Made by a program: the position numbers and the translations under genes. This document shows positions 1 to 64,000 of a DNA stretch of 64,000 nucleotides, piece by piece. Location of the stretch: NCBI RefSeq assembly GCF_024436375.1, contig NZ_JAFMZM010000001.1, positions 806,001-870,000 on the forward strand. Direction: 5' to 3'. The stretch is from Nocardioides astragali (GTDB lineage: Bacteria > Actinomycetota > Actinomycetes > Propionibacteriales > Nocardioidaceae). Position 1 is the stretch's first letter, and each line of letters starts with the position of its first letter. The notes beneath the pieces are model-generated. The model worked only from the letters and a program-made list of their open reading frames with translations. It was not told the DNA's origin and ran no database searches.

Positions 1-371
1 ACCAGATGTTCTCCGACGAGTACTTCGGCCCGATCCTCGCCGTCCACGTCTACGAGGACGACCACTTCGAGCAGGTCGTCGAGCAGATGGAGTCGTTCGC
101 CCCGTACGCCCTGACAGGCGCGATCATCGCGCAGGACCGGGCGGCCATCGCGTGGGCGCGCAAGACGCTCCGCTTCGCGGCCGGCAACTTCTACATCAAC
201 GACAAGCCGACCGGGGCCGTGGTCGGCCAGCAGCCGTTCGGCGGCGGACGCGCCTCGGGCACCAACGACAAGGCCGGCGCCGCCGTCAACCTGCTGCGCT
301 GGACCTCGCCGAGGTCGATCAAGGAGACCTTCGTGCCGCCGAAGGACCACCGCTACCCGCACATGGGCTGA
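1..371 (+). CDS. pruA: L-glutamate gamma-semialdehyde (1-pyrroline-5-carboxylate) dehydrogenase, C-terminal part
   Basis: Last ~122 codons of an aldehyde dehydrogenase; the 5' part, including the catalytic Cys and Glu, lies outside the window. The visible part has the family-typical stretches SDEYFGPILAVHVYED near the window start, AGNFYINDKPTGAVVGQQPF (cofactor/oligomer loop) and GGGRASGTNDKAG, which are characteristic of the P5C dehydrogenase branch. The family oxidises glutamate semialdehyde to glutamate with NAD in proline catabolism. The reading frame is open to the left edge (first full codon at base 3). It fits with the NAD-glutamate dehydrogenase 1.4 kb downstream, which would pass the glutamate on to 2-oxoglutarate, but there is no sign of a shared transcript. 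Confidence 0.93.
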   Translation, partial: QMFSDEYFGPILAVHVYEDDHFEQVVEQMESFAPYALTGAIIAQDRAAIAWARKTLRFAAGNFYINDKPTGAVVGQQPFGGGRASGTNDKAGAAVNLLRWTSPRSIKETFVPPKDHRYPHMG

Positions 372-379
372 GGCCCCGG

Positions 380-559
380 GTGACGCCGTGGCACATGGGT
401 TCGCTGCACCCCTACGAGCAGGCGCTGACGCTCCTTTTGGCGTTCGGGCCGTTCGTGGTGCTCGGGCTCGTCGTGTGGCTGCGTCGTCATGCGGACGAGA
501 CGGCGAGCATCAGCTCGGAGCAGACCTCGGCCGACCCCCTGTCAGCTGAAGACCGGTAG
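380..559 (+). CDS. Small single-span membrane protein, unknown function
   Basis: A 59-codon frame beginning with GTG 8 bp after the pruA stop (an ATG at 395 is an alternative start). It has a hydrophobic segment ALTLLLAFGPFVVLGLVVWL followed by a basic stop-transfer RRH and an acidic/polar tail rich in Ser, Glu and Asp, so a single-pass, probably N-out protein. The last 18 bases overlap the end of the convergent MDMPI gene. I do not recognise a family. Position directly behind pruA suggests co-transcription. No good ribosome-binding site is visible, so it may be translated by coupling. Confidence 0.55.
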   Translation: MTPWHMGSLHPYEQALTLLLAFGPFVVLGLVVWLRRHADETASISSEQTSADPLSAEDR

Positions 560-1186
560 GCGCGCATCCCCGAGGGCCTCGCGCTCCTCCGGGGTGGGTG
601 CTGCTCGCCCGGTGCCGACGAGGGCGACCCGCTCGTCGGACCACCCCGGCAGGACAGCCGGGAGGAGCGCCTCGACCACGTGGCGCACCTCGGCCAGGCC
701 GCTGGCGGTGGGACCGGCAGGGCTGCCCTCGAGGTGGGCGACGAGATCGCCGTGGTGGAGGGTCGCCTCCACGGCCAACGTGCTGGCGAGGTCAGCGGCG
801 CGGATGGCATGGCCCTGGGTGGCCACGACCTCGTCGTCCGGCAACGCGCTCACTGCGCGGGAGGCTGCGGCCGCAGCCTCCAGGTACCGCTCGCGCAGGA
901 CCGAGAACTCGTGCAGTCCGGCCTCGACCCGGGTCAGCCGCCTGGTGCGGTCGTCGGCCCGCGGGTCGCTCCCCCAGGAGCGCCAGTAGGCCACGGCGTC
1001 GCAGTCCGCCGGTCGGCGCGCAGGAGTGTGCGCCGCGACCAGTCCCCGTACGGCGTCGGCGTGCAGGTGCCACACGAGGTCGCGCACCGTCCACCCTGTG
1101 CAGCCCGTCACCACCCACTGCTCCTCGTCACCGAGCTGTTGGACGGTGCCGGAGAGCGCGGCGTAGACGTCGTGCAGCAGTGTCAT
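542..1186 (-). CDS. Maleylpyruvate isomerase (MDMPI/DinB-like) family protein
   Basis: A 214-residue protein whose N-terminal half has the MDMPI/DinB four-helix pattern: LHDVYAALSGTVQQL, then WTVRDLVWHLHADAV with the conserved His positions used for metal binding, and a later LAVEATLHHGDLVAHL helix with further His residues. In this superfamily enzymes are often mycothiol-dependent, and the family is abundant in actinobacteria; the substrate cannot be told. The start ATG at 1186 overlaps the upstream DUF2505 stop as ATGA, so the two are probably translationally coupled. A longer start at 1201 (MARARM) is open but less likely because of the coupling. Confidence 0.75.
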   Translation of the reverse strand: MTLLHDVYAALSGTVQQLGDEEQWVVTGCTGWTVRDLVWHLHADAVRGLVAAHTPARRPADCDAVAYWRSWGSDPRADDRTRRLTRVEAGLHEFSVLRERYLEAAAAASRAVSALPDDEVVATQGHAIRAADLASTLAVEATLHHGDLVAHLEGSPAGPTASGLAEVRHVVEALLPAVLPGWSDERVALVGTGRAAPTPEEREALGDARLPVFS

Positions 1187-1656
1187 CCGCGCGCGAGCCA
1201 CTCCACGCCGACCTCGTGCTCGCGGTCGAGCGCGTCACGGAAGAGCCCGGCGATCATCGCCTCGATCTTCCCCCCGACCAGGGGGATCCGGACGGACAGC
1301 TCGAGGTCGAGGGACTCGGTGGTGGTGCCCCCGGCCTCGGTGAGGGTCAGTGATCCCGCCGCCTCTCCCGGCTTGCCCGGGATGGCCAGCTCCACGTCGG
1401 CCGCGGTCGGGGAGGTCCAGGTCTCCTTCTGCACGATGACGATCTCGTCCCCGACGAACTTGCGCGCGAAGGAGGGGATGTCGTGGGCGGAGCGGACCTG
1501 CTCGATCGTCACGACGTCACCGTCGATGTCGACCGAGCCGCGCACCACCTTCTGCCGCTCGAGCACCGCTTCGCGGAACGCAGGGTCCTCGAGCATCGCG
1601 GTCACGGCCGCCGCCGGAGCGTCGTACGTCAGCTGCTTGGTGAGCTTCGTGCTCAT
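1183..1656 (-). CDS. DUF2505 / SRPBCC-type lipid- or ligand-binding protein
   Basis: A 157-residue protein beginning MSTKLTKQLTYDAPAAAV, with the alternating strand pattern of the START/SRPBCC fold (TSPTAADVELAIPGKPGEA, then a Thr-rich turn, then SLDLELSVRIPLVGGKIEAM and a C-terminal amphipathic helix). This matches actinobacterial DUF2505 proteins, of unknown function. I chose the ATG at 1656; an upstream in-frame ATG at 1722 would add a low-complexity Arg-rich leader unlike the family. The stop overlaps the start of the MDMPI gene by 4 bp (ATGA). Its 5' region faces the glutamate dehydrogenase gene, giving a 141-bp divergent promoter region. Confidence 0.72.
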   Translation of the reverse strand: MSTKLTKQLTYDAPAAAVTAMLEDPAFREAVLERQKVVRGSVDIDGDVVTIEQVRSAHDIPSFARKFVGDEIVIVQKETWTSPTAADVELAIPGKPGEAAGSLTLTEAGGTTTESLDLELSVRIPLVGGKIEAMIAGLFRDALDREHEVGVEWLARG

Positions 1657-1761
1657 GGGTGACCACCGCATTCCGTGTCGTCGTGGGAGCCGGGTCCTGC
1701 TGTCCGGTGTGCGGCCCATCATGGCGCAGGATCCGTTGTGACTTGCGGGTAGGGGGCTGTG

Positions 1762-1791
1762 TTGTGAGCGTCACACGGCGGGTCCTATGGT
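1762..1791 (+). promoter_or_regulatory. Putative gdh promoter with leaderless start
   Basis: TTGTGA (1762-1767), an 18-bp spacer and TATGGT (1786-1791) place the expected transcription start at or next to the GTG start at 1798, so the mRNA would be leaderless; no Shine-Dalgarno sequence precedes the GTG. A short perfect dyad, TGTGA-GCG-TCACA, lies on the -35 element at 1763-1775 and could be an operator. Inferred from sequence only. Confidence 0.5.
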
Positions 1792-1797
1792 CGGTGG

Positions 1798-4700
1798 GTG
1801 GCGACGCCGGAAGAGACCAAGGAACATCAGCTCGACGCAGCGGCGAAGCTCCGCCCGGACTGGGGTGACCTGCTGCACGCCTACTACCGCCACGTGGCTC
1901 CTGACGAGGTCGTCGAGCGCTCGCCGGAGGACCTGGTGGGCGCCCTCGCCTCGCACCGCGAGCTCGCCTCAGCGCGGCCGCAGGGCACGGCAGCCGTCCG
2001 GGTCGTGACGCCCACCAGCGCCGAGTCCGGCTGGTCCGCCTCGGGCCGCTCGGTGGTCGAGGTGGTCACCGACGACATGCCCTTCCTCGTCGACTCGGTG
2101 ACGATGGAGCTCAACCGGCTCGGGCACAACGTGCACTCCGTGATCCACCCGCAGTTCTCGGTCGAGCGGGACATCACCGGTGAGCTGGAGCAGGTGGCCT
2201 CCCTGGCCGAGGAGCCGCACGCGGACACGGTCGGTGCCGAGTCGTGGATGCACATCGAGATCGACCGCACCGACGAGGTGGAGGCCGCCGACATCACCGA
2301 GGGCGTCCAGCGCGTGCTGCGCGACGTGCGGGAGTCGGTGGAGGACTGGGCCAAGATGCACGGCCAGGTGCTGCAGGTGGTCGCCGAGCTCGACGCAGAC
2401 CCGCCTCCGTTGTCGCAGGACGAGCTGCGCCAGGGCCGCGACTTCCTCACCTGGCTGGCAGACGACCACTTCACGTTCCTCGGCTACCGCGAGTACCAGC
2501 TCGAGAGCGAGGAGGGGTCGCCCGACGAGTGTGGCCTCCGCGCCGTCCCCGGCACCGGCCTCGGCATCCTCCGCCACGACCAGGACCTGTCGAGCGCCTT
2601 CGCCAAGCTGCCGCCGCTGGTGAAGGCCAAGGCTCGGGAGAAGACGTTGCTGGTGCTGGCCAAGGCCAACTCCCGCGCGACTGTGCACCGCCCGGCCTAC
2701 CTCGACTACGTCGGCATCAAGACGTTCGGCCCCGACGGTGAGGTCGTCGGTGAGCGCCGCTTCCTCGGCCTCTTCTCCAGCGCCGCCTACACCGAGTCGG
2801 TCACCCGCATCCCGGTCCTGCGCGAGAAGGTCACCGAGGTGATGCGCCGCGCCGGCTTCGACCCGCGCAGCCACGCCGGCAAGGCGCTGATGGACACCCT
2901 GGAGAACTATCCGCGCGACGAGCTCTTCCACACCACGCCGGCCGAGCTCGCGCCCGTGGCACAGGACGTCATGTTCGCGCGCGAGCGGCGCCAGCTGCGG
3001 GCCTTCGTGCGCCGTGACACCTACGGCCGCTACGTCTCGGTGCTGGTCTACCTGCCCCGCGACCGCTACAGCACGACCGTGCGCGAACGGTTCTCCGACA
3101 TCCTGCGCGAGGACCTCGGAGGCGAGCACATCGAGTTCACCGCGCGCGTCAACGAGTCGACGACCGCGCACGTGCACTTCGTGGTGCACCCGCCCAAGGG
3201 CGCCAGCATCCCCGACATCGACGTCACCGCCCTGGAGCGCCGGCTCACCGAGGCCTCCCGGTCGTGGCGCGACGACTTCATGAGCTCGGTGGTCAGCGAG
3301 TACGGCGAGGAGCGCGGCTCGCAGCTCGCCCGCGCCTGGGCGAATGCCTTCCCCGAGTCCTACAAGGAGGACTACACCCCGCAGCGCGGGTCCGCCGACC
3401 TCGGGCGGATGGAGGACATCGAGGGCGACGTGGGCATCGACCTGGCACTCTTCGACCAGGAAGAAGAGGCCGGCACCTACCGGCGCGGGGAGTCGCGGCT
3501 CAAGGTCTTCCGGATCGGTGAGCCCCTGTCGCTGAGCACCGTGCTCCCGATGCTCACGTCGATGGGCGTGGAGGTCGTCGACGAGCGGCCCTACCGGCTC
3601 GAGGGGCTGTCGCGGCCGTCGTACATCTACGAGTTCGGGCTACGCCACGGCCGCGTCCTCTCGTCCCACGAGCGGACCCTCTTCGCCGAGGCGCTGCGCG
3701 CCGTGTGGGACGGCTACAACGAGATCGACGGCTTCAACCAGCTCGTCCTCGCCGCCGGGCTGACCTGGCGCCAGGCGACGGTGCTGCGGGCCTACGCGAA
3801 GTACCTCAAGCAGGGCAACTCGCCCTTCGCCCTCGACTACATCGAGGGCGCGCTGCGCAACAACGTCGACATCACCCGGCTCCTCGTCGAGCTGTTCGAG
3901 TCCCGCTTCGACCCGGGCCGCGCGGACCGGGCGCTCGAGGCCGACGCCGAGGCCCGGGTCGCCAAGGTGGAGGCGATCGAGGAGCGGCTCGCGAAGGCGC
4001 TCGACGACGTGGTCAGCCTCGACCACGACCGCATCCTGCGCTCCTACCGGACGCTCATCCGGGCCACGCTGCGGACCAACTTCTTCCAGCGCGACGCCCA
4101 GGGAGAGGTGCACCCCTACATCTCGTTCAAGCTCGAGCCGTCGGCCATCCCCGACCTGCCCGAGCCGCGGCCGCGCTTCGAGATCTTCGTCTACAGCCCG
4201 CGTGTCGAGGGCTCGCACCTGCGCTTCGGCGCGGTCGCGCGCGGTGGCCTGCGCTGGTCCGACCGGCGCGACGACTTCCGCACCGAGGTGCTCGGCCTGG
4301 TCAAGGCGCAGATGGTGAAGAACACCGTCATCGTGCCCGTCGGCGCGAAGGGTGCGTTCTTCTGCAAGCAGCTGCCCGACCCCTCCGACCGCGACGCCTG
4401 GCTGGCCGAGGGGGTCGCCTGCTACAAGACCTTCATCTCCGGGCTGCTCGACATCACCGACAACCTCGTCGACGGCACCAACGTGCCGCCGCGCGAGGTC
4501 GTCCGCCACGACGGCGACGACTCCTACCTCGTGGTCGCGGCCGACAAGGGCACGGCGACGTTCTCCGACATCGCCAACGGCGTGGCCAAGGACTACGGCT
4601 TCTGGCTCGGCGACGCCTTCGCCTCCGGCGGGTCGGTGGGCTACGACCACAAGGCGATGGGCATCACCGCCCGGGGCGCGTGGGTCTCGGTCCAGCGGCA

Positions 4701-6654
4701 CTTCCGCGAGATGGGTGTCGACTGCCAGCACGAGGACTTCACCGCCGTCGGCATCGGCGACATGTCCGGCGACGTGTTCGGCAACGGCATGCTCTGCTCC
4801 GAGCACATCCGGCTGGTGGCGGCCTTCGACCACCGCGACATCTTCCTCGACCCCGATCCCGACGCGCCGTCGTCGTACGCCGAGCGGAAGCGGCTCTTCG
4901 ACCTGCCGCGCTCGAGCTGGCGCGACTACGACTCGTCGCTGATCTCCGAGGGCGGCGGCGTCTGGCCGCGATCGGCCAAGTCGATCCCGGTCTCCGCCCA
5001 GGTCCGGGCCTCGCTCGGGCTGGGGCCCGAGGTCACGGCGATGACTCCCGCCGAGCTGATGAAGGCGATCCTGCTCGCACCCGTCGACCTGCTGTGGAAC
5101 GGCGGGATCGGCACCTACGTGAAGGCGTCCGAGGAGGGCAACGCCGACGCCGGCGACAAGGCCAACGACGCGATCCGCGTCAACGGCATCGACCTCCGGG
5201 CCAAGTGCATCGGCGAGGGCGGCAACCTCGGCTTCACCCAGCTCGGCCGCGTCGAGTACGCCCGGTTCGGCGCTGGTGGGAGCGGGGGCCGGATGAACAC
5301 CGACTTCATCGACAACTCCGCCGGGGTGGACACCTCCGACCACGAGGTCAACATCAAGATCCTCCTCGACAAGGTCGTGCGCTCGGGGGCGATGGACGAG
5401 GCCGGCCGCAACGTGCTCCTCGCCGAGATGACCGACGAGGTCGGCGGCCTGGTGCTGCGCGACAACTACGAGCAGAACCTCGCCCTGGCCAACGCGGAGG
5501 CGCACGCCACCTCGCTGCTGCACGTGCACGAGGACTGGATGCGCGCGCTGGAGAAGCGCGGCGTGCTCAACCGCGACCTCGAGGGCCTGCCGAGCACCCG
5601 TCAGGTGCGCCGCCGCCTCGACCGCAAGGAGGCCCTCTCCGGACCGGAGCTGGCCGTCCTGCTGGCGTGGACCAAGATCGTCCTCGCCGACGAGCTGATC
5701 AAGTCCGACCTGCCCGACGACCCCTACCTGCGCGACGACCTGCTGGCCTACTTCCCCAGCCGGATGAAGCCCGACCTCGAGCAGGCCATCGAGGACCACC
5801 CGCTGCGCCGCGAGATCATCGTGACCCAGGTGGTCAACGACCTGGTCAACGGCGCGGGCATGACGTTCTGGCCGCGTCTGCAGGGGGAGACCGGGGCGAG
5901 TGCCGCCGACCTGACCCGCGCCAACTTCGTGGCCCGCGAGATCTTCGGCTCGCTGGCGATGCGCCAGGAGATCGCCGCGCTCGACAACCAGGTGCCGGCT
6001 GATCGCCAGACCCGCATGCGGATCGAGATGCGTACGCTCGTGGAGCGCGCGTCGCGCTGGCTGGTGACCAATCGACGCCCACCGCTCGACTCGCAGGCGA
6101 CCGTCGACTTCTTCCGCGGACGTGTGCAGGCCGTGATGGCCGTGCTGCCGAGCATCATGAGCGGCCGCGAGCTCGACGACTTCCGTGCCCGCGAGAAGCG
6201 ACTCACCGACCAGGGCGTCCCCGCCGACCTGGCCTCGCGGGTCGCGGGGCTGGCCCCCGCCTACGCCCTCCTCGGCATCGTGGAGACCGCCGACCGGCTC
6301 GGCCTCGACCCGGTCGAGGTGGCGCGCGTCCACTTCGCCCTCGGCGAGCGGCTGGGCCTGCCCGCCCTGGTCGAGCGGATCTTCGCCCTGCCCCGCGACG
6401 ACCGCTGGCAGACGATGGCGCGGGCCGCGGTGCGCGACGACCTCTTCAGCGTCCACCAGCAGCTGACTGCGCAGGTTCTCGTGTCCACCAGCGCGGACGA
6501 CTCGGCGCCGGCCCGGGTCGCGGAGTGGGAGAACTCCGACGAGGAGCTCGTGGGTCGCTCGGCCGTCACGCTGGAGGAGATCTGCCGCGAGGAGACCGCC
6601 GAGCTGGCCCGCCTGTCCGTCGGCCTGCGCGTGGTGCGCGGCCTGCTGTCCTGA
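1798..6654 (+). CDS. gdh: NAD-specific glutamate dehydrogenase, large (180-kDa) type
   Basis: A 1618-residue protein of the large NAD-dependent GDH family, which converts glutamate to 2-oxoglutarate and ammonium and serves catabolism. The N-terminal ~700 residues form the ACT/regulatory-like region. The catalytic part follows, with RGGLRWSDRRDDFRTEVLGL, the Lys-rich VKAQMVKNTVIVPVGAKG and a Rossmann region with SFRDIFLDPDP-like and GGIGTYVKAS segments. The C-terminal helical domain ends RLSVGLRVVRGLLS. Length agrees with the family. The start is GTG at 1798, supported by a promoter whose start site would coincide with it. The stop lies inside a 17-bp tandem repeat that also holds the start of the next gene. 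Probably works with PruA in proline/glutamate use. Confidence 0.95.
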   Translation: MATPEETKEHQLDAAAKLRPDWGDLLHAYYRHVAPDEVVERSPEDLVGALASHRELASARPQGTAAVRVVTPTSAESGWSASGRSVVEVVTDDMPFLVDSVTMELNRLGHNVHSVIHPQFSVERDITGELEQVASLAEEPHADTVGAESWMHIEIDRTDEVEAADITEGVQRVLRDVRESVEDWAKMHGQVLQVVAELDADPPPLSQDELRQGRDFLTWLADDHFTFLGYREYQLESEEGSPDECGLRAVPGTGLGILRHDQDLSSAFAKLPPLVKAKAREKTLLVLAKANSRATVHRPAYLDYVGIKTFGPDGEVVGERRFLGLFSSAAYTESVTRIPVLREKVTEVMRRAGFDPRSHAGKALMDTLENYPRDELFHTTPAELAPVAQDVMFARERRQLRAFVRRDTYGRYVSVLVYLPRDRYSTTVRERFSDILREDLGGEHIEFTARVNESTTAHVHFVVHPPKGASIPDIDVTALERRLTEASRSWRDDFMSSVVSEYGEERGSQLARAWANAFPESYKEDYTPQRGSADLGRMEDIEGDVGIDLALFDQEEEAGTYRRGESRLKVFRIGEPLSLSTVLPMLTSMGVEVVDERPYRLEGLSRPSYIYEFGLRHGRVLSSHERTLFAEALRAVWDGYNEIDGFNQLVLAAGLTWRQATVLRAYAKYLKQGNSPFALDYIEGALRNNVDITRLLVELFESRFDPGRADRALEADAEARVAKVEAIEERLAKALDDVVSLDHDRILRSYRTLIRATLRTNFFQRDAQGEVHPYISFKLEPSAIPDLPEPRPRFEIFVYSPRVEGSHLRFGAVARGGLRWSDRRDDFRTEVLGLVKAQMVKNTVIVPVGAKGAFFCKQLPDPSDRDAWLAEGVACYKTFISGLLDITDNLVDGTNVPPREVVRHDGDDSYLVVAADKGTATFSDIANGVAKDYGFWLGDAFASGGSVGYDHKAMGITARGAWVSVQRHFREMGVDCQHEDFTAVGIGDMSGDVFGNGMLCSEHIRLVAAFDHRDIFLDPDPDAPSSYAERKRLFDLPRSSWRDYDSSLISEGGGVWPRSAKSIPVSAQVRASLGLGPEVTAMTPAELMKAILLAPVDLLWNGGIGTYVKASEEGNADAGDKANDAIRVNGIDLRAKCIGEGGNLGFTQLGRVEYARFGAGGSGGRMNTDFIDNSAGVDTSDHEVNIKILLDKVVRSGAMDEAGRNVLLAEMTDEVGGLVLRDNYEQNLALANAEAHATSLLHVHEDWMRALEKRGVLNRDLEGLPSTRQVRRRLDRKEALSGPELAVLLAWTKIVLADELIKSDLPDDPYLRDDLLAYFPSRMKPDLEQAIEDHPLRREIIVTQVVNDLVNGAGMTFWPRLQGETGASAADLTRANFVAREIFGSLAMRQEIAALDNQVPADRQTRMRIEMRTLVERASRWLVTNRRPPLDSQATVDFFRGRVQAVMAVLPSIMSGRELDDFRAREKRLTDQGVPADLASRVAGLAPAYALLGIVETADRLGLDPVEVARVHFALGERLGLPALVERIFALPRDDRWQTMARAAVRDDLFSVHQQLTAQVLVSTSADDSAPARVAEWENSDEELVGRSAVTLEEICREETAELARLSVGLRVVRGLLS

Positions 6655-6694
6655 TGGGCCCGAGATCCTGATGGGCCCGGGATCCTGATGGGGC
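6649..6694. repeat. 17-bp tandem repeat across the gdh-SDR junction
   Basis: Nearly three tandem copies of TCCTGATGGGCCCGRGA start at 6649, 6666 and 6683 (the third is partial). Each contains the overlapping stop/start TGATG. The first holds the gdh stop, the third holds the SDR start ATG (6688), and between them lie two five-codon frames (ATG at 6654 and 6671), each ending in TGATG. This looks like a chain for translation reinitiation or a local duplication of the intergenic junction. Confidence 0.8.
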
Positions 6695-7560
6695 TGCTCC
6701 TCGCGACCCCGCGCGCCCGCCTGCGACGGCTCGCGGCCCGGTCGGGCCGGGCGGCGAGCCCACTCGCTGGCCGGACGGTGCTGGTCACGGGCGCCAGCTC
6801 GGGCATCGGCGAGGCCACGGCGCGCGCGGCGGCGGCGAGGGGCGCGCACGTCGTGCTGGTGGCCCGGCGGGAGACGGAGCTCGAGCGGGTCCGCGGTGAG
6901 ATCGAGGCGAGCGGCGGGCGCGCGTCGTCGTACGTCGCCGACCTGAGCGACCTTGATGCGATCGACTCCCTCGTCGAGCGCGTGCTGGCCGAGGTCGGCA
7001 CGGTCGACTACCTCGTCAACAACGCCGGGCGGTCGATCCGCCGCTCCCTGGACCTGTCCTACGACCGGTTCCACGACTTCGAGCGCACGATGGCGATCAA
7101 CTACTTCGGCCCGGTCCGGCTCACGATGGGGCTGCTGCCCTCGATGCGGGCGCAGGGATTCGGCCACGTGGTCAACATCGTGACGTGGGGCGTGCAGATG
7201 AAGGCGCCGAAGTTCGCCGCCTACATCGCCTCGAAGACCGCCCTGGACACGTGGTCACGCATTGCCGGGCGCGAGACCTACGCCGACGGCGTCACCTTCA
7301 CCAACATGCGATTCTCGCTCGTGCGCACGGCGATGGTCGTGCCGACCGACGTGTACGACAACCGCGCGAGCATGAGCGCCGAGCAGGCGGGCGTCAAGGT
7401 CGTCCGGGCGCTGGAGGACCGGCCGGTCACGTGGGACACCGTCGCTGGTCGCGTCGGCGAGGTGGTCAACATCGTCGCGCCGCGGCTCAGCGACGCCCTG
7501 ATGTCACGCTTCCACCGCGCGGTGCCGGACTCGGCGGCTGCCCGCGGCGGGCGGGACTGA
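6688..7560 (+). CDS. Short-chain dehydrogenase/reductase
   Basis: A 290-residue classical SDR. The cofactor motif is VTGASSGIGEATARAAA after a ~28-residue basic leader; VADLSD and YLVNNAGRS follow, and the active-site YIASK is near residue 179. The catalytic Ser that normally sits 13 residues before the Tyr is Thr here (VNIVTWGVQ); Tyr and Lys are intact. The C-terminal part (TAMVVPTDVYDN, VNIVAPRLSDALM) resembles the actinobacterial SDR group found near lipid genes; the substrate is unknown. It starts in the tandem repeat 33 bp after gdh, so co-transcription is likely. A weak GGGA lies 5 nt before the ATG. Confidence 0.85.
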   Translation: MGLLLATPRARLRRLAARSGRAASPLAGRTVLVTGASSGIGEATARAAAARGAHVVLVARRETELERVRGEIEASGGRASSYVADLSDLDAIDSLVERVLAEVGTVDYLVNNAGRSIRRSLDLSYDRFHDFERTMAINYFGPVRLTMGLLPSMRAQGFGHVVNIVTWGVQMKAPKFAAYIASKTALDTWSRIAGRETYADGVTFTNMRFSLVRTAMVVPTDVYDNRASMSAEQAGVKVVRALEDRPVTWDTVAGRVGEVVNIVAPRLSDALMSRFHRAVPDSAAARGGRD

Positions 7561-7577
7561 TCCCGCACCGGAGTCAG

Positions 7578-8336
7578 TCAGAACATCAGGACGGCGGCCA
7601 CGACGCCCGCGGCCACGACTGCCCAGCGGAAGACGGCGTCGGGGAGCTTGCGACCGATGCGGGCGCCGACGTAGCCGCCGACCACCGAACCGGCCGCGAG
7701 CAGCACGACGACGTCCCAGCGAGGGTCGGCGACGACGACGAAGATCAGCCCGGCGACGATGTTGCCGACCATGAGGGACAGCGTCTTCAGGCCGTTGACG
7801 ATCCGCAGCTCGAGGTCGGTGCCGAGACCGAGGACGGCGACCATCATCACGCCCGCGCCGGCACCGAAGTAGCCGCCGTAGACGCCGGTGAGGGTGGCGA
7901 ACACGGTGGTTGCCGGTGACATGTGCCGCCGTTCGCCGTGCCGCTCCCCGTTGCGCGCTCGCAGCCAGGCGGAGATGCGCGGCTGGGCGCCGACGAGCAG
8001 GCAGGTGAAGAGGATCAGCCACGGCACGATCGCCTCGAAGACACCGGGCGGCAGGCCCAGCAGGACGGCCGCACCCCCGGCGCCGCCGAGGGCGCACACG
8101 AGGATGATCCGCTTCGCGATCGGTCCGGCCTCGCGGACCTCCGCCCGGTAGCCGACGACGCCGCCGATGCCACCGGGGATGAGGCCCAGGGTGTTGGACA
8201 CGTTGGCGACGACCGGTGGCAGGCCGAGGGCGACGAGGACCGGGAAGCTGAGGAGCGACGCGACGCCGACGGTGGAGGAGAGCACGCCGGCACCCAGCCC
8301 GGTCGCGACGACCAGGAGCGCCTCGGTCGCGGTCAC
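7578..8336 (-). CDS. Sulfite exporter TauE/SafE family permease
   Basis: A 252-residue integral membrane protein with about eight hydrophobic segments arranged as two repeated halves. The first half has GLGAGVLSSTVGVASLLSFP and SNTLGLIPGGIGGVVGYR; the second half has TGVYGGYFGAGAGVMMVAVL and NGLKTLSLMVGNIVAGLIF. These Gly-rich paired motifs define the TauE/SafE family, whose members move small organic or inorganic sulfur anions. I start it at GTG 8336, just before VTATEALLVVA; a -10-like TATGCT (8395-8400, minus strand) lies upstream, so longer frames would start inside the promoter. It is convergent with the SDR gene (17-bp gap) and divergent from the CoA-transferase. The substrate is unknown. 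Confidence 0.85.
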   Translation of the reverse strand: MTATEALLVVATGLGAGVLSSTVGVASLLSFPVLVALGLPPVVANVSNTLGLIPGGIGGVVGYRAEVREAGPIAKRIILVCALGGAGGAAVLLGLPPGVFEAIVPWLILFTCLLVGAQPRISAWLRARNGERHGERRHMSPATTVFATLTGVYGGYFGAGAGVMMVAVLGLGTDLELRIVNGLKTLSLMVGNIVAGLIFVVVADPRWDVVVLLAAGSVVGGYVGARIGRKLPDAVFRWAVVAAGVVAAVLMF

Positions 8337-8512
8337 CTCGCCAGGCCAGTGACGGTCTGCATGGTCCAACCCCCGTGGTCTGTGGAGCCCGCCCAGCATA
8401 GGGCCGAGCCGGTGCCGGTGTTGCTCTGCCCACGAGGGTCGCCAAGACGATCGGACCGCCGGCGTCTACCTCTGCCATGGCGGAGCGCCGGGGCTTCGGG
8501 AAGGGTGTGCCC

Positions 8513-9688
8513 ATGACTGGACCGCTCGCAGACCTGCTCGTCGTCGACCTCACGCGTGCCCTCGCCGGACCACACGCCACGCAGATGCTGGGCGACCTCG
8601 GCGCCCGCGTGATCAAGGTGGAGGCGCCCGGCCACGGCGACGACACCCGCGGCTACGGGCCACCGTTCGTGGGCGAGCCCGACGCCCGCGAGTCGACGTA
8701 CTTCCTGTCCACCAACCGCAACAAGGAGTCCATCGCGCTCGACCTCAAGGAGGAGACGGACAAGGACGTCCTGCTCGGCCTGGTCGACCGAGCCGACGTG
8801 CTGGTGGAGAACTTCCGCACCGGCGTGCTGGAGCGCCTCGGCCTCGGGATCGAGGAGCTGATGCGCCGCAACCCGCGGCTCGTGGTGCTCTCGATCACCG
8901 GCTTCGGCCACGACGGCCCCGAGGGAGGCCGGGCGGGCTACGACCAGATCGCCCAGGGCGAGGCCGGCCTGATGTCCCTGACCGGGTCCGGGCCGGACGA
9001 CCCGCAGCGCGTCGGCGTACCGATCGCGGACCTGCTCTCGGGGATGTACGGCGCCTACGGCGTGCTCGCGGCCCTGCACGAGCGTCACGCCACCGGCAAG
9101 GGCACCGTCGTGCGTACGTCCCTGCTCGCGTCGGTGGTCGGCGTGCACGCCTTCCAGGGCACCCGCTGGACCGTCGCGGGCGAGGTCGGCCGCGCGCAGG
9201 GCAACCACCACCCCTCCATCGCTCCCTACGGACTGTTCCACTGCCGCGACGGCGCGGTGCAGATCGCGCTCGGCAGCGAGGGCCTGTGGAAGCGGTTCTG
9301 CGAGGGCTTCGGGCTCGACCCCGACGCCGACGGGCTCGCCACCAACGGCGAGCGGGTCGCCCACCGCGAGCGCGTGATCGAGGTCGTGGAGCAGGCGTTC
9401 GCCGACTGGGACGCCGAGCCGCTGCTGGCCCGGCTCGCCGAGGTGGGCGTGCCGGCCGGCAAGGTCCGCGCCCTCGACGAGGTCTACGAGTGGGACCAGG
9501 TCGCCAGCCAGGGACTGCTGGTCGACGTCGAGCACGCCACCCTGGGGCACCTGACCCTGCCCGGACCGCCCCTGCGGTTCTTCGACGCCGACGGCACCGA
9601 GGTCACCCGTCGCGACCACGTGGCCCCGCCGCTGCTCGACCAGCACGCCGACGAGATCCGCGCCTGGATCGGAGGCGGTGGCGCGTGA
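8513..9688 (+). CDS. Class III CoA-transferase (CaiB/BaiF family)
   Basis: A 391-residue protein with the family N-terminus LLVVDLTRALAGPHATQMLG, the CoA-binding region GARVIKVEAPGHGDDTRGYG and ENFRTGVLERLGLG, and the catalytic-Asp segment GYDQIAQGEAGLMSLTG (Asp about residue 144). The C-terminal half has the typical RVAHRERVIEVVEQAF and HLTLPGPPLRFF. The family moves CoA between organic acids through an aspartyl-CoA anhydride; the substrate is not deducible. The ATG at 8513 is preceded by AAGGG. Convergent with ku (42-bp gap) and without an obvious operon partner. Confidence 0.9.
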   Translation: MTGPLADLLVVDLTRALAGPHATQMLGDLGARVIKVEAPGHGDDTRGYGPPFVGEPDARESTYFLSTNRNKESIALDLKEETDKDVLLGLVDRADVLVENFRTGVLERLGLGIEELMRRNPRLVVLSITGFGHDGPEGGRAGYDQIAQGEAGLMSLTGSGPDDPQRVGVPIADLLSGMYGAYGVLAALHERHATGKGTVVRTSLLASVVGVHAFQGTRWTVAGEVGRAQGNHHPSIAPYGLFHCRDGAVQIALGSEGLWKRFCEGFGLDPDADGLATNGERVAHRERVIEVVEQAFADWDAEPLLARLAEVGVPAGKVRALDEVYEWDQVASQGLLVDVEHATLGHLTLPGPPLRFFDADGTEVTRRDHVAPPLLDQHADEIRAWIGGGGA

Positions 9689-9730
9689 GTGCACCCCGTG
9701 ACTCGAGGGTGAGCCATCCCCGGGCAGCGG

Positions 9731-10657
9731 TCAGCTGGCCTTCTTGGCCGCAGCCTTCTTCGCCGGCGCCTTCTTGGCCGTCTTCTTGGCCGCGGTCTTC
9801 TTGGCCGCCGACTTCTTGGCCGGGGCCTTCTTCGCCGCGCCCTTCTTGGCGGTCGACTTCTCGGGCTCCTCGTCCGTCTCCTCGCCGCGCGCGGACTTCG
9901 CCGCGGCCACCGACTTCTGCAGCGCGGCCAGCAGGTCGACGACCTCGCCCGAGGTCTTGGTGGACTTCTCCGTGCGCTTGATCTCGCCGCCCTCGATCTT
10001 CGACTTCACCAGGGCCTCGACGGCACCGGCGTAGTCGTCCTCGAACTCGCTGGCGTCGAAGTCGCCCGCCAGCGTCTCGACGAGCATGTGCGCCATCTTG
10101 ACCTCGGTGTCCTTGACGTCGCCGGTGTCGACCTTGAAGTCGGGCGTGCGGACCTCGTCGGGCCACATCATCGTCTGGAGCACGATCACGTCGTCCTTCA
10201 CCCGCAGCACCGCGATGCTGGTGCGCTGGCGCAGGGCGACCGTCACGACGGCCATCCGGTCGGCGTCGAGCAGTGCCTGTCGGAGCAGGGCGTACGGCTT
10301 GGCGCCGGCACCCTCGGGCTCGAGGTAGTAGGACTTCTCGAACAGCAGCGGGTCGATCTGCTCGCGAGGGACGAACTTCTCGACCGCGATCTCCCGCGAC
10401 GACGCGGCCGGCAGCTCGGCCATGTCGTCGTCGGTGAGGATCACCATCTCGCCGTCCTCGGTCTCGTAGCCCTTGGCGATGTCGGCGTAGGCCACCTCCT
10501 CGCCGTCGAGGGAGCACACGCGCTGGTACTTGATCCGGCCGCCGTCCTTGGCGTGCACCTGGCGGAAGGAGACGTCGTGGCTCTCGGTGGCGGCATACAG
10601 CTTGACCGGGACCGAGACCAGGCCGAAGGAGACCGCGCCTTTCCAGATGGCTCGCAT
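9731..10657 (-). CDS. ku: Ku protein (non-homologous end joining)
   Basis: A 308-residue bacterial Ku: MRAIWKGAVSFGLVSVPVKL at the N-terminus, the beta-barrel core with VCSLDGEEVAYADIAKGYE, LLFEKSYYLEP and ALLRQALLDADRMAVV, and a C-terminal tail. Residues 268-308 are built of (A/T/S/G)xAKK repeats, a Lys/Ala-rich tail of the kind seen in extended actinobacterial Ku and known to raise DNA affinity. Ku binds broken DNA ends as a homodimer and recruits LigD. No Shine-Dalgarno sequence precedes the ATG at 10657. An in-frame ATG at 10675 would overlap the divergent ligase start (both within one CATG). The start codons are only 16 bp apart if 10657 is used. Confidence 0.95.
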   Translation of the reverse strand: MRAIWKGAVSFGLVSVPVKLYAATESHDVSFRQVHAKDGGRIKYQRVCSLDGEEVAYADIAKGYETEDGEMVILTDDDMAELPAASSREIAVEKFVPREQIDPLLFEKSYYLEPEGAGAKPYALLRQALLDADRMAVVTVALRQRTSIAVLRVKDDVIVLQTMMWPDEVRTPDFKVDTGDVKDTEVKMAHMLVETLAGDFDASEFEDDYAGAVEALVKSKIEGGEIKRTEKSTKTSGEVVDLLAALQKSVAAAKSARGEETDEEPEKSTAKKGAAKKAPAKKSAAKKTAAKKTAKKAPAKKAAAKKAS

Positions 10658-10673
10658 GAGGTAAGCATGTCCC

Positions 10674-11597
10674 ATGCGCCCCATGCTCGCCACCAAGGGA
10701 GACGTCGTCCCCACCGGCGACGAGTGGTCGCACGAGGTCAAGTGGGACGGCGTCCGCATGCTCGCGGACGTGCGTGGCAGCGTGGATCGGGCTCGGTTGA
10801 CCACACGCAACGGCAACGACGCCACCGTCGCGTGGCCCGACATCCATCCCGCCCCGATGGGTGGGCGCGACCTGCTCGTGGACGGGGAGATCATCGGCAT
10901 CAACCACAACGGGGTGCCGGACTTCGCGGTGATCCAGGAGCGGATGCACGTCCGCTCGGCCACGTCCGCCGCGCGGCTCGCAACGACCGTGCCGGCGACG
11001 TTCATGGTCTTCGACGTGATGCGGCTCGACGGCCGCGACCTGACCTCCCTCCCGCTCACCGAGCGCCGCGCGATCCTCGCCGGGCTGGACCTCGGCACCT
11101 GGCAGGTGCCCCCGACGTACGACGACGGGCTGATGCTGCGGGACGCGACCCTGTCCCAGGGGCTGGAGGGCATCGTCTCCAAGCGACGGTCCTCGACCTA
11201 CCAGCCGGGGGTGCGCAGCAAGGCGTGGCTGAAGTTCGCGCACCGGCACCGGTTCTCCTTCGTGGTGGGCGGCTGGCGGCCGCAGGAGGGCACGAAGGAC
11301 CGGCTGGCCGCGCTGCTGGTCGGCGAGCCCACCCCGGACGGCCTGATCTACCGCGGCCGGGTGGGCAGCGGCATTGGCGGCGCGGCGAGCCGGCTGCTGG
11401 CCGGGAAGCTCGCCGGACGGCACCGCGCGGCCAGCCCGTTCGCCGACGAGGTGCCAGCGGTCGACGCGCGCGGCACGGTGTGGGTCGAGCCCTTCCTCGT
11501 GGTCGACGTCGAGTCGCACAACAAGATGCCGGTGACCCGGCTGCGCCAGCCGTCCTTCCGCGGCGTGCGCACCGACATCGGACCGGAGGACCTGTGA
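10674..11597 (+). CDS. ligD: ATP-dependent DNA ligase (LigD ligase-domain type)
   Basis: A 307-residue stand-alone ligase. Motif I is EVKWDGVR with the AMP-accepting Lys23. DGEIIGI, FMVFDVMRLDG, EGIVSKRRS and WLKFAHRHRFSFVVGGW are motifs III-V, and a C-terminal OB fold ends before DIGPEDL. It seals double-strand breaks with Ku. In many bacteria this domain is fused in LigD, but here polymerase and ligase are separate adjacent genes and no phosphoesterase domain is visible. A GAGG (10658-10661) 12 nt upstream of the ATG lies in the 16-bp gap to ku, so any promoter must sit inside the ku coding sequence. The stop is followed by a 15-bp repeat and the polymerase gene. Confidence 0.93.
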   Translation: MRPMLATKGDVVPTGDEWSHEVKWDGVRMLADVRGSVDRARLTTRNGNDATVAWPDIHPAPMGGRDLLVDGEIIGINHNGVPDFAVIQERMHVRSATSAARLATTVPATFMVFDVMRLDGRDLTSLPLTERRAILAGLDLGTWQVPPTYDDGLMLRDATLSQGLEGIVSKRRSSTYQPGVRSKAWLKFAHRHRFSFVVGGWRPQEGTKDRLAALLVGEPTPDGLIYRGRVGSGIGGAASRLLAGKLAGRHRAASPFADEVPAVDARGTVWVEPFLVVDVESHNKMPVTRLRQPSFRGVRTDIGPEDL

Positions 11598-11600
11598 CAT

Positions 11601-11630
11601 GACGGGTGACATGGGGACGGGTGGCATGGG
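11601..11630. repeat. Two 15-bp direct repeats between ligase and polymerase genes
   Basis: GACGGGTGACATGGG (11601-11615) is repeated at 11616-11630 with one mismatch, immediately after the ligase stop. Because 15 is a multiple of three the repeat is in frame with the following gene: a GTG at 11606 would add VTWGRVAWGAA before the ATG at 11639. Either a translation-coupling spacer that expanded by duplication or an alternative N-terminus. Confidence 0.75.
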
Positions 11631-11638
11631 GTGCTGCC

Positions 11639-12544
11639 ATGACTGAGGTGCAGGTCGACGTGGAGGGCCGCACCCTCACCATCAGCAACCTCGACAAGGT
11701 GCTCTACCCGCGCACCGGCACGACCAAGGGCGAGGTGCTCAACTACTACGCCCAGGTCTCCCCGGTGCTCCTGCCGCACCTGACCGACCGGGCGGTGACC
11801 CGGATCCGCTGGCCGCACGGGGTGGAGGGGTCGAGCTTCTTCGAGAAGAACGCACCGGCCGGCACGCCGTCATGGGTGCGTACGGCCGAGGTGCCGACCA
11901 CCGGCTCGCGCTCCGGCAAGGGCGACGGCACGATCCGCTTCCCGATCTGCGACGACCTCGCGACGCTCACCTGGCTGGCCAACCTCGCCGCCCTCGAGCT
12001 GCACGTGCACCAGTGGACGGTCGAGGCCGACGGCACGCCGCGCCACCCCGACCGGCTGGTGATCGACCTCGACCCCGGCGAGCCGGCCGGCCTCCACGAG
12101 TGCGCACAGGTGGCACTGATGGTGCGCGACGCGCTGGCCGAGCGCGACCTGGGCTGCACACCGGTCACGAGCGGCAGCAAGGGTCTCCACCTCTACGCCC
12201 CCCTGGCCGCCACCGGACGACGGAGCCTGGACAGCGACGGCACGACCGCGCTCGCCAGGGAGGTCGCCGAGGCCCTCCAGAAGGAGCACCCGGACCTGGT
12301 GACGGCCACGATGACCAAGGCCAAGCGGCCGGGGAAGGTCTTCCTGGACTGGTCGCAGAACTCCGGCTCCAAGACCACGATCTCGCCCTACTCGCTGCGC
12401 GGCCGCGAGCGACCGACCGCCGCCACCCCCCTCACGTGGGACGAGGTCGAGGCGGGTGCCGAGGACGACCTTGCGCTGGAGCAGTTCTCGATGGAGCAGG
12501 TGCTGGAGCGGGTGGCGGAGCTCGGCGACGTCTTCGAGGCCTGA
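11639..12544 (+). CDS. ligD: LigD polymerase (primase-polymerase) domain protein
   Basis: A 301-residue stand-alone PolDom of the archaeo-eukaryotic primase superfamily. It has ISNLDKVLYPRTGTTKGEVL at the N-terminus, RWPHGVEGSSFFEKNAP, the catalytic acidic motif RLVIDLDPG, the nucleotide-binding TSGSKGLHLYAPL and the 3' region VFLDWSQNSGSKTTISPYSL. It fills and extends ends during Ku-dependent joining, often with ribonucleotides. I chose the ATG at 11639; an in-frame GTG at 11606 inside the direct repeat is possible. It is downstream of and co-directional with the ligase (41-bp gap), so the two probably form an operon facing ku. Confidence 0.92.
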   Translation: MTEVQVDVEGRTLTISNLDKVLYPRTGTTKGEVLNYYAQVSPVLLPHLTDRAVTRIRWPHGVEGSSFFEKNAPAGTPSWVRTAEVPTTGSRSGKGDGTIRFPICDDLATLTWLANLAALELHVHQWTVEADGTPRHPDRLVIDLDPGEPAGLHECAQVALMVRDALAERDLGCTPVTSGSKGLHLYAPLAATGRRSLDSDGTTALAREVAEALQKEHPDLVTATMTKAKRPGKVFLDWSQNSGSKTTISPYSLRGRERPTAATPLTWDEVEAGAEDDLALEQFSMEQVLERVAELGDVFEA

Positions 12545-12654
12545 CACCCGCACGTGCCCCGTCTCCCGGGATCCGGTTGAAACTGTTACCAGGTGTTACC
12601 GCGAGTGACCGTCGTGAGGGTCGGGCGTGGACCTGCGGATCGGATGCTTGCCAC

Positions 12655-12801
12655 ATGTCCCGCATCATGCTGATCCCGGTCGCAGTCCTCCTGGCTGCGG
12701 GCTCCGTCGTGCTCGGCCCCGGCGAGGAAGCCCCCGCCGCGCCCACGCGGACCGTGGTCACCCCGGCGGTCGACATGGGGATTCACGCCCCCACGCGCTG
12801 A
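12655..12801 (+). CDS. Small putative exported peptide, unknown
   Basis: A 48-codon frame: MSRIMLIPVAVLLAAGSVVL forms a plausible signal or anchor segment, followed by GPGEEAPAAPTRTVVTPAVD and a short tail. No ribosome-binding site is clear and no family is recognised. It ends 22 bp before the response-regulator start, and its 3' end overlaps that gene's -35 region. Could be a real secreted peptide or a chance frame. Confidence 0.35.
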   Translation: MSRIMLIPVAVLLAAGSVVLGPGEEAPAAPTRTVVTPAVDMGIHAPTR

Positions 12802-12810
12802 CCCTCCATC

Positions 12811-12816
12811 TATGCT
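12811..12816 (+). promoter_or_regulatory. -10 element for a leaderless response-regulator mRNA
   Basis: TATGCT ends 7 nt before the ATG at 12824, so transcription should begin at or beside the start codon. There is no Shine-Dalgarno sequence and no convincing -35 hexamer, a common picture for leaderless actinobacterial genes. Confidence 0.45.
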
Positions 12817-12823
12817 CCTTGGC

Positions 12824-13510
12824 ATGGCGCACGACGTGTTGGTGGTCGAGGACGAGGAGGACATCGCCGTCCCCTTGATGCGCACCTTGGAACGTGAGGG
12901 CTACGAGGTCACTCGGGTCTCGGGTGGTGCGGATGCGGTGTCCTTCGTCGTCGAGCAGCGACCGGCCGTGGTGATCCTCGACCTCGGCCTGCCCGACATG
13001 GACGGGCTCGACGTCTGTCGCCAGATGCGAGCGGGCGGCTACGAGGGCGGGATCATCATGGTCACCGCCCGCGCCGGGGAGCTCGATCGCGTGGTCGGCC
13101 TCGACGTCGGCGCCGACGACTACCTCGCCAAGCCGTTCGGCCTCGCCGAGCTCCTCGCCCGCGTGCGCGCCCTGCTGCGCCGCAGCTCCCTCGTCGCCCA
13201 GGACGACACCACCGTCACGACGGCCTCCGGTCTCAAGATCGACGCGGGCTCGCGCCGGGTCCACCTCGGGGAGCGCGAGATCGCGCTGACCGCCAAGGAG
13301 TTCGACGTCCTCGCCGTCCTCGCGTCCCACCACGACAAGGTCGTGCCGCGCGAGACCCTGATGAACCAGGTCTGGGACCAGAACTGGTACGGCTCGACCA
13401 AGACGCTCGACGTGACCATCGGCCGGCTGCGCACCAAGCTCGAGGCCGCCGACGCCGGCGAGCGCGTGGTCGCGATCCGCGGCGTCGGGTTCCGGCTCGA
13501 GACCGGCTGA
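12824..13510 (+). CDS. OmpR/PhoB-family response regulator, orphan
   Basis: A 228-residue two-domain regulator. The receiver domain has acidic Glu9/Asp10, the phospho-acceptor Asp53 in VVILDLGLPDMDG, a switch Thr in IIMVTARAG and the conserved Lys in DDYLAKPFGLAEL. The winged-helix domain (residues ~130-228) has EIALTAKEFDVLAVLAS, LMNQVWDQNWYGSTKTLDVT and a terminal IRGVGFRLE. It presumably acts as a dimeric transcription factor. No histidine kinase gene is adjacent on either side, so its partner is elsewhere. The ATG at 12824 fits a leaderless transcript from the TATGCT at 12811. Confidence 0.92.
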   Translation: MAHDVLVVEDEEDIAVPLMRTLEREGYEVTRVSGGADAVSFVVEQRPAVVILDLGLPDMDGLDVCRQMRAGGYEGGIIMVTARAGELDRVVGLDVGADDYLAKPFGLAELLARVRALLRRSSLVAQDDTTVTTASGLKIDAGSRRVHLGEREIALTAKEFDVLAVLASHHDKVVPRETLMNQVWDQNWYGSTKTLDVTIGRLRTKLEAADAGERVVAIRGVGFRLETG

Positions 13511-13535
13511 GGTCCGGTCCGACCCTCCCTGGAGA

Positions 13536-14378
13536 TCACACCTGGGCGGATCGCTCGCCGGGCGCGGGCAGGTCGACCCGCGCTGCTCCGGCATAGATGT
13601 TCATGCCGCCGTCCCGCACGAACCCGGCCAGGGTGATGCCGGCCTCCGTGGCGAGGTCGACCGCGAGCGTCGACGGGGCCGAGACCGCCGACATGACCGG
13701 CACCCCAGCCATCCAGGCCTTCTGCACCAGCTCGAACGACGCCCGGCCGCTGACCTGCAGGACGCAGCCGCGCAGCGGGAGCCGCCCGGCACCGAGCGCC
13801 CAGCCGAGCACCTTGTCGACGGCGTTGTGACGCCCGACGTCCTCCCGCAGGCACAGCAGCTCACCGTCCGCGGTGAACAACCCTGCAGCGTGCAGGCCTC
13901 CGGTCCGCTCGAAGACAGCCTGGCCGGCGCGCAGCAGGTCCGGCAGTCCGGCCAGCAGCGCAGCGCTCACGCGCACGGGGTCGTCGGTCACCGGCCACCG
14001 CGCCGCCGTACGGACCTTGTCGAGGCTGTCCTTCCCGCACACCCCGCACGAGCTGGAGACGTAGAAGTTGCGGGCGAAGTCGGGCACGTCCACGTGGGGA
14101 GCGAGCGTCACGTCGACGACGTTGTAGTGGTTGTCGGGGCGACCGTCCACGCAGTAGCGGGCGGAGACCACGTCGCCGGGCATCGCGATGACGCCTTCGG
14201 ACAGGAGGAAGCCGGCAGCGAGCTCGAAGTCGTCGCCGGGCGTACGCATCGTGACGGCGACCTGCCGGCCACCGACCCGGATCTCCATCGGCTCCTCCAC
14301 CGCGAGCGTGTCGGGTCGCGCGGTCGCGGATCCGCCGCGCAGCCGCACCACCCGCCGTCGGTCGGATCTCCTGCCCAC
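13536..14378 (-). CDS. fdhD: Formate dehydrogenase accessory sulfurtransferase FdhD
   Basis: A 280-residue FdhD. Visible family features are DTLAVEEPMEIRVGG, TPGDDFELAAGFLLSEG, YVSSSCGVCGKDSLD with the sulfur-transfer pair Cys111/Cys114, CLREDVGRHNAVDKVLGWAL and SGRASFELVQKAWMAGVPV. FdhD passes sulfur from a cysteine desulfurase to the molybdenum cofactor and is needed to activate formate dehydrogenases. A candidate client, the molybdopterin oxidoreductase at 43790-46111, lies in the same regulon. The GTG at 14378 is 7 bp after the metallo-hydrolase stop, with no clear Shine-Dalgarno, which suggests coupled translation as the last gene of the purU-mscR-hydrolase-fdhD unit. Confidence 0.92.
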   Translation of the reverse strand: MGRRSDRRRVVRLRGGSATARPDTLAVEEPMEIRVGGRQVAVTMRTPGDDFELAAGFLLSEGVIAMPGDVVSARYCVDGRPDNHYNVVDVTLAPHVDVPDFARNFYVSSSCGVCGKDSLDKVRTAARWPVTDDPVRVSAALLAGLPDLLRAGQAVFERTGGLHAAGLFTADGELLCLREDVGRHNAVDKVLGWALGAGRLPLRGCVLQVSGRASFELVQKAWMAGVPVMSAVSAPSTLAVDLATEAGITLAGFVRDGGMNIYAGAARVDLPAPGERSAQV

Positions 14379-14385
14379 GTCGGAC

Positions 14386-15012
14386 TCAGTGTCCGCGAGC
14401 GATCCAGGCCGCGAGGTCCGGGGCTTCTGCGCCGACGGTGGTGTCGTTGCCGTGGCCGGTGTGGACCACGGTCGCGGCGGGCAACGTGAGCACCTTGCCG
14501 CGGATCGACTCGACGATCGTGGGGAAGTCGCTGAACGAGCGCCCCGTGGCGCCGGGCCCACCCTGGAACAGGGTGTCGCCGGTGAACACCGCCTCGAGCT
14601 CCTCGGAGTAGAAGCAGCACGCGCCGGGCGCGTGACCGGGGGTGTGCAGCGTCTGCAGGCGCACGCCGCCCACGTCGAAGACGTCGCCGTCGGCCAGCTC
14701 GTGGTCCGGTGCGAAGGCGTGCACCCGGTCCCACAGCATCCGGTCGTCGGGGTGCAGGTAGGACGGTGCGCCGGTCGCGGCGCCAAGGTCGCCGGCGGCC
14801 CCGATGTGGTCGTCGTGGGCATGGGTGAGCAGCACGGCCAGCACCCGACGGCCGGCGACGGCCTCGACGATCGCCTTGGCGTCGTGCGCCGCGTCGATGA
14901 CGACGCACTCCTCCTCGTCCCCGATCACCCAGACGTTGTTGTCGACGTCCCAGGTGCCGCCGTCGAGGCTGAAGGTGCCGGACGTGACCACGCGGTCGAC
15001 GCGGACGCTCAC
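14386..15012 (-). CDS. MBL-fold metallo-hydrolase, partner of MscR
   Basis: A 208-residue glyoxalase-II-like hydrolase with the zinc motif THAHDDHIG (HxHxDH), the later metal ligands in [26 protein letters not shown] and a terminal HTGHGNDT. A metallo-hydrolase of this type is commonly placed directly behind the mycothiol-dependent formaldehyde dehydrogenase in actinobacteria (as at Rv2259-Rv2260 of M. tuberculosis). The inferred job is to hydrolyse S-formylmycothiol, or a similar thioester, to formate. The GTG start at 15012 overlaps the mscR stop by 4 bp (GTGA). Confidence 0.85.
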
Positions 15013-16094
15013 AGCTCGACCACCGAGCGGAGCACCTCGCCCTTGTGCATCTTCTCGAACGCCTCCTCGACGTCCTTGAGGCCGATGGTCTCGCTCACGA
15101 AGTCCGCCAGCGGGAACCGGCCCTGCTGGGCGAGGTCGACCAGCATGGGGAAGTCGCGGGAGGGCAGGCAGTCGCCGTACCAGGAGGACTTGAGGGCACC
15201 GCCGCGACCGAAGACCTCCAGGAGCGGCAGGGTGATCTCCAGGTCGGGGGTCGGGACGCCGACGAGCACCACCGTGCCGGCGAGGTCGCGGGCGTAGAAC
15301 GCCTGCTCGTAGGTCTCGGGTCGGCCCACCGCGTCGACGACCACGTCGGCACCGAAGCCGCCGGTGAGGCGGCGGATGGCCTCGACCGCGTCCTCCTCGC
15401 GGGAGTTGACGGTGTGGGTGGCGCCGAAGCCCTTGGCCCACTCCAGCTTCCGGTCGTCGACGTCGACAGCGATGATCGTAATCGCGCCCACCAGTGCAGC
15501 GCCGGCGATGGCGGCGTTGCCCACACCGCCGCAGCCGATCACCGCGATGGAGTCGCCGCGGCCGACCGCACCGGTGTTGACGGCTGCGCCGAAGCCGGCC
15601 ATCACGCCACAACCGAGCAGTCCGGCGGCAGCCGCGGGTGCCTGCGGGTCGACCTTCGTGCACTGCCCGGCGGCGACCAGCGTCTTCTCGATGAACGCGC
15701 CGATGCCCAGTGCGGGGGAGAGGGGCGTGCCGTCCGTGAGCGTCATCGGCTGGGTCGCGTTGTGGGTCGCGAAGCAGTACTGGGGCTTGCCCTTCGCGCA
15801 CGCCCGGCACTGGCCGCAGACCGCACGCCAGTTGAGGACGACGAAGTCCCCGGGCGCCACCTCGGTGACGCCGGGACCGACGGCCTCGACGACACCGGCC
15901 GCCTCGTGGCCGAGCAGGAACGGGAACTCGTCGTTGATCCCGCCCTCGCGGTAGTGCAGGTCCGTGTGGCACACGCCGCAGGCCTGCACCTGGACGACCG
16001 CCTCACCCGGTCCGGGGTCCGGGACCACGACGTCGACGACCTCGACGGGCGCTCCCTTGCTGCGCGCGATGACTCCCTTGACGGTGCTGGGCAT
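15009..16094 (-). CDS. mscR: S-(hydroxymethyl)mycothiol dehydrogenase
   Basis: A 361-residue zinc alcohol dehydrogenase. The catalytic zinc region is [11 protein letters not shown] (Cys39) and [16 protein letters not shown]; structural zinc cysteines are in [15 protein letters not shown]; the NAD-binding motif is [16 protein letters not shown]. The overall sequence fits the mycothiol-dependent formaldehyde dehydrogenase (AdhE2/MscR) group, which oxidises the spontaneous adduct of formaldehyde and mycothiol. The ATG at 16094 has GAGGAG 5 nt upstream. It lies 34 bp after purU and overlaps the metallo-hydrolase, so it is probably expressed from the purU promoter. It would remove formaldehyde released by the Rieske demethylase. 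Confidence 0.9.
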
Positions 16095-16128
16095 GACTCT
16101 CCTCGTGGAGGACGGGTTCCGCAGGCTG

Positions 16129-16992
16129 TCAGCGGAAGACGACGGTGTGGGTGCGGTCCAGGAGGACGCGGTGCTCACTGTGCCACCGGATCGCCCGGGA
16201 GAGGACCTGCGCCTCGACGTCGCGGCCCGCGGCCGTCATCGCAGCGGGATCGAGGGAGTGGTCGACGCGGACGACGTCCTGCTCGATGATCGGCCCCTCG
16301 TCGAGGTCCGCAGTGACGTAGTGCGCGGTCGCGCCGACGAGCTTGACGCCTCGCGCGTGCGCCTGGTGGTAGGGCTTCGCGCCCTTGAAGCTCGGCAGGA
16401 ACGAGTGGTGGATGTTGATGGCGCGACCCTCGAGCTTGCCGCACAGCTCGTCGGAGAGCACCTGCATGTAGCGGGCGAGCACCACGAGATCGATGTCGAG
16501 CTCGTCCACCAGCTCCAGGAGCCGGGCCTCGGCCTCAGGCTTGGTGTCCGCGGTGACCGGCACGTGGTGGAACGCGATGCCGTTGGCCTCCGCGACCCCC
16601 TCGAAGTCGCGGTGGTTGGACACGATGGCGGGGATCTCGATGTTGAGCGCGCCGGTCGACGTGCGGAACAGCAGGTCGTTCAAGCAGTGCCCGAACCTGG
16701 AGACCATCAGCAGTGTCCGCGTGGGCGTGCGTACGTCGTGCAGCTGCCACACCATGGCGAACTGCTGGGCGACGGGAGCGAACTCACGGCGGAGCTGCTC
16801 GGCGCCGGCGCCCTCGAGCCGGAACTGGACCCGCATGAAGAAGCGGTCGGTGAGCCGGTCGTCGAACTGCTGGCTGGCGCTGATGTTGCCGCCGTGCTCC
16901 ATCACGAAGCGACTGACGGCGAAGACGATGCCCGGGGCCTCCGGGCAGGTCAGCGTGAGCACGTACTCGACGTCGGGGGAAGGCTGGGACAT
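16129..16992 (-). CDS. purU: Formyltetrahydrofolate deformylase
   Basis: A 287-residue PurU: an N-terminal ACT domain ([20 protein letters not shown], residues ~8-85) and a C-terminal formyltransferase-like domain with [29 protein letters not shown], the catalytic [20 protein letters not shown] and [14 protein letters not shown]. It hydrolyses 10-formyl-THF to formate and THF, which unloads folate when methyl groups are being oxidised in excess. The ATG at 16992 has AAGGAG 7 nt upstream. It is the first gene of a unit that continues into mscR, the metallo-hydrolase and fdhD. The promoter carries the tandem TTGC-N7-GCAA operator shared with the betaine genes. Confidence 0.95.
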
Positions 16993-17004
16993 CCGAATCT
17001 CCTT

Positions 17005-17038
17005 TTGCGTAATACACAACACGCTGAGCGATACGCAA
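17005..17038 (-). promoter_or_regulatory. Tandem IclR-type operator at the purU promoter
   Basis: Read on the minus strand, two 15-bp imperfect palindromes, TTGCGTATCGCTCAG (17024-17038) and TTGTGTATTACGCAA (17005-17019), lie 19 bp apart start to start. They sit just downstream of the -10 element, covering the transcription start, so bound protein should repress. The second copy is a near-perfect dyad. The same arrangement occurs before folD, dmg, betB and betT. Confidence 0.8.
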
Positions 17039-17039
17039 C

Positions 17040-17069
17040 AGCCTGCCGTACGAACCGGGCACGGGTCAA
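17040..17069 (-). promoter_or_regulatory. purU promoter core
   Basis: TTGACC (17064-17069) and CAGGCT (17040-17045) on the minus strand, separated by 18 bp. The spacing and the CA(N3)T -10 match the folD, betB and dmg promoters. The operator begins one base after the -10. Confidence 0.6.
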
Positions 17070-17103
17070 GAGGGGATTCGGGCGAGTTGAGGCAGAACGC
17101 GGT

Positions 17104-17137
17104 CGCGCCCGGCCGGGGCGAACCCCGGCCGGGCGCG
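17104..17137 (-). terminator. Strong hairpin after proX
   Basis: Perfect 15-bp inverted repeat (17104-17118 and 17123-17137) with a four-base loop that reads TTCG in the proX transcript. It lies 35 bp beyond the proX stop and upstream of the purU promoter. There is no U-tract, as is usual in very GC-rich actinobacteria. Confidence 0.75.
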
Positions 17138-17171
17138 TGCTGTCGTGTCCTCGAGCGGACGTCCTCTCAAG

Positions 17172-18179
17172 TCACTGAGCGAGCCAGGCCTCGACCTTGT
17201 CGGGGTTGTCCTCGATCCACTTCGCCGCGGCCTCCTCCGGCGACATGCCGTCGGAGGAGATGTACGCAGCCACGACGTTCTGGTCGTCGTTGGTCCAGGT
17301 GAAGTTCTGCACCAGGTCCACAGCCGTGGAGTCGGACTCCGCCCAGTCCGTGCCGACGATCTTCTTCAGCTCGGTCTGGGGGTAGTCACAGGCGACCGTC
17401 TGCGGGTCGTCCTGGCAGCCCGTCTCGTACGGCGGCAGCGCAACCCTCTGCATCGCCACCTCCGCGTTGAAGTACTGCGGCTCGTACCAGTAGCCGATGA
17501 CCCATTCCTTGTTCTCCTCCGCCTTGCGGAAGGCCTCGATGGTGGCCGCCTCCGAACCGGAGAAGACGACCTTGAAGTCGAGGTCGAGGTTGCTCACGAT
17601 CGCCTCGTCGAACTGGACGTAGGACGGGTCGGCGCCGAGGAACTGACCCTGGCCACCGGACTCCGAGGTCGCGAACTCCTTGGCGTACTTGTTGAGGTTC
17701 TCCCACTCGAGGATGTCGGGGTGCTCCTCCGCGAGCCACGGCGGAACGAACCAGCCGATGATGCCGATGTTGCCCTGCGGACCGAAGTCCATGGCCGTGC
17801 CGTCACCCTTGCCCTCGAAGAACTTCTTCTCGAGGTCCGGGTGGCCCCAGTCCTCGATGACGACGTCGACCTCACCGGTGCCGAAGCCCTGCCAGGCGAC
17901 GTCCTCCTTGAGCTCCTTGTAGTTGACCGTGCAGCCGAGCTGGTCCTGGGCGACGGTGCCGACGACGTAGGCGCTCGCCTCATAGCCGACCCAGGGGTTG
18001 ACGGCCATGTTGAGGTCGCCGCACTCCCCGCCGGCAGCGGCAGCCTTCTTCTCGTTGGCCTCGGTCTCCTTCGCGATCGACCCTCCGCCGCAGGCGGAGA
18101 GTGCGAGGGTGGCGACGGCGGCAAGGACCCCCAGTCGCGCTCCTCGGCTACGGGCAGTGCTCATGGCGGGTTGCCTCAT
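17172..18179 (-). CDS. proX: Glycine betaine/proline ABC transporter substrate-binding lipoprotein
   Basis: A 335-residue OpuAC/ProX-type binding protein. A lipoprotein signal ends in the lipobox ATLALSACGGG, followed by a Lys/Glu-rich linker and the binding domain with NMAVNPWVGYEASAYVV, VDVVIEDWGHPDLEKK and IGYWYEPQYFN (aromatic residues typical of the betaine cage). It would capture betaine, and perhaps choline or proline betaine, for the permease and ATPase upstream. The ATG at 18179 has GAGGAG 8 nt before it; an ATG at 18164 (MSTARS) is an alternative. It is the last gene of the betB-betA-proV-proW-proX unit and is followed by a strong hairpin. Confidence 0.92.
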   Translation of the reverse strand: MRQPAMSTARSRGARLGVLAAVATLALSACGGGSIAKETEANEKKAAAAGGECGDLNMAVNPWVGYEASAYVVGTVAQDQLGCTVNYKELKEDVAWQGFGTGEVDVVIEDWGHPDLEKKFFEGKGDGTAMDFGPQGNIGIIGWFVPPWLAEEHPDILEWENLNKYAKEFATSESGGQGQFLGADPSYVQFDEAIVSNLDLDFKVVFSGSEAATIEAFRKAEENKEWVIGYWYEPQYFNAEVAMQRVALPPYETGCQDDPQTVACDYPQTELKKIVGTDWAESDSTAVDLVQNFTWTNDDQNVVAAYISSDGMSPEEAAAKWIEDNPDKVEAWLAQ

Positions 18180-18228
18180 TCGTGGATCTCCTCATTTTCT
18201 TGGTGGTCCGAGAAATCAGGGGGTGTCG

Positions 18229-20331
18229 TCACTTCGGCGGCCCGATCGGCAGCCGGACGAAGAAGGCGCGGCGGGGCCCGGGGTCGTCGCGTCGCTTGTC
18301 TGCCGCGGCCCGGGTGATCCGGTCGAGCATCACGCCGAGCAGCACGATCGTGATGCCGGCGGCCAGCCCCTTGCCCCAGGCCTCGCTGCGGGAGAAGCCG
18401 TAGACGACGTCGTAGCCCAGCGCGCCGGCGCCGACCAGGCCGCCGATCACGACCATCGCGAGCACGTAGAGAAGTCCTTGGTTGGTGGCGAGCACCAGCG
18501 ACCCCTTCGCCATCGGCAGCTGGACCTTGGTGATCTCCTGCCAGGTGGTCTGCCCGGTCGAGCGGCCGGCCTCGATGGTCGTCGGCGAGACCGCCTTGAC
18601 GCCGTCGGCCACCAGCTTGATCGCCGCCGGGGCGGCGTACACGATGCCGGCCACGATCGCCGTGAAGCGCGAGGGGCCGAACAGTGCCAGCACCGGAATC
18701 AGGTAGACGAACGGCGGAATGGTCTGACCGGCGTCGAGCAGCGGCCGGATGCCGAGGTCGACGCGTCGGTCCCGGGCCATCCAGACGCCGAAGACCAGCG
18801 CAAGGATCATGACCAGGACCGTGCCGACGAGCGCCATGTTGAGGGTGATCATCGCGTCGTGCCACAGGTCGAAGTACCAGATGCCGGCCAGGCAGATGAT
18901 CGTGGTGATCATGGCGCGAAGGCCGCCGAAGACGAGGGCCAGCGCGGCGATCCCCAGGCCCGAGACATACCAGGGCGACTCCGCCAGGACCGACTCCATG
19001 GGGTTGAGCAGGCCGTTGGTGATCGCGTCCTTGAAGGCGCCGGTCGCTCCGGAGAAGGTGCCGGTGATCCAGTCCATCACGTCGTTGACGACGTCGGCGA
19101 TCCTCGAGCCGAGGGTGTTCTCGGGGAAGCGGGCCAGGTCGACGTAGGTGCGCGAGACGTAGACCGCGACGATCGTCACGACCGCTCCGCCGATCAGCAG
19201 GATCCTGCGCGTCCGGGGGTCGCCGCCACCACCACGGGCGACCTTCTCGGCCCGCTCGCTGGCGGCCGTCGTGGTGCGGTCGAGCATCACTGCCATCACC
19301 ACGATCAGGGCGCCGGGCACGAAGGCGGTGCCGACGTCGTTGATCCGCAGCCCCGCCAGCACCGGCTTGCCGAGGCCCGGCCCATCGACGAAGGACGCCA
19401 AGGTGGCCATCGACAACGCCGCGAGGATGGTCTGGTTCAGACCGACGATGATGGTCTTGCGAGCCATCGGGATCTGCACCTTGAGCAGTCGCTGCCAGTA
19501 GGTCTGGCCGGCCGAGTCGGTGGCCTCGATCGTGGTCGTCGGCACTTCGCGGATGCCGAACCCGGCAATCCGGACGATCGGCGGCAGCGCGTAGATCAGC
19601 GTAGCCACGACGGCCGACGGGATGCCGATCCCGAAGAACAGCACGACGGGCAGCAGGTAGACGAACGTCGGCATCGTCTGCATCACGTCGAGGACGACCG
19701 TGATCGCCCGGTTGGCTCGCGCACTCGTCCCGACGAGCACCGCGAGCGGCATCCCGACGACCACGGCGATGACGACCGAGATGCCGGTGATGATCAGCAG
19801 GTCGAGCGACTGCTCCCAGAAGCCGAGGACGCCGAAGGACAGGAACGACGCAAGCACCAGCAGCGCAATGCGCCAGTTGGCCACCACCAGCGCGACGTAC
19901 GTCGAGCAGGCGGTCACCCCGAGCCAGCCGATCTCCGGCACGGGTCGCGGCAGGTTGGGCTTGGAGAAGATGCCCTGCATCATCTCGACGAGGCTGCGCA
20001 GGGCGTCGGCGAGGGCACCGGTGAACAGCATGACCGGGTTGGTGTCACGACCGGCAAGCAGATCGTTGTTGATCTCGGTGAGGTCGTCGTGCAGCGCCGT
20101 GCGTGCCACGCCCGGCAACGACAGGGTGTCCTTGCCGTCGGTGAGGTACCAGACCACGACCCACGCCACGATCACCCCGAGGGCGGGGATCCAGCGGCTG
20201 AGCGTCTTGCGCTCGGGAGGCGGAGGCGCCGCACCGGGCTCGACAGGACGCGGCGAGTCGGGGTTCGCCAGCTTCTGGCTCTCGACGAAGCCCCTGGCTC
20301 GAAGCCCGGGCCCGGCGACCCCTTCGGTCAC
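18229..20331 (-). CDS. proW: Betaine ABC transporter permease, two permease domains in one chain
   Basis: A 700-residue protein with two complete BPD_transp-1 domains in tandem. The first carries the EAA loop [20 protein letters not shown], the second [20 protein letters not shown], each after a [12 protein letters not shown]- or [13 protein letters not shown]-type helix. ProW of most bacteria has one such domain and forms a homodimer, so this looks like a fused duplication that makes a pseudo-dimer. Two long linkers (residues ~1-50 and ~370-470) contain additional hydrophobic spans. The GTG start at 20331 overlaps the ATPase stop by 4 bp (GTGA). Energised by ProV, it would import betaine. 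Confidence 0.9.
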
Positions 20332-21398
20332 GACTCCACCTCGGCCACGACGACCCGCATGATGTCGTCCTCGTCGACGACGCCGAGCAGCTTGTCGCCG
20401 TCCATCACCCGGATCGGGTGGTCGGACGCGATGGCCGCCCGCGCGGCCTGGCGGACGATCGTCGTCACCGGCAGTGCGGGGCCCTCCAGGGACTCACCCG
20501 GCCGCGGATCGCGCATCACCCACTTCAAGGTCAGCACGTGCGACTTGGGCACCTCGGAGACGAAGTCCTTGACGTAGTCGTCGGCGGGACGGGCGACGAC
20601 CTCGTCGGGTGTCCCGATCTGCACGATGGCGCCGTCGCGCAGGATCATGATCCGGTCGCCCAGCTTGAGGGCCTCGGAGAGGTCGTGGGTGATGAACACC
20701 ATGGTCTTGCCGAGCTCGCTGTGGAGTCGGATGACCTCGTTCTGCATGTCCCGGCGGATGAGCGGGTCGAGGGCCGAGAACGGCTCGTCGAAGAGCAGCA
20801 TCTCCGGGTCGCCGGCGAGGGCGCGCGCCAGGCCGACGCGCTGCTGCATGCCGCCGGAGAGCTGGTCGGGGTAGGACTTCTCGTAGCCCGTCAACCCGAC
20901 GAGGTCGACGATCTCGGCCGCCTTCTCGCGTCGCTCCTTCTTGGGCACGCCCCGCACCTCGAGGCCGTAGGCGACGTTGTCGATCACCTGGCGGTGCGGC
21001 AGCAGCCCGAAGTGCTGGAAGACCATCGAGACCTGCTTGCGGCGTACGTCGCGGAGCTGCTTCTCGGAGGCTGAGGTGACGTCCATCCCGTTGAGGCAGA
21101 TGGTGCCGGCCGTGGGCTCGATGAGCCGGGTCAGCAACCTGACGAGGGTCGACTTGCCCGAACCCGACAGACCCATCACCACGAAGACCTCGCCCGGGGC
21201 GACGTCGAAGGAGACGTCCTTGACCCCGACGACGTTGCCGGTCTTGGTCTTCAGGTCGGCACGCGAGAGCTCGGCGTCCGGCGTGCCGATGACCTTGTCG
21301 GCTCGCGGTCCGAAGATCTTCCAGAGGTTGCGCACCGACAGCGCGGGCTCGGCGCTCTCGGCGGTGGATGTCTCCTGGCCCTCGGACGTGATCGTCAT
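20328..21398 (-). CDS. proV: Glycine betaine/proline ABC transporter ATP-binding protein
   Basis: A 356-residue ATPase: Walker [11 protein letters not shown]-loop [11 protein letters not shown], signature [15 protein letters not shown], Walker [15 protein letters not shown], switch His in [11 protein letters not shown], and a C-terminal CBS-type region (residues ~270-356, [19 protein letters not shown]). This is the ProV/OpuAA layout, in which the CBS part senses ionic strength in some homologues. The ATG at 21398 overlaps the betA stop as ATGA and its own stop overlaps proW, so betA-proV-proW are translationally chained. Confidence 0.95.
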
Positions 21399-23095
21399 GG
21401 CTGCTCCTCGAGGTTGCGGCTGTCGCCGGGCGGGTAGAGAGGCGTGTCGTCGCGGTAGCGGTAGTACGGCACGTCAGCCGGGGGGAGGGGAGTGTTGCCG
21501 GCGATGAGGTCGGCAGCCTTCTCCGCGACCATCATCACGGGCGCGTAGATGTTGCCGTTGGTGACGAACGGGAACACCGAGGCGTCGACGACCCGGAGTC
21601 CTTCGATGCCGTGCACCTTCATCGTGCCCGGGTCGACCACCGCCATCTCGTCGATGCCCATCTTCGCGGTGCACGAGGGGTGCAGGGCCGTCTCGGCGTC
21701 CTCGGCGACCCACTTCAGGATCTCCTCGTCGGTCTCGACCGACGGCCCAGGAGACAGCTCGCCATCGTTGTAGGGCGCGAACGCCGGCTGGGTGAGGATG
21801 TCGCGGGCCACCCGGACCGCCTCCACCCACTCCTTGCGGTCGGTCGGCGTCGACAGGTAGTTGAACAACAGCGACGGGTGCTCGCGCGGGTCGGTGGAAC
21901 GGATCCGCACGTGACCGCGGGTGTCGGCGTACATCGGCCCGATGTGCACCTGGTAGCCGTGGCCCTTGGTCGGGGAGCTGCCGTCGTACCGGATCGCGAT
22001 CGGCAGGAAGTGGAACATCAGGTTGGGGTAGTCGACCTCGTCGTTGCTGCGCGCGAAGCCGCCACCCTCGAAGTGGTTGGTGGCGCCCAGTCCTCGCCGG
22101 TGGAACAGCCAGTCGTAGGCGATCTTCGGCCGCATGTGCCACCGCAGGCCGGGCGCGATCGAGACGGGTTCCTTCGAGGCGTACTGGATGTAGACCTCGA
22201 GGTGGTCCTGCAGGTTCTCACCGACGCCGGGCAGGTGGTTCACGACCTCGATGCCGTGCTGGCGGAGCAGCGCCTGGTCGCCGACCCCGGAGAGCTGCAG
22301 CAGCTGGGGGGTGTTGATGGCGCCGCCGCAGAGGATGACCTCACCGGCCTCGACGCTGCGGTGGCGGCGTCCGGCGCGTTCGTAGTCGACACCGACCGCA
22401 CGCTGGCCGCGGAACCGGACGCCCGTCACGAACGCCATGGTCTCGACGTGCAGGTTCTTCCGGTGGCGCACCGGGTGCAGGTAGGCGCGGGCGGCGGAGA
22501 GTCGGCGGCCCCGGTGGAGGTTGCGGTCGAAGCGCGCGAAGCCCTCTTGCCGGTAGCCGTTGACGTCGTCGGTGAGGTGGTAGCCCGCCTCCTGCGCCGC
22601 CTGGAAGAACGCACCGAACAAGGGGTTCTCGGCCGGTCCGCGCTCGAGCACCAGCGGACCTTCTCCGCCGCGCCAGTCGTCGGCACCGGCCAGGCAGCTC
22701 TCCATCCGCTTGAAGTAGGGCAGGCAGTGGAGGTAGTCCCACTCCTTCATCCCGGGCTCGTGTCCCCAGCGCTCGTAGTCGAGCGGGTTGCCTCGCTGGA
22801 AGATCATCCCGTTGATGCTGCTCGAGCCCCCGAGCACCTTGCCGCGGGCGTGGAAGACCCGGCGGCCGTTCATGTACGGCTCGGGATCGGTCTGGTACTT
22901 CCAGTCGTAGAGCCGGTTGCCGATCGGGAAGGGCAGTGCTGCCGGCATGTTGATGAGCGGATCCCAGCGGTAGTCGCTGTGACCCGCTTCCAGCACCAGC
23001 ACGCTGGTGCTGGGATCGGCTGAGAGGCGGTTGGCCAAGGCGCAGCCGGCTGAACCGCCACCCACGATCACGACGTCGTAGCGCTTCGCACCCAT
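21395..23095 (-). CDS. betA: Choline dehydrogenase (GMC oxidoreductase)
   Basis: A 566-residue GMC flavoprotein. FAD motif [22 protein letters not shown] signature 1 around [20 protein letters not shown], signature 2 [24 protein letters not shown], and catalytic His472 in [10 protein letters not shown] followed by [14 protein letters not shown]. It oxidises choline to betaine aldehyde (and often on to betaine) in the cytoplasm or at the membrane. The ATG at 23095 has AAGGA upstream. It follows betB by 10 bp and overlaps proV by 4 bp. The C-terminal ~25 residues ([17 protein letters not shown]) extend past the core. Confidence 0.93.
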
Positions 23096-23105
23096 GTGTT
23101 CGTCC

Positions 23106-24575
23106 TTATCCCGCAAACCAGCGCTGCTCGGTGGGTCGGATGTTGTGCCAGATGTGCTTGGTCTCGCGGTACTCCTCGAGACCCGCCAGCCCGAGCTCGC
23201 GTCCGTTGCCGGACTGCTTGAAGCCGCCCCACTCCGCCTGCGGCACGTAGGGGTGGTAGTCGTTGATCCAGACGGTGCCCATCCGCAGCCGGCTGGCAAC
23301 CCGCTGGGCCTTGCCCGCGTCCTGGGTCCACACCGCGCCGGCCAGCCCGTAGATGCTGTCGTTGGCGATGGCGACGGCGTCGTCCTCGTCAGTGAAGGTC
23401 TCGACCGTCAGCACCGGACCGAACGACTCGTCCTGGGTGACGCGCATGTCGCTCCGGCAGCCGTCGAAGACCGTCGGCAGGTAGTAGTAGCCGTCGGCCA
23501 GGGCGGGGTCGTCCGGGCGCGCGCCGCCGCAGCGGAGGACGGCACCCTCGGCCAGGCCTGCCGCGACGTACTGCTCGACCTTGTCGCGGTGGGCGGCGCT
23601 GGTCAGCGGTCCGGTCTCGGCCTTGTCGTCGAACGGTCCACCGAGCCGGATCCGCTGGGCGCGCTCCACGAGGGCGTCGACGAACTCGTCGTGGATCGAC
23701 TCCTCCACCACGAGCCGGGCTCCGGCCGAGCAGACCTGACCCGAGTGGAGGAAGACCGCGGTGAGGGCGAAGTCGAGGGCGACCTCGAGGTCGGCGTCGG
23801 CGAACACGATGTTGGGGTTCTTGCCGCCGAGCTCCAGGGCGACCTTCTTCACGGTGCCGGCTGCCGCGGCCATGAGCAGCTTGCCCGTGGACAGACCGCC
23901 GGTGAACGACACCAGGTCGACGCGGGGGTCCTCCGAGAGGGGGGCGCCGGCGGCGGGGCCGGCGCCGAGGACGAGGTTGCCGACACCGGCGGGCAGCCCG
24001 GCTTCGGCGAGCAGCTTCATCAGGTGGATGGCCGTGTGGGGGGTCAGCTCGCTCGGCTTGAGCACGAAGGTGTTGCCGGCAGCCAGGCAGGGGGCCACCT
24101 TCCAGGAGGTCTGGAGCAGGGGATAGTTCCACGGGGTGATCAGGCCGCAGACCCCGAGCGGCTCGTGCACCACCCGACTGACCACGTCAGGGTTGCCGGT
24201 GTCCACGACCCGGCCCGAGTCCTCGGCGGCGATCCGTCCGTAGTGGCGGAACACCCCCACGACGTCGTCGATGTCGTACTCGGACTCGACCAGGCGCTTG
24301 CCGGTGTCCAACGACTCGAGCCGGGCGAGGGCGTCCTTGTCGCGCACGAGCAGGTCGGCCACCCTCAGCAGGAGGTCGCCGCGCTCGCGGCTCGAGGTAC
24401 GGGGCCACGGGCCGTCGTGGAACGCACGATGTGCTGCCCCGATGGCGGCCTCGGTGTCCTCGCGACCTGCCTCGTCGACCTCGCCGACCAGGGAGCCGTC
24501 GGCGGGGCAGTGGATCGCCCGGCGTCCCCCTGCCCGGGCGGTCACCCAGTGACCGTCGACGTACAGTTCCGGCAC
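23106..24575 (-). CDS. betB: Betaine-aldehyde dehydrogenase
   Basis: A 489-residue NAD(P) aldehyde dehydrogenase with [44 protein letters not shown], the general-base Glu in [14 protein letters not shown], catalytic Cys282 in [12 protein letters not shown] and the terminal [14 protein letters not shown]. Together with BetA it converts choline to glycine betaine. I start it at GTG 24575 ([11 protein letters not shown]); AAGGTGGGG lies about 8 nt upstream. It is the promoter-proximal gene of the bet-pro unit, with a tandem TTGC-N7-GCAA operator and a TTGACA promoter just upstream. Confidence 0.92.
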
Positions 24576-24607
24576 GATCCGACCCCACCTTCTGGGAGCC
24601 CATGAGT

Positions 24608-24641
24608 TAGCGCATCGCGCAACTGTTTGCTTCCCTCGCAA
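24608..24641 (-). promoter_or_regulatory. Tandem IclR-type operator upstream of betB
   Basis: On the minus strand TTGCGAGGGAAGCAA (24627-24641, a perfect TTGC-N7-GCAA) and TTGCGCGATGCGCTA (24608-24622) are 19 bp apart start to start. They lie between the -10 and the betB start, about 12 bp further from the -10 than in the folD and purU promoters, which still fits repression by blocking initiation or early elongation. Confidence 0.78.
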
Positions 24642-24653
24642 CTTGTGGGGTTG

Positions 24654-24683
24654 AGAGTGGCGCTGAGGCGTTGCCCGTGTCAA
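24654..24683 (-). promoter_or_regulatory. betB promoter core
   Basis: TTGACA (24678-24683) and CACTCT (24654-24659) on the minus strand with an 18-bp spacer. Same architecture as the purU and folD promoters. Confidence 0.58.
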
Positions 24684-24796
24684 GGGTTACGGCAGCCGTA
24701 ATGCAATGTTCATCAGGGGGAAGGAAACGAAACACGAAGGCCGGAACCGGTCCGCCTGCGTCCCGATTCTGGCCGTTGGTCGGCGGAGGCGTCTTG

Positions 24797-25600
24797 CTAG
24801 CCGAGCCAGCCCATGCGCTGGCTGATCCGGGCGCCACCCTCTTTGAGGTCGTCGGCGATCTCCTCTATCCGCGCCTTGTCGAAGCGGTAGGCCGGACCGG
24901 CGACGCTGAGCGCGCCGATCACGGCTCCGGTGTGGTCGCGGACCGGGACGGCCGCCGCGTTGAGCCCGGTCTCGAGCTCCTCGAACGCGGTCGCGAATCC
25001 CGTCGTACGCGCCTCGGCCAGCTGTGCCATCAACGTCGTGCGGGAGGTGATGGTGTGCTCGGTGTACGCCTTCAGTCCGGCAGCGGCGAGCACGCCCTCG
25101 AGCTCCTCCTCGTCCAGGTGGGCAAGCAGGATCTTGCCGCTCGACGTCGCGTGCAGCGGGGTGAGCTGGCCGACCCAGTTCTGGCTGGCGACGGCCGCCG
25201 ACCCCAGCGCCTGCTGGACGTGGACCGAGTAGTGCTCGCGGATCACCGCGAGGTTGATGGTCTCGTCGAAGCGCTGGGCCAGGTCGTCGACGACCGGCCG
25301 GGCCTGACGGACCATGTCGAGGTGCCCCGGGATCGCGCTGGCGAGCCGCAGGATGCCGAACCCGAGCTGGTACTTCCCGCGCTCCGAGTTCTGCTCGACG
25401 AGGTCGCGCTCCTCCAGGGCGGCGAGGAGGCGGAACGCGGTCGACTTGTGGACGCCGATCTCGGCCGCCACCTCGCTCACGCCCGCGCTGCCCTCGCGGG
25501 CGAGGATCTCGAGCACGCTGACGGCGCGGTCGACCGACTGGACTCCGCCGGTCGCCTCCCCGGCGCCCCGCCCGTTGGACTTCTGCTCGCCGTTGCTCAT
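24797..25600 (-). CDS. IclR-family transcriptional regulator, proposed regulator of betaine/C1 genes
   Basis: A 267-residue IclR protein. After a ~20-residue polar leader comes the winged helix-turn-helix (QSVDRAVSVLEILAREG, VSEVAAEIGVHKSTAFRLLA, residues ~20-80) and then the IclR effector domain (LQYQLG-type turn at KYQLGFGILRLAS, LHATSSGKILLAHL, GFATAFEELETGLNAAAVPV, GALSVAGPAYRF). Such proteins usually bind as dimer pairs to tandem palindromes and respond to a small acid. It sits between the bet-pro unit and folD. A perfect TTGC-N7-GCAA dyad overlaps its own start codon, and the same motif occurs in pairs at five pathway promoters, so it is the best candidate for the shared regulator. The inducer is unknown. 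Confidence 0.9.
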   Translation of the reverse strand: MSNGEQKSNGRGAGEATGGVQSVDRAVSVLEILAREGSAGVSEVAAEIGVHKSTAFRLLAALEERDLVEQNSERGKYQLGFGILRLASAIPGHLDMVRQARPVVDDLAQRFDETINLAVIREHYSVHVQQALGSAAVASQNWVGQLTPLHATSSGKILLAHLDEEELEGVLAAAGLKAYTEHTITSRTTLMAQLAEARTTGFATAFEELETGLNAAAVPVRDHTGAVIGALSVAGPAYRFDKARIEEIADDLKEGGARISQRMGWLG

Positions 25601-25607
25601 AGCGCAA
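25593..25607 (-). promoter_or_regulatory. Perfect TTGC-N7-GCAA dyad over the iclR start codon
   Basis: TTGCGCTATGAGCAA on the minus strand is centred on the ATG of the IclR gene. A -10-like TAGGGT lies immediately upstream (25607-25612), so a bound regulator would cover the transcription and translation start. Only one copy is present here, unlike the paired sites of the target operons. Reads as a negative autoregulation site. Confidence 0.7.
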
Positions 25608-25701
25608 CCCTACGGGGTGAGCGCGGGAAATCCGACGTCCCAGCGGGTGGTGTGACTCGGATCATCCGGCCACGTCGGCAGCGGGCTTCTCGACCCACCG
25701 C

Positions 25702-25731
25702 TTGACACGCATCGTCTCTGCCTCGCAGACT
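25702..25731 (+). promoter_or_regulatory. folD promoter core
   Basis: TTGACA (25702-25707), an 18-bp spacer and CAGACT (25726-25731). Almost identical layout to the purU promoter (TTGACC, 18 bp, CAGGCT), including the distance to the operator that follows. Confidence 0.62.
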
Positions 25732-25732
25732 G

Positions 25733-25766
25733 TTGCGTATCATGCATGTAGTTGTGTAATCCGCAC
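25733..25766 (+). promoter_or_regulatory. Tandem IclR-type operator upstream of folD
   Basis: TTGCGTATCATGCAT (25733-25747) and TTGTGTAATCCGCAC (25752-25766) are 19 bp apart start to start and begin one base after the -10. The first nine bases (GTTGCGTAT from 25732) and the GTTGTGTA of the second copy are identical to the purU operator. Confidence 0.8.
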
Positions 25767-25826
25767 CGAGGTGGAGAAAATGATCCGAGTCTGCCCGTTC
25801 TCTGTGCTCCCCCCTGAGGGGCCGCG

Positions 25827-26696
25827 ATGACCACCGCGACGAAGATCGACGGCACGCGAGTCGCCGCCGACATCAAGCAGCAGCTCGCGCCTCGCGTCGA
25901 CCGGCTCCACGCCCATCGGGTCCGGCCCGGGCTCGGCACCATCCTGGTCGGTGACGACCCGGGGAGCCGTGCGTACGTCGCCGGCAAGCACCGCGACTGC
26001 GCCGACGTCGGGATCGCCTCCCTCCAGGTCGAGCTTCCGGCGACCGCCAGCCAGGCCGAGATCGAGGCGGCCGTCCAAGGGCTCAACGACGACCCCGCGT
26101 GCTCGGGCTTCATCGTCCAGCTCCCGCTGCCGCCCCACATCGACACCCACCGGGTCCTCCAGCTGATCGACCCCGACAAGGACGCCGACGGCCTGCACCC
26201 CACGAACCTCGGCAAGCTCGTGCTCGGGATGGACGGACCGCTCCCGTGCACGCCGCGCGGGATCATCGAGCTGCTGCGCCAGCACGACGTGCCGATCACG
26301 GGCCAGCGGTTCTGCGTGATCGGGTGCGGCCTGACCGTCGGCCGGCCGCTGGGCCTGATGCTCACCCGCCCCACCGAGCACGCGACCGTGACGCTCTGCC
26401 ACGTCGCCACCGTCGACGTCGCCGCGCACGCCCGCGCGTCCGACGTCATCGTCGCGGCGGCCGGCGTGGCCCACCTCGTCAAGCCCGACTGGGTGAGCCC
26501 CGGCGCGACCGTGCTCTCGGTCGGCATCACCCGCACGATCGAGGGGATCCTCGGCGACGTCCACCCCGAGGTCGGCACCGTGGCGGGCAAGGTCAGCGGG
26601 GCGACCGGCGGCGTCGGACCGATGACCCGCGCCATGCTGCTGACCAACATCGTCGAGATCGCCGAACGCAGCCTCGACCATCGTCCGGGCAGGTAG
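25827..26696 (+). CDS. folD: Bifunctional methylene-THF dehydrogenase / methenyl-THF cyclohydrolase
   Basis: A 289-residue FolD. The N-terminal catalytic domain has [20 protein letters not shown] (Tyr and Lys of the active site), [13 protein letters not shown] and [15 protein letters not shown]. The NADP-binding domain has [19 protein letters not shown] and [15 protein letters not shown]. It interconverts 5,10-methylene-THF and 10-formyl-THF. Here it would oxidise the methylene-THF made by the dimethylglycine and sarcosine oxidases and hand 10-formyl-THF to PurU. The ATG at 25827 has GAGGGG upstream. First gene of folD-metF-folC, controlled by the tandem operator. It may be a second, catabolic copy if a housekeeping folD exists elsewhere. 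Confidence 0.95.
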
Positions 26697-26705
26697 GGGG
26701 CCCGG

Positions 26706-27581
26706 ATGCTCACCCCTGCCCGCACCGCGGCACTGCGGCGACTGCTCTCCCACGTCCGCTACGAGGTGCTCCCCACGTCGAGGATCGAGGAGATCGTCGC
26801 GACGAACCTCCCGTCCGGAAGCACCGTGACGGTGACCGCCTCCCCCTCGAAGGGACTGGAGGCGACCGTCGCGCTGGCCGAACGGCTCGCCGCTCGTGGG
26901 TACGACGTGGTCCCGCACCTCGCTGCGCGGATGATCTCCGGCCGGACCGAGCTGGCAGAGATCAGCGACCGCCTGCGCCGGGTCGGCGTGACGACCGTCT
27001 TCGTGCCGGGTGGAGACGCGGACCCGGTCGGCGCCTACGTGGGGGCGATGGACCTGCTCGACGACCTCGCTGCGCTCGACAACCCCTTCGCCCAGGTCGG
27101 GATCACCGGCTATCCCGAGTCCCATCCGACCATCCATGACGACATCACCGTCCAGACGATGTGGGACAAGCGGCGTCACGCGACCCAGGTCGTGAGCAAC
27201 CTGACCTTCGACCCCAACGTCCTCGGCGGGTGGGTCCGCCGGGTCCGCGCGCGCGGCGTGACCACCCCGATCCTCGTCGGCCTCCCCGGGCCCGTCGACC
27301 GGGCCAAGCTCCTGACGATGGCGACCAAGATCGGGGTGGGGGAGTCGACGAGGTTCCTCGCCAAGAACCGTGGCGTCTTCGCGCGGATCGCGGTCCCGGG
27401 TGGCTACGACCCGATGCGCCTGCTGACCCGCGCGGCCGGCGTCCTGGGCAGCGAGGAGATGAACGTCAGCGGGCTGCACCTCTTCACCTTCAACCAGGTG
27501 GCCGAGACCGAGACGTGGCGTCGCGACCAGCTCGCCAGGCTCGGCGCGGATGTGGCCGAGCTCGGACGGAGCGCCCGGTGA
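26706..27581 (+). CDS. metF: Methylenetetrahydrofolate reductase family protein
   Basis: A 291-residue TIM-barrel protein of the MetF family: VTVTASPSKGLEATVALAER near the start, VPGGDADPVGAY, VGITGYPESHPTI, and the late segments NLTFDPNVLGGWV and EEMNVSGLHLFTFNQVAET. It would reduce 5,10-methylene-THF to 5-methyl-THF. The sequence diverges from standard MetF, so in a catabolic C1 operon it could also work in the oxidative direction or on a related folate; that is inference. It starts 9 bp after folD and its stop overlaps folC by 4 bp (GTGA). Confidence 0.78.
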   Translation: MLTPARTAALRRLLSHVRYEVLPTSRIEEIVATNLPSGSTVTVTASPSKGLEATVALAERLAARGYDVVPHLAARMISGRTELAEISDRLRRVGVTTVFVPGGDADPVGAYVGAMDLLDDLAALDNPFAQVGITGYPESHPTIHDDITVQTMWDKRRHATQVVSNLTFDPNVLGGWVRRVRARGVTTPILVGLPGPVDRAKLLTMATKIGVGESTRFLAKNRGVFARIAVPGGYDPMRLLTRAAGVLGSEEMNVSGLHLFTFNQVAETETWRRDQLARLGADVAELGRSAR

Positions 27582-28954
27582 CCGCGACCCGAGCCCCGGA
27601 CGAGGCCCTGGCGGCCGTGGAGCGGGAGCTCCTCGCGCGATGGCCCGAGACCCGGATGGATCCGACGCTCGACCGGATCCACCTGCTCCTCGAGCAGCTC
27701 GGCCGGCCCCAGTGCGACTACCGGTCGATCCACCTCACCGGCACCAACGGCAAGACCAGCACCGCCCGCATGATCGAGGCGCTGCTCGCGGCGGGTGGCC
27801 GCACGACCGGACGACTGACCAGCCCGCACCTCGTCAGCATGCGCGAGCGCATCTGCCTCGAGCAGGAGCCGATCGACGCCGCGCGGTTCCTGCGCGCGTA
27901 CGACGCCGTCGCGGAGCAGGCCCGGCGCATCGACGAGACGTCCGAGCACCCGTTGTCGTTCTTCGAGATGACCGTGGCGATCTCCTACCTGGCGTTCGCC
28001 ACCCATCGGGTGGACGCCGCCGTGGTCGAGGTCGGCATGGGCGGCCGGTGGGACGCGACCAACACCATCGACGCCGACGTGGCCGCCATCTTGCCCATCG
28101 CGATGGACCACGCCGACTACCTCGGCGACACGCCGGAGGCGATCGCCGCCGAGAAGTCCGGGATCGTCAAGCCCGGCGCGGTCTGCGTCTCGGCAGAGCA
28201 GTCGCCGGGGGTCGCCGAGGTGCTCCGCGGGCAGGCCGCGGCCGTCGGCGCGCGTCTGGTGGTCGAGGGCCACGAGTTCGCCGTCACCGCCCGCCGGGTC
28301 ACGGCAGACGGTCAGGTCGTCTCGGTCCGGGGCCTGCACAGTGACTACGTCGACCTCCCGTTGGCACTGCACGGCGACCACCAGGCGCAGAACGCCGCTG
28401 TGGCGATCGCATCCGTGGAGGCCTTCCTGGACGCACCGCTCGACATCGAGCTGGTGCGGAGGGTGCTGGGGCGGGTCACGTCGCCGGGACGGTTCGAGGT
28501 CCGAGCCGGGACGCCGCCCGTGGTCCTCGACGCCGCCCACAACCCACACGGAGCCCAGGCCCTCGCGCGCAACCTCGCCGAGCTCGCACCAGGCCGCACG
28601 ATCGCCGTCCTGGGCGTGATGGCCGACAAGGACCACGGCGCGGTGCTCCGAGAGCTGGAGCGCGTCGTCGACGTGGTCGTCTGCACCCGCAGCTCCAGTC
28701 CGCGGTCCCTGCCGGCCGACGCCCTTGCGGTCACTGCACGGGCGAGGTTCGGCGCGGCGCGGGTGCGCGTCGCCGCGGACGTGGCCTCTGGGCTCGCCAT
28801 GGCCCGTGCCCTCGCTGCCGACGGCGATGCGCCGGGGGAGCTGATCCTCGTGAGCGGCTCGGTCGTCACCGTCGGCGATGCCGTCGACGTGCTTGCGTCC
28901 GACGCCGAGGCGCACCAGGGTGCCCCGCCGGGTCGCCCTGCCCATGACCGCTGA
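27578..28954 (+). CDS. folC: Folylpolyglutamate synthase / dihydrofolate synthase
   Basis: A 458-residue Mur-ligase-fold enzyme: P-loop HLTGTNGKTSTARMIEALL, the folate loop TGRLTSPHLVSMRERI, VVEVGMGGRWDATNTID, the carbamylated-Lys region AAEKSGIVKPGA, LHGDHQAQNAAVA and the C-terminal domain FEVRAGTPPVVLDAAHNPHG. It adds glutamate to folates so they stay in the cell and bind the C1 enzymes better. The GTG start at 27578 overlaps the metF stop. The operon ends with a strong hairpin at 29004-29042. Confidence 0.92.
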   Translation: MTATRAPDEALAAVERELLARWPETRMDPTLDRIHLLLEQLGRPQCDYRSIHLTGTNGKTSTARMIEALLAAGGRTTGRLTSPHLVSMRERICLEQEPIDAARFLRAYDAVAEQARRIDETSEHPLSFFEMTVAISYLAFATHRVDAAVVEVGMGGRWDATNTIDADVAAILPIAMDHADYLGDTPEAIAAEKSGIVKPGAVCVSAEQSPGVAEVLRGQAAAVGARLVVEGHEFAVTARRVTADGQVVSVRGLHSDYVDLPLALHGDHQAQNAAVAIASVEAFLDAPLDIELVRRVLGRVTSPGRFEVRAGTPPVVLDAAHNPHGAQALARNLAELAPGRTIAVLGVMADKDHGAVLRELERVVDVVVCTRSSSPRSLPADALAVTARARFGAARVRVAADVASGLAMARALAADGDAPGELILVSGSVVTVGDAVDVLASDAEAHQGAPPGRPAHDR

Positions 28955-29003
28955 CGGGTCTGCTGCGCAGCAGCACCGCCTTGCCCGGGCCGCCCGTCAG
29001 CTC

Positions 29004-29042
29004 GGGGTTGGGTGCCGACGTTCCTTGTCGGCACCCAACCCC
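29004..29042. terminator. Bidirectional hairpin between folC and pabA
   Basis: Perfect 16-bp inverted repeat (29004-29019 and 29027-29042) with loop GTTCCTT, in the 100-bp gap between the convergent folC and pabA genes and only 12 bp from the pabA stop. It can serve both strands. Confidence 0.85.
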
Positions 29043-29054
29043 ACCCTCGCGAGC

Positions 29055-29642
29055 TCAGGGTGCGCCGCGCAGGAAGTTCTCGATGAGCCGGACGCCGTGC
29101 TCGCTGAGCACCGACTCGGGGTGGAACTGGACACCGTGCAGCGGGAGGTGCCGGTGGCGCACCCCCATCACCACCGATCCCCGCTCGCCGTCGCGGCACT
29201 CCGCCGTGACCACGAGCTCGTCCGGCACCCGGGTGGCGGCGAGCGAGTGGTAGCGCACCACCGAGTACGGCGACGGGATCCCCGCGAACAACCCCGTCCC
29301 GTCGTGGCACACCGCGGCGACGTCGCCGTGGGCCGGCTCGATCCGTTCCACGAGCCCGCCGTACGTCGTCACCAGGCCCTGCATCCCCAGGCAGACACCG
29401 AGAACGGGGACGGTGCCGGCACGCAGGACGTCGCCGCCGACCGTGAAGTCCGCGGGGTCGTCCGGGCGCCCGGGCCCGGGGGAGAGCACCACGTGGTCGT
29501 AGGCGAGCACGGCGGCGGCGGTCGTCGCGTCGTGCTGCACGACGTCGGGCGCGGTGCCGGTCACGGCGGCGACGAGGTGCACGAGGTTCCACACGTAGGA
29601 GTCGTGGTGGTCGATCACCACGACGCGTGGAGGCGGGGTCAC
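29055..29642 (-). CDS. pabA: Glutamine amidotransferase, aminodeoxychorismate/anthranilate synthase component II
   Basis: A 195-residue class I glutamine amidotransferase: VVVIDHHDSYVWNLVHLVAA, oxyanion region LSPGPGRPDDPADF, nucleophile Cys84 in VLGVCLGMQGLV, RYHSLAA and the catalytic His/Glu in GVQFHPESVLSEHG. Family members release ammonia for PabB or TrpE. Placement beside folC and the C1 genes favours a PabA role in folate supply, but no pabB is visible, so TrpG or a bifunctional role remains open. The GTG at 29642 has GGAGGGA 5 nt upstream. It is divergent from the dmg operon and shares its 118-bp promoter region. Confidence 0.85.
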   Translation of the reverse strand: MTPPPRVVVIDHHDSYVWNLVHLVAAVTGTAPDVVQHDATTAAAVLAYDHVVLSPGPGRPDDPADFTVGGDVLRAGTVPVLGVCLGMQGLVTTYGGLVERIEPAHGDVAAVCHDGTGLFAGIPSPYSVVRYHSLAATRVPDELVVTAECRDGERGSVVMGVRHRHLPLHGVQFHPESVLSEHGVRLIENFLRGAP

Positions 29643-29683
29643 GGCGTTCCCTCCGGCTCGTGCAAATCGGGCGTTCAAGCCCC

Positions 29684-29713
29684 TTGACGGCACAGTCCAG
29701 CAGCAGGCATTGT
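29684..29713 (+). promoter_or_regulatory. dmg operon promoter core
   Basis: TTGACG (29684-29689) and CATTGT (29708-29713) with an 18-bp spacer. The operator starts on the last base of the -10, so the expected start site lies inside it. Confidence 0.6.
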
Positions 29714-29746
29714 TGCTGTCAACGCAATTGAGTGCAGATTACGCAA
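29713..29746 (+). promoter_or_regulatory. Tandem IclR-type operator upstream of the dmg operon
   Basis: TTGCTGTCAACGCAA (29713-29727, perfect TTGC-N7-GCAA) and GTGCAGATTACGCAA (29732-29746) are 19 bp apart start to start. They end 2 bp before the AGGAGG ribosome-binding site of the first gene. Confidence 0.8.
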
Positions 29747-29760
29747 CAGGAGGAAGTCGC

Positions 29761-32199
29761 ATGGCTGGACGGCGGACCGTCATCATCGGCGCTGGAGTCG
29801 TCGGTGCCGCCCTCGCCGACGAGCTGTCGGCGCGAGGCTGGACGGACATCACCGTCGTCGACCAGGGCGACCTGCCCCTGACCGGCGGATCGAGCTCGCA
29901 CGCTCCCGGACTGGTCTTCCAGGCCAGCGGCTCCAAGGTGCTCACCGAGATGGCGCGCTACACGGTGGAGAAGTTCCTCTCGCTGCAGCACGAGGAGCAG
30001 TCCTGCTTCCTGCAGGTCGGCGGCCTCGAGGTCGCGACCACGCCGGAGCGCCTCGCCGAGCTGCACCGCCGCCACGGCTGGCTCACCTCGTGGGGCGTCG
30101 AGGCCGAGGTCGTCGACGCAGACCGCTGCGTGGAGCTGCACTCGCTCGTCGACCGCGACCAGGTCCTCGGCGGCCTGTGGTGCCCCACCGACGGCCTGGC
30201 CAAGGCGGTGTGGGCCGTCGAGGCGCAGATCGAGCGCGCCAAGGCCCGGGGCGTGACGTTCCTCGGTCGCCACGAGGTCACCGACATCACCGTCGAGGAC
30301 GGCCAGGTCACCGCCGTCGTCACCGACCACGGCGAGCTCCCGGCCGACGTCGTCGTCTCGTGCGCGGGCATCTGGGGCCCGAAGGTCGCCGCCCTGGTCG
30401 GCCTGGACCTCCCGCTCACACCCCTCGCGCACCAGCTCGCCGTGACCGCCCCGATCCCCGAGGTCGCCGGCCAGACCGACGAGGCGGTCCGCCCGATCCT
30501 GCGCCACCAGGAGCACGGCCTCTACTACCGCGACAGCTTCGACAGCCTGACCATCGGCTACTACCACCACGAGCCGATGCCGATCTCGGCGTACGACATC
30601 CGGGCGGTCGACGAGACCGAGGAGATGCCGTCCGTCCTCGCCTTCACCCCCGAGGACTTCGAGCCGGCCTGGGAGGAGACCCAGCGCCTGCTCCCCGCCA
30701 CCAACGACACCAAGGTCGAGGAGGGCATCAACGGCCTCTTCTCCTTCACCACCGACGGCATGCCGCTGCTCGGCGAGTCGCGTGAGGTCCAGGGCTTCTG
30801 GGTCGCCGAGGCCGTGTGGGTCACCCACTCCGCCGGTGTCGGCCGTGCCGTCGCCGAGTGGATCGCCGACGGCTACTCCGAGACCTTCGACATCCACGAG
30901 TGCGACGTGAACCGCTTCGAGGACTACCAGGTCGCCCCGGCGTACGTGCTCGAGCGTGACTGCCAGAACTTCCGCGAGGTCTACGACATCCTGCACCCGC
31001 TGCAGCCGATGGACTCCCCGCGCAACGTCCGCCTCTCGCCGTTCTTCCGCCGCGAGGAGGAGCTCGACGCGTTCTTCCTGCCGGCCAACGGCTGGGAGCG
31101 CCCGCACTGGTACGGCGCCAACGCCGGCCTGCTCGAGCGCTACGACGTCCCGACCCCCAACGACTGGGCGGCGCAGTACTGGGACCCGATCGTCGGCGCC
31201 GAGGCGAAGGCGACCCGCGAGGGCGTCGCGATGTACGACATGACCGCCCTCAAGCGGATCAGCGTCACCGGCCCCGGCGTCGTCGACTTCCTGCAGCGCC
31301 TGTGCACCAACGACGTCGACAAGTCGGTCGGTGCGGTGGTCTACACCCTGCTCCTCGACATCGACGGCGGCATCCGCAGCGACATCACGGTCGCCCGACT
31401 GGGCAAGCACCACTACCAGGTGGGTGCCAACGGCGCGCTGGACATCGACTGGTTCGAGCGCCACCTCCCCGAGGACGGCACCGTCCAGGTCGCCGACATC
31501 ACGCCGGGCACCTGCTGCATCGGCCTGTGGGGCCCGAAGGCCCGCGACGTGCTGGCCGGCCTCACCGACGCGGACATGACCAACGACGGTCTCAAGTACT
31601 TCCGAGCGAAGTCCCTCACCATCGGCAACGTCCCGGTCACCGCCTGGCGCCTGTCCTACGTCGGTGAGCTCGGATGGGAGATCTACACGACCGCCGACCT
31701 CGGCCAGCGCCTGTGGGACACCCTGTGGGAGGCGGGCCAGGAGCACGGCATCATCGCCGCCGGCCGTGGTGCCTTCAACAGCCTGCGCCTGGAGAAGGGC
31801 TACCGCTCGTTCGGTGGCGACATGACCAACGAGCACGACCCCTACGAGGCCGGACTCGGCTTCGCGGTGAAGCTCGACAAGGGCGACTTCATCGGCCGCG
31901 ACTCGCTGATCGCCCGCAAGGAGCACCAGACCAGGACGCTGGCCTGCCTGACGATCGACAGCACCGAGGACGTCGTCCTCGGCAAGGAACCGGTCCTCGC
32001 CGAGGGCAAGCCGGTCGGCTACGTCACCTCCGCGGCCTACGGCTACACGATCGAGAAGGGCATCGCCTACGCCTGGCTGCCGCTCGAGGTCGCCGAGGTC
32101 GGCACCGAGCTCGAGATCGGCTACTTCGACAAGCGGGTCAGGGCCGTCGTCACCGCCGAGCCGCTCTTCGACCCGAAGATGACCCGCCTCCGCGGCTGA
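29761..32199 (+). CDS. dmg: Dimethylglycine oxidase/dehydrogenase (FAD + GcvT-like, DMGO type)
   Basis: An 812-residue fusion of an N-terminal DAAO-type FAD domain (TVIIGAGVVGAALADELSAR, residues 6-25; VVSCAGIWGPKVAALVG) and a C-terminal GcvT/folate domain (from ~430: YDMTALKRISVTGPGVVDFL, NSLRLEKGYRSFGGDM). GSSSHAPGLVFQ places His47 where DMGO of Arthrobacter globiformis carries covalently bound FAD, and large stretches match what I know of that enzyme. It demethylates dimethylglycine to sarcosine and passes the C1 unit to THF as methylene-THF through an internal channel. The ATG at 29761 has AGGAGG upstream. First gene of an operon reaching to fdhF. Confidence 0.93.
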   Translation: MAGRRTVIIGAGVVGAALADELSARGWTDITVVDQGDLPLTGGSSSHAPGLVFQASGSKVLTEMARYTVEKFLSLQHEEQSCFLQVGGLEVATTPERLAELHRRHGWLTSWGVEAEVVDADRCVELHSLVDRDQVLGGLWCPTDGLAKAVWAVEAQIERAKARGVTFLGRHEVTDITVEDGQVTAVVTDHGELPADVVVSCAGIWGPKVAALVGLDLPLTPLAHQLAVTAPIPEVAGQTDEAVRPILRHQEHGLYYRDSFDSLTIGYYHHEPMPISAYDIRAVDETEEMPSVLAFTPEDFEPAWEETQRLLPATNDTKVEEGINGLFSFTTDGMPLLGESREVQGFWVAEAVWVTHSAGVGRAVAEWIADGYSETFDIHECDVNRFEDYQVAPAYVLERDCQNFREVYDILHPLQPMDSPRNVRLSPFFRREEELDAFFLPANGWERPHWYGANAGLLERYDVPTPNDWAAQYWDPIVGAEAKATREGVAMYDMTALKRISVTGPGVVDFLQRLCTNDVDKSVGAVVYTLLLDIDGGIRSDITVARLGKHHYQVGANGALDIDWFERHLPEDGTVQVADITPGTCCIGLWGPKARDVLAGLTDADMTNDGLKYFRAKSLTIGNVPVTAWRLSYVGELGWEIYTTADLGQRLWDTLWEAGQEHGIIAAGRGAFNSLRLEKGYRSFGGDMTNEHDPYEAGLGFAVKLDKGDFIGRDSLIARKEHQTRTLACLTIDSTEDVVLGKEPVLAEGKPVGYVTSAAYGYTIEKGIAYAWLPLEVAEVGTELEIGYFDKRVRAVVTAEPLFDPKMTRLRG

Positions 32200-32211
32200 T
32201 CACCCCCGTCC

Positions 32212-32241
32212 TCTCCTTCTCCCCACTCCTTCTTCTCTCCG
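32212..32241 (+). other. Pyrimidine-rich leader before gbcA
   Basis: Within the 52-bp gap between dmg and gbcA the sense strand is almost purely C and T (only one A between 32212 and 32240), then GGAGG follows as the gbcA ribosome-binding site. An unstructured pyrimidine tract of this kind could load Rho or keep the ribosome site open. Observation only. Confidence 0.4.
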
Positions 32242-32251
32242 GAGGTTCCCC

Positions 32252-33571
32252 GTGAGTTTCAAGACCGCCCCCGCGGCCAACATGGCCGAGATCGCCGCCA
32301 TGGTCGAGCGCCGCGAGGTGGGCTACAGCCTCGAGTCCGCCTTCTACGCCAGCCAGGAGGTCTACGACCTCGACATCAAGGCGATCTTCGGCCAGCACTG
32401 GATCTTCGTCGCCTCCGAGGCCGAGATCCCCGAGCCGGGTGACTTCGTCACGATCGAGATCGACACCCAGTCGCTGATCATCACCCGTGACGACGACGAG
32501 CAGATCCGCGCGATCCGCAACGTCTGCCGTCACCGCGGCTCTCGCCTCCTGGAGGACCCGTGCGGCTCGATCGGCAACATCGTGTGCCCCTACCACCAGT
32601 GGACCTACCGCGCCGACGGTGAGCTCATGTACGCCGAGAGCCAGTCGCCGTCGTTCGACAAGTCGAAGTTCAACCTGAAGCAGGTCCACGTCCGCACCGT
32701 CGGCGGCCTGATTTTCATTTGCCTCGCCGACGAGGCGCCGGCCGACTTCGACGAGGTCGCCTCGGTCATCGAGCCCTACCTGCGCTCCTACCGCATCTCG
32801 GAGGCGAAGGTCGCCCACCAGACCGACCTCGTCGAGGAGGGCAATTGGAAGCTCGTGATGGAGAACAACCGCGAGTGCCACCACTGCGATGCGTCGCACC
32901 CGGAGCTGATCACCTCCTACTTCCCCTTCCTCCGCTACTCCGAGGAGGACGTCACCCCCCGCATGCGGCCGACCTACGAGCGCTATCTCGCCGCCACGGC
33001 CAACCTGGACAACGTCTGCTCGATCAACGGGGTCCCGCGCGAGCTTCGCCACGAGCTCGACACGCGCCCGACCGGCTTCATGATCATGCGCCTCCCGCTG
33101 GACGGCGACGGGGCGTCCTTCGGCCCCGACGGAGCCCAGGTGTGCCGCAAGCTCATCGGCGACGTCACCACCCCCCAGTTCGGCGACCTCTCCCTGCACA
33201 TGCAGCCCAACTCGTGGTTCCACTTCCTCAGCGACCACGTGATCGTCTTCACCGTCCTGCCGATCGGTCCGGACAGGTCCCTGGTCCGCACGACCTGGCT
33301 GGTCCACCCGGACGCCGTGGAGGGCGAGGACTACACCATCGAGGGGCTGACCGGCGTCTGGAAGGCCACCAACGACCAGGACCGCGTGCTGGTCGAGAAG
33401 GCCCAGCGCGGAGTCACGGACCCGAGCTACGTGCCCGGTCCCTACGCACTGGTCGAGGACGACGTCGAGTCGTTCATCAACTGGTACGTCCGCCGCCTCC
33501 ACGACTACCTCGAGCCGCACCGCGAGAGCGCCGAGCGGCTCGGTCATCTCAACGCGGTCGCGGCCCAGTAG
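32252..33571 (+). CDS. gbcA: Glycine betaine monooxygenase, Rieske oxygenase subunit
   Basis: A 439-residue Rieske non-heme iron oxygenase. The [2Fe-2S] ligands are Cys92/His94 (NVCRHRGSRL) and Cys112/His115 (IVCPYHQWTY). The catalytic iron site is in the stretch ENNRECHHCDASHPEL around residues 205-220. Length and motifs fit GbcA, which demethylates glycine betaine to dimethylglycine and formaldehyde. The neighbouring reductase and the following dimethylglycine and sarcosine genes support that substrate. The GTG at 32252 has GGAGG 6 nt upstream. Choline- or carnitine-type substrates are less likely in this context. Confidence 0.92.
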   Translation: MSFKTAPAANMAEIAAMVERREVGYSLESAFYASQEVYDLDIKAIFGQHWIFVASEAEIPEPGDFVTIEIDTQSLIITRDDDEQIRAIRNVCRHRGSRLLEDPCGSIGNIVCPYHQWTYRADGELMYAESQSPSFDKSKFNLKQVHVRTVGGLIFICLADEAPADFDEVASVIEPYLRSYRISEAKVAHQTDLVEEGNWKLVMENNRECHHCDASHPELITSYFPFLRYSEEDVTPRMRPTYERYLAATANLDNVCSINGVPRELRHELDTRPTGFMIMRLPLDGDGASFGPDGAQVCRKLIGDVTTPQFGDLSLHMQPNSWFHFLSDHVIVFTVLPIGPDRSLVRTTWLVHPDAVEGEDYTIEGLTGVWKATNDQDRVLVEKAQRGVTDPSYVPGPYALVEDDVESFINWYVRRLHDYLEPHRESAERLGHLNAVAAQ

Positions 33572-33596
33572 CCACCTGATCTCCAGGAGAAGTGAA

Positions 33597-34739
33597 ATGT
33601 CGTCCATCCAGGCACCTCAGCGCCTCGTGCCGTCCCTGCAGTCGCCCGTCTGCTGGACGGAGGAGGACCAGGCCGTGCTGGTGTGCACCGCGGTCAGCGA
33701 CGTCACCCACGACGTCAAGAACTTCGTGTTCGAGCCCGAGGGCGACCAGGTCTTCGACTTCGAGGCCGGTCAGTTCCTGACCCTGATGCTCGACATCGAC
33801 GGCTACCCGGTGAACCGCTGCTACACGATCTCCTCGCCTCCGACGCGCCCCCACCGCCTTGCCATCACCGTCAAGCGTGTCCTGGGTGGCGCGGTGTCCA
33901 ACTGGGTCCACGACAACATCGTGCCCGGCAGCAAGGTCAACGCGATGGCGCCGCTGGGTGCCTTCACGCTCGCCAAGCAGCCGGCGGAGAAGTATCTCTT
34001 CCTGTCGGCCGGCAGCGGGATCACCCCGCTCATGTCCATGCTGCGCACGATGTACGACCTGGGGTCGCACGCCGACGTGGTCTTCCTCCACAGCGCGCGC
34101 ACGCCGAGCGACATCGTGTTCCGTCACGAGCTCGCGGCCATCGAGACGCTCATGCCCAACCTCCGCGTGGTGCACGTCTGCGAGAACGACTACCCCTCGG
34201 AGCGCTGGGGTGGCATGCGTGGGCGCCTCTCGCCCACCATGCTCCACACGATCGTCCCCGACCTGCACGAGCGGGTCACCTTCAACTGCGGTCCGGTGCC
34301 CTACATGGAAGCCGTGCGCCGCATCCTCGGCGAGCTGGACTACGACCTCGGCAGCTACCACGAGGAGAGCTTCACCTTCGACGACCCGGCCCAGCCGGGC
34401 GCGACGCCGCCGCCGGAGGGAGTCGCGTACGACGAGATCGCCGTCGCTCCGCCGCCCGCCGGTGACGACGGGGTGGCGACGTACTCCGTCGAGTTCACCA
34501 AGAGCGGGCGCACGATCACGTGTCGCGCCGACCAGTTCGTCCTGGACGCGGCCCTCGCCGCCGGCGTACGCCTCGCGTCGTCCTGCAGCCAGGGCATGTG
34601 CGGCACCTGCAAGCTCCCCAAGCTGTCCGGCGAGGTGGAGATGAACCACAACGGCGGCATCCGCCCGCGCGAGGTCGCCGCCGGAAAGATCCTCGCGTGC
34701 AGCTCCAAGCCACTCAGCGACCTCTCGCTCGACGCCTGA
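33597..34739 (+). CDS. gbcB: Glycine betaine monooxygenase, ferredoxin reductase subunit
   Basis: A 380-residue electron-transfer protein: FAD domain (FDFEAGQFLTLMLDIDGYPV, RCYTISSPP), NAD(P) domain (YLFLSAGSGITPLMSML, FNCGPVPYMEAV) and a C-terminal plant-type [2Fe-2S] ferredoxin with Cys330, Cys335, Cys338 (CSQGMCGTC) and Cys368. It passes electrons from NAD(P)H to the Rieske subunit encoded just upstream. An acidic/Pro-rich linker (residues ~265-300) joins reductase and ferredoxin. It starts 25 bp after gbcA with GGAGAAG before the ATG. Confidence 0.92.
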   Translation: MSSIQAPQRLVPSLQSPVCWTEEDQAVLVCTAVSDVTHDVKNFVFEPEGDQVFDFEAGQFLTLMLDIDGYPVNRCYTISSPPTRPHRLAITVKRVLGGAVSNWVHDNIVPGSKVNAMAPLGAFTLAKQPAEKYLFLSAGSGITPLMSMLRTMYDLGSHADVVFLHSARTPSDIVFRHELAAIETLMPNLRVVHVCENDYPSERWGGMRGRLSPTMLHTIVPDLHERVTFNCGPVPYMEAVRRILGELDYDLGSYHEESFTFDDPAQPGATPPPEGVAYDEIAVAPPPAGDDGVATYSVEFTKSGRTITCRADQFVLDAALAAGVRLASSCSQGMCGTCKLPKLSGEVEMNHNGGIRPREVAAGKILACSSKPLSDLSLDA

Positions 34740-34790
34740 TCGCGCCCACAGCGCACCCCATCACCCCCGAACCAAGAATGGAGTCACCCC

Positions 34791-36005
34791 ATGGCTGACA
34801 ACCGAGTCGTCGTCTACGCGGGACCTGGAGAGGTCGCGATCGAGACCATCGAGTTCCCCAAGCTGGAGATCCCACGTGAGGTCGCCGAGGGGCTCGGCAT
34901 CAAGCAGGCCGCCCCGCACGCGGTGATCCTCAAGCTCGTCACGACCAACATCTGCGGCAGCGACCAGCACATGGTCCGTGGCCGGACGACGGCGCCCGTG
35001 GGCCAGTCCCTGGGCCACGAGATCACCGGCGAGATCGTCGAGATCGGCGACGACGTCCTCTTCCACGAGGTCGGCGACATCTGCTCGGTGCCGTTCAACA
35101 TCGCGTGTGGTCGCTGCCGGATGTGCAACGAGGGCAAGACCGGCATCTGCCTCAACGTGAACCCGGCGCGTGCCGGCGCGGCCTACGGCTACGTCGACAT
35201 GGGCGGGTGGGTCGGCGGCCAGGCGGAGTACGTGATGATCCCGTTCGCCGACTTCAACCTGCTGAAGTTCCCCGACCGCGACGCGGCGCTGGAGAAGATC
35301 CTCGACCTCACGATGCTCTCCGACATCTTCCCGACCGGCTACCACGGCGCCTACACCGCCGGCGTGACCACGGGCTCGACGGTGTACGTCGCCGGTGCCG
35401 GCCCGGTGGGCCTCGCCGCGGCGTACTCGGCGCAGCTCCTGGGTGCCTCGACCGTCATCGTCGGCGACATGAACGCCGACCGCCTCGCGCAGGCCGCCAG
35501 CTTCGGCTGCGAGGTCGCGGACCTGTCGAAGGGTGACTCGCTGGTGGACATCGTCGCCGACATCCTCGGCGAGCCGGAGGTCGACGCGGCTGTCGACGCC
35601 GTCGGCTTCGAGGCGCGCGGCCACGGCAAGGACGCCGCCGAGGCGCCCGCCACGGTGCTCAACGACATCATGAACATCTCGCGTGCCGGCGCCTCCCTCG
35701 GCATCCCCGGCCTCTACGTGACCGGCGACCCGGGCGCGGTGGACGACGCCGCGAAGGTGGGCCAGATCGGCGTGCGGCTCGGCCTCGGTTGGGCGAAGTC
35801 CCACACCTTCGTCACCGGCCAGTGCCCCGTGAAGAAGTACAACCGCCAGCTGATGAACCTGATCCTGGCCGACAAGGCGCACATCGCGAAGGCCGTGAAC
35901 GCCACCGCGATCAGCCTCGACGACGCCGCTCTCGGCTACGCCGCGTTCGACAAGGGCGCCGCCCAGAAGTTCGTCATCGACCCCCACGGCATGGTCGGGG
36001 CCTGA
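34791..36005 (+). CDS. fdhA: Glutathione-independent (NAD) formaldehyde dehydrogenase
   Basis: A 404-residue zinc dehydrogenase matching the Pseudomonas putida FdhA type: catalytic zinc Cys55 in [29 protein letters not shown], structural zinc cysteines in [15 protein letters not shown], the insertion [24 protein letters not shown] motif [17 protein letters not shown] and [11 protein letters not shown]. Such enzymes oxidise, or dismutate, free formaldehyde to formate with tightly bound NAD. Here it follows the betaine demethylase that makes formaldehyde. GGAG lies 6 nt before the ATG. With MscR this is a second formaldehyde route in the same regulon. Confidence 0.92.
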
Positions 36006-36009
36006 GTCG

Positions 36010-37320
36010 ATGAGTGATGTCATGACCTCACAGATGTCCGTCCTCGACCGCACCCTCGCCGACTTCGACCCCGAGGTCGCCGAGCAGATCGAGCGCGAGC
36101 TGGTCCGCCAGCAGACGACGCTCGAGATGATCGCCTCGGAGAACTTCGCTCCGAGGTCGGTCATGGAGGCCCAGGGCTCCGTCCTGACCAACAAGTACGC
36201 CGAGGGCTACCCCGGCCGCCGCTACTACGGCGGCTGCGAGCACGTCGACGTCGTCGAGCAGCTCGCGATCGACCGGATCAAGGCGCTCTTCGGTGCCGAG
36301 GCCGCCAACGTCCAGCCCCACTCGGGCGCCCAGGCCAACGCTGCCGCGATGTTCGCCGTGCTCAACCCGGGCGACACCATCCTCGGCCTGGACCTGGCCC
36401 ACGGCGGTCACCTGACCCACGGCATGCGGATCAACTTCTCCGGCAAGCTCTACGACGTCGTGGCCTACCAGGTCTCGCCGGACGACTTCCGCATCGACAT
36501 GGCCGAGGTCGAGCGCCTCGCCGTCGAGCACAAGCCCAAGCTGATCATCGCCGGCTGGTCGGCCTACCCGCGTCAGCTGGACTTCGCGGAGTTCCGGCGG
36601 ATCGCCGACAAGGTCGGCGCCTACCTGATGGTGGACATGGCCCACTTCGCCGGCCTGGTGGCCACCGGCCTCCACCCGAGCCCGGTGCCGTACGCCGACA
36701 TCGTCACCACCACCACGCACAAGACCCTCGGCGGTCCGCGCGGCGGCGTCATCCTCTCGAAGGAGTCGCTGGCGAAGAAGATCAACTCGGCCGTCTTCCC
36801 CGGTCAGCAGGGTGGTCCGCTCGAGCACGTGATCGCCGCCAAGGCGGTGGCCTTCAAGATGGCCGCCGAGCCGGCGTTCAAGGACCGTCAGGAGCGCACC
36901 CTCGAGGGCGCGCGGATCATCGCCGAGCGGCTCTCGCAGCCCGACCTCGCCGAGGCGGGCATCTCGGTGCTCTCCGGCGGCACCGACGTGCACCTGGTGC
37001 TGGTCGACCTGCGCCACTCCGAGCTCGACGGCCAGCAGGGCGAGGACCGGCTGCACGCCGTGGGCATCACCGTGAACCGCAACGCCGTGCCGTTCGACCC
37101 GCGTCCGCCGATGGTCTCCTCGGGACTGCGGATCGGTACGCCGGCGCTCGCGACCCGTGGGTTCGACGCGGTCGCCTTCACCGAGGTTGCGGAGATCATC
37201 GCGGCCGCGCTGACGGGCGAGGGGGAGGCCGAGCAGCTCGCCGAGCTCCGCGGCCGCGTCGAGGCCCTCGCCGACAAGTTCCCCCTCTACCCGCCTCAGT
37301 TCGACAGCCAGGAGCGCTGA
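36010..37320 (+). CDS. glyA: Serine hydroxymethyltransferase
   Basis: A 436-residue PLP enzyme: [66 protein letters not shown] and the PLP-binding Lys238 in [14 protein letters not shown]. It joins the glycine left from sarcosine with methylene-THF to give serine. Being in a sarcosine operon it is likely a dedicated catabolic copy. The ATG at 36010 is 4 bp after fdhA; ATGs at 36022 and 36034 are alternatives (the last, [11 protein letters not shown], matches the usual length). Its stop overlaps the soxB start as TGATG. Confidence 0.95.
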
Positions 37321-38540
37321 TGTCCCACGGTATGCCCGGCGAGCACCCCGAGTGGCTCTGGCGGGACCCCGACCCGAAGTCGTCCTACGACGCGGTGGTC
37401 ATCGGCGGCGGTGGCCACGGCCTCGCCACGGCGTACTACCTCGCCAAGAACCACGGCATGACCAACATCGCCATCCTGGAGAAGGGGTGGCTGGCCGGCG
37501 GCAACATGGCCCGCAACACCACGATCATCCGCTCGAACTACCTCTGGGACGAGTCCGCGGCGATCTACGAGCACGCGCTGAAGCTGTGGGAGGAGCTCCC
37601 CGAGGAGCTCGACTACGACTTCCTCTTCAGCCAGCGCGGCGTGCTCAACCTGGCGCACTCCCTCGGCGACGTCCGCGACTCCGTGCGCCGCGTCGAGGCC
37701 AACCGCCTCAACGGTGTCGACGCGGAGTGGCTCACCGCCGAGGAGGTGGCCAAGGTCTGCCCGATCATCAACATCTCCGAGGACGTGCGCTACCCGGTCC
37801 TCGGTGCGACCTTCCAACCGCGCGCCGGCATCGCCAAGCACGACCACGTGGCGTGGGCGTTCGCCCGGGCATGCGACGCGATGGGCGTCGACATCATCCA
37901 GAACTGCGAGGTCACCGGCTTCGTCAAGGACGGCAACCGGGTCACCGGTGTCGAGACCACCCGCGGCCGGATCCTCTCCGACACCGTCGGCATGGTCGCG
38001 GCGGGCCACTCCAGCGTGCTCGCCGAGAAGGCCGGCTTCCGGCTGCCGGTGCAGTCCCACCCGCTGCAGGCGCTGGTCTCCGAGCTCTACGAGCCGGTCC
38101 ACCCGACCGTCGTGATGTCCAACTACGTCCACGTCTACGTCTCGCAGGCGCACAAGGGCGAGCTGGTCATGGGCGCCGGGATCGACCAGTACAACGGCTA
38201 CGGCCAGCGCGGTTCGTTCCACGTGATCGAGCACCAGATGGCCGCGGCGCTGGAGCTCTTCCCGATCTTCGGCCGGGCGCACCTGCTGCGCACCTGGGGC
38301 GGCATCGTCGACGTCTGCCCGGACGCATCGCCGATCATCGGCGCGACTCCGGTCGACGGCCTCTACGTCAACGCCGGCTGGGGCACGGGTGGCTTCAAGG
38401 CCACTCCCGCGGCCGGCTGGGCGATGGCCCACACCATGGCCACCGGTGAGTCGCACGAGCTCAACAAGCCCTTCGGGCTGGAGCGCTTCACCACCGGCCA
38501 CCTCATCGACGAGCACGGCGCCGCCGGCGTCGCGCACTGA
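37320..38540 (+). CDS. soxB: Sarcosine oxidase, beta subunit
   Basis: A 406-residue FAD subunit of the heterotetrameric enzyme: [20 protein letters not shown] for FAD binding, [15 protein letters not shown] near the flavin (covalent FMN His region), [20 protein letters not shown] and a terminal [18 protein letters not shown]. Sarcosine oxidase demethylates sarcosine to glycine and yields H2O2 and methylene-THF. Starts within TGATG at the glyA stop. Gene order soxB-D-A-G is canonical. Confidence 0.96.
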
Positions 38541-38571
38541 TCCCGCCCGAGACTGAGAAGGAGCACCTGCC

Positions 38572-38886
38572 ATGTTGCAGATCGAGTGCCCGTGGTGCGG
38601 ACTGCGGGACGAGACCGAGTACCACTACGGCGGCCAGGCGCACGTCGCCTACCCCGAGGACCCGAGCGCGCTGAGCGACGAGGAGTGGGCCGAGTACCTC
38701 TTCTTCCGCGACAACCCCAAGGGTCCCTTCGCCGAGCGCTGGGTGCACAGCGGCGGCTGCCGCAAGTGGTTCAACGCCGTGCGCGACACCCGGACGTACG
38801 AGTTCCTCGCGGTCTACACGAGCAACGACCCCCGGCCCGACATCAGCAGCCTGGCCAGCGCCGACACCGCAGGAGCAACGGCATGA
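38572..38886 (+). CDS. soxD: Sarcosine oxidase, delta subunit
   Basis: A 104-residue small subunit with the zinc-binding CPWCG (residues 6-10) and the later SGGCRKWF cysteine, as in known SoxD. Strong ribosome-binding site GAAGGAG before the ATG. The stop overlaps the soxA start (ATGA). Confidence 0.95.
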
Positions 38887-41789
38887 GCAGCCCCCAGACC
38901 CCACGGCGCAGTCACCGCCTGCCCGCGGGCGGCTGCATCGACCGTGACACGGTGCTGACCTTCACCGTCGACGGCGAGCAGCTCACCGGTCACCCCGGCG
39001 ACACCATCGCCTCGGCCCTGATCGCCAACGGGCGGGTCCGGGGCGGTGACTCGATCTACCGCGGCCGCCCCCGCGGCATCCTGGCGGCCGGTGGCGAGGA
39101 GCCCAACGCGTTGGTCCAGATCCTCGGCGAGCACTCCGAGCCGTCGGTCACCGCGACCGTCCGCTCGCTCACCGACGGCCTGAAGGCGAAGACGCTGTCC
39201 GGCTTGGGAGTCCTGGACCCCGAGCCCGACACTGCGGCGTACGACAAGCTGTTCGTGCACACCGACGTGCTGGTCGTCGGCGCCGGCCCCTCGGGCCTCG
39301 CCGCTGCCCTGTCGGCCGCGCGCTCCGGCGCCCGCGTCATCCTCCTCGACGAGCAGGCCGAGCTCGGTGGCTCGCTGCTGGGCAGCCGCACCGAGCTGGT
39401 CGACGGCACGCCGGCGACCGAGTGGGTCGCCCAGGCGGCCGCGACGCTCGCCGCGGCCGAGGAGGTCACGGTGCTCACCCGCACGGCCGCCTTCGGTTCG
39501 TACGACGACAACTACGTGCTCGCCGTCGAGGACCGGGCCGGCGGCTCGTCCGCCCCCCAGCCGGACGGCTTCTCGCGCCAGCGGGTCTGGCACATCCGTG
39601 CGGCCCAGGTGATCCTGGCCAACGGCGCCTACGAGCGCCCGCTGGTCTTCGCCGGCAACGACGTCCCCGGCGTCATGCTCGCCGGTGCCGTGCGCACCTA
39701 CCTCAACCGCTACGCCGTGACGCCCGGTCGCCGCTTTGTGGTCGCCACCACCAACGACAGCGCGTACGACGTGGTCGAGGACATCCTCGCCGCCGGTCTC
39801 GAGGTGGCCGCCGTGCTCGACGCCCGGGGCAGCCTGTCGGTCCGCGCGACCGAGGTCGCCGCGGCGGGGGTCCGGGTCCTCTCCGGCACGACCGTCGAGC
39901 GGGCCGAGGCCGACAGTGGGACTGCGCTCCTGACGCGGGTCCACGCCGCGTCGATCGCCGACGACGACACCGTCACGCCGCTCGAGACCATCGACGCCGA
40001 CGTGCTCGCGGTCTCCGGTGGCTGGAGCCCGCTGGTGCACCTGCACACGCAACGCCAAGGCACCACGACGTACGACGCGTCGCTGGTCGCCTTCGTGCCA
40101 GGGAGCAAGGTCAAGGACCAGACCGTCGTCGGCGCCAACAACGGCACCTTCCTCCTCGGCGACGCCCTCGCCGAGGGCACGTCGGCAGGCGCCGCCGCGG
40201 CAACCACGGCCGGTTTCCCGGTCGAGGCCACCACGGCGCCTGCTGCCGCGGGCACGGCCACCGAGGTCGGCGAGGTCCGCGCACTGTGGCTGGTGCCCGC
40301 CGCCGAGGGTGAGCCGGGGGAGTGGGACGAGCACTTCGTCGACCTGCACCGCGACCAGAGCGTCGCCGACGTCTGGCGCGCGACCGGTGCCGGCATGCGC
40401 AGCATCGAGCACGTCAAGCGCTACACCTCGATCGGCACCGGCCAGGACCAGGGCAAGACGTCCGGCGTCAACGCCGGTGGCGTGATCGCCGCGGCACTCG
40501 GGCTCGACGTCGCCGAGGTCGGCTTCAGCAACCACCGCGCGCCGTACACGCCTGTGCTCTTCGCGGCGCTGGCCGGCCGGGAGCGGGGTGAGCTGTTCGA
40601 CCCCAAGCGGATCACCCCGATCCACGGCTGGCACGTCGAGCACGGTGCCGAGTTCGAGGTCGTCGGCCAATGGCTGCGTCCGTGGTACTTCCCCCGGGAC
40701 GGCGAGGACCTCGACGCCGCGGTGGAGCGGGAGTGCCGTGCGGTGCGCACCAGCGTCGGCATGATGGACGCCTCGACGCTCGGCAAGATCGAGATCAAGG
40801 GCGCCGACGCAGGCGAGTTCCTCAACCGGATCTACACCAACGCCTACAAGAAGCTGGCGATCGGCTCGGCTCGCTACGGCGTGATGTGCAAGCCCGACGG
40901 CATGATGTTCGACGACGGCGTGACGCTGCGCGTGACCGAGGACAGCTACTACATGCACACCACCACTGGTGGCGCTGCCGGCGTGCTGGACTGGCTGGAG
41001 GAGTGGCTGCAGACCGAGTGGCCCGAGCTCGACGTCTACTGCACCTCGGTCACCGAGCAGTGGTCGACGGTGGCAGTGGTCGGCCCGAAGTCACGCGAGG
41101 TCGTCGCGAAGATGGCTCCCGGCCTCGACGTCTCCAACGACGCCTTCGGCTTCATGACCTTCCAGGAGACGACGCTGGCCTCGGGCATCCCCGCCCGGAT
41201 CTGCCGGATCTCCTTCTCCGGCGAGCTCGCCTTCGAGATCAACGTCTCGGGTTGGTACGGCCGCCGGGTCTGGGAGGACGTCGTCGCCGCCGGCGCCGAG
41301 TTCGGCATCACGCCGTACGGCACCGAGACGATGCACGTGCTGCGTGCCGAGAAGGGCTACCCGATCGTCGGCCAGGACACGGACGGCACCGTCACGCCGC
41401 AGGACGCCGGCATGGACTGGATCGTGTCGAAGACGAAGGACTTCGTCGGCAAGCGCTCCTACACGCGTGCAGACAACATGCGGCCCGACCGCAAGCAGAT
41501 GGTCGGCCTGCTGCCCGTCGACCGCACGACACGGCTGCCCGAGGGCAGCCAGGTCATCGAGGCCGGTCCGGCGCTGTCCGAGCGTCCCAAGCCGGTGCCG
41601 ATGCTGGGCCACGTGACGTCGAGCTACGACAGCGTGGCGCTGGGGCGGCCGTTCGCGCTCGCCCTGATCAAGGGTGGTCGCGACCGCATCGGTGAGGTGC
41701 TGCTGGCGCCCGTCGGCGACCGCCTGGTCGAGGTCGAAGTGACCTCGTCCGTTCTCTACGACCCGGAAGGGACCAGGCGCGATGGCTGA
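38883..41789 (+). CDS. soxA: Sarcosine oxidase, alpha subunit
   Basis: A 968-residue subunit. The N-terminal domain resembles a 2Fe-2S-ferredoxin fold ([20 protein letters not shown]), the middle is an NAD-binding pyridine-nucleotide disulfide-type domain ([20 protein letters not shown]), and the C-terminal ~400 residues are a GcvT/folate-binding domain ([39 protein letters not shown]). The alpha subunit binds THF so formaldehyde is trapped as methylene-THF. The start is ATG 38883 overlapping soxD; the end overlaps soxG by 8 bp. Confidence 0.96.
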
Positions 41790-42420
41790 CCTGACCACGC
41801 TGCAAGGCCTCCGACGCAGCCCGCTCCACGACATGGCTGCCGAGCTCCGCGGCGGCCCCGTTCCCGGGGAGCGCGCGGTGCGGCTGCTCGAATGGCCGTA
41901 CCTCACGATGGTGAGCCTCCGCGTCGAGCCGGGCTCCGACACCGCTCGGCGGATCGAGGGGGTCCTCGGCACGGGCCTCCCGGAGCGGTGCGGCGACGTG
42001 ACGGGCGAGGGTGCCCACTCGGTGCTCTGGCTCGGGCCCGACGAGTGGCTCGTCGTCTCGCAGACGGCACCCGAGTCCCTGGTGGCCTCGCTGCGGTCGG
42101 CGACAGTGGACGGACGCGCCCAGGTCGTCGACATCTCCGCGAACCGTACGGTCATCGAGGTCTCCGGCCGGGCGGCCCGCGCGGTCCTCGACAAGGGCTG
42201 CCCGGCCGACCTGCACCCACGGGCCTTCGCCGACAACACCGCGATCACCACCTCGCTGGCCCGGGTGCCCGTCCTGCTGTGGAAGATCGACGCGCACACG
42301 TTCCGCGTCATGCCTCGGGCATCCCTCGCGCAGTACGTCGCGGCCTGGCTGCTCGACGCCGCGCTGGAGTTCGCCTCCCCGCTGCCGGCCGGCCAGGCGC
42401 CTGCCGCAGAGGGAGCCTGA
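41782..42420 (+). CDS. soxG: Sarcosine oxidase, gamma subunit
   Basis: A 212-residue subunit with [13 protein letters not shown] near the start, [10 protein letters not shown] and the conserved [15 protein letters not shown] and [17 protein letters not shown], as in SoxG. Structural part of the heterotetramer. It overlaps soxA by 8 bp and the sdaA start by one base (TGATG). Confidence 0.93.
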
Positions 42421-43790
42421 TGGCGCTCTCCGCCTTCGACCTCTACTCGGTCGGCATCGGGCCGTCGTCGTCGCACACGGTCGGTCCGATGCGCGCGGCG
42501 AGGCTGTTCGTCGAGGGGCTCGAGAAGTCGGGCCGGCTCGGCGACGTACGCCGCGTGCGCGCCGAGCTCTTCGGCTCGCTGGGCGCCACCGGACACGGCC
42601 ACGGCTCGCCCAAGGCCGTCGTGCTCGGGCTCGAGGGCGAGGACCCGGCGACCACCGACACCGACCGCGCCGAGGCACGGATCGACGAGATCCGACGCTC
42701 CGGTGAGCTCGTGCTCAACGGCACGACACCGGTCCGCTTCGACGTCGACAGCGACCTGGTCATGCACCGGCGCAAGAGCCTGCCCGCACACCCCAACGGG
42801 ATGACCTTCGCGGCGTTCGACGGGGACGACACGGAGATCCAGTTCCGCACCTACTACTCGGTCGGCGGCGGGTTCGTCGTCGACGAGGTGGCGACCGGAG
42901 CCGATCGCGTCGTCGTCGACGACACCGAGGTGAAGTTCCCCTTCAGCACCGGCCAGGAGCTGCTGGCCATCTGCGAGCGCGAGCAGATGTCGATCAGCGA
43001 CGTCATGCTCGCCAACGAGCAGGCCTGGCGATCCGAGGAGGAGATTCGCGCGGGGATGCTGCACCTGTGGTCGGTGATGGCCGAGTGCATCGAGCGCGGC
43101 TTCCACCGCGAAGGCGTCCTCCCCGGCGGCCTCAAGGTGCCGCGCCGGGCTCCCGGGCTCTTCCGCGAGCTGTCGGGCAAGAGCGAGGTGGACCCGCTCC
43201 ACGTCATCGACTGGGTGAATCTCTACGCCCTGGCGGTCAACGAGGAGAACGCGTCCGGCGGCCGCGTCGTGACCGCGCCGACCAACGGCGCGGCGGGCAT
43301 CATCCCGGCGGTCCTGCACTACTACGTGCGGTTCGTACCGGGAGCCGACGACGACGGGATCGTGCGCTTCCTCCTCACTGCCGCGGCGATCGGGATCCTG
43401 TTCAAGATGAACGCCTCGATCTCGGGTGCTGAGGTCGGCTGCCAGGGCGAGGTCGGCTCGGCCTGCTCGATGGCCTCAGGCGGTCTGGCCGAGGTCATGG
43501 GCGGTACGCCGCCCCAGGTCGAGAACGCCGCCGAGATCGGCATCGAGCACAACCTCGGCCTCACCTGCGACCCGGTCGGCGGACTCGTGCAGATCCCGTG
43601 CATCGAGCGCAACGCGATCGCCTCGATCAAGGCGATCAACGCGGCCCGTCTCGCCATCATCGGCGACGGCACGCACAAGGTCAGCCTCGACAAGGCGATC
43701 AAGACCATGCGCGAGACCGGGGCGGACATGAAGACGAAGTACAAGGAGACCGCCCGCGGCGGTCTGGCCGTCAACGTCATCGAGTGCTGA
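42420..43790 (+). CDS. sdaA: L-serine ammonia-lyase (iron-sulfur type)
   Basis: A 456-residue one-chain L-serine dehydratase: [19 protein letters not shown] at the N-terminus (beta domain), then the alpha domain with [19 protein letters not shown] and the [4Fe-4S] cysteines in [24 protein letters not shown] and QIPCIERNA. It deaminates serine to pyruvate and ammonium, the last carbon step of betaine breakdown. It begins within TGATG at the soxG stop and ends in the same way at fdhF. Confidence 0.95.
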
Positions 43791-46111
43791 TGGCTGTCGA
43801 CGACACGGACGGCAACGGGACCGGCTACACGGGCGACGACAGCAGGCTGCTCGGCACCGCGGACGAGACCGACCTCGCTGTCGAGCATCCGCACGACCAT
43901 GCAGCGGGACTCCCCGCCGTCACGGTCGCCATGAAGCGCGCGCTGAGCCAGATGGGACCGAGCCGCACAGCGCGGACGCTGCTGCGCCTCAACCAGGCCG
44001 ACGGCTTCGACTGCATGAGCTGCGCGTGGCCCGACCCGGACCCCGAGCACCGGCACCGTGCGGAGTTCTGCGAGAACGGTGCGAAGGCGGTGGCCGAGGA
44101 GGCGACGAAGGTCCGGGCGACGCCGGAGTTCTTCGCCCGGCACACCATCAGTGACCTGCTGCAGCAGACCGACCACTGGCTCGGCCAGCAAGGCCGCCTG
44201 ACCCACCCGATGGTCAAGCGCCCCGACTCCGAGCACTACGAGCCGATCGACTGGGACGACGCGTTCGCCCTCGTCGGCGACCACCTGCGGCAGCTGGCGT
44301 CGCCGGACGAGGCGCTCTTCTACACCTCGGGCCGCGCCTCCAACGAGGCTGCCTTCGTCTACCAGCTGTTCGTGCGCGAGCTCGGGACCAACAACCTGCC
44401 CGACTGCTCCAACATGTGCCACGAGTCGAGTGGCGTCGCCATGATCGACACGATCGGCATCGGCAAGGGCAGCGTGAGCCTGGAGGACCTCTACCGGGCG
44501 GACCTCATCGTGCTCGCCGGACAGAACCCCGGGACCAACCACCCGCGGATGCTCTCGGCGCTCGAGATCGCGAAGCGGCGCGGTGCCCGCATCATCTCGA
44601 TCAACCCGTTGCGCGAGGCCGGGCTGGTGAACTTCCGCAACCCGCAGTACCCCCGCGGCGTCGTGGGCGCGGGGACCGACCTCAGCGACCTCCACCTGCA
44701 GATCCGGCTCAACGGCGACCTCGCGCTCTTCCAGGCCATCGGGTGCCTCCTGGTCGAGTGGGACGCGGTCGACGCCGACTTCGTCTCGGGCTACACCGAG
44801 GGCTTCGGCGAGTGGCGCGACCACGTCCTCGGCGTGGACTGGGACCAGGTGCTCGCCGCGACCGGGCTCTCGCGTGAGCAGATCACCGAGACGGCGAGGA
44901 TGATCGCCGACTCCGACGCCACGATCTACTGCTGGGCGATGGGGCTGACCCAGCACCGCAATTCGGTGGCCACCATCAAGGAGGTCATCAACGTCGCGCT
45001 CGCGCGTGGCGACATCGGCAAGCCAGGGGCGGGCCTGTGCCCGGTCCGCGGCCACTCGAACGTCCAGGGCGACCGCACCATGGGCATCTGGGAGAAGCCG
45101 CCGCCGGCGTTCCTGGACGCGCTCGAGGCGGCGTACGGCTTCGAGCCACCGCGCCACCACGGCTTCGACGTCGTGGAGTCCATCCACGCCATGCTCGAGG
45201 CCAAGGCGGCGGTGTTCGTGGCGCTGGGGGGCAACTTCCTGCATGCCGCACCCGACACCGCCCTGACTGCAGCGGCCCTGGAGAAGACGGCGCTGACCGT
45301 GCAGATCTCCACGAAGCTGAACCGCTCGCACCTGATCACCGGTCGCACCGCGCTGATCCTGCCCACCCTCGGGCGCACCGAGCGCGACGACCAGGCGACC
45401 GGACCGCAGTTCATCACCGTCGAGGACTCGATGTCGGTGGTGCACGCCTCCCGCGGCCGGCTCGACCCGGCCAGCGAGCACCTCCGGTCCGAGGTCGCGA
45501 TCGTCACCCGCATCGCCGAGGCCGCCCTGGGCGACCGGTCGGTCGTGGACTGGGCAGCGCTCCGGTCCGACTACCGGCTGATCCGTGCCGGGATCGAGCG
45601 CGTCGTGCCCGGGTTCGTCGACTTCGAGCGGCGGGTGGTCGAGCGGAGCGGGTTCGTGCTGCCGCATCCTCCCCGCGACACCCGCAGCTTCCACACGCCC
45701 TCCGGCCGGGCGCAGTTCACCGCCTCGCCGATCGAGACGATCGAGGTGCCACCAGGTCACCTGGTGCTGCAGACCCTGCGCAGCCACGACCAGTTCAACA
45801 CCACCATCTACGGCCTGAGCGACCGCTACCGAGGCATCGAGGGCGGTCGTCTCGTGGTGATGGTCAACCGCCGCGACCTGAAGGCGATGGGCCTGCGCGA
45901 CGGCGACCGGGTCGACATCGTCAGCTGCTGGGAGGACGGCCGGGACCGCCGCGTACGCAACTTCCGCGTCGTCGAGTACGACACCCCGGTCGGCACCGCC
46001 GCGGCCTACTATCCCGAGACCAACCCCCTCGTGCCGCTGGGCTCTGCCGCCGAGGGCAGCAACACCCCGACCTCGAAGTCGGTCGTGGTCCGGCTCGAGC
46101 CGGTCGGCTGA
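43790..46111 (+). CDS. FdhF/YdeP-family molybdopterin oxidoreductase, probable formate dehydrogenase
   Basis: A 773-residue molybdopterin enzyme. Cys75, Cys78 and Cys94 (DCMSCAWP and FCENG) are likely cluster ligands near the N-terminus. [13 protein letters not shown] puts Cys210 as molybdenum ligand followed by His211, the pair typical of formate dehydrogenases; there is no selenocysteine codon. Later come [53 protein letters not shown] and the C-terminal molybdopterin-binding barrel. The FdhF/YdeP family is mostly uncharacterised; formate oxidation is inferred from the pathway context and from FdhD in the same regulon. Starts in TGATG at the sdaA stop. Last gene of the dmg operon. Confidence 0.85.
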
Positions 46112-46169
46112 CCCGACCGGGCCCCCTGGTCTGACCACCAGGCCTCACCACCTGGCACCACACACAAAA

Positions 46170-46200
46170 CTCCGGCCGTGCGCGATGCGCACGGCCGGAG
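46170..46200. terminator. Bidirectional terminator between fdhF and betT
   Basis: Perfect 14-bp GC-rich stem (46170-46183 and 46187-46200) with loop GAT. Read from betT it is followed by TTTTGTGTG, a good intrinsic terminator. It also lies 58 bp after the fdhF stop on the other strand. Confidence 0.85.
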
Positions 46201-46217
46201 CTCTGTCTGGCGGGAAG

Positions 46218-48011
46218 CTACGCCGGGTCGTCCCCGGTGCTGCTCTTGGCGCCGTTGGTGCACTCCACGCTGAAGGCGAAGTCGTCACCGTGCTCGGTGA
46301 CGCCGGCGATCACCGCCTGCGCGACCGCCTCCTCGCCGTACTGGCGGCGAACCATCAGCGGGTCCTTGCGCAGGTCCTTCACGAGGGCCACGGTGATTCC
46401 GACCATCACGAGGACGAACGGCAGCGCAGCCACGATGGTGATGGTCTGCAGACCGCTGAGCGCGTCAGCGCCTCCGACCAGCAGCATCACCGCGGCGGAC
46501 GCCCCGGTCGCAACGCCCCAGAAGATCACGTTGAACCGGCTGGGGTGCTGGGTGCCCTTCTCGGAGAGCGTGCCCATCACGATCGACGCCGCATCGGCGC
46601 CCGAGACGAAGAAGATCGCGACCAGCACCATGACCAGCACCGAGGTGACGGTCGCGAGCGGGAAGGACTCGAGCGTGGTGAACAGCTGCGACTCCAAGCC
46701 GCCGGCACCCGCGATGTCGACACCGTTCTGCTGCAGGTTCATCGCGGCGCCGCCCATGACGCAGAACCACACGACGCTGACCAGGCTGGGCACCACGAGC
46801 ACGCCGGTGACGAACTGGCGGATCGTGCGACCGCGGGAGATGCGGGCGATGAACATGCCGACGAACGGCGTCCAGGACAGCCACCACGCCCAGTAGAAGA
46901 CCGTCCAGCCCTCGAGCCAGGCCTGGGTGTCGGCACCCTCGGCGCCGGAGCGGGCCGACATCTCGGGAAGGGTCTGGATGTAGCTGCCGATCGACGTCGG
47001 GAGCAGGTCGAGCATGAAGATCGACGGGCCGACCACGAACAGGAACAGGGCGAGGGTGACCGCCAGGACCATGTTGATGTTGGAGAGCCACTGGATGCCC
47101 TTGGCGACACCCGACACGGCGGACACCACGAAGGCGGCGGTGAGGACGGCGATGATGCCGATGAGCACGGCGTTGCCCGTCGTGCCGATGCCGGCGACGA
47201 TCTCCAGGCCCGTCCGGATCTGGAGGGCGCCGAGGCCCAGCGAGGTCGCGGAGCCGAACAGGGTCGCGAAGATCGCGAAGATGTCGATGACCTTGCCGAC
47301 GCTGCCGTGCGCGTGCTTGCCGAGAAGGGGCTCGAATGCGGCGGAGATCAGCTGCAGGCGGCCCTTGCGGTAGACGCCGTACGCGATCGCGAGCCCGACG
47401 ACGGCGTAGAGCGCCCACGGGTGCAGCGTCCAGTGGAAGAGGGTCGTCGCCATCGCGTTCTGGACGGCGTCGGGGTTGCCGGCCTCGCCGGTGCCCGGGG
47501 GAGGGGCCACCATGTGCGAGATCGGCTCGGCGACGCCGTAGAACATCAGGCCGATCCCCATGCCGGCGCTGAACATCATGGCGATCCAGGAGATGGTCCG
47601 GAACTCGGGTCGCTCGTCGTCGCGACCGAGCGGGATGTTGCCGTAGCGGCTTGCCGCCAGCCAGATGACGAAGACGACGAACGAGCTCGACGTGAGCACG
47701 AACAGCCAGCCGGCGTTGCCCATCACCCAGCCGAGAGCGTTGCCCGATGCACTGCTCAGCGAGGTGGTGCTGATCATTCCCCAGGCGAGGAACGCCAGCG
47801 CGACGACCGCGCTGACGCCGAAGACGACCTTGTCGACGCCACCGCTCTCAGTGCGGGGCGCCTCGGGCTCGACGTCGAGCGCCGGGTGCGGGATGGGGTC
47901 TCCCGCCGGTGACTTGAATGCGTCCTCGACAGCGTCGTGGACCGCCTGCGCGGTCGGCCTGCCGTTCCTCACCGGCGGCCGACGGCGCGGCGTCTCGGGG
48001 GTGGTGGTCAT
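46218..48011 (-). CDS. betT: BCCT-family choline/betaine/carnitine transporter
   Basis: A 597-residue transporter with about 12 membrane segments after a ~60-residue polar N-terminus. Family motifs: GMGIGLMFYGVAEPISHM (Gly-rich segment) and the Trp-rich FYWAWWLSWTPFVGMFIARI with SRGRTIRQFV. BCCT carriers import betaine, choline or carnitine with Na+ or H+. The short cytosolic C-terminus (~45 residues) is acidic. The ATG at 48011 has GAAGGGA upstream. A tandem TTGC-N7-GCAA operator overlaps its promoter, which puts it in the betaine regulon; the exact substrate is not deducible. Confidence 0.92.
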   Translation of the reverse strand: MTTTPETPRRRPPVRNGRPTAQAVHDAVEDAFKSPAGDPIPHPALDVEPEAPRTESGGVDKVVFGVSAVVALAFLAWGMISTTSLSSASGNALGWVMGNAGWLFVLTSSSFVVFVIWLAASRYGNIPLGRDDERPEFRTISWIAMMFSAGMGIGLMFYGVAEPISHMVAPPPGTGEAGNPDAVQNAMATTLFHWTLHPWALYAVVGLAIAYGVYRKGRLQLISAAFEPLLGKHAHGSVGKVIDIFAIFATLFGSATSLGLGALQIRTGLEIVAGIGTTGNAVLIGIIAVLTAAFVVSAVSGVAKGIQWLSNINMVLAVTLALFLFVVGPSIFMLDLLPTSIGSYIQTLPEMSARSGAEGADTQAWLEGWTVFYWAWWLSWTPFVGMFIARISRGRTIRQFVTGVLVVPSLVSVVWFCVMGGAAMNLQQNGVDIAGAGGLESQLFTTLESFPLATVTSVLVMVLVAIFFVSGADAASIVMGTLSEKGTQHPSRFNVIFWGVATGASAAVMLLVGGADALSGLQTITIVAALPFVLVMVGITVALVKDLRKDPLMVRRQYGEEAVAQAVIAGVTEHGDDFAFSVECTNGAKSSTGDDPA

Positions 48012-48065
48012 GCTGTGTGTCCCTTCGATGGGTCCGTGCCCGGGCCCTTCGACGATAGACCTTTG

Positions 48066-48099
48066 TTGTGACAGACGCAACAGACTGCTCAGCATGCAA
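48066..48099 (-). promoter_or_regulatory. Tandem IclR-type operator and promoter upstream of betT
   Basis: Minus strand: TTGCATGCTGAGCAG (48085-48099) and TTGCGTCTGTCACAA (48066-48080), 19 bp apart start to start. The second copy begins with TTGCGT, which with TATCGT (17-bp spacer, downstream) forms a possible -35/-10, so the operator overlaps the promoter from the upstream side. A longer outer dyad CCTTTGTTG / CAACAAAGG (48060-48068 and 48097-48105) encloses both copies. Confidence 0.72.
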
Positions 48100-48106
48100 C
48101 AAAGGC

Positions 48107-48135
48107 TTGACATTTGTGTGACCTGGCTCACTATG
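48107..48135 (+). promoter_or_regulatory. Possible rightward promoter with no + strand gene
   Basis: TTGACA (48107-48112) followed at 16-18 bp by CACTAT/CTATGC on the + strand. No + strand gene follows; a transcript would meet the 18-bp hairpin at 48170-48209 within about 70 nt. Could be a chance match, a small RNA promoter or an antisense start. Confidence 0.25.
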
Positions 48136-48169
48136 CCGGTGCTCACGCCCCGCTCGCGCCAGCGACAGG

Positions 48170-48209
48170 ACAGTGCCCGTGGCCACCGGGTGGTGGCCAC
48201 GGGCACTGT
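48170..48209. terminator. Perfect 18-bp hairpin after the secreted-protein gene
   Basis: Inverted repeat 48170-48187 / 48192-48209 with loop GGGT, 8 bp beyond the stop of the minus-strand gene. No U-tract on either side. Probably a terminator or 3' stabiliser. Confidence 0.75.
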
Positions 48210-48216
48210 GGGTGAG

Positions 48217-48780
48217 TCAGCAGGAGACCGACGGGTTCCACGGCGCGAAGACGCCGTCGGGGTTGCTGTCGAAGAGCCAGACGTGCAGGTCGTAGTGCAC
48301 CGGCATCCCCGGGCCGTGACCCGTCATCGGGCCCTCGAAGGGGCGTCCCCAGAGGCTGGGACGGTCGCCGTCCGTGCTCAGGTCCTGGTCCGCGTCGGCC
48401 TGGAACCACTCGGCACCGATCAGCTCGTAGCCGCCGCCCGCGGTGGGGGAGTAGAGCAGGAGCGCCGGCTCACTGGCGTCGACCGGCGCCATCGCCCGGG
48501 CCGGGTTGAGGAAGTGCACGCCCATGCCACCCTCGGGCGACTCGGTGCACTCCGAGACCGGGATGAACCCGTCGGCGAGCGCGTGCTGGACGTCGGCGTA
48601 CGGCGCCAGGCTCCGCTTGAGCCCGGCCAGGGCGCGGCCGGCGCCGTCACGCGAGTGCCGGTCGGCACTGCTCGGCTCGTGGACTTCGCCGTCGTGGGCG
48701 GAGGCCGACCCGCCCGTGACGAACAGGGCGGAGGACAGCAACGCCGCGGAGAGCGTCGTGGCGAGAATGCGGTGGGACAT
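48217..48780 (-). CDS. Secreted protein of unknown function
   Basis: A 187-residue protein with a clear Sec signal peptide (MSHRILATTLSAALLSSALF, cleavage predicted after TGGSASA). The mature part begins HDGEVHEPSSADRHS, continues through an amphipathic helix (LAGLKRSLAPYADVQHALAD), then a C-terminal beta-rich part with MGVHFLNPARAM, ALLLYSPTAGGGYELIGAEW and PVHYDLHVWLFDSNPDGVFA. Only two Cys are present in the mature form, one of them the last residue (PSVSC), which suggests a disulfide. I do not recognise a named family. AAGGAG precedes the ATG. It follows the flavoenzyme gene on the same strand by 73 bp and could be co-expressed with it. Confidence 0.8.
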   Translation of the reverse strand: MSHRILATTLSAALLSSALFVTGGSASAHDGEVHEPSSADRHSRDGAGRALAGLKRSLAPYADVQHALADGFIPVSECTESPEGGMGVHFLNPARAMAPVDASEPALLLYSPTAGGGYELIGAEWFQADADQDLSTDGDRPSLWGRPFEGPMTGHGPGMPVHYDLHVWLFDSNPDGVFAPWNPSVSC

Positions 48781-48853
48781 GGTGACTCCTTGAGAGTTGG
48801 TGGTTGGTGGTGACGATGTGGGACGGGCCTGACAGATCGCTGACGGGCCGCTG

Positions 48854-50251
48854 TCACGTCCCGAGCACGGGCTTGTTGCTGCGGATGACGCCGTGCGGGT
48901 CGCGCTCGCGCTTGATCGCCTGCAGCCGCGCCAGCCGCTCGGCGTCGTAGCCCGTGGTGTCGTCCTGGCCCTCGCCGACGAAGTTGGGCATGCGGTGCGC
49001 GCTGGCCAGTCGGCCGAGGGTCGCGTCGAGCATGGAGAAGGCGTGCGGGATCGCCACGGCCAGCTCCGGCACGGCGGGCACGCCGAGCGCGAACACCTGG
49101 AAGGGCTCGGTCACGGGCCGGACTGCGCCCCCAGCGGCGCCGTCGTCGGCGAACGCGCCTCCCAGGCCCCGGATCTGGACGAACATCAGCGGGCAGGCGC
49201 GCGGGTCGCTGATGGCGGCGCAGAGGTCGTCGATCGCCTCGTCGTCGAGACCGGTGAGCAGCATCGAGTGCTCGAGGGCCGGCATCGGCTCGGTCGGTTC
49301 GGCCGCGACCGCATCCAGGCTGCCGGGGGTGATGACCTGCATGAGGTCCATCTCGACCGGCGCTGCGTCGCGCAGCGACCACAGGAGGATGTTGGCCATC
49401 TGCTCCGAGCCGAGGTAGGTCGCCGCGACGTTGACGAACGACCGGCCGCGGAGCGGCTCGGGGACGTCCGGGATCGGCGGGAAGTGCAGCACGTGGGCCC
49501 ACAGCGTCAGCTCGCGCGGCGCCACGAGGGCCAGGTCCCGGAAGGCCTTCAGCACTGCCGGCGCGTGCTCGACCCGCCACAGCAGCTGGCCGCCGTACAT
49601 CTCCGGCGCGTCGAAGAGCGCCAGCTCCAGTCGTACGACGATGCCGAAGTCGCCGCCGCCTCCGCGGAGCGCCCAGAACAGGTCGGGGTCGGAGGCGCGG
49701 GTGACGTGGACGAGCTCGCCCGACGGATCGACCACGTCCAGGGACACCACGCTGTTGGCGGTGAAGCCGTGTGCGCGGGTGAACCAGCTGACACCGCCAC
49801 CCAGGATCAGTCCGACGACGCTCGGGTCGGGGTTGCTGCCGGCGAGCGCCATCAGGCCGGTGCCGTCGAGGGCGGCGCAGAGCTCGCCCCACTTGACGCC
49901 GGCGCCGACGCTGACCGTGCCGCGCACGCGGTCGACCTCGATGCCGTGCAGCGCACGGGTGCGCAGCAGCAGGGTGCCGTCGAGCGTGGTGCGCGGGGCG
50001 TGGCCGGTCGGCTGCGCGCTGACCGACGTGCCGTGGGCCGCGGCAAAGCGGACCGCCTCGACGACGTCGCCGACGTGGGCGACCTCGAGGACGGCGGCCG
50101 GCTGCTGGTCGACGTTGACGATCCAGGGGGTCCGTACGTCCTGGAAGTCGGCGTCGGACGGAGTCACGAGGCGGCCGGAGACGACGAGCCGCAGCGAGTC
50201 CCAGTCAGTCGCGGACGGACCGGAGGACAGAGTGGTCAGGGTGCTGGTCAT
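48854..50251 (-). CDS. FAD-linked oxidoreductase, berberine-bridge-enzyme type
   Basis: A 465-residue PCMH-type flavoprotein: VDQQPAAVLEVAHVGDVVEA leads into SVSAQPTGHAPRTTLDGTLL, whose His is a candidate for covalent FAD. NPDPSVVGLILGGGVSWF stands where bicovalent enzymes have a Cys, so only mono-covalent attachment is likely. The BBE segment is at the C-terminus (NFVGEGQDDTTGYDAERLAR and RDPHGVIRSNKP). Such enzymes oxidise alcohols, sugars or secondary metabolites with O2; the substrate is unknown. It lies 138 bp downstream of the AfsR-like regulator on the same strand, a common pairing where the regulator controls the enzyme. Confidence 0.85.
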   Translation of the reverse strand: MTSTLTTLSSGPSATDWDSLRLVVSGRLVTPSDADFQDVRTPWIVNVDQQPAAVLEVAHVGDVVEAVRFAAAHGTSVSAQPTGHAPRTTLDGTLLLRTRALHGIEVDRVRGTVSVGAGVKWGELCAALDGTGLMALAGSNPDPSVVGLILGGGVSWFTRAHGFTANSVVSLDVVDPSGELVHVTRASDPDLFWALRGGGGDFGIVVRLELALFDAPEMYGGQLLWRVEHAPAVLKAFRDLALVAPRELTLWAHVLHFPPIPDVPEPLRGRSFVNVAATYLGSEQMANILLWSLRDAAPVEMDLMQVITPGSLDAVAAEPTEPMPALEHSMLLTGLDDEAIDDLCAAISDPRACPLMFVQIRGLGGAFADDGAAGGAVRPVTEPFQVFALGVPAVPELAVAIPHAFSMLDATLGRLASAHRMPNFVGEGQDDTTGYDAERLARLQAIKRERDPHGVIRSNKPVLGT

Positions 50252-50389
50252 GGTGGGTCCTTCGTCGGGGTCGACCGATCCTGTTGATCGGGACGTGTCC
50301 CCAGCGTCGGAGCCGCCGCTTACCGGCGCCTTGCCATTCCCTTGCCGTCCGTCGCGATCCGTCCCTTGCGATCCGTCCCGCGCGCGGGC

Positions 50390-53300
50390 TCAGTCAGTCG
50401 CGTCGAGCGCCGCGAGCCGCTGCCGGGCGATGCGCTCCCAGCGAAGGCAGCCGACACGGGCGTTCTCCACGACGGCGCGCTCGAGCACCGCGCGGCCCTC
50501 GTCGAGCCGGCCGAGCGCCACCAGCCCACTTCCCAGGAAGCAGGCGACGCTGCCGAGGGACTGCACGCTCCCGTACGTCGCGACGGCGCCGGTGAACGGT
50601 CGGAGCCGGTCGACCGCTGCGGCCAGGTCGGGGTGCCGCGCGGCCGCCATGACGTCGACGGTGAGGCAGGCGGCGAAGAGACCGGCGTAGTCCCCACCCA
50701 CCTCCGTGGGCGTGCCGAGGAGCCTGACGCCCGCATCCACCTCGCCCGCCGCGCAGAGCGCACTCGCCACCGCGGTCCGGAAAGCCAGGTAGGGGTGGCT
50801 GATCGCCGAGGCGACGATGTCCGGCGGGACTGGCGCTCCCTGCGGAGCGCTGACGATCGTGTAGAGCCCGGTCAGCTCGGGCAGGCCCACGACTGTGGTG
50901 CGACGGTGCAGCGCGAGGGTCTCGCGACCGATGCGGACCGCGTCCGGGTCCTCCGACTCCACGGCACGCATCCATCGCCACCAGCCCAGCGGCACGTCGG
51001 AGCCCGTGTGCCCGAGCCGGGCGGCCAGCTCCAGCACCGGAGCCATCTCCCGGTCGGCCTCCAGCGCCTTCCCCTGGTGGTGGAGCGCGGTCGCCAGCTG
51101 GAACCGCGCGGCCATGACGTACTCGTCGGTGTCGGCGACCTCCAGGGACTCCCGTGCACAGACCTCGCGCTCCTGTGCCTTGCCCGGCGCCCACAGCGCG
51201 ACCTCCCGCGCCGCCAGGCAGTCGCGAAGCACCTGCCGATCGCCGCTGGCGCGAGCCAGCTCGATCGAGCTCCTCCCACACCGGTCGCCCTCGTCGTGGC
51301 GCCAGGCGATGTAGTGCTCGAGGCCGAGGTTGGCCCAGACGCGCGCCCGCAGCCCGGCGTCCTCGACGTGCTCGAGGCACAGCTCGAGGACCTCGACGGC
51401 GTGCGGGTCCTCACTGCCCATCTCGCGCCAGTGCCACACGCCGGAGCTGCGGAAGCTGGTGGCGGCCTCGGCCATCCGGGTGTAGTCGTCCCGCTCGCGC
51501 GCCAGCCGGATCGCCTCGTCGAGCGTCGCGAGCATGCCGTGGAGGTCGCCCAGGCGTTGCCGTGCGGTCGACAACGACAGCAGCAGCCCGTGCCTCCGCA
51601 CCGGGTCGGGGTCCGGGATCTCCCGCTCGACCTCGACGGTGCGCGTCCAGAGGGTCAGTGCCTCGGCGAAGGCTCCCCGCGCCTCCGCCGCCTTGGCCGC
51701 CCGGCGACCGAAGTCGACGGCACCCTCCGCGAGCTCCGGGAGGTAGGGCGCGGCGAGCGTGTGGTGGTGCGCGACCTCGCCGACCAGGTCGGGGTCCCGG
51801 GCCAGCCGTTCGCCCAGGGCTCGCCCGACCTGGGCGTGCCAGCGCGCTCTCCGCCCCAGCGGGAGGTCGCCGTACACGGTCTCGCGGGTGAGAGCGTGCA
51901 CGAAGCGGAGCTGCCCGACCACGCCGGTCTCCTCCACGATCCCGGCCGCGACCGCCTCGTCGAGGTCGTCGAGGACCGCCTCGCCGAGCGCCGCCGTCAG
52001 CAACCGCGTGTCGAACGTCCGCCCGACGACCGAGGCCACCGAGAGCGCGGTGCGGGTCGGCTCGGCCAGCTGGAGGACTCGCATCCGCAGCACGTCGGCG
52101 ATGCCGTCAGGCACCTCCAGGTGCTCGGCGGCCTCCGCCGTCGCCCGGCCGCTGGCGGCCAGCAGCCGAGCCATCTCGAGCACGAAGAAGGGGTTGCCGT
52201 CGGTCCGACGGGTGAGGACCTCGACCAAGGCGGGATCGGCGTCGACCAGCACGTCCTCGAGCAGCGCGGCGACCGCCTCGTCGCTCAGTGGAGGCACGGG
52301 CACCCGGCGTGCCTCGAGGCGGGAGAGCCCGGCGAGCGCGTGGGCGAGCACCGGGTGGCGGCGCGGGTCGACGGTGCGCACGGTGGCCACGAAGAGCACG
52401 GGACGTCCGCGCAGCTCCTCGGCGGCGTACGCCAGCAGCCGCAGCGACGTGTGGTCGGCCCAGTGCAGGTCCTCCAGCAGCACGACCAGGGGCCGGGACC
52501 CGCTGCCGAGCAGCCGGGAGACCGCGGCGAACGTCCGCAGCGTGGTGGCCGCGGCGGCGCCCGCATCGGTCGCGCTCGCCCCCTGGGTCCCGCCCCCGAG
52601 CAGCGCCCGCACCTCGTCGGGCACGGCATCCTCGGTGTCGGCGAGGTCGCGCAGCACGGGGAGCCACGGCCAGTACGGCGGCGCCAGGTCGGCCTCGTGG
52701 CACCGGCCGACCACGACCCGAGCCCCGCGGTTCGCGGCCCGGTGAGCCGCCTCGCTGGCGAGCATGGTCTTGCCGATCCCGGCGTCCCCGGTGATCAGCA
52801 ACAGGCCGCCGCGGTGCTGGTCGACCAGGTCGGTGAGCACGGCGTCGATGACCGCCAGGGCCTCGCTGCGACCGACGACCCCGGACACCCGGGCGCGGGT
52901 GGCGTCCGCGTCGGGGGTCATCGGCGGCCGTGCGTCGAGGGCGGGGTCGTGGGCGAGCATCTGCCCCTCGAGCGTGCGCACCGAGGCGGACGGGTCCACA
53001 CCGAGCTCCTCGACCAGGGCCGTTCGCAACGTGCGCAGCGTCTCGAGGGCGTCGGCCTGGCGCTGGCTGCGGTAGAGGGCGAGCGCGAGCAACGACCACA
53101 ACCGCTCCCGGAACGGGTGGTCGCCGACCACGCCCGCCAGCAGGCGGTGCGCCTCCTCCGGTCGGCCGAGGGCCAGGAACGCCTCGGCCCGGCTCTCCAC
53201 CAGGGTCAGCCTGGCCTCCTCGAGGCGGACCGTCTCGGCTGCGAGCGTGGGCGCGTTGCCGAGACCGGCGAACGGCTCACCCCGCCAGAGGCCGAGCACA

Positions 53301-53662
53301 CCGGCCGTCGCGTCGAGGACCTCCGCCGGCTCCAGGCCGGCGAGCCGCTCGGTGAGCCCGGCGACGGTGACGGCGTCGACGTCCGCGCCGACGAGGGTGT
53401 AGCCCGAAGGATCACGGCGCACCTCGGCGTGCTCGCCGAGGACGCGGCGGAGCCGGGAGACCGCGACCTGCAGCGAGTTGGCCGCAGCGGCAGGCGGCTC
53501 CTCGCCCCAGAGCTCGTCGACCAGCCGGTCGTCGCTGACGTGTCGTCCCACGGCGGTCGCGAGCAGTGCCAGCAGCACGCGCTCACGCCGACCGCCGACG
53601 GTGCGCTCCTCGTCGCCGACCCGGAGGCGCAGCGGACCGAGCACGTCGATCGCGACGGTCAT
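50390..53662 (-). CDS. AfsR/SARP-type regulator: winged helix, BTAD, NTPase and TPR-like region
   Basis: A 1090-residue multidomain regulator. N-terminal OmpR-like winged helix (residues ~1-95: AIDVLGPLRLRVGDEERTVG, HVSDDRLVDELWGEEPP, LQVAVSRLRRVLGE), BTAD helical domain (~95-245), then an AAA/STAND ATPase with Walker A LITGDAGIGKT (Lys298) and LLEDLHWADHTSLRLLAYAA, and a C-terminal half of TPR-like helices that usually bind ligand or partner. It probably activates nearby genes; the flavoenzyme and secreted-protein genes downstream are the natural targets. The ATG at 53662 has GGAGGAGGG 5 nt before it. Confidence 0.92.
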   Translation of the reverse strand: MTVAIDVLGPLRLRVGDEERTVGGRRERVLLALLATAVGRHVSDDRLVDELWGEEPPAAAANSLQVAVSRLRRVLGEHAEVRRDPSGYTLVGADVDAVTVAGLTERLAGLEPAEVLDATAGVLGLWRGEPFAGLGNAPTLAAETVRLEEARLTLVESRAEAFLALGRPEEAHRLLAGVVGDHPFRERLWSLLALALYRSQRQADALETLRTLRTALVEELGVDPSASVRTLEGQMLAHDPALDARPPMTPDADATRARVSGVVGRSEALAVIDAVLTDLVDQHRGGLLLITGDAGIGKTMLASEAAHRAANRGARVVVGRCHEADLAPPYWPWLPVLRDLADTEDAVPDEVRALLGGGTQGASATDAGAAAATTLRTFAAVSRLLGSGSRPLVVLLEDLHWADHTSLRLLAYAAEELRGRPVLFVATVRTVDPRRHPVLAHALAGLSRLEARRVPVPPLSDEAVAALLEDVLVDADPALVEVLTRRTDGNPFFVLEMARLLAASGRATAEAAEHLEVPDGIADVLRMRVLQLAEPTRTALSVASVVGRTFDTRLLTAALGEAVLDDLDEAVAAGIVEETGVVGQLRFVHALTRETVYGDLPLGRRARWHAQVGRALGERLARDPDLVGEVAHHHTLAAPYLPELAEGAVDFGRRAAKAAEARGAFAEALTLWTRTVEVEREIPDPDPVRRHGLLLSLSTARQRLGDLHGMLATLDEAIRLARERDDYTRMAEAATSFRSSGVWHWREMGSEDPHAVEVLELCLEHVEDAGLRARVWANLGLEHYIAWRHDEGDRCGRSSIELARASGDRQVLRDCLAAREVALWAPGKAQEREVCARESLEVADTDEYVMAARFQLATALHHQGKALEADREMAPVLELAARLGHTGSDVPLGWWRWMRAVESEDPDAVRIGRETLALHRRTTVVGLPELTGLYTIVSAPQGAPVPPDIVASAISHPYLAFRTAVASALCAAGEVDAGVRLLGTPTEVGGDYAGLFAACLTVDVMAAARHPDLAAAVDRLRPFTGAVATYGSVQSLGSVACFLGSGLVALGRLDEGRAVLERAVVENARVGCLRWERIARQRLAALDATD

Positions 53663-53722
53663 GGAGCCCTCCTCCCCCAGGTGCACGCAGCATAAGGGCG
53701 CCACGGCGACCCGGCGGCGAGG

Positions 53723-54098
53723 TCTAGACGGGTCTGAGGCCAGCCGTCAGCCGGGGAAGCAGGCCCCGAAGGCGGCGCCGATGCTCTGGGAGAGCCAAGG
53801 CGGCAGGTAGTCGATGGCGTGCCCGCCGGTCTCCTGCTTGCCGGCTCCCATCAGCGCGTGCGTGTTCACCAGGATCCCGGTGGTGTCGAAGCTGTGGGAG
53901 CTCACGGCCGTCTGCACGATCGTGTCGCCGGCCGGGCACAGCACGCCGAGCAGCTCGTCGTAGGACGAGAGGCCCTGGCCGTTGACTGCGTGCGCATTGC
54001 CGTTCGCGCTGCGGCTTGCGTTGTAGCACTCGTGGGCCGATGCGCCGGTCCAAGGCATCGCGGGCCCGTGACCCCGGTCGGCGATGGCTCTAGACGGG
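53723..54098. repeat. Direct repeats TCTAGACGGG flanking an orphan coding fragment
   Basis: TCTAGACGGG occurs at 53723-53732 and again at 54089-54098, bracketing a 356-bp stretch that holds only a truncated-looking frame. The second copy contains the stop codon (TAG on the minus strand) of the Lrp gene. CTAG-containing 10-mers are rare in such GC-rich DNA, so the repeat is unlikely to be chance and may mark an insertion or deletion scar. Confidence 0.55.
53747..54058 (-). pseudogene. Orphan C-terminal fragment of an unknown, probably exported protein
   Basis: A 103-codon frame with ATG at 54058 (MPWTGASAHECYNAS), later LSSYDELLGVLCPAGDTIVQ, HSFDTTGILVNTHALMGAG and GGHAIDYLPPWLSQSIGAAF, ending ACFPG. 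Three Cys and the Gly/Asn-rich composition look extracellular, but there is no signal peptide or ribosome-binding site, and the frame stays open upstream into the end of the Lrp gene. It therefore looks like the 3' end of a gene that lost its 5' part. It is enclosed by 10-bp direct repeats. Family not recognised; a functional short gene cannot be excluded. Confidence 0.45.
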
Positions 54099-54551
54099 CA
54101 GGTGGCTGACGCGTCGGGTGTCGGGTTCCTCGAAGACCAGCAGCGTGCGTGTACTGGTGACGCCGTCCATGCCCTGGATCTCGTCGAGCACGAGTCGGCG
54201 AAGGTCGGCATTGTCGCGGGCTCGGACGAGAAGCACCACGTCGAACTCGCCGCCGACGAGTGCGATGTGAACCACCCCTGGAAGTGCCTGCAGGCGTTGG
54301 GCGATCTGGCGCCAGGCTGCCTGGCGGACGTTGAGCGTGACGTACGCCGAGGTGCCGAGGCCGCTCAGCTCGGGGTCGACGTCAGCGCGGAAGCCGCGGA
54401 TCACTCCGGAGGTCCGGAGCCGCTCGACCCGGGCGTAGGCGTTCGCCCGCGAGATGTGCAGGGTCTCGGCAAGCGTCCGCATCGACATCCGACCGTCGCT
54501 GACGAGCGCATCGAGGATCTGGTGGTCGGTGTCGTCGAGGGGGCTGGCCAT
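54090..54551 (-). CDS. Lrp/AsnC-family regulator, likely controls the bkd operon
   Basis: A 153-residue Lrp protein: N-terminal helix-turn-helix (LDDTDHQILDALVSDGRMSM and LHISRANAYARVERLR) and a RAM/ligand domain (LGTSAYVTLNVRQAAW, VVHIALVGGEFDVVLLVRAR). Such proteins form octamers and sense amino acids. Its position, divergent from the branched-chain 2-oxoacid dehydrogenase operon (130-bp shared region), makes it a BkdR-like candidate responding to Val/Leu/Ile. The ATG at 54551 has GAGGA about 10 nt upstream. Longer in-frame starts would run into the divergent promoter. Confidence 0.9.
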   Translation of the reverse strand: MASPLDDTDHQILDALVSDGRMSMRTLAETLHISRANAYARVERLRTSGVIRGFRADVDPELSGLGTSAYVTLNVRQAAWRQIAQRLQALPGVVHIALVGGEFDVVLLVRARDNADLRRLVLDEIQGMDGVTSTRTLLVFEEPDTRRVSHLPV

Positions 54552-54681
54552 GTGTCTCGTCCTCGCGGTGGGTACGTCGTGGAGTTGGACGAACGGCAAC
54601 TGTTCGCGTCCTTGGTGCGGACATCTTCTCGCATTTCTGCCAACTGTGGAATTCGGATGGTGATCCATGGAGGCTGAGCGC
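54552..54681. promoter_or_regulatory. Divergent lrp-bkd promoter region
   Basis: A 130-bp region, locally AT-richer (CATTTCTGCCAACTGTGGA). CAACTGT occurs twice on the same strand (54597-54603 and 54651-54657), 54 bp apart, about five helical turns, as expected for an Lrp octamer that wraps DNA. No confident -10/-35 could be assigned. Confidence 0.4.
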
Positions 54682-55782
54682 ATGACAGGTGACTTCGATC
54701 TCCTGCCCGCGGACACGCCGGTCCAGCTGATCGACCCTGCCGGCAGGCCGACGGGCCAGAAGGGATACCCACTCCCCGGAGAGGCCGCGTTGCTCCGGGC
54801 GTACGGTGCACTGATCGCCGCCCGCCGGCTCAACGACCAGGCCTACGCGCTGGTGCGACAGGGTCGGTTGGCGGTCTACCCGTCCTCGCACGGCCAGGAG
54901 GCCTGTCAGGTAGCCGCGGCACACGTGCTCGAGGACGACGACTGGCTCTTCCCCACCTATCGTGACACTGCCGCCATCGTCGCCCGCGGCGTCGATCCCG
55001 TCGAGACCCTGGTGCTCCTCAAGGGCGACTGGCACTCCGGCTACGACCCCGTCGCGGCCAAGGTGGCACCTCAGGCGACACCACTGGCCACCCAGCTGCC
55101 GCACGCTGTCGGCGTCGCACACGCCGCCCGACTGCGCGGCGAGCAGACGGTCGTGATGGCGCTGTGTGGCGACGGTGGCACGAGCGAAGGCGACTTCCAC
55201 GAAGCGCTCAACTTCGCCGCTGTCTTCCGGGCACCGGTCGTCTTCTTCGTGCAGAACAACGAGTACGCGATCTCCGTACCCCTCGCCCGGCAGACGGCCG
55301 CACCGTCGATCGCCCACAAGGGGATCGGGTACGGCGTCCCCGGCGAGCGGGTCGACGGCAACGACGTCGCGGCAGTGCTGGCTGTCCTCGGTGCGGCCGT
55401 TGCCCGCGCTCGGGCGGGCGAGGGCCCGCAGCTGGTCGAGGCACACACCTACCGGATGCAAGCCCACACCAACGCCGACGACGCCACCCGCTACCGCCAG
55501 GACGAGGAGGTCGCCGCCTGGGCCGGACGCGAACCGATCCTCAGGATGGAGGCCTACCTGCGCGACAACGCGCTGCTGACCGACGAGCAGGCGAGGGTGT
55601 ACGCCGAGGCCGCCGAGGCACTCGCAGCGCACACCCGTGACGGCCTCAACACCGATGTCGCGCCCCGGCCCGACGATCTCTTCGACCACGTCTACGCCTG
55701 CCGCACACCCCAGCTGGAGGAGCAGTCAGCGCTGCTCGCCGACGAGCTGGCACGGGAGGAGGCGCAATGCACGAGAAGCTGA
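54682..55782 (+). CDS. bkdA: Branched-chain 2-oxoacid dehydrogenase E1 alpha subunit
   Basis: A 366-residue ThDP-dependent E1 alpha: YPSSHGQEACQVAAAHVLED, FPTYRDTAAIVARG, the thiamine diphosphate motif from ALCGDGGTSEGDFHEALNFA to VQNNEYAIS, and EAHTYRMQAHTNADDATRYR with the phosphorylation-loop-like region. It decarboxylates 2-oxoisovalerate and related acids. I favour ATG 54682 because GGAGG lies about 9 nt before it; ATG 54667 is an alternative. It overlaps bkdB by 16 bp. A pyruvate dehydrogenase role is possible, but the amino acid dehydrogenase and Lrp neighbours favour branched-chain substrates. Confidence 0.9.
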   Translation: MTGDFDLLPADTPVQLIDPAGRPTGQKGYPLPGEAALLRAYGALIAARRLNDQAYALVRQGRLAVYPSSHGQEACQVAAAHVLEDDDWLFPTYRDTAAIVARGVDPVETLVLLKGDWHSGYDPVAAKVAPQATPLATQLPHAVGVAHAARLRGEQTVVMALCGDGGTSEGDFHEALNFAAVFRAPVVFFVQNNEYAISVPLARQTAAPSIAHKGIGYGVPGERVDGNDVAAVLAVLGAAVARARAGEGPQLVEAHTYRMQAHTNADDATRYRQDEEVAAWAGREPILRMEAYLRDNALLTDEQARVYAEAAEALAAHTRDGLNTDVAPRPDDLFDHVYACRTPQLEEQSALLADELAREEAQCTRS

Positions 55783-56750
55783 CGATGGCGCAGGCCCTCA
55801 ACCGCGCGCTCCGTGACTCCTTGGCCGAGGATCCGTCGGTCCTGGTCTTCGGGGAGGATGTCGGCCCGCTGGGCGGCGTCTTCCGGATCACCGACGGGCT
55901 CACTGCCGAGTTCGGCGAGGAGCGTTGCTTCGACACCCCGCTCGCGGAGTCCGGCATCGTCGGCATGGCGGTCGGCCTGGCGATGAACGGGATGCGGCCG
56001 GTGGTCGAGATGCAGTTCGACGCCTTCGCCTATCCCGCCTTCGAGCAGGTCGTCAGTCACGTCGCCAAGCTCCGCAACCGCACCCGCGGCAAGGTCAGCG
56101 TGCCGATCGTGATCCGGGTGCCGTACGCCGGTGGGATTGGCGGCGTCGAGCACCACTGTGACTCCTCCGAGTCCTACTACGCCCACACCCCCGGACTGCA
56201 CGTGCTGGCTCCGGCCAACGCAGCCGACGCCTACGGACTGCTCCGCGAGGCGATCGCCTCGGACGACCCGGTGGTGTTCCTCGAGCCCAAGAAGCTCTAC
56301 TGGGCGAAGGAAGAGGTCGACCTCACGCAGCCGGTCCCCGGGATCGGCCGTGCCGCGGTGGTGCGGCAGGGCTCCGACGCGACGCTCATCGCTTACGGCC
56401 CCTCGGTCCCGGTCGCTCTCGAGGCCGCCGAGGTCGCGGCCCAGGAGGGCCGCAGCCTCCAGGTCGTCGACGTCCGGTCGATTGTGCCCTTCGACGACGC
56501 CACCGTCTGCGAGGCGGTCCGGTCCACCGGCCGGGCGGTCGTCGTGGCCGAGGCTGCCGGGTTCGCGAGCGTCTCGTCCGAGATCGTCGCCCGGGTCACC
56601 GAGCGGTGCTTCCACTCCTTGGCCGCGCCGGTCCGACGCGTCGCCGGCTTCGACATCCCCTATCCGCCGCCGAAGCTCGAGCACCTCCACCTGCCCAGCG
56701 TGGACCGTGTCCTCGACGCGATCGACGACCTGCAGTGGGAGCACGCATGA
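55767..56750 (+). CDS. bkdB: Branched-chain 2-oxoacid dehydrogenase E1 beta subunit
   Basis: A 327-residue transketolase-like subunit: ALRDSLAEDPSVLVFGEDVG, RCFDTPLAESGIVGMAVGLA, EMQFDAFAYPAFEQVVSHVA, VPYAGGIGGVEHHCDSSESY and the C-terminal RSIVPFDDATVCEAV and DIPYPPPKLEHLHLPSVDRV. It pairs with E1 alpha as an alpha2-beta2 heterotetramer. GAGGAGG precedes the ATG inside the end of bkdA. Its stop overlaps the E2 start as ATGA. Confidence 0.93.
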   Translation: MHEKLTMAQALNRALRDSLAEDPSVLVFGEDVGPLGGVFRITDGLTAEFGEERCFDTPLAESGIVGMAVGLAMNGMRPVVEMQFDAFAYPAFEQVVSHVAKLRNRTRGKVSVPIVIRVPYAGGIGGVEHHCDSSESYYAHTPGLHVLAPANAADAYGLLREAIASDDPVVFLEPKKLYWAKEEVDLTQPVPGIGRAAVVRQGSDATLIAYGPSVPVALEAAEVAAQEGRSLQVVDVRSIVPFDDATVCEAVRSTGRAVVVAEAAGFASVSSEIVARVTERCFHSLAAPVRRVAGFDIPYPPPKLEHLHLPSVDRVLDAIDDLQWEHA

Positions 56751-58057
56751 GCACGTCGACGAATGCTCCAGCCCGGGTCTTCCGCCTGCCCGACCTCGGC
56801 GAGGGCCTGACCGAGGCGGAGGTCGTCCGGTGGCTGGTCGCTGTCGGCGACCAGGTCGCCGTGGACCAGGCCATCGTCGAGGTCGAGACCGCCAAGTCGC
56901 TCGTCGAGGTGCCCTCGCCCTTCGCCGGGCGGGTGGCGACCCTGCACGGCAAGGAGGGTGAGGCGGTCGCGGTGGGCTCGCCGCTGATCACGATCGACAC
57001 GGTCGGGTCGGAGCAGGCCGGCTCGGGCAACGTGCTCATCGGCTACGGCACCACCCAGACCACCGGTCGTGGTCGTCAGCGCAAACCCCGGGCAGCTGCG
57101 GCTCCCGACGCCGTCGGTCCCCCCGCGCCGCAACCCACGCCCCCCGCGGGTGACCCGACCAAGCGACGTCTGGTCATCTCGCCGCTCGTACGCCGCCTCG
57201 CCCGCGACGGCGGTGTCGACCTGGCCGACGTCACCGCGACGGGCGAGGCCGGCGTGATCACGCGCAGCGACGTGGTGCGCGCGCTCGCGGCTCGCGAGGA
57301 CCCGGCCCCGGCCGCCCCGCCGGCCGTGACCCCGACCACGACGCCGGTCAGCGCTGCGAGCGGGTCCGGCGAGCGTCGTACTCCGCTCAACGGCTTCCGC
57401 AAGGCGGTCGCTGCCTCACTGTCCCGCAGCCGCGCAGAGATCCCGGAGGCGACGGTCTGGGTCGATGTCGACGCCACGGCGTTGTGGCAGATGCGCGAGA
57501 GCACCCGCACGCCCGCAGACCCCGGACCGGGACTCCTCGCCTACCTTGCGCGGTTCGTGGTCGCCGGGCTGAAGCAGTACCCGGTCCTCAACGCCCGGCT
57601 CGACACCGAGCGACAGGAGATCGTCGAGCTCGACCAGATCCACCTCGGCCTCGCCGTGCAGAGCGAGCGTGGGCTCGTCGTACCAGCGGTGCTCAACGCC
57701 GAGACGATGACCACCGCCCGGCTCGACGCCGCGATCCGCGACCTCACCTCGCGTGCCCGGGAGGGCCGGGCAACGGCCGAAGAGCTCTCCGCCGGCACCT
57801 TCACGCTCAACAACTACGGCAGCTTCCGCGTCGACGGAAGCGCGGCGATCATCAACCATCCCCAGGTCGCGATCCTCGGCTTCGGCCGCATCCTCGACCG
57901 CCCCTGGGTCGTCGACGGCGCGATCGTCCCGCGCAAGATCACCCAGATGTCCTTCGTCTTCGACCACCGCGTCTGCGACGGAGGTACGGCGGCCGGCTTC
58001 ATGCGTGTGGTCGCCGATGCGATCGAGGACCCCGCCGCGGCAATAAGGAACCTCTGA
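56747..58057 (+). CDS. bkdC: 2-oxoacid dehydrogenase E2 (dihydrolipoyl acyltransferase)
   Basis: A 436-residue E2 with one lipoyl domain (lipoyl-Lys50 in VEVETAKSLVEV), a Pro/Ala linker, a peripheral-subunit-binding domain (ISPLVRRLARDGGVDLADVT), a second linker and the acyltransferase core (FRKAVAASLSRS, TFTLNNYGSFRVDG) with the catalytic His in FVFDHRVCDGG. It moves acyl groups to CoA and forms the complex core. No E3 (lipoamide dehydrogenase) gene follows, so a shared E3 from elsewhere must serve it. Confidence 0.93.
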   Translation: MSTSTNAPARVFRLPDLGEGLTEAEVVRWLVAVGDQVAVDQAIVEVETAKSLVEVPSPFAGRVATLHGKEGEAVAVGSPLITIDTVGSEQAGSGNVLIGYGTTQTTGRGRQRKPRAAAAPDAVGPPAPQPTPPAGDPTKRRLVISPLVRRLARDGGVDLADVTATGEAGVITRSDVVRALAAREDPAPAAPPAVTPTTTPVSAASGSGERRTPLNGFRKAVAASLSRSRAEIPEATVWVDVDATALWQMRESTRTPADPGPGLLAYLARFVVAGLKQYPVLNARLDTERQEIVELDQIHLGLAVQSERGLVVPAVLNAETMTTARLDAAIRDLTSRAREGRATAEELSAGTFTLNNYGSFRVDGSAAIINHPQVAILGFGRILDRPWVVDGAIVPRKITQMSFVFDHRVCDGGTAAGFMRVVADAIEDPAAAIRNL

Positions 58058-58081
58058 GCCCACATCTACGGAAGGAAGAGC

Positions 58082-59132
58082 ATGAGCATCGACAAGGTCA
58101 TCGGCGAATGGGACGGGCAGCTCAGCTGCTCTCGCTATGACGAGGCCAGCGGCGCGTTCTTCACCATCGCGCTCCACTCGCTCCGGCTCGGCCCAGCGGC
58201 GGGAGGGACCCGCGCGATGCAGTACGTCGGCCACGACACCGCCGTCGACGACGCCACCCGGCTGGCCGGTGCCATGACGCTGAAGATGGCGATCGCCGGG
58301 TTGCCGATGGGCGGCGGCAAGTCCGTCATCGCACTGCCTGCTCCTCGTCACGTGCTGACCGAGGGTCAGTGGCAGCGCATCCTGGAGATCCACGCCGAGA
58401 ACCTCCGGGCCCTCAACGGTAGCTACTGGACCGGCCCCGACGTCGGCACCGCGTCGGTCGACATGGATGTCCTGCACGCTGCCGGCGGCTACGCCTTCGG
58501 CCGGTCCGAGGAGGCTGGTGGGCCCGGTTCGAGCGCGCCCGAGACGGCGCACGGGGTGCACGTGGCGATCCACGCGTCGATCCGCGAAGCCGGCTTCGAT
58601 GACCTCAGCGGCCGCCGGGTGCTGGTCCAGGGTCTGGGTGCGGTGGGCTACGACGTTGCTGCGAGGGTGGCTGCCGAGGGCGCACACGTCATCGCCACCG
58701 ACGTCGACCCGATCCGTTGCGAGCGCGCCCGGACGGAGCTGGACGCGGAGATCGTCGCCCCACGTGACGTGCTCTCCACGCCCTCGGACGTCTTCGTTCC
58801 CTGCGCGACCGGGAACGTCGTCGACGACGCGGTGGCCGGCACCCTGCCGACACAGGTCGTGGCCGGAGCAGCGAACAACCTCCTGGCCCGCGCGACTGCG
58901 GCCGACGCTCTTGCCCGCAGGGGCGTCGTCCTCGCACCGGACTTCGTCGCCAACGGCGGGGGAGCCATTCATCTGGTCGGCCGCGAGGTCCTCGGTTGGA
59001 GCGCTGACCAGGTCGCAGCGCACGTCGAGGGGATCGAGGGCACCCTGAAAGAGGTCTTCGACCTCGCCCGCTCCGAGCGGATCAGCACCGAGCACGCCGC
59101 GCGACGCCTGGCCTCGGAGCGGTTGAGGATCC

Positions 59133-59140
<8 letters not shown>
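58082..59140 (+). CDS. vdh: Leu/Val/Phe-type amino acid dehydrogenase (valine dehydrogenase)
   Basis: A 352-residue member of the Glu/Leu/Phe/Val dehydrogenase family: [19 protein letters not shown], the active-site segment [33 protein letters not shown], and the NAD domain [20 protein letters not shown]. It deaminates branched-chain (or aromatic) amino acids to the 2-oxo acids used by the Bkd complex encoded just upstream. GGAAGGAAG precedes the ATG, 24 bp after bkdC; the end overlaps the thiolase gene by 8 bp. Confidence 0.9.
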
Positions 59141-60299
<1,159 letters not shown>

Positions 60300-60560
60300 G
60301 CTGTCGGCGGTCAGCCGACCGCCTGGAACCGGACGTCGACCGCCAGACCGGCACGCGTAACCCTGGTCTGTGGCGCTCAGCAGAGCACGTTGAACGGAGG
60401 CTTTGACTGAGGTCCCGCCCATCGACAGGGGGCACCCGTCTTCGCAGGAGACAAGACAGCCCGCGTGGGTCCCTCGATGCGCTTGATTTTGCGGCAGGCT
60501 CACCTCAGGGAACTGATGAGTCACGCGCAGTGGGCGCTCGGCTCGGGAGGAGCAACAGAG
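60300..60560. other. Intergenic region between thiolase and protease
   Basis: 261 bp without a convincing gene. It holds a short hairpin right after the thiolase stop (GTCGGC and GCCGAC arms around 60302-60318) and a second weak dyad (CAGACC/GGTCTG around 60343-60368). A GGGAGGAG ribosome-binding site at the right end belongs to the protease. A longer frame of the protease from 60465 is open but looks non-coding. Confidence 0.4.
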
Positions 60561-61445
60561 ATGCGCAAGATGTTGGTGCTGCTGACGGGCCTGCTCATGG
60601 CCACGACCGTGACCGCGCCCCCGGCGGCGGCGATCACCGGAAACTATGTCGAGGACGTCGAGCACTCGTTCGTCGGACTGGTGGTGTTCTACGACGAGGA
60701 GGGCGAGTTCGTCCAGCGCTGCTCCGGATCACTGCTGACCTCCACCGTGTTCCTCACCGCCGGGCACTGCACGGATGCTGCGACCGGAGCGGTGACCGCC
60801 CGCGTCTACTTCCAGCAGGACGCCGGCGCCCACTACGACCCGGCGACCGGCATGGACCCCGTCTCCGGGTATCCGGAGACCTGCGCTGCCGGGACACTCG
60901 GCACCTTGTGTGCCACCTCCGACGAGCTCTACAACTACGGATTTCCCGGGGGCCTTCCCGACAGCGGCGACGCCGGCCTGGTCATCCTGGACCAGGATAT
61001 CGCGATGCCTGAGTACGGCGCCCTGGCAGCGGCCGGCACGCTCGACCGCCTGGCCACTCGTCGAGGGCAGCAGGCGCTGACTTTCACGGCCAGCGGCTAC
61101 GGCTTGACCGAGGTCAACCCGGTGAAGGTCACGTCCTTCCGCGAGCGCCTGATGGCCCAGGCGCAGCTGACCAACCTGCGCAGCCACCTCACCGACGGGT
61201 TCAACCTGCAGACCAACGGCAACGGCGCCGGTCGAGGTGGCACCTGCTCGGGGGACTCGGGTGGTCCTGTCTTCTACGGGGGCTTCGAGAGCAACCTCAT
61301 CGTCGCAGTCACCTCCTTCGGGCTGAACGAATACTGCCGGGGGACCGACTTCGCGTTCCGGACCGATCAGCAGGCCGTGCTCGACTGGATCCGAGACTCC
61401 GTCGGCGAGAGCACGTGGGCAGACATCACCCTCGTCACGATCTGA
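60561..61445 (+). CDS. Secreted trypsin-like serine protease
   Basis: A 294-residue S1-family protease with a signal peptide (MRKMLVLLTGLLMATTVTAP, cleavage near PPAAA). The catalytic triad is visible: His69 in VFLTAGHCTD, Asp in the DSGDAGLVILDQD region, and Ser233 in CSGDSGGPVFYGG. Cysteines near the His and Ser suggest the usual disulfides (CSGSLLTSTVFLTAGHC, TCSGDSGGP). No propeptide is obvious. The start at 60561 follows GGGAGGAG; upstream in-frame ATGs would bury the signal peptide. Stands alone; substrate unknown. Confidence 0.9.
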   Translation: MRKMLVLLTGLLMATTVTAPPAAAITGNYVEDVEHSFVGLVVFYDEEGEFVQRCSGSLLTSTVFLTAGHCTDAATGAVTARVYFQQDAGAHYDPATGMDPVSGYPETCAAGTLGTLCATSDELYNYGFPGGLPDSGDAGLVILDQDIAMPEYGALAAAGTLDRLATRRGQQALTFTASGYGLTEVNPVKVTSFRERLMAQAQLTNLRSHLTDGFNLQTNGNGAGRGGTCSGDSGGPVFYGGFESNLIVAVTSFGLNEYCRGTDFAFRTDQQAVLDWIRDSVGESTWADITLVTI

Positions 61446-61944
61446 CTGTCGGCAGCCGCGAGGAGCCAGAGGGTGACGGCGCGTGCGGTTGAGGCGGGGT
61501 ACTTGTCACTGGCGGGCGGCACCGCTTGGCTGCGTCACCTCAGCACCGAACGCTTCTTTTGCGTCTGTGAGTCTGTTCGTCACACTCGCTGAGAAGTCCG
61601 GCTCCTAGGACACGGGTCTGCCGCACGGAGGAGGTAGGCGTGGCTGAGACTGCCGTTGCGCTCGCCCTGACTCCTGCCGGTGCGGATGCGCATGGGGGAT
61701 CTCCTGATCGGGGGTCCCGGGAAGTCTTGCGGGGATTCTCGCCGGCGTCCGGCGAATTGAGCAGACGGGTGAGCAGGTGCGCGGCGAGGGGTCGGCCCGC
61801 AGGGGGAGGCGACCGTCGTACGCCGCATCGCCGAGGACGCATCCGGGTGCTTCAAGCGGGGGAGTGCATCACCCCCGCAGTTGGCGTCTGCGGGTGACTC
61901 GGAGGACGGGCAGCACCCATTCGGCCTCTCTGCGGCTCGGCGCG
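61446..61944. pseudogene. Gene-poor region with a 5' fragment of the downstream helicase gene
   Basis: A 499-bp stretch without an intact gene. Bases 61623-61682 match 63137-63196 (ribosome-binding site and first codons of the helicase) at 57 of 60 positions; the frame starting GTG 61640 reads MAETAVALALTPAGADAHGG, then diverges into an Arg/Gly-rich frame unlike a protein. It looks like a decayed duplicate or the scar of a deletion. A small hairpin (CCCGCAG/CTGCGGG, 61874-61894) lies near the right end, beyond the MerR stop. Confidence 0.6.
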
Positions 61945-62406
61945 TCAGTGTCGAGCTTGGTTCGCGCCGCGCGTCACGAGCTCGAGCGGCACCACATGGA
62001 TGTCGCCCGAGGGCACGCAGCACGAGAGGTCCGTCCGGCACGCCTCTGTCGGCGCCGACGCGTCGAGTGTCGCCCGTACGTCATGGAGCTGACGCGCGAA
62101 CTCGCCCAGCTCCTTGATGCGCTGCGCGATCTCGGCCTGCTTCTCGTCGATGAGCCGGATCACCCGGGCATGCGCGGCGGTGCAGTTCGCTCCGCCCCAG
62201 ATGGGGAGAAGGTCGGCGATCTGCTCGCAGCTCAATCCCATTCTGCGTGCGCGGTGCACGAACAGGAGCTGGGTCGCCGAGTCCTCGCCGTAGTCGCGGT
62301 ATCCCGACCCCGTGCGGATGGGGGCACCGAGGAGCCCGATCCGCTCGTAGTAGCGGACCGTCGAGGTGGGCACCCCGACCCGGTCCGCGAGCTCTGAGAT
62401 TCGCAT
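61945..62406 (-). CDS. MerR-family regulator, thiol or metal sensor
   Basis: A 153-residue MerR protein: winged helix RISELADRVGVPTSTVRYYE, RTGSGYRDYGEDSATQLLFV and a coiled-coil dimer helix (HARVIRLIDEKQAEIAQRIK). Cysteines at 60, 75 (in NCTAAH), 123, 129 and 130 (SCC near the C-terminus) suggest metal or thiol/redox sensing. It is divergent from a cupin gene whose promoter has the MerR-type layout with a dyad in the spacer, so it likely activates that gene and represses itself. The ATG at 62406 is the start that aligns with MerR N-termini. Confidence 0.88.
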   Translation of the reverse strand: MRISELADRVGVPTSTVRYYERIGLLGAPIRTGSGYRDYGEDSATQLLFVHRARRMGLSCEQIADLLPIWGGANCTAAHARVIRLIDEKQAEIAQRIKELGEFARQLHDVRATLDASAPTEACRTDLSCCVPSGDIHVVPLELVTRGANQARH

Positions 62407-62447
62407 CCACCCACGGTAGACCCGGCACTGGGGTGCAGGGTCAACCC

Positions 62448-62479
62448 TTGACCTTGCATCCGAGTTCAAGGCCTACGGT
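62448..62479 (+). promoter_or_regulatory. MerR-type promoter for the cupin gene
   Basis: TTGACC (62448-62453), a long 19-bp spacer and CTACGG (62473-62478; TACGGT if 20 bp). The spacer carries the dyad CCTTG-N10-CAAGG (62452-62471). Over-long spacers with a central dyad are the hallmark of MerR-activated promoters, where the protein untwists DNA. Confidence 0.75.
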
Positions 62480-62524
62480 CACGGCAACGGACCGGCACAC
62501 GGTCCCCGACCCGAGGAGCCCACC

Positions 62525-62881
62525 ATGTCCACCTTCACCCGTGAGAACACCGAGATCGCGGTCGACGTCGAAGGGGTCGGCCGGCAGCACCGCGCGGAAG
62601 CCGGCGGGATGATCGTCGCCCTCGAGCGCTGGAACGCCGGGCTCGACACCGCCGAGATGTTCGCCGACCTGCCCGACGGGGCGTGCCAGGAGCCGCACTT
62701 CGGCTACGTCCTGGCGGGTTCGGCGACGGTGCGCTACACCGACGGGGAGTCCGAGACTCTCTCGTCCGGCCAGGCCTACTACCTGCGGCCCGGCCACAAC
62801 GTCCATGTCGACCACGACGTCGAGCTCGTGGAGTTCACCCGGTCCGACGATGCGCCCGGCATCAACACGCTCGAGCTGTAG
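62525..62881 (+). CDS. Single-domain cupin, MerR-controlled
   Basis: A 118-residue protein with a cupin barrel: the region EPHFGYVLAGSATVRYTDGE resembles motif 1 with incomplete His/Glu ligands, and AYYLRPGHNVHVDHDVELVE contains three His (GHNVHVDHD). An alternating beta pattern runs throughout. Function unknown; small cupins next to MerR genes may bind a metal, hormone-like acid or toxic compound. GAGGAG precedes the ATG. The gene is monocistronic by appearance. Confidence 0.78.
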   Translation: MSTFTRENTEIAVDVEGVGRQHRAEAGGMIVALERWNAGLDTAEMFADLPDGACQEPHFGYVLAGSATVRYTDGESETLSSGQAYYLRPGHNVHVDHDVELVEFTRSDDAPGINTLEL

Positions 62882-63153
62882 CCGCCGCTCCCTGGCGTGC
62901 ATGTTTGCGGCGGTGTGGCGCACCACGTCGCGCAGCTCATCATCGCCCTGGTGTCCCGCACGGTCTCCCCTCGGTCATGACCGCAGACCTGACGGCTGTC
63001 GGTGCAGCGGGCACTGGTGCGGGCCGAACGAACGGACGGATGATGTGTCCCGGTACGACGCCCCCACGAGCACCCTCGGTCGTGCCACGGGGAGGCTAGC
63101 GTCGTCGCAACCCCGCGGTGGACCGACCGAGGACGCGCACGGAGGAGGTAGGC

Positions 63154-64000
63154 GTGGCTGAGACGGCCATTGCGCTCGCCCTGACTCCAGCCGGTGTCCC
63201 GCCGCTGCGCACCCACCAGGCTCGGGCCCTCGCCGCCCTCGACACCGTCTGGGACGCGGACCGCCGCCGGGCCTGGGTGGTGCTGCCGCCGGGCGCCGGG
63301 AAGACCCGGGTGGGCCTCGAGACGATCACTGCCGCGCTGGGTGCCGGGACCGCGACGCACGTCGTCGTCCTCGCGCCGAACACCGCGATCCAGGCACAAT
63401 GGGTCGCCGCCGCGGCCGCGCACCGGCTCTCTGCAGGCACGAGCCGTGACCTCGCCGCGACCGTGACGTGCCTGACGTACCAGTCCCTCGCGGTGTTCGA
63501 CGCCGATGCCGAGGTTGCCGACGACCCCGACGAGACGCCCCGCACCGAGCGCGGCTCCCTGCTCGACCGGCTCCACCGCAACGGCGCCGAGCTGGTCGAG
63601 AACATGCGCAGCGCCTCCGGCTTGCTCCTCGTGCTCGACGAGTGCCACCACCTCCTCGAGGTGTGGGGGCGCCTGCTGGGCGAGCTCCTGCACACTGTCG
63701 AGGACGCCCGCGTCCTCGGACTCACGGCCACCCCACCGGACGCGATGAACCGTGAGCAGGCAGCCCTGGTCGACGAGCTCTTCGGTGAGGTCGCGTTCCG
63801 GGCCGGAGTGCCGGCCGTGGTGAAGGAGGGCCACCTCGCCCCGTTCGCCGAGCTGGCGTGGCTGACCACCCCGACCGCCCACGAGACCGAGTGGCTGGCC
63901 GCGGAGGCGACCAGGTTCACCGAGCTCACCACCTACCTGACCGACCCGACGTTCGGGTCGTTGAGCTTCCTCGAATGGATCAACGCCCGCTTCGTGGAAC
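63154..64000 (+). CDS. DExH-box helicase, N-terminal part (runs off the window)
   Basis: 282 codons of a superfamily 2 helicase. TPAGVPPLRTHQARALAAL is the Q-like entry, VVLPPGAGKTRVGLETI is Walker A (Lys50), APNTAIQAQWV is motif Ia, TCLTYQSLAV follows, LVLDECHHLLEVWG is the DExH motif II and LGLTATPP motif III. Substrate and partners lie beyond the right edge; related genes are found both as housekeeping helicases and in defence or restriction loci. The GTG start is preceded by GGAGGAGG. The first ~60 bp, including the ribosome-binding site, are duplicated at 61623-61682. Confidence 0.88.
   Translation, partial: MAETAIALALTPAGVPPLRTHQARALAALDTVWDADRRRAWVVLPPGAGKTRVGLETITAALGAGTATHVVVLAPNTAIQAQWVAAAAAHRLSAGTSRDLAATVTCLTYQSLAVFDADAEVADDPDETPRTERGSLLDRLHRNGAELVENMRSASGLLLVLDECHHLLEVWGRLLGELLHTVEDARVLGLTATPPDAMNREQAALVDELFGEVAFRAGVPAVVKEGHLAPFAELAWLTTPTAHETEWLAAEATRFTELTTYLTDPTFGSLSFLEWINARFVE

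Follow-up and report, generated by a model that had tools for sequence, protein, structure and literature searches.

The last gene of the betaine operon in the 64-kb stretch of DNA analyzed here (the window) is best read as encoding a soluble, single-subunit bis-MGD formate dehydrogenase (FDH) that finishes the oxidation of choline and betaine methyl groups, an assignment to which we give a probability of roughly 85%. A formate dehydrogenase of methyl-group oxidation had already been proposed in a preliminary description of the sequence, and the proposal gains independent support from linkage in other genomes. The actinobacterium appears able to use choline and betaine, burning the removed methyl groups to CO2.

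Family membership and active-site residues

The frame and FdhF/YdeP family given in the preliminary description are both correct: the FDH gene runs on the plus strand from an ATG at 43790 to a stop codon ending at 46111 (773 aa), and its product scores 961.3 bits against TIGR01701 (FdhF/YdeP; cut-off 582), covering model positions 2-743 of 744. The classical Fdh-alpha class was rejected, as the TIGR01591 score (271 bits) lies below its cut-off of 666 and the four-Cys N-terminal domain is absent. The formate dehydrogenase signature, a Cys or Sec ligand followed by His plus an Arg-Gly pair, is present: C210-H211, within NMCHESSG, aligns with Sec140-His141 (U140-H141) of E. coli FdhF, and R420-G421 aligns with PVRGQNNVQG of the same protein; the genome's own NasC, serving as a control, has C-M and T-G at these positions. 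The Cys210-His211 pair on which the earlier assignment leaned is thus real, but it is family-wide, as C75, C78, C94, K99, C206, C210, H211, R420, and G421 are invariant in all 116 aligned members, E. coli YdeP included. C210 and H211 are predicted to be the metal ligand and base, and C75, C78, and C94 to form an Fe-S site.

Throughout the 116 aligned sequences, the N-terminal region holds three invariant cysteines, not a four-cysteine [4Fe-4S] domain, and no Pfam Fe4S4 domain was matched in the FDH protein at E ≤ 0.001; where the third of four cysteines would be expected, according to the usual four-Cys pattern, every sequence (116/116) has Asp or Glu. The replacement of one cluster cysteine by an acidic residue constitutes a specific biochemical prediction. 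A profile of the protein run against PDB sequences gave 11 matches at E ≤ 1e-30, all of them formate dehydrogenases. With an AF2 model (pLDDT 89, pTM 0.90), Foldseek placed MeFDH1 and FdhH first; in VIA-align, however, a formate dehydrogenase (8rqz) tied with a nitrate reductase (2nap), both at Z 37.6, and hence the fold alone cannot decide between these two activities.

The betaine operon, a second unit, and a shared motif

Table 1. Features of the window, in window coordinates
Feature	Position	Strand	Remarks
fdhD, sulfurtransferase for formate dehydrogenases	about 13536..14378	-	last gene of purU unit; start estimated
MBL-fold hydrolase frame	14380..15012	-	between mscR and fdhD; ends approximate; THAHDDH motif, recognized by eye
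mscR, S-(hydroxymethyl)mycothiol dehydrogenase	15009..16178	-	second formaldehyde-to-formate enzyme; mechanical ORF; TIGR03451 683 bits, cut-off 513
purU, 10-formyltetrahydrofolate hydrolase	16129..17022	-	would release formate; sole genome match over PurU cut-off
ACGCAACAG	17033..17041	+	upstream of purU-mscR-MBL-fdhD unit
betA	21395-23299	-	choline to betaine; mechanical ORF
betB-like	23106-24683	-	choline to betaine; mechanical ORF; BADH 612 bits, cut-off 669
ACGCAACAG	25730..25738	-	between iclR and folD
folD	25827..26696	+	methylene-THF to 10-formyl-THF
ACGCAACAG	29741..29749	+	upstream of betaine operon ending in FDH gene
Dimethylglycine dehydrogenase-like	29761..32199	+	first operon gene; DAO + GCV_T domains; below every NCBIfam equivalog cut-off
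gbcA-like Rieske oxygenase	32252..33571	+	GbcA as top NCBIfam model (424 bits; cut-off 670)
gbcB-like ferredoxin reductase	33597..34739	+	GbcB as top NCBIfam model (337 bits; cut-off 500)
Glutathione-independent formaldehyde dehydrogenase	34791..36005	+	putative formate source; TIGR02819 700 bits, cut-off 637
glyA, serine hydroxymethyltransferase	36010..37320	+	profile match
soxB, sarcosine oxidase beta	37320..38540	+	profile match
soxD, sarcosine oxidase delta	38572..38886	+	
soxA, sarcosine oxidase alpha	38883..41789	+	
soxG, sarcosine oxidase gamma	41782..42420	+	TIGR01375 142.0 bits, cut-off 143.95; Pfam SoxG over its cut-off
sdaA, L-serine ammonia-lyase	42420..43790	+	shares one base with soxG and one with FDH gene
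FdhF/YdeP-family molybdopterin oxidoreductase, proposed FDH	43790..46111	+	profile, alignment, predicted model
GC-rich hairpin 3' of FDH gene	about 46170..46200	.	no T run
ACGCAACAG	48075..48083	+	upstream of BCCT transporter gene, whose start codon was placed near 48012

As first described, the FDH gene ends the betaine operon and is coupled to sdaA through TGATG, the sdaA stop codon (TGA, 43788-43790) overlapping the FDH start codon (ATG, 43790-43792) by a single base; the same arrangement joins soxG to sdaA, whose start was placed accordingly, a mechanical ORF of 41892-43790 having been rejected as too long at its 5' end. A terminator scan by a T-run rule found nothing after the FDH gene; a strong hairpin is present nonetheless, which, having no T run, is not counted as a scored terminator, and beyond it stands a convergent BCCT transporter gene. 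All four copies of ACGCAACAG in the window lie upstream of betaine/C1 units, while shuffled sequences held a mean of 0.35 copies and reached four in 0/100 cases. This distribution supports, without proving, co-regulation of the purU-mscR-fdhD unit and the betaine operon. The earlier statement that FdhD shares a regulon with the FDH gene therefore holds as to its presence in the window, 29 kb away on the opposite strand; the regulon itself is supported by the four motif copies, not proved.

Profile searches found no partner subunit in the betaine operon or directly after the FDH gene, and at this scale the preliminary view that a separate NADH or quinone partner is missing is borne out; the NAD-dependent FdsABG-type class was likewise rejected, as adjacent NADH-binding and Fe-S subunits are absent from the same region. 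When frames of ≥45 aa within 2.5 kb of relatives were clustered, no conserved small partner emerged: the neighbor clusters common to at least four families all overlap FdhD, GbcA-like, MscR, or BCCT genes. Beside the R. etli and Rhodococcus copies, the small ORFs either matched nothing in Pfam or matched ThiS below cut-off. Two other neighbor clusters (3 families, 3-4 loci) are unexplained.

Under the preferred reading, choline would be converted to betaine by BetAB, and the first demethylation of betaine would be carried out by the GbcAB-like Rieske enzyme, after which the dimethylglycine dehydrogenase-like protein and sarcosine oxidase would release C1 units as formaldehyde or methylene-THF. 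Formaldehyde would be oxidized to formate via the glutathione-independent dehydrogenase and MscR, and methylene-THF would pass through FolD to 10-formyl-THF, from which PurU would free formate. Once its Mo cofactor had been sulfurated by FdhD, the FDH enzyme would oxidize formate to CO2 at a Mo site made up of the C210 ligand, H211, and R420; electrons would exit toward the presumed acceptor through an N-terminal Fe-S cluster whose ligands would be C75, C78, C94, and one residue other than cysteine, possibly residue 82, which is acidic in every sequence.

Linkage to betaine genes in other genomes

The nearest relative (L074, 86%) keeps the gene order of the window from formaldehyde dehydrogenase through FDH, with FDH (8731-11034) and SdaA (11028-12401) both on the minus strand and the sdaA/FDH overlap intact; the nearest unlinked relative (L075) occupies another demethylation cassette, GcvT-PurU-FolD-MscR-MBL-FDH. 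Among 394 genomes sampled from the host class, the FDH gene is matched in 192 at E ≤ 1e-150, and the betaine operon would give this widespread, little-studied branch of the formate dehydrogenases a physiological source of formate. Thirty of the 394 contain both soxB and the FDH gene, at least 10 of them within 20 kb where 0.25 would be expected (P about 3e-14 on the assumption of independent genomes), and the linked loci show different gene orders. The other 20 have no place within 20 kb among the matches listed (G814, G832, and G890 having no listed place), and 14 of the 44 soxB genomes of the class have no FDH-gene match at the same threshold. Presence of the two genes is associated in the class (30/44 vs 162/350, Fisher p 0.007, uncorrected for kinship) and not in the host family (7/12 vs 114/186, Fisher p 1.0). 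Within the phylum sample, the FDH gene occurs in 8/52 soxB genomes, all eight inside the class, and in 0/44 outside it; soxB genomes across the phylum do not generally carry the FDH gene. Linkage to soxB is rare in loci picked without regard to it (1/80 family loci, 1/80 named loci). FdhD falls within the examined stretch in 18/80 family, 32/80 named, and 10/20 class loci.

Betaine clusters acquired the FdhF/YdeP branch on more than one occasion: starred tree branches require the linkage label to change three times or more, and descent of the linked genes from one betaine-specific clade is rejected by the AU test (p 1.8e-6). A GbcA-like Rieske gene directly precedes the FDH gene at L155-L159 (family code f90) and at L172 (f3), where the fetched stretches yielded no GbcB-like reductase at E ≤ 0.01. 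It might be imagined, though we consider it quite improbable, that the enzyme is a repeatedly recruited module of actinobacterial betaine clusters that passes methyl electrons back, via a shared ferredoxin, to the Rieske demethylase, demethylation thereby paying for its own reductant. Betaine-linked systems offer a place to test the electron acceptor: the remaining pathway is known, and the enzyme would be expected to be expressed in step with betaine.

Characterized relatives and alternative roles

E. coli FdhF (FDH-H), which has a four-Cys cluster and a role in formate hydrogenlyase, is the best PDB sequence match and has the same catalytic Cys/Sec-His and Arg-Gly residues, but it contains selenocysteine, unlike the window enzyme, and is 25% identical over the aligned part. 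E. coli YdeP belongs to the same family, with all nine signature residues conserved; in contrast to the window gene, ydeP stands beside ydeO and safA with no C1 gene annotated adjacent, and the pertinent passages of two reports link YdeP to acid resistance (PMC10308882; PMC3720670). These reports also contain characterized members, and the earlier description of the family as largely uncharacterized is out of date. P. putida PP_0256 and PP_4596 are described as soluble, and PP_0256 as co-transcribed with fdhD (PP_0257); deletion of PP_0256/PP_4596 reduces formate tolerance, which PP_0256-57 brings back, so that formate oxidation by FdhF/YdeP members is shown genetically (PMC10308882). Both P. 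putida proteins are likened to the window enzyme by family, not by direct sequence comparison, and, in contrast to it, no betaine operon is mentioned where that report describes them. M. extorquens Fdh4A (59% to PP_0256/PP_4596, 48% to YdeP) oxidizes formate, as cited in passages of the same reports (PMC10308882; PMC3720670), and is linked to Fdh4B, a partner of which no equivalent was found for the window enzyme. Relatives are thus already known to oxidize formate, and the window enzyme most likely does so too.

C. glutamicum FdhF (cg0618), likewise an actinobacterial formate dehydrogenase and possibly a TIGR01701 member, is called NAD-dependent in the relevant text of PMC10313556; its genome is among those with a match, which may lie above or below the cut-off. 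The sarcosine-to-pyruvate plan of the window recurs in glyA-soxBDAG-sdaA-purU of Arthrobacter/Corynebacterium sp. U-96 and in the Colwellia betaine island, which adds a formate dehydrogenase, fdhGBAD, from outside the FdhF/YdeP family; unlike the window operon, the Arthrobacter cluster has no formate dehydrogenase named in the passages concerned (PMC3534580; PMC3691474). A literature search, mostly at title level, found no publication on an actinobacterial betaine operon with an FdhF/YdeP enzyme, and none under the FdhF YdeP name with formate and oxidoreductase.

Activity toward a different one-carbon or formyl substrate, or reduction of CO2 to formate, is scarcely credible: the fold is common to nitrate reductases and the PDB matches include no solved structure of the FdhF/YdeP family, but the C-H and R-G residues are of FDH type, the profile matches at E ≤ 1e-30 are exclusively formate dehydrogenases, and purU and fdhD belong to the same gene set. 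It is also unlikely that a 65% paralogue on contig C13, the sole other FDH-type enzyme found in the genome, is the working formate dehydrogenase, with the operon copy redundant or devoted to another substrate. The paralogue carries identical signature residues and falls in a clade to which the same genus contributes many rows; nevertheless, none of the other 21 window query proteins has a match in the 20-kb stretch around it, its downstream genes encode a DNA glycosylase and an amidase, and it is the window copy that has purU, mscR, and fdhD in its gene set and an 86% relative with conserved gene order. Judging from its sequence, the paralogue could share or take over the formate oxidation role. 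Further PF00384 proteins are NasC-like, TorA/BisC-like, and Phs-like, with two more labeled NarG-type and NuoG-type from length and place only. For the metal-free NAD-dependent enzyme (NF005750, cut-off 329), the top 4 among 15 PF02826 matches were scanned, and the three highest-scoring 2-hydroxyacid dehydrogenases reached 149, 124, and 75 bits. An unrelated formate dehydrogenase serving the role elsewhere, which the preliminary description had named as counting against its proposal, was thus looked for and not found among the PF00384 proteins or these best 4 of 15 matches, and formate-THF ligase (FTHFS) had no match in the genome, which is 99% complete.

A more substantial, though still doubtful, alternative is that the enzyme oxidizes formate mainly for formate or acid protection, as YdeP might, and not for energy gain, the operon supplying co-expression when formate is made. 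Formate tolerance is the phenotype given in the relevant passages for P. putida (PMC10308882) and C. glutamicum (PMC10313556), and an energy-conserving partner subunit was not found beside the FDH gene; against this, the gene is translationally coupled to a catabolic operon and is linked to betaine clusters time and again, which argues for flux and not defense alone. Protection and methyl-group oxidation can coexist as roles of the enzyme.

The FDH gene and its surroundings in the window

The open reading frame that closes the betaine operon (hereafter the FDH gene) encodes a protein of 773 aa that most probably (0.85) serves as the formate dehydrogenase ending methyl-group oxidation. The role proposed in the preliminary description is supported by a match of 961 bits to TIGR01701, the FdhF/YdeP family (cut-off 582), by FDH-type residues, by profile matches in the PDB, by the C1 genes in the window, and by repeated linkage to betaine clusters elsewhere. 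The TGATG coupling to sdaA was confirmed in the sequence as a one-base overlap, and the soxG/sdaA junction is built likewise. Gaps within the operon do not exceed 52 bases (31 between soxB and soxD, by their coordinates), and the gbcA-like, gbcB-like and soxG products reach their families below the curated cut-offs (424 vs 670, 337 vs 500, and 142.0 vs 143.95 bits, respectively). A strong hairpin (z -6.2) without a T run lies 3' of the FDH gene, followed by a convergent BCCT transporter gene.

Because folD, purU, and formaldehyde dehydrogenases are present, the window encodes two routes to formate, via the formaldehyde dehydrogenases and via FolD-PurU; the window copy of PurU is the only one above cut-off in the genome. 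In established one-carbon metabolism, formate-THF ligase would re-use formate released by PurU; as no match to this enzyme was found in the genome (5.17 Mb, 16 contigs, 99.16% complete), such formate would not be re-usable by that enzyme and would be oxidised or lost. Two distinct formaldehyde dehydrogenases occur in one betaine gene set. The MTHFR-domain protein, possibly a catabolic variant, matches PF02219 at just 36.5 bits and no NCBIfam model at E<=1e-15. Elsewhere in the window, long frames occupy both strands of one region, the plus-strand frame having no Pfam match.

Features of the window and of related stretches
Stretch	Feature	Position	Strand	Remark
Window	Mycothiol-dependent formaldehyde dehydrogenase	15009-16178
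Window	ACGCAACAG	17033		before purU-mscR-MBL-fdhD
Window	betB-like, betA, choline ABC transporter genes, purU, mscR, MBL-fold frame, fdhD		-	MBL-fold frame recognised by eye
Window	IclR-type regulator gene	24797-25600
Window	ACGCAACAG	25730		iclR/folD
Window	folD, weak MTHFR match, folC		+
Window	MTHFR-domain protein	26706-27581		between folD and folC
Window	ACGCAACAG	29741		betaine operon
Window	Betaine operon	from 29761	+	dimethylglycine dehydrogenase-like (DAO + GCV_T domains), gbcA-like, gbcB-like, glutathione-independent formaldehyde dehydrogenase, glyA, soxB, soxD, soxA, soxG, sdaA, FDH gene
Window	Glutathione-independent formaldehyde dehydrogenase	34791-36005	+
Window	soxD	38572-38886	+
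Window	FDH gene	43790-46111	+
Window	ACGCAACAG	48075		BCCT
Window	Long ORFs	50342-53704	both	1117 and 1104 aa
L075	CoA-transferase A and B, GcvT-like, PurU, FolD, MscR, MBL hydrolase, FDH	9012-17697		closest unlinked relative
L155, L156, L158	mscR-gbcA-like-FDH-iclR-(purU)-dimethylglycine dehydrogenase-glyA-soxBA
L157, L159	gbcA-like-FDH-iclR-betA-dimethylglycine dehydrogenase-soxBAG
L160-L161	dimethylglycine dehydrogenase-gbcA-like-BCCT-FDH-soxBAG-sdaA-purU
L162/L163	39-kb stretch			FDH near one end
L172	soxBAG-iclR-purU-gbcA-like-FDH
L206	full cluster with soxB			Lentzea albidocapillata subsp. violacea; among best 80 named loci
L211	BCCT, mscR, gbcA-like, betA, purU			Streptomyces muensis; among best 80 named loci

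Relatives, fold, and competing assignments

The description of the family as largely uncharacterised was too sweeping, since the Pseudomonas putida members PP_0256 and PP_4596 (59% identical to Fdh4A) have deletion and complementation phenotypes: strains lacking them tolerate less formate, and tolerance returns with PP_0256-fdhD (PMC10308882). Formate oxidation has also been suggested for YdeP (PMC3720670). Formate dehydrogenase function is therefore expected from characterised relatives, to which the present analysis adds that linkage to betaine clusters recurs and that a promoter motif is shared. Interest centres on the identity of the electron acceptor, which for Corynebacterium glutamicum FdhF is given as currently unknown in one paper (PMC4609165), the protein being termed NAD-dependent in another (PMC10313556). 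Betaine and sarcosine clusters containing purU appear in two further papers (PMC3691474; PMC3534580), that of the former including fdhGBAD.

An AF2 model of the FDH protein (40 input sequences; mean pLDDT 89, pTM 0.90) retrieved MeFDH1 and FdhH at the top ranks in Foldseek. In VIA-align, the formate dehydrogenase ForCE1 (Z 37.6, 622 aligned, 2.7 Å) and nitrate reductase 2nap (Z 37.6, 627 aligned, 2.4 Å) tie, so fold alone is not decisive. The sequence profile discriminates better: all 11 of its PDB matches at E<=1e-30 are formate dehydrogenases, whereas a single-sequence search gave 41 matches at E<=0.001, nitrate reductases and others among them. The Cys210-His211 pair claimed earlier does align with U140-H141 of E. 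coli FdhF, as does R420-G421 with its Arg-Gly; the corresponding residues of NasC from the window's own genome are C-M and T-G. As C75, C78, C94, K99, C206, C210, H211, R420, and G421 are invariant in all 116 aligned family members, E. coli YdeP included, they form an FDH-like mark of the family that does not separate its members.

The N-terminus reads C-x2-C-x3-[DE]-x11-C, and residue 82, which we take to be the place of the third cluster cysteine in classical enzymes, is Asp in 87/116 and Glu in 29/116 members; Pfam detected no Fe4S4 domain at E<=0.001. The ligand set is a prediction, in which three invariant cysteines and an always acidic residue 82 (116/116, residues 75-94) suggest an unusual Fe-S site.

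PF00384 marks seven places in the genome, two being FdhF/YdeP-family members; the others are NasC-like (733 bits, cut-off 1100, adjoining a NirB-like frame), TorA/BisC-like, Phs-like, and two termed NarG-type and NuoG-type from length and place only. The four strongest of 15 PF02826 matches are PGDH, two 2-hydroxyacid dehydrogenases, and an adenosylhomocysteinase-like protein, the first three scoring 149, 124, and 75 bits against NF005750, all below 329. No unrelated formate dehydrogenase emerged among the PF00384 places or these four matches. The one real alternative to the operon gene is its 65% paralogue at C13:29003, of a different clade; a second FdhD lies on contig C9.

Linkage to betaine clusters in other genomes

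With the FDH protein as query, matches occurred in 37/396 genomes of the phylum sample (E<=1e-100) and soxB in 52/396 (E<=1e-80); both were found in 8, all of the window's class, and the query in 0/44 soxB genomes of other classes. The family sample gave 121/198 for the query (E<=1e-100) and 12 genomes for soxB (E<=1e-150), with both in 7 and within 20 kb in 2 (G000, G186). Corresponding class values were 192/394 and 44/394 (both E<=1e-150); the genes co-occurred in 30 genomes and lay within 20 kb in at least 10/30 (G000, G220, G605, G661, G695, G708, G738, G762, G830, and G873, the last from L172), query places being unlisted for G814, G832, G890, and G730, whose soxB stretch L164 holds none. 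Random placement predicts 0.25 such linkages; the ten genomes represent about three or four lineages rather than independent cases, and four linkages by chance have P about 1e-4. Among the best 80 named loci, chosen irrespective of soxB, betaine gene sets occur in 2/80 (L206, L211) and soxB in 1/80. FdhD is present in 32 of these loci, in 10/20 class stretches (L175-L194), and in 18/80 family stretches, the latter chosen by the author among query places and some ending at contig ends.

On gene content, L075 is another methyl-oxidation cassette ending in FDH. In other actinobacteria (L155-L161, L172, L206), a GbcA-like Rieske oxygenase, 26-28% identical to that of the window, lies beside or near the FDH gene, with no GbcB-like reductase at E<=0.01 in these stretches; L167 and L168 are the stretches, among 21 examined, that carry GbcB-like genes, and neither has a linked FDH gene. 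A folC-like gene on the opposite strand lies within 10 kb of the FDH-fdhD pair in L204, L207, L217, L224, L225, L227, L238, L249, and L190, reflecting either a second folate link or chance of gene order.

Tree topology points to repeated recruitment of the FdhF/YdeP gene to betaine clusters. The label for betaine-linked rows must change 4 times in a FastTree of 116 rows, where starred branches force no fewer than 3 of the changes, and 3 times, all forced, in a quick IQ-TREE of 43 chosen rows, gains and losses being indistinguishable. Forcing all linked rows into a single clade carries a penalty of 426 log units (AU p 1.8e-6); the penalty is 277 (p 8e-39) when the window type is held together with the L160/L161/L206 type. 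The test was not blind, the groups having been seen in the tree beforehand, and it left out L172 (gene split in translation).

Shared promoter motif

ACGCAACAG occurs exactly 4 times in the 64-kb window, against a mean of 0.35 in shuffled sequence (4 copies in 0/100 shuffles), a test that is only indicative because the motif was picked after these promoters were read. When a preceding W is required and one mismatch is tolerated, there is only a weak excess (5 vs 2.6; at least 5 in 13/100 shuffles). Across 94 kb drawn from five further genomic stretches, a single copy of the related 9-mer WACGCAACA is present, and L074, the nearest relative, has none. The placement of fdhD in the same regulon is supported, though not proved, in that ACGCAACAG precedes both its unit and the betaine operon; as for the regulator, we infer the IclR-type protein to be the obvious candidate for these promoters.
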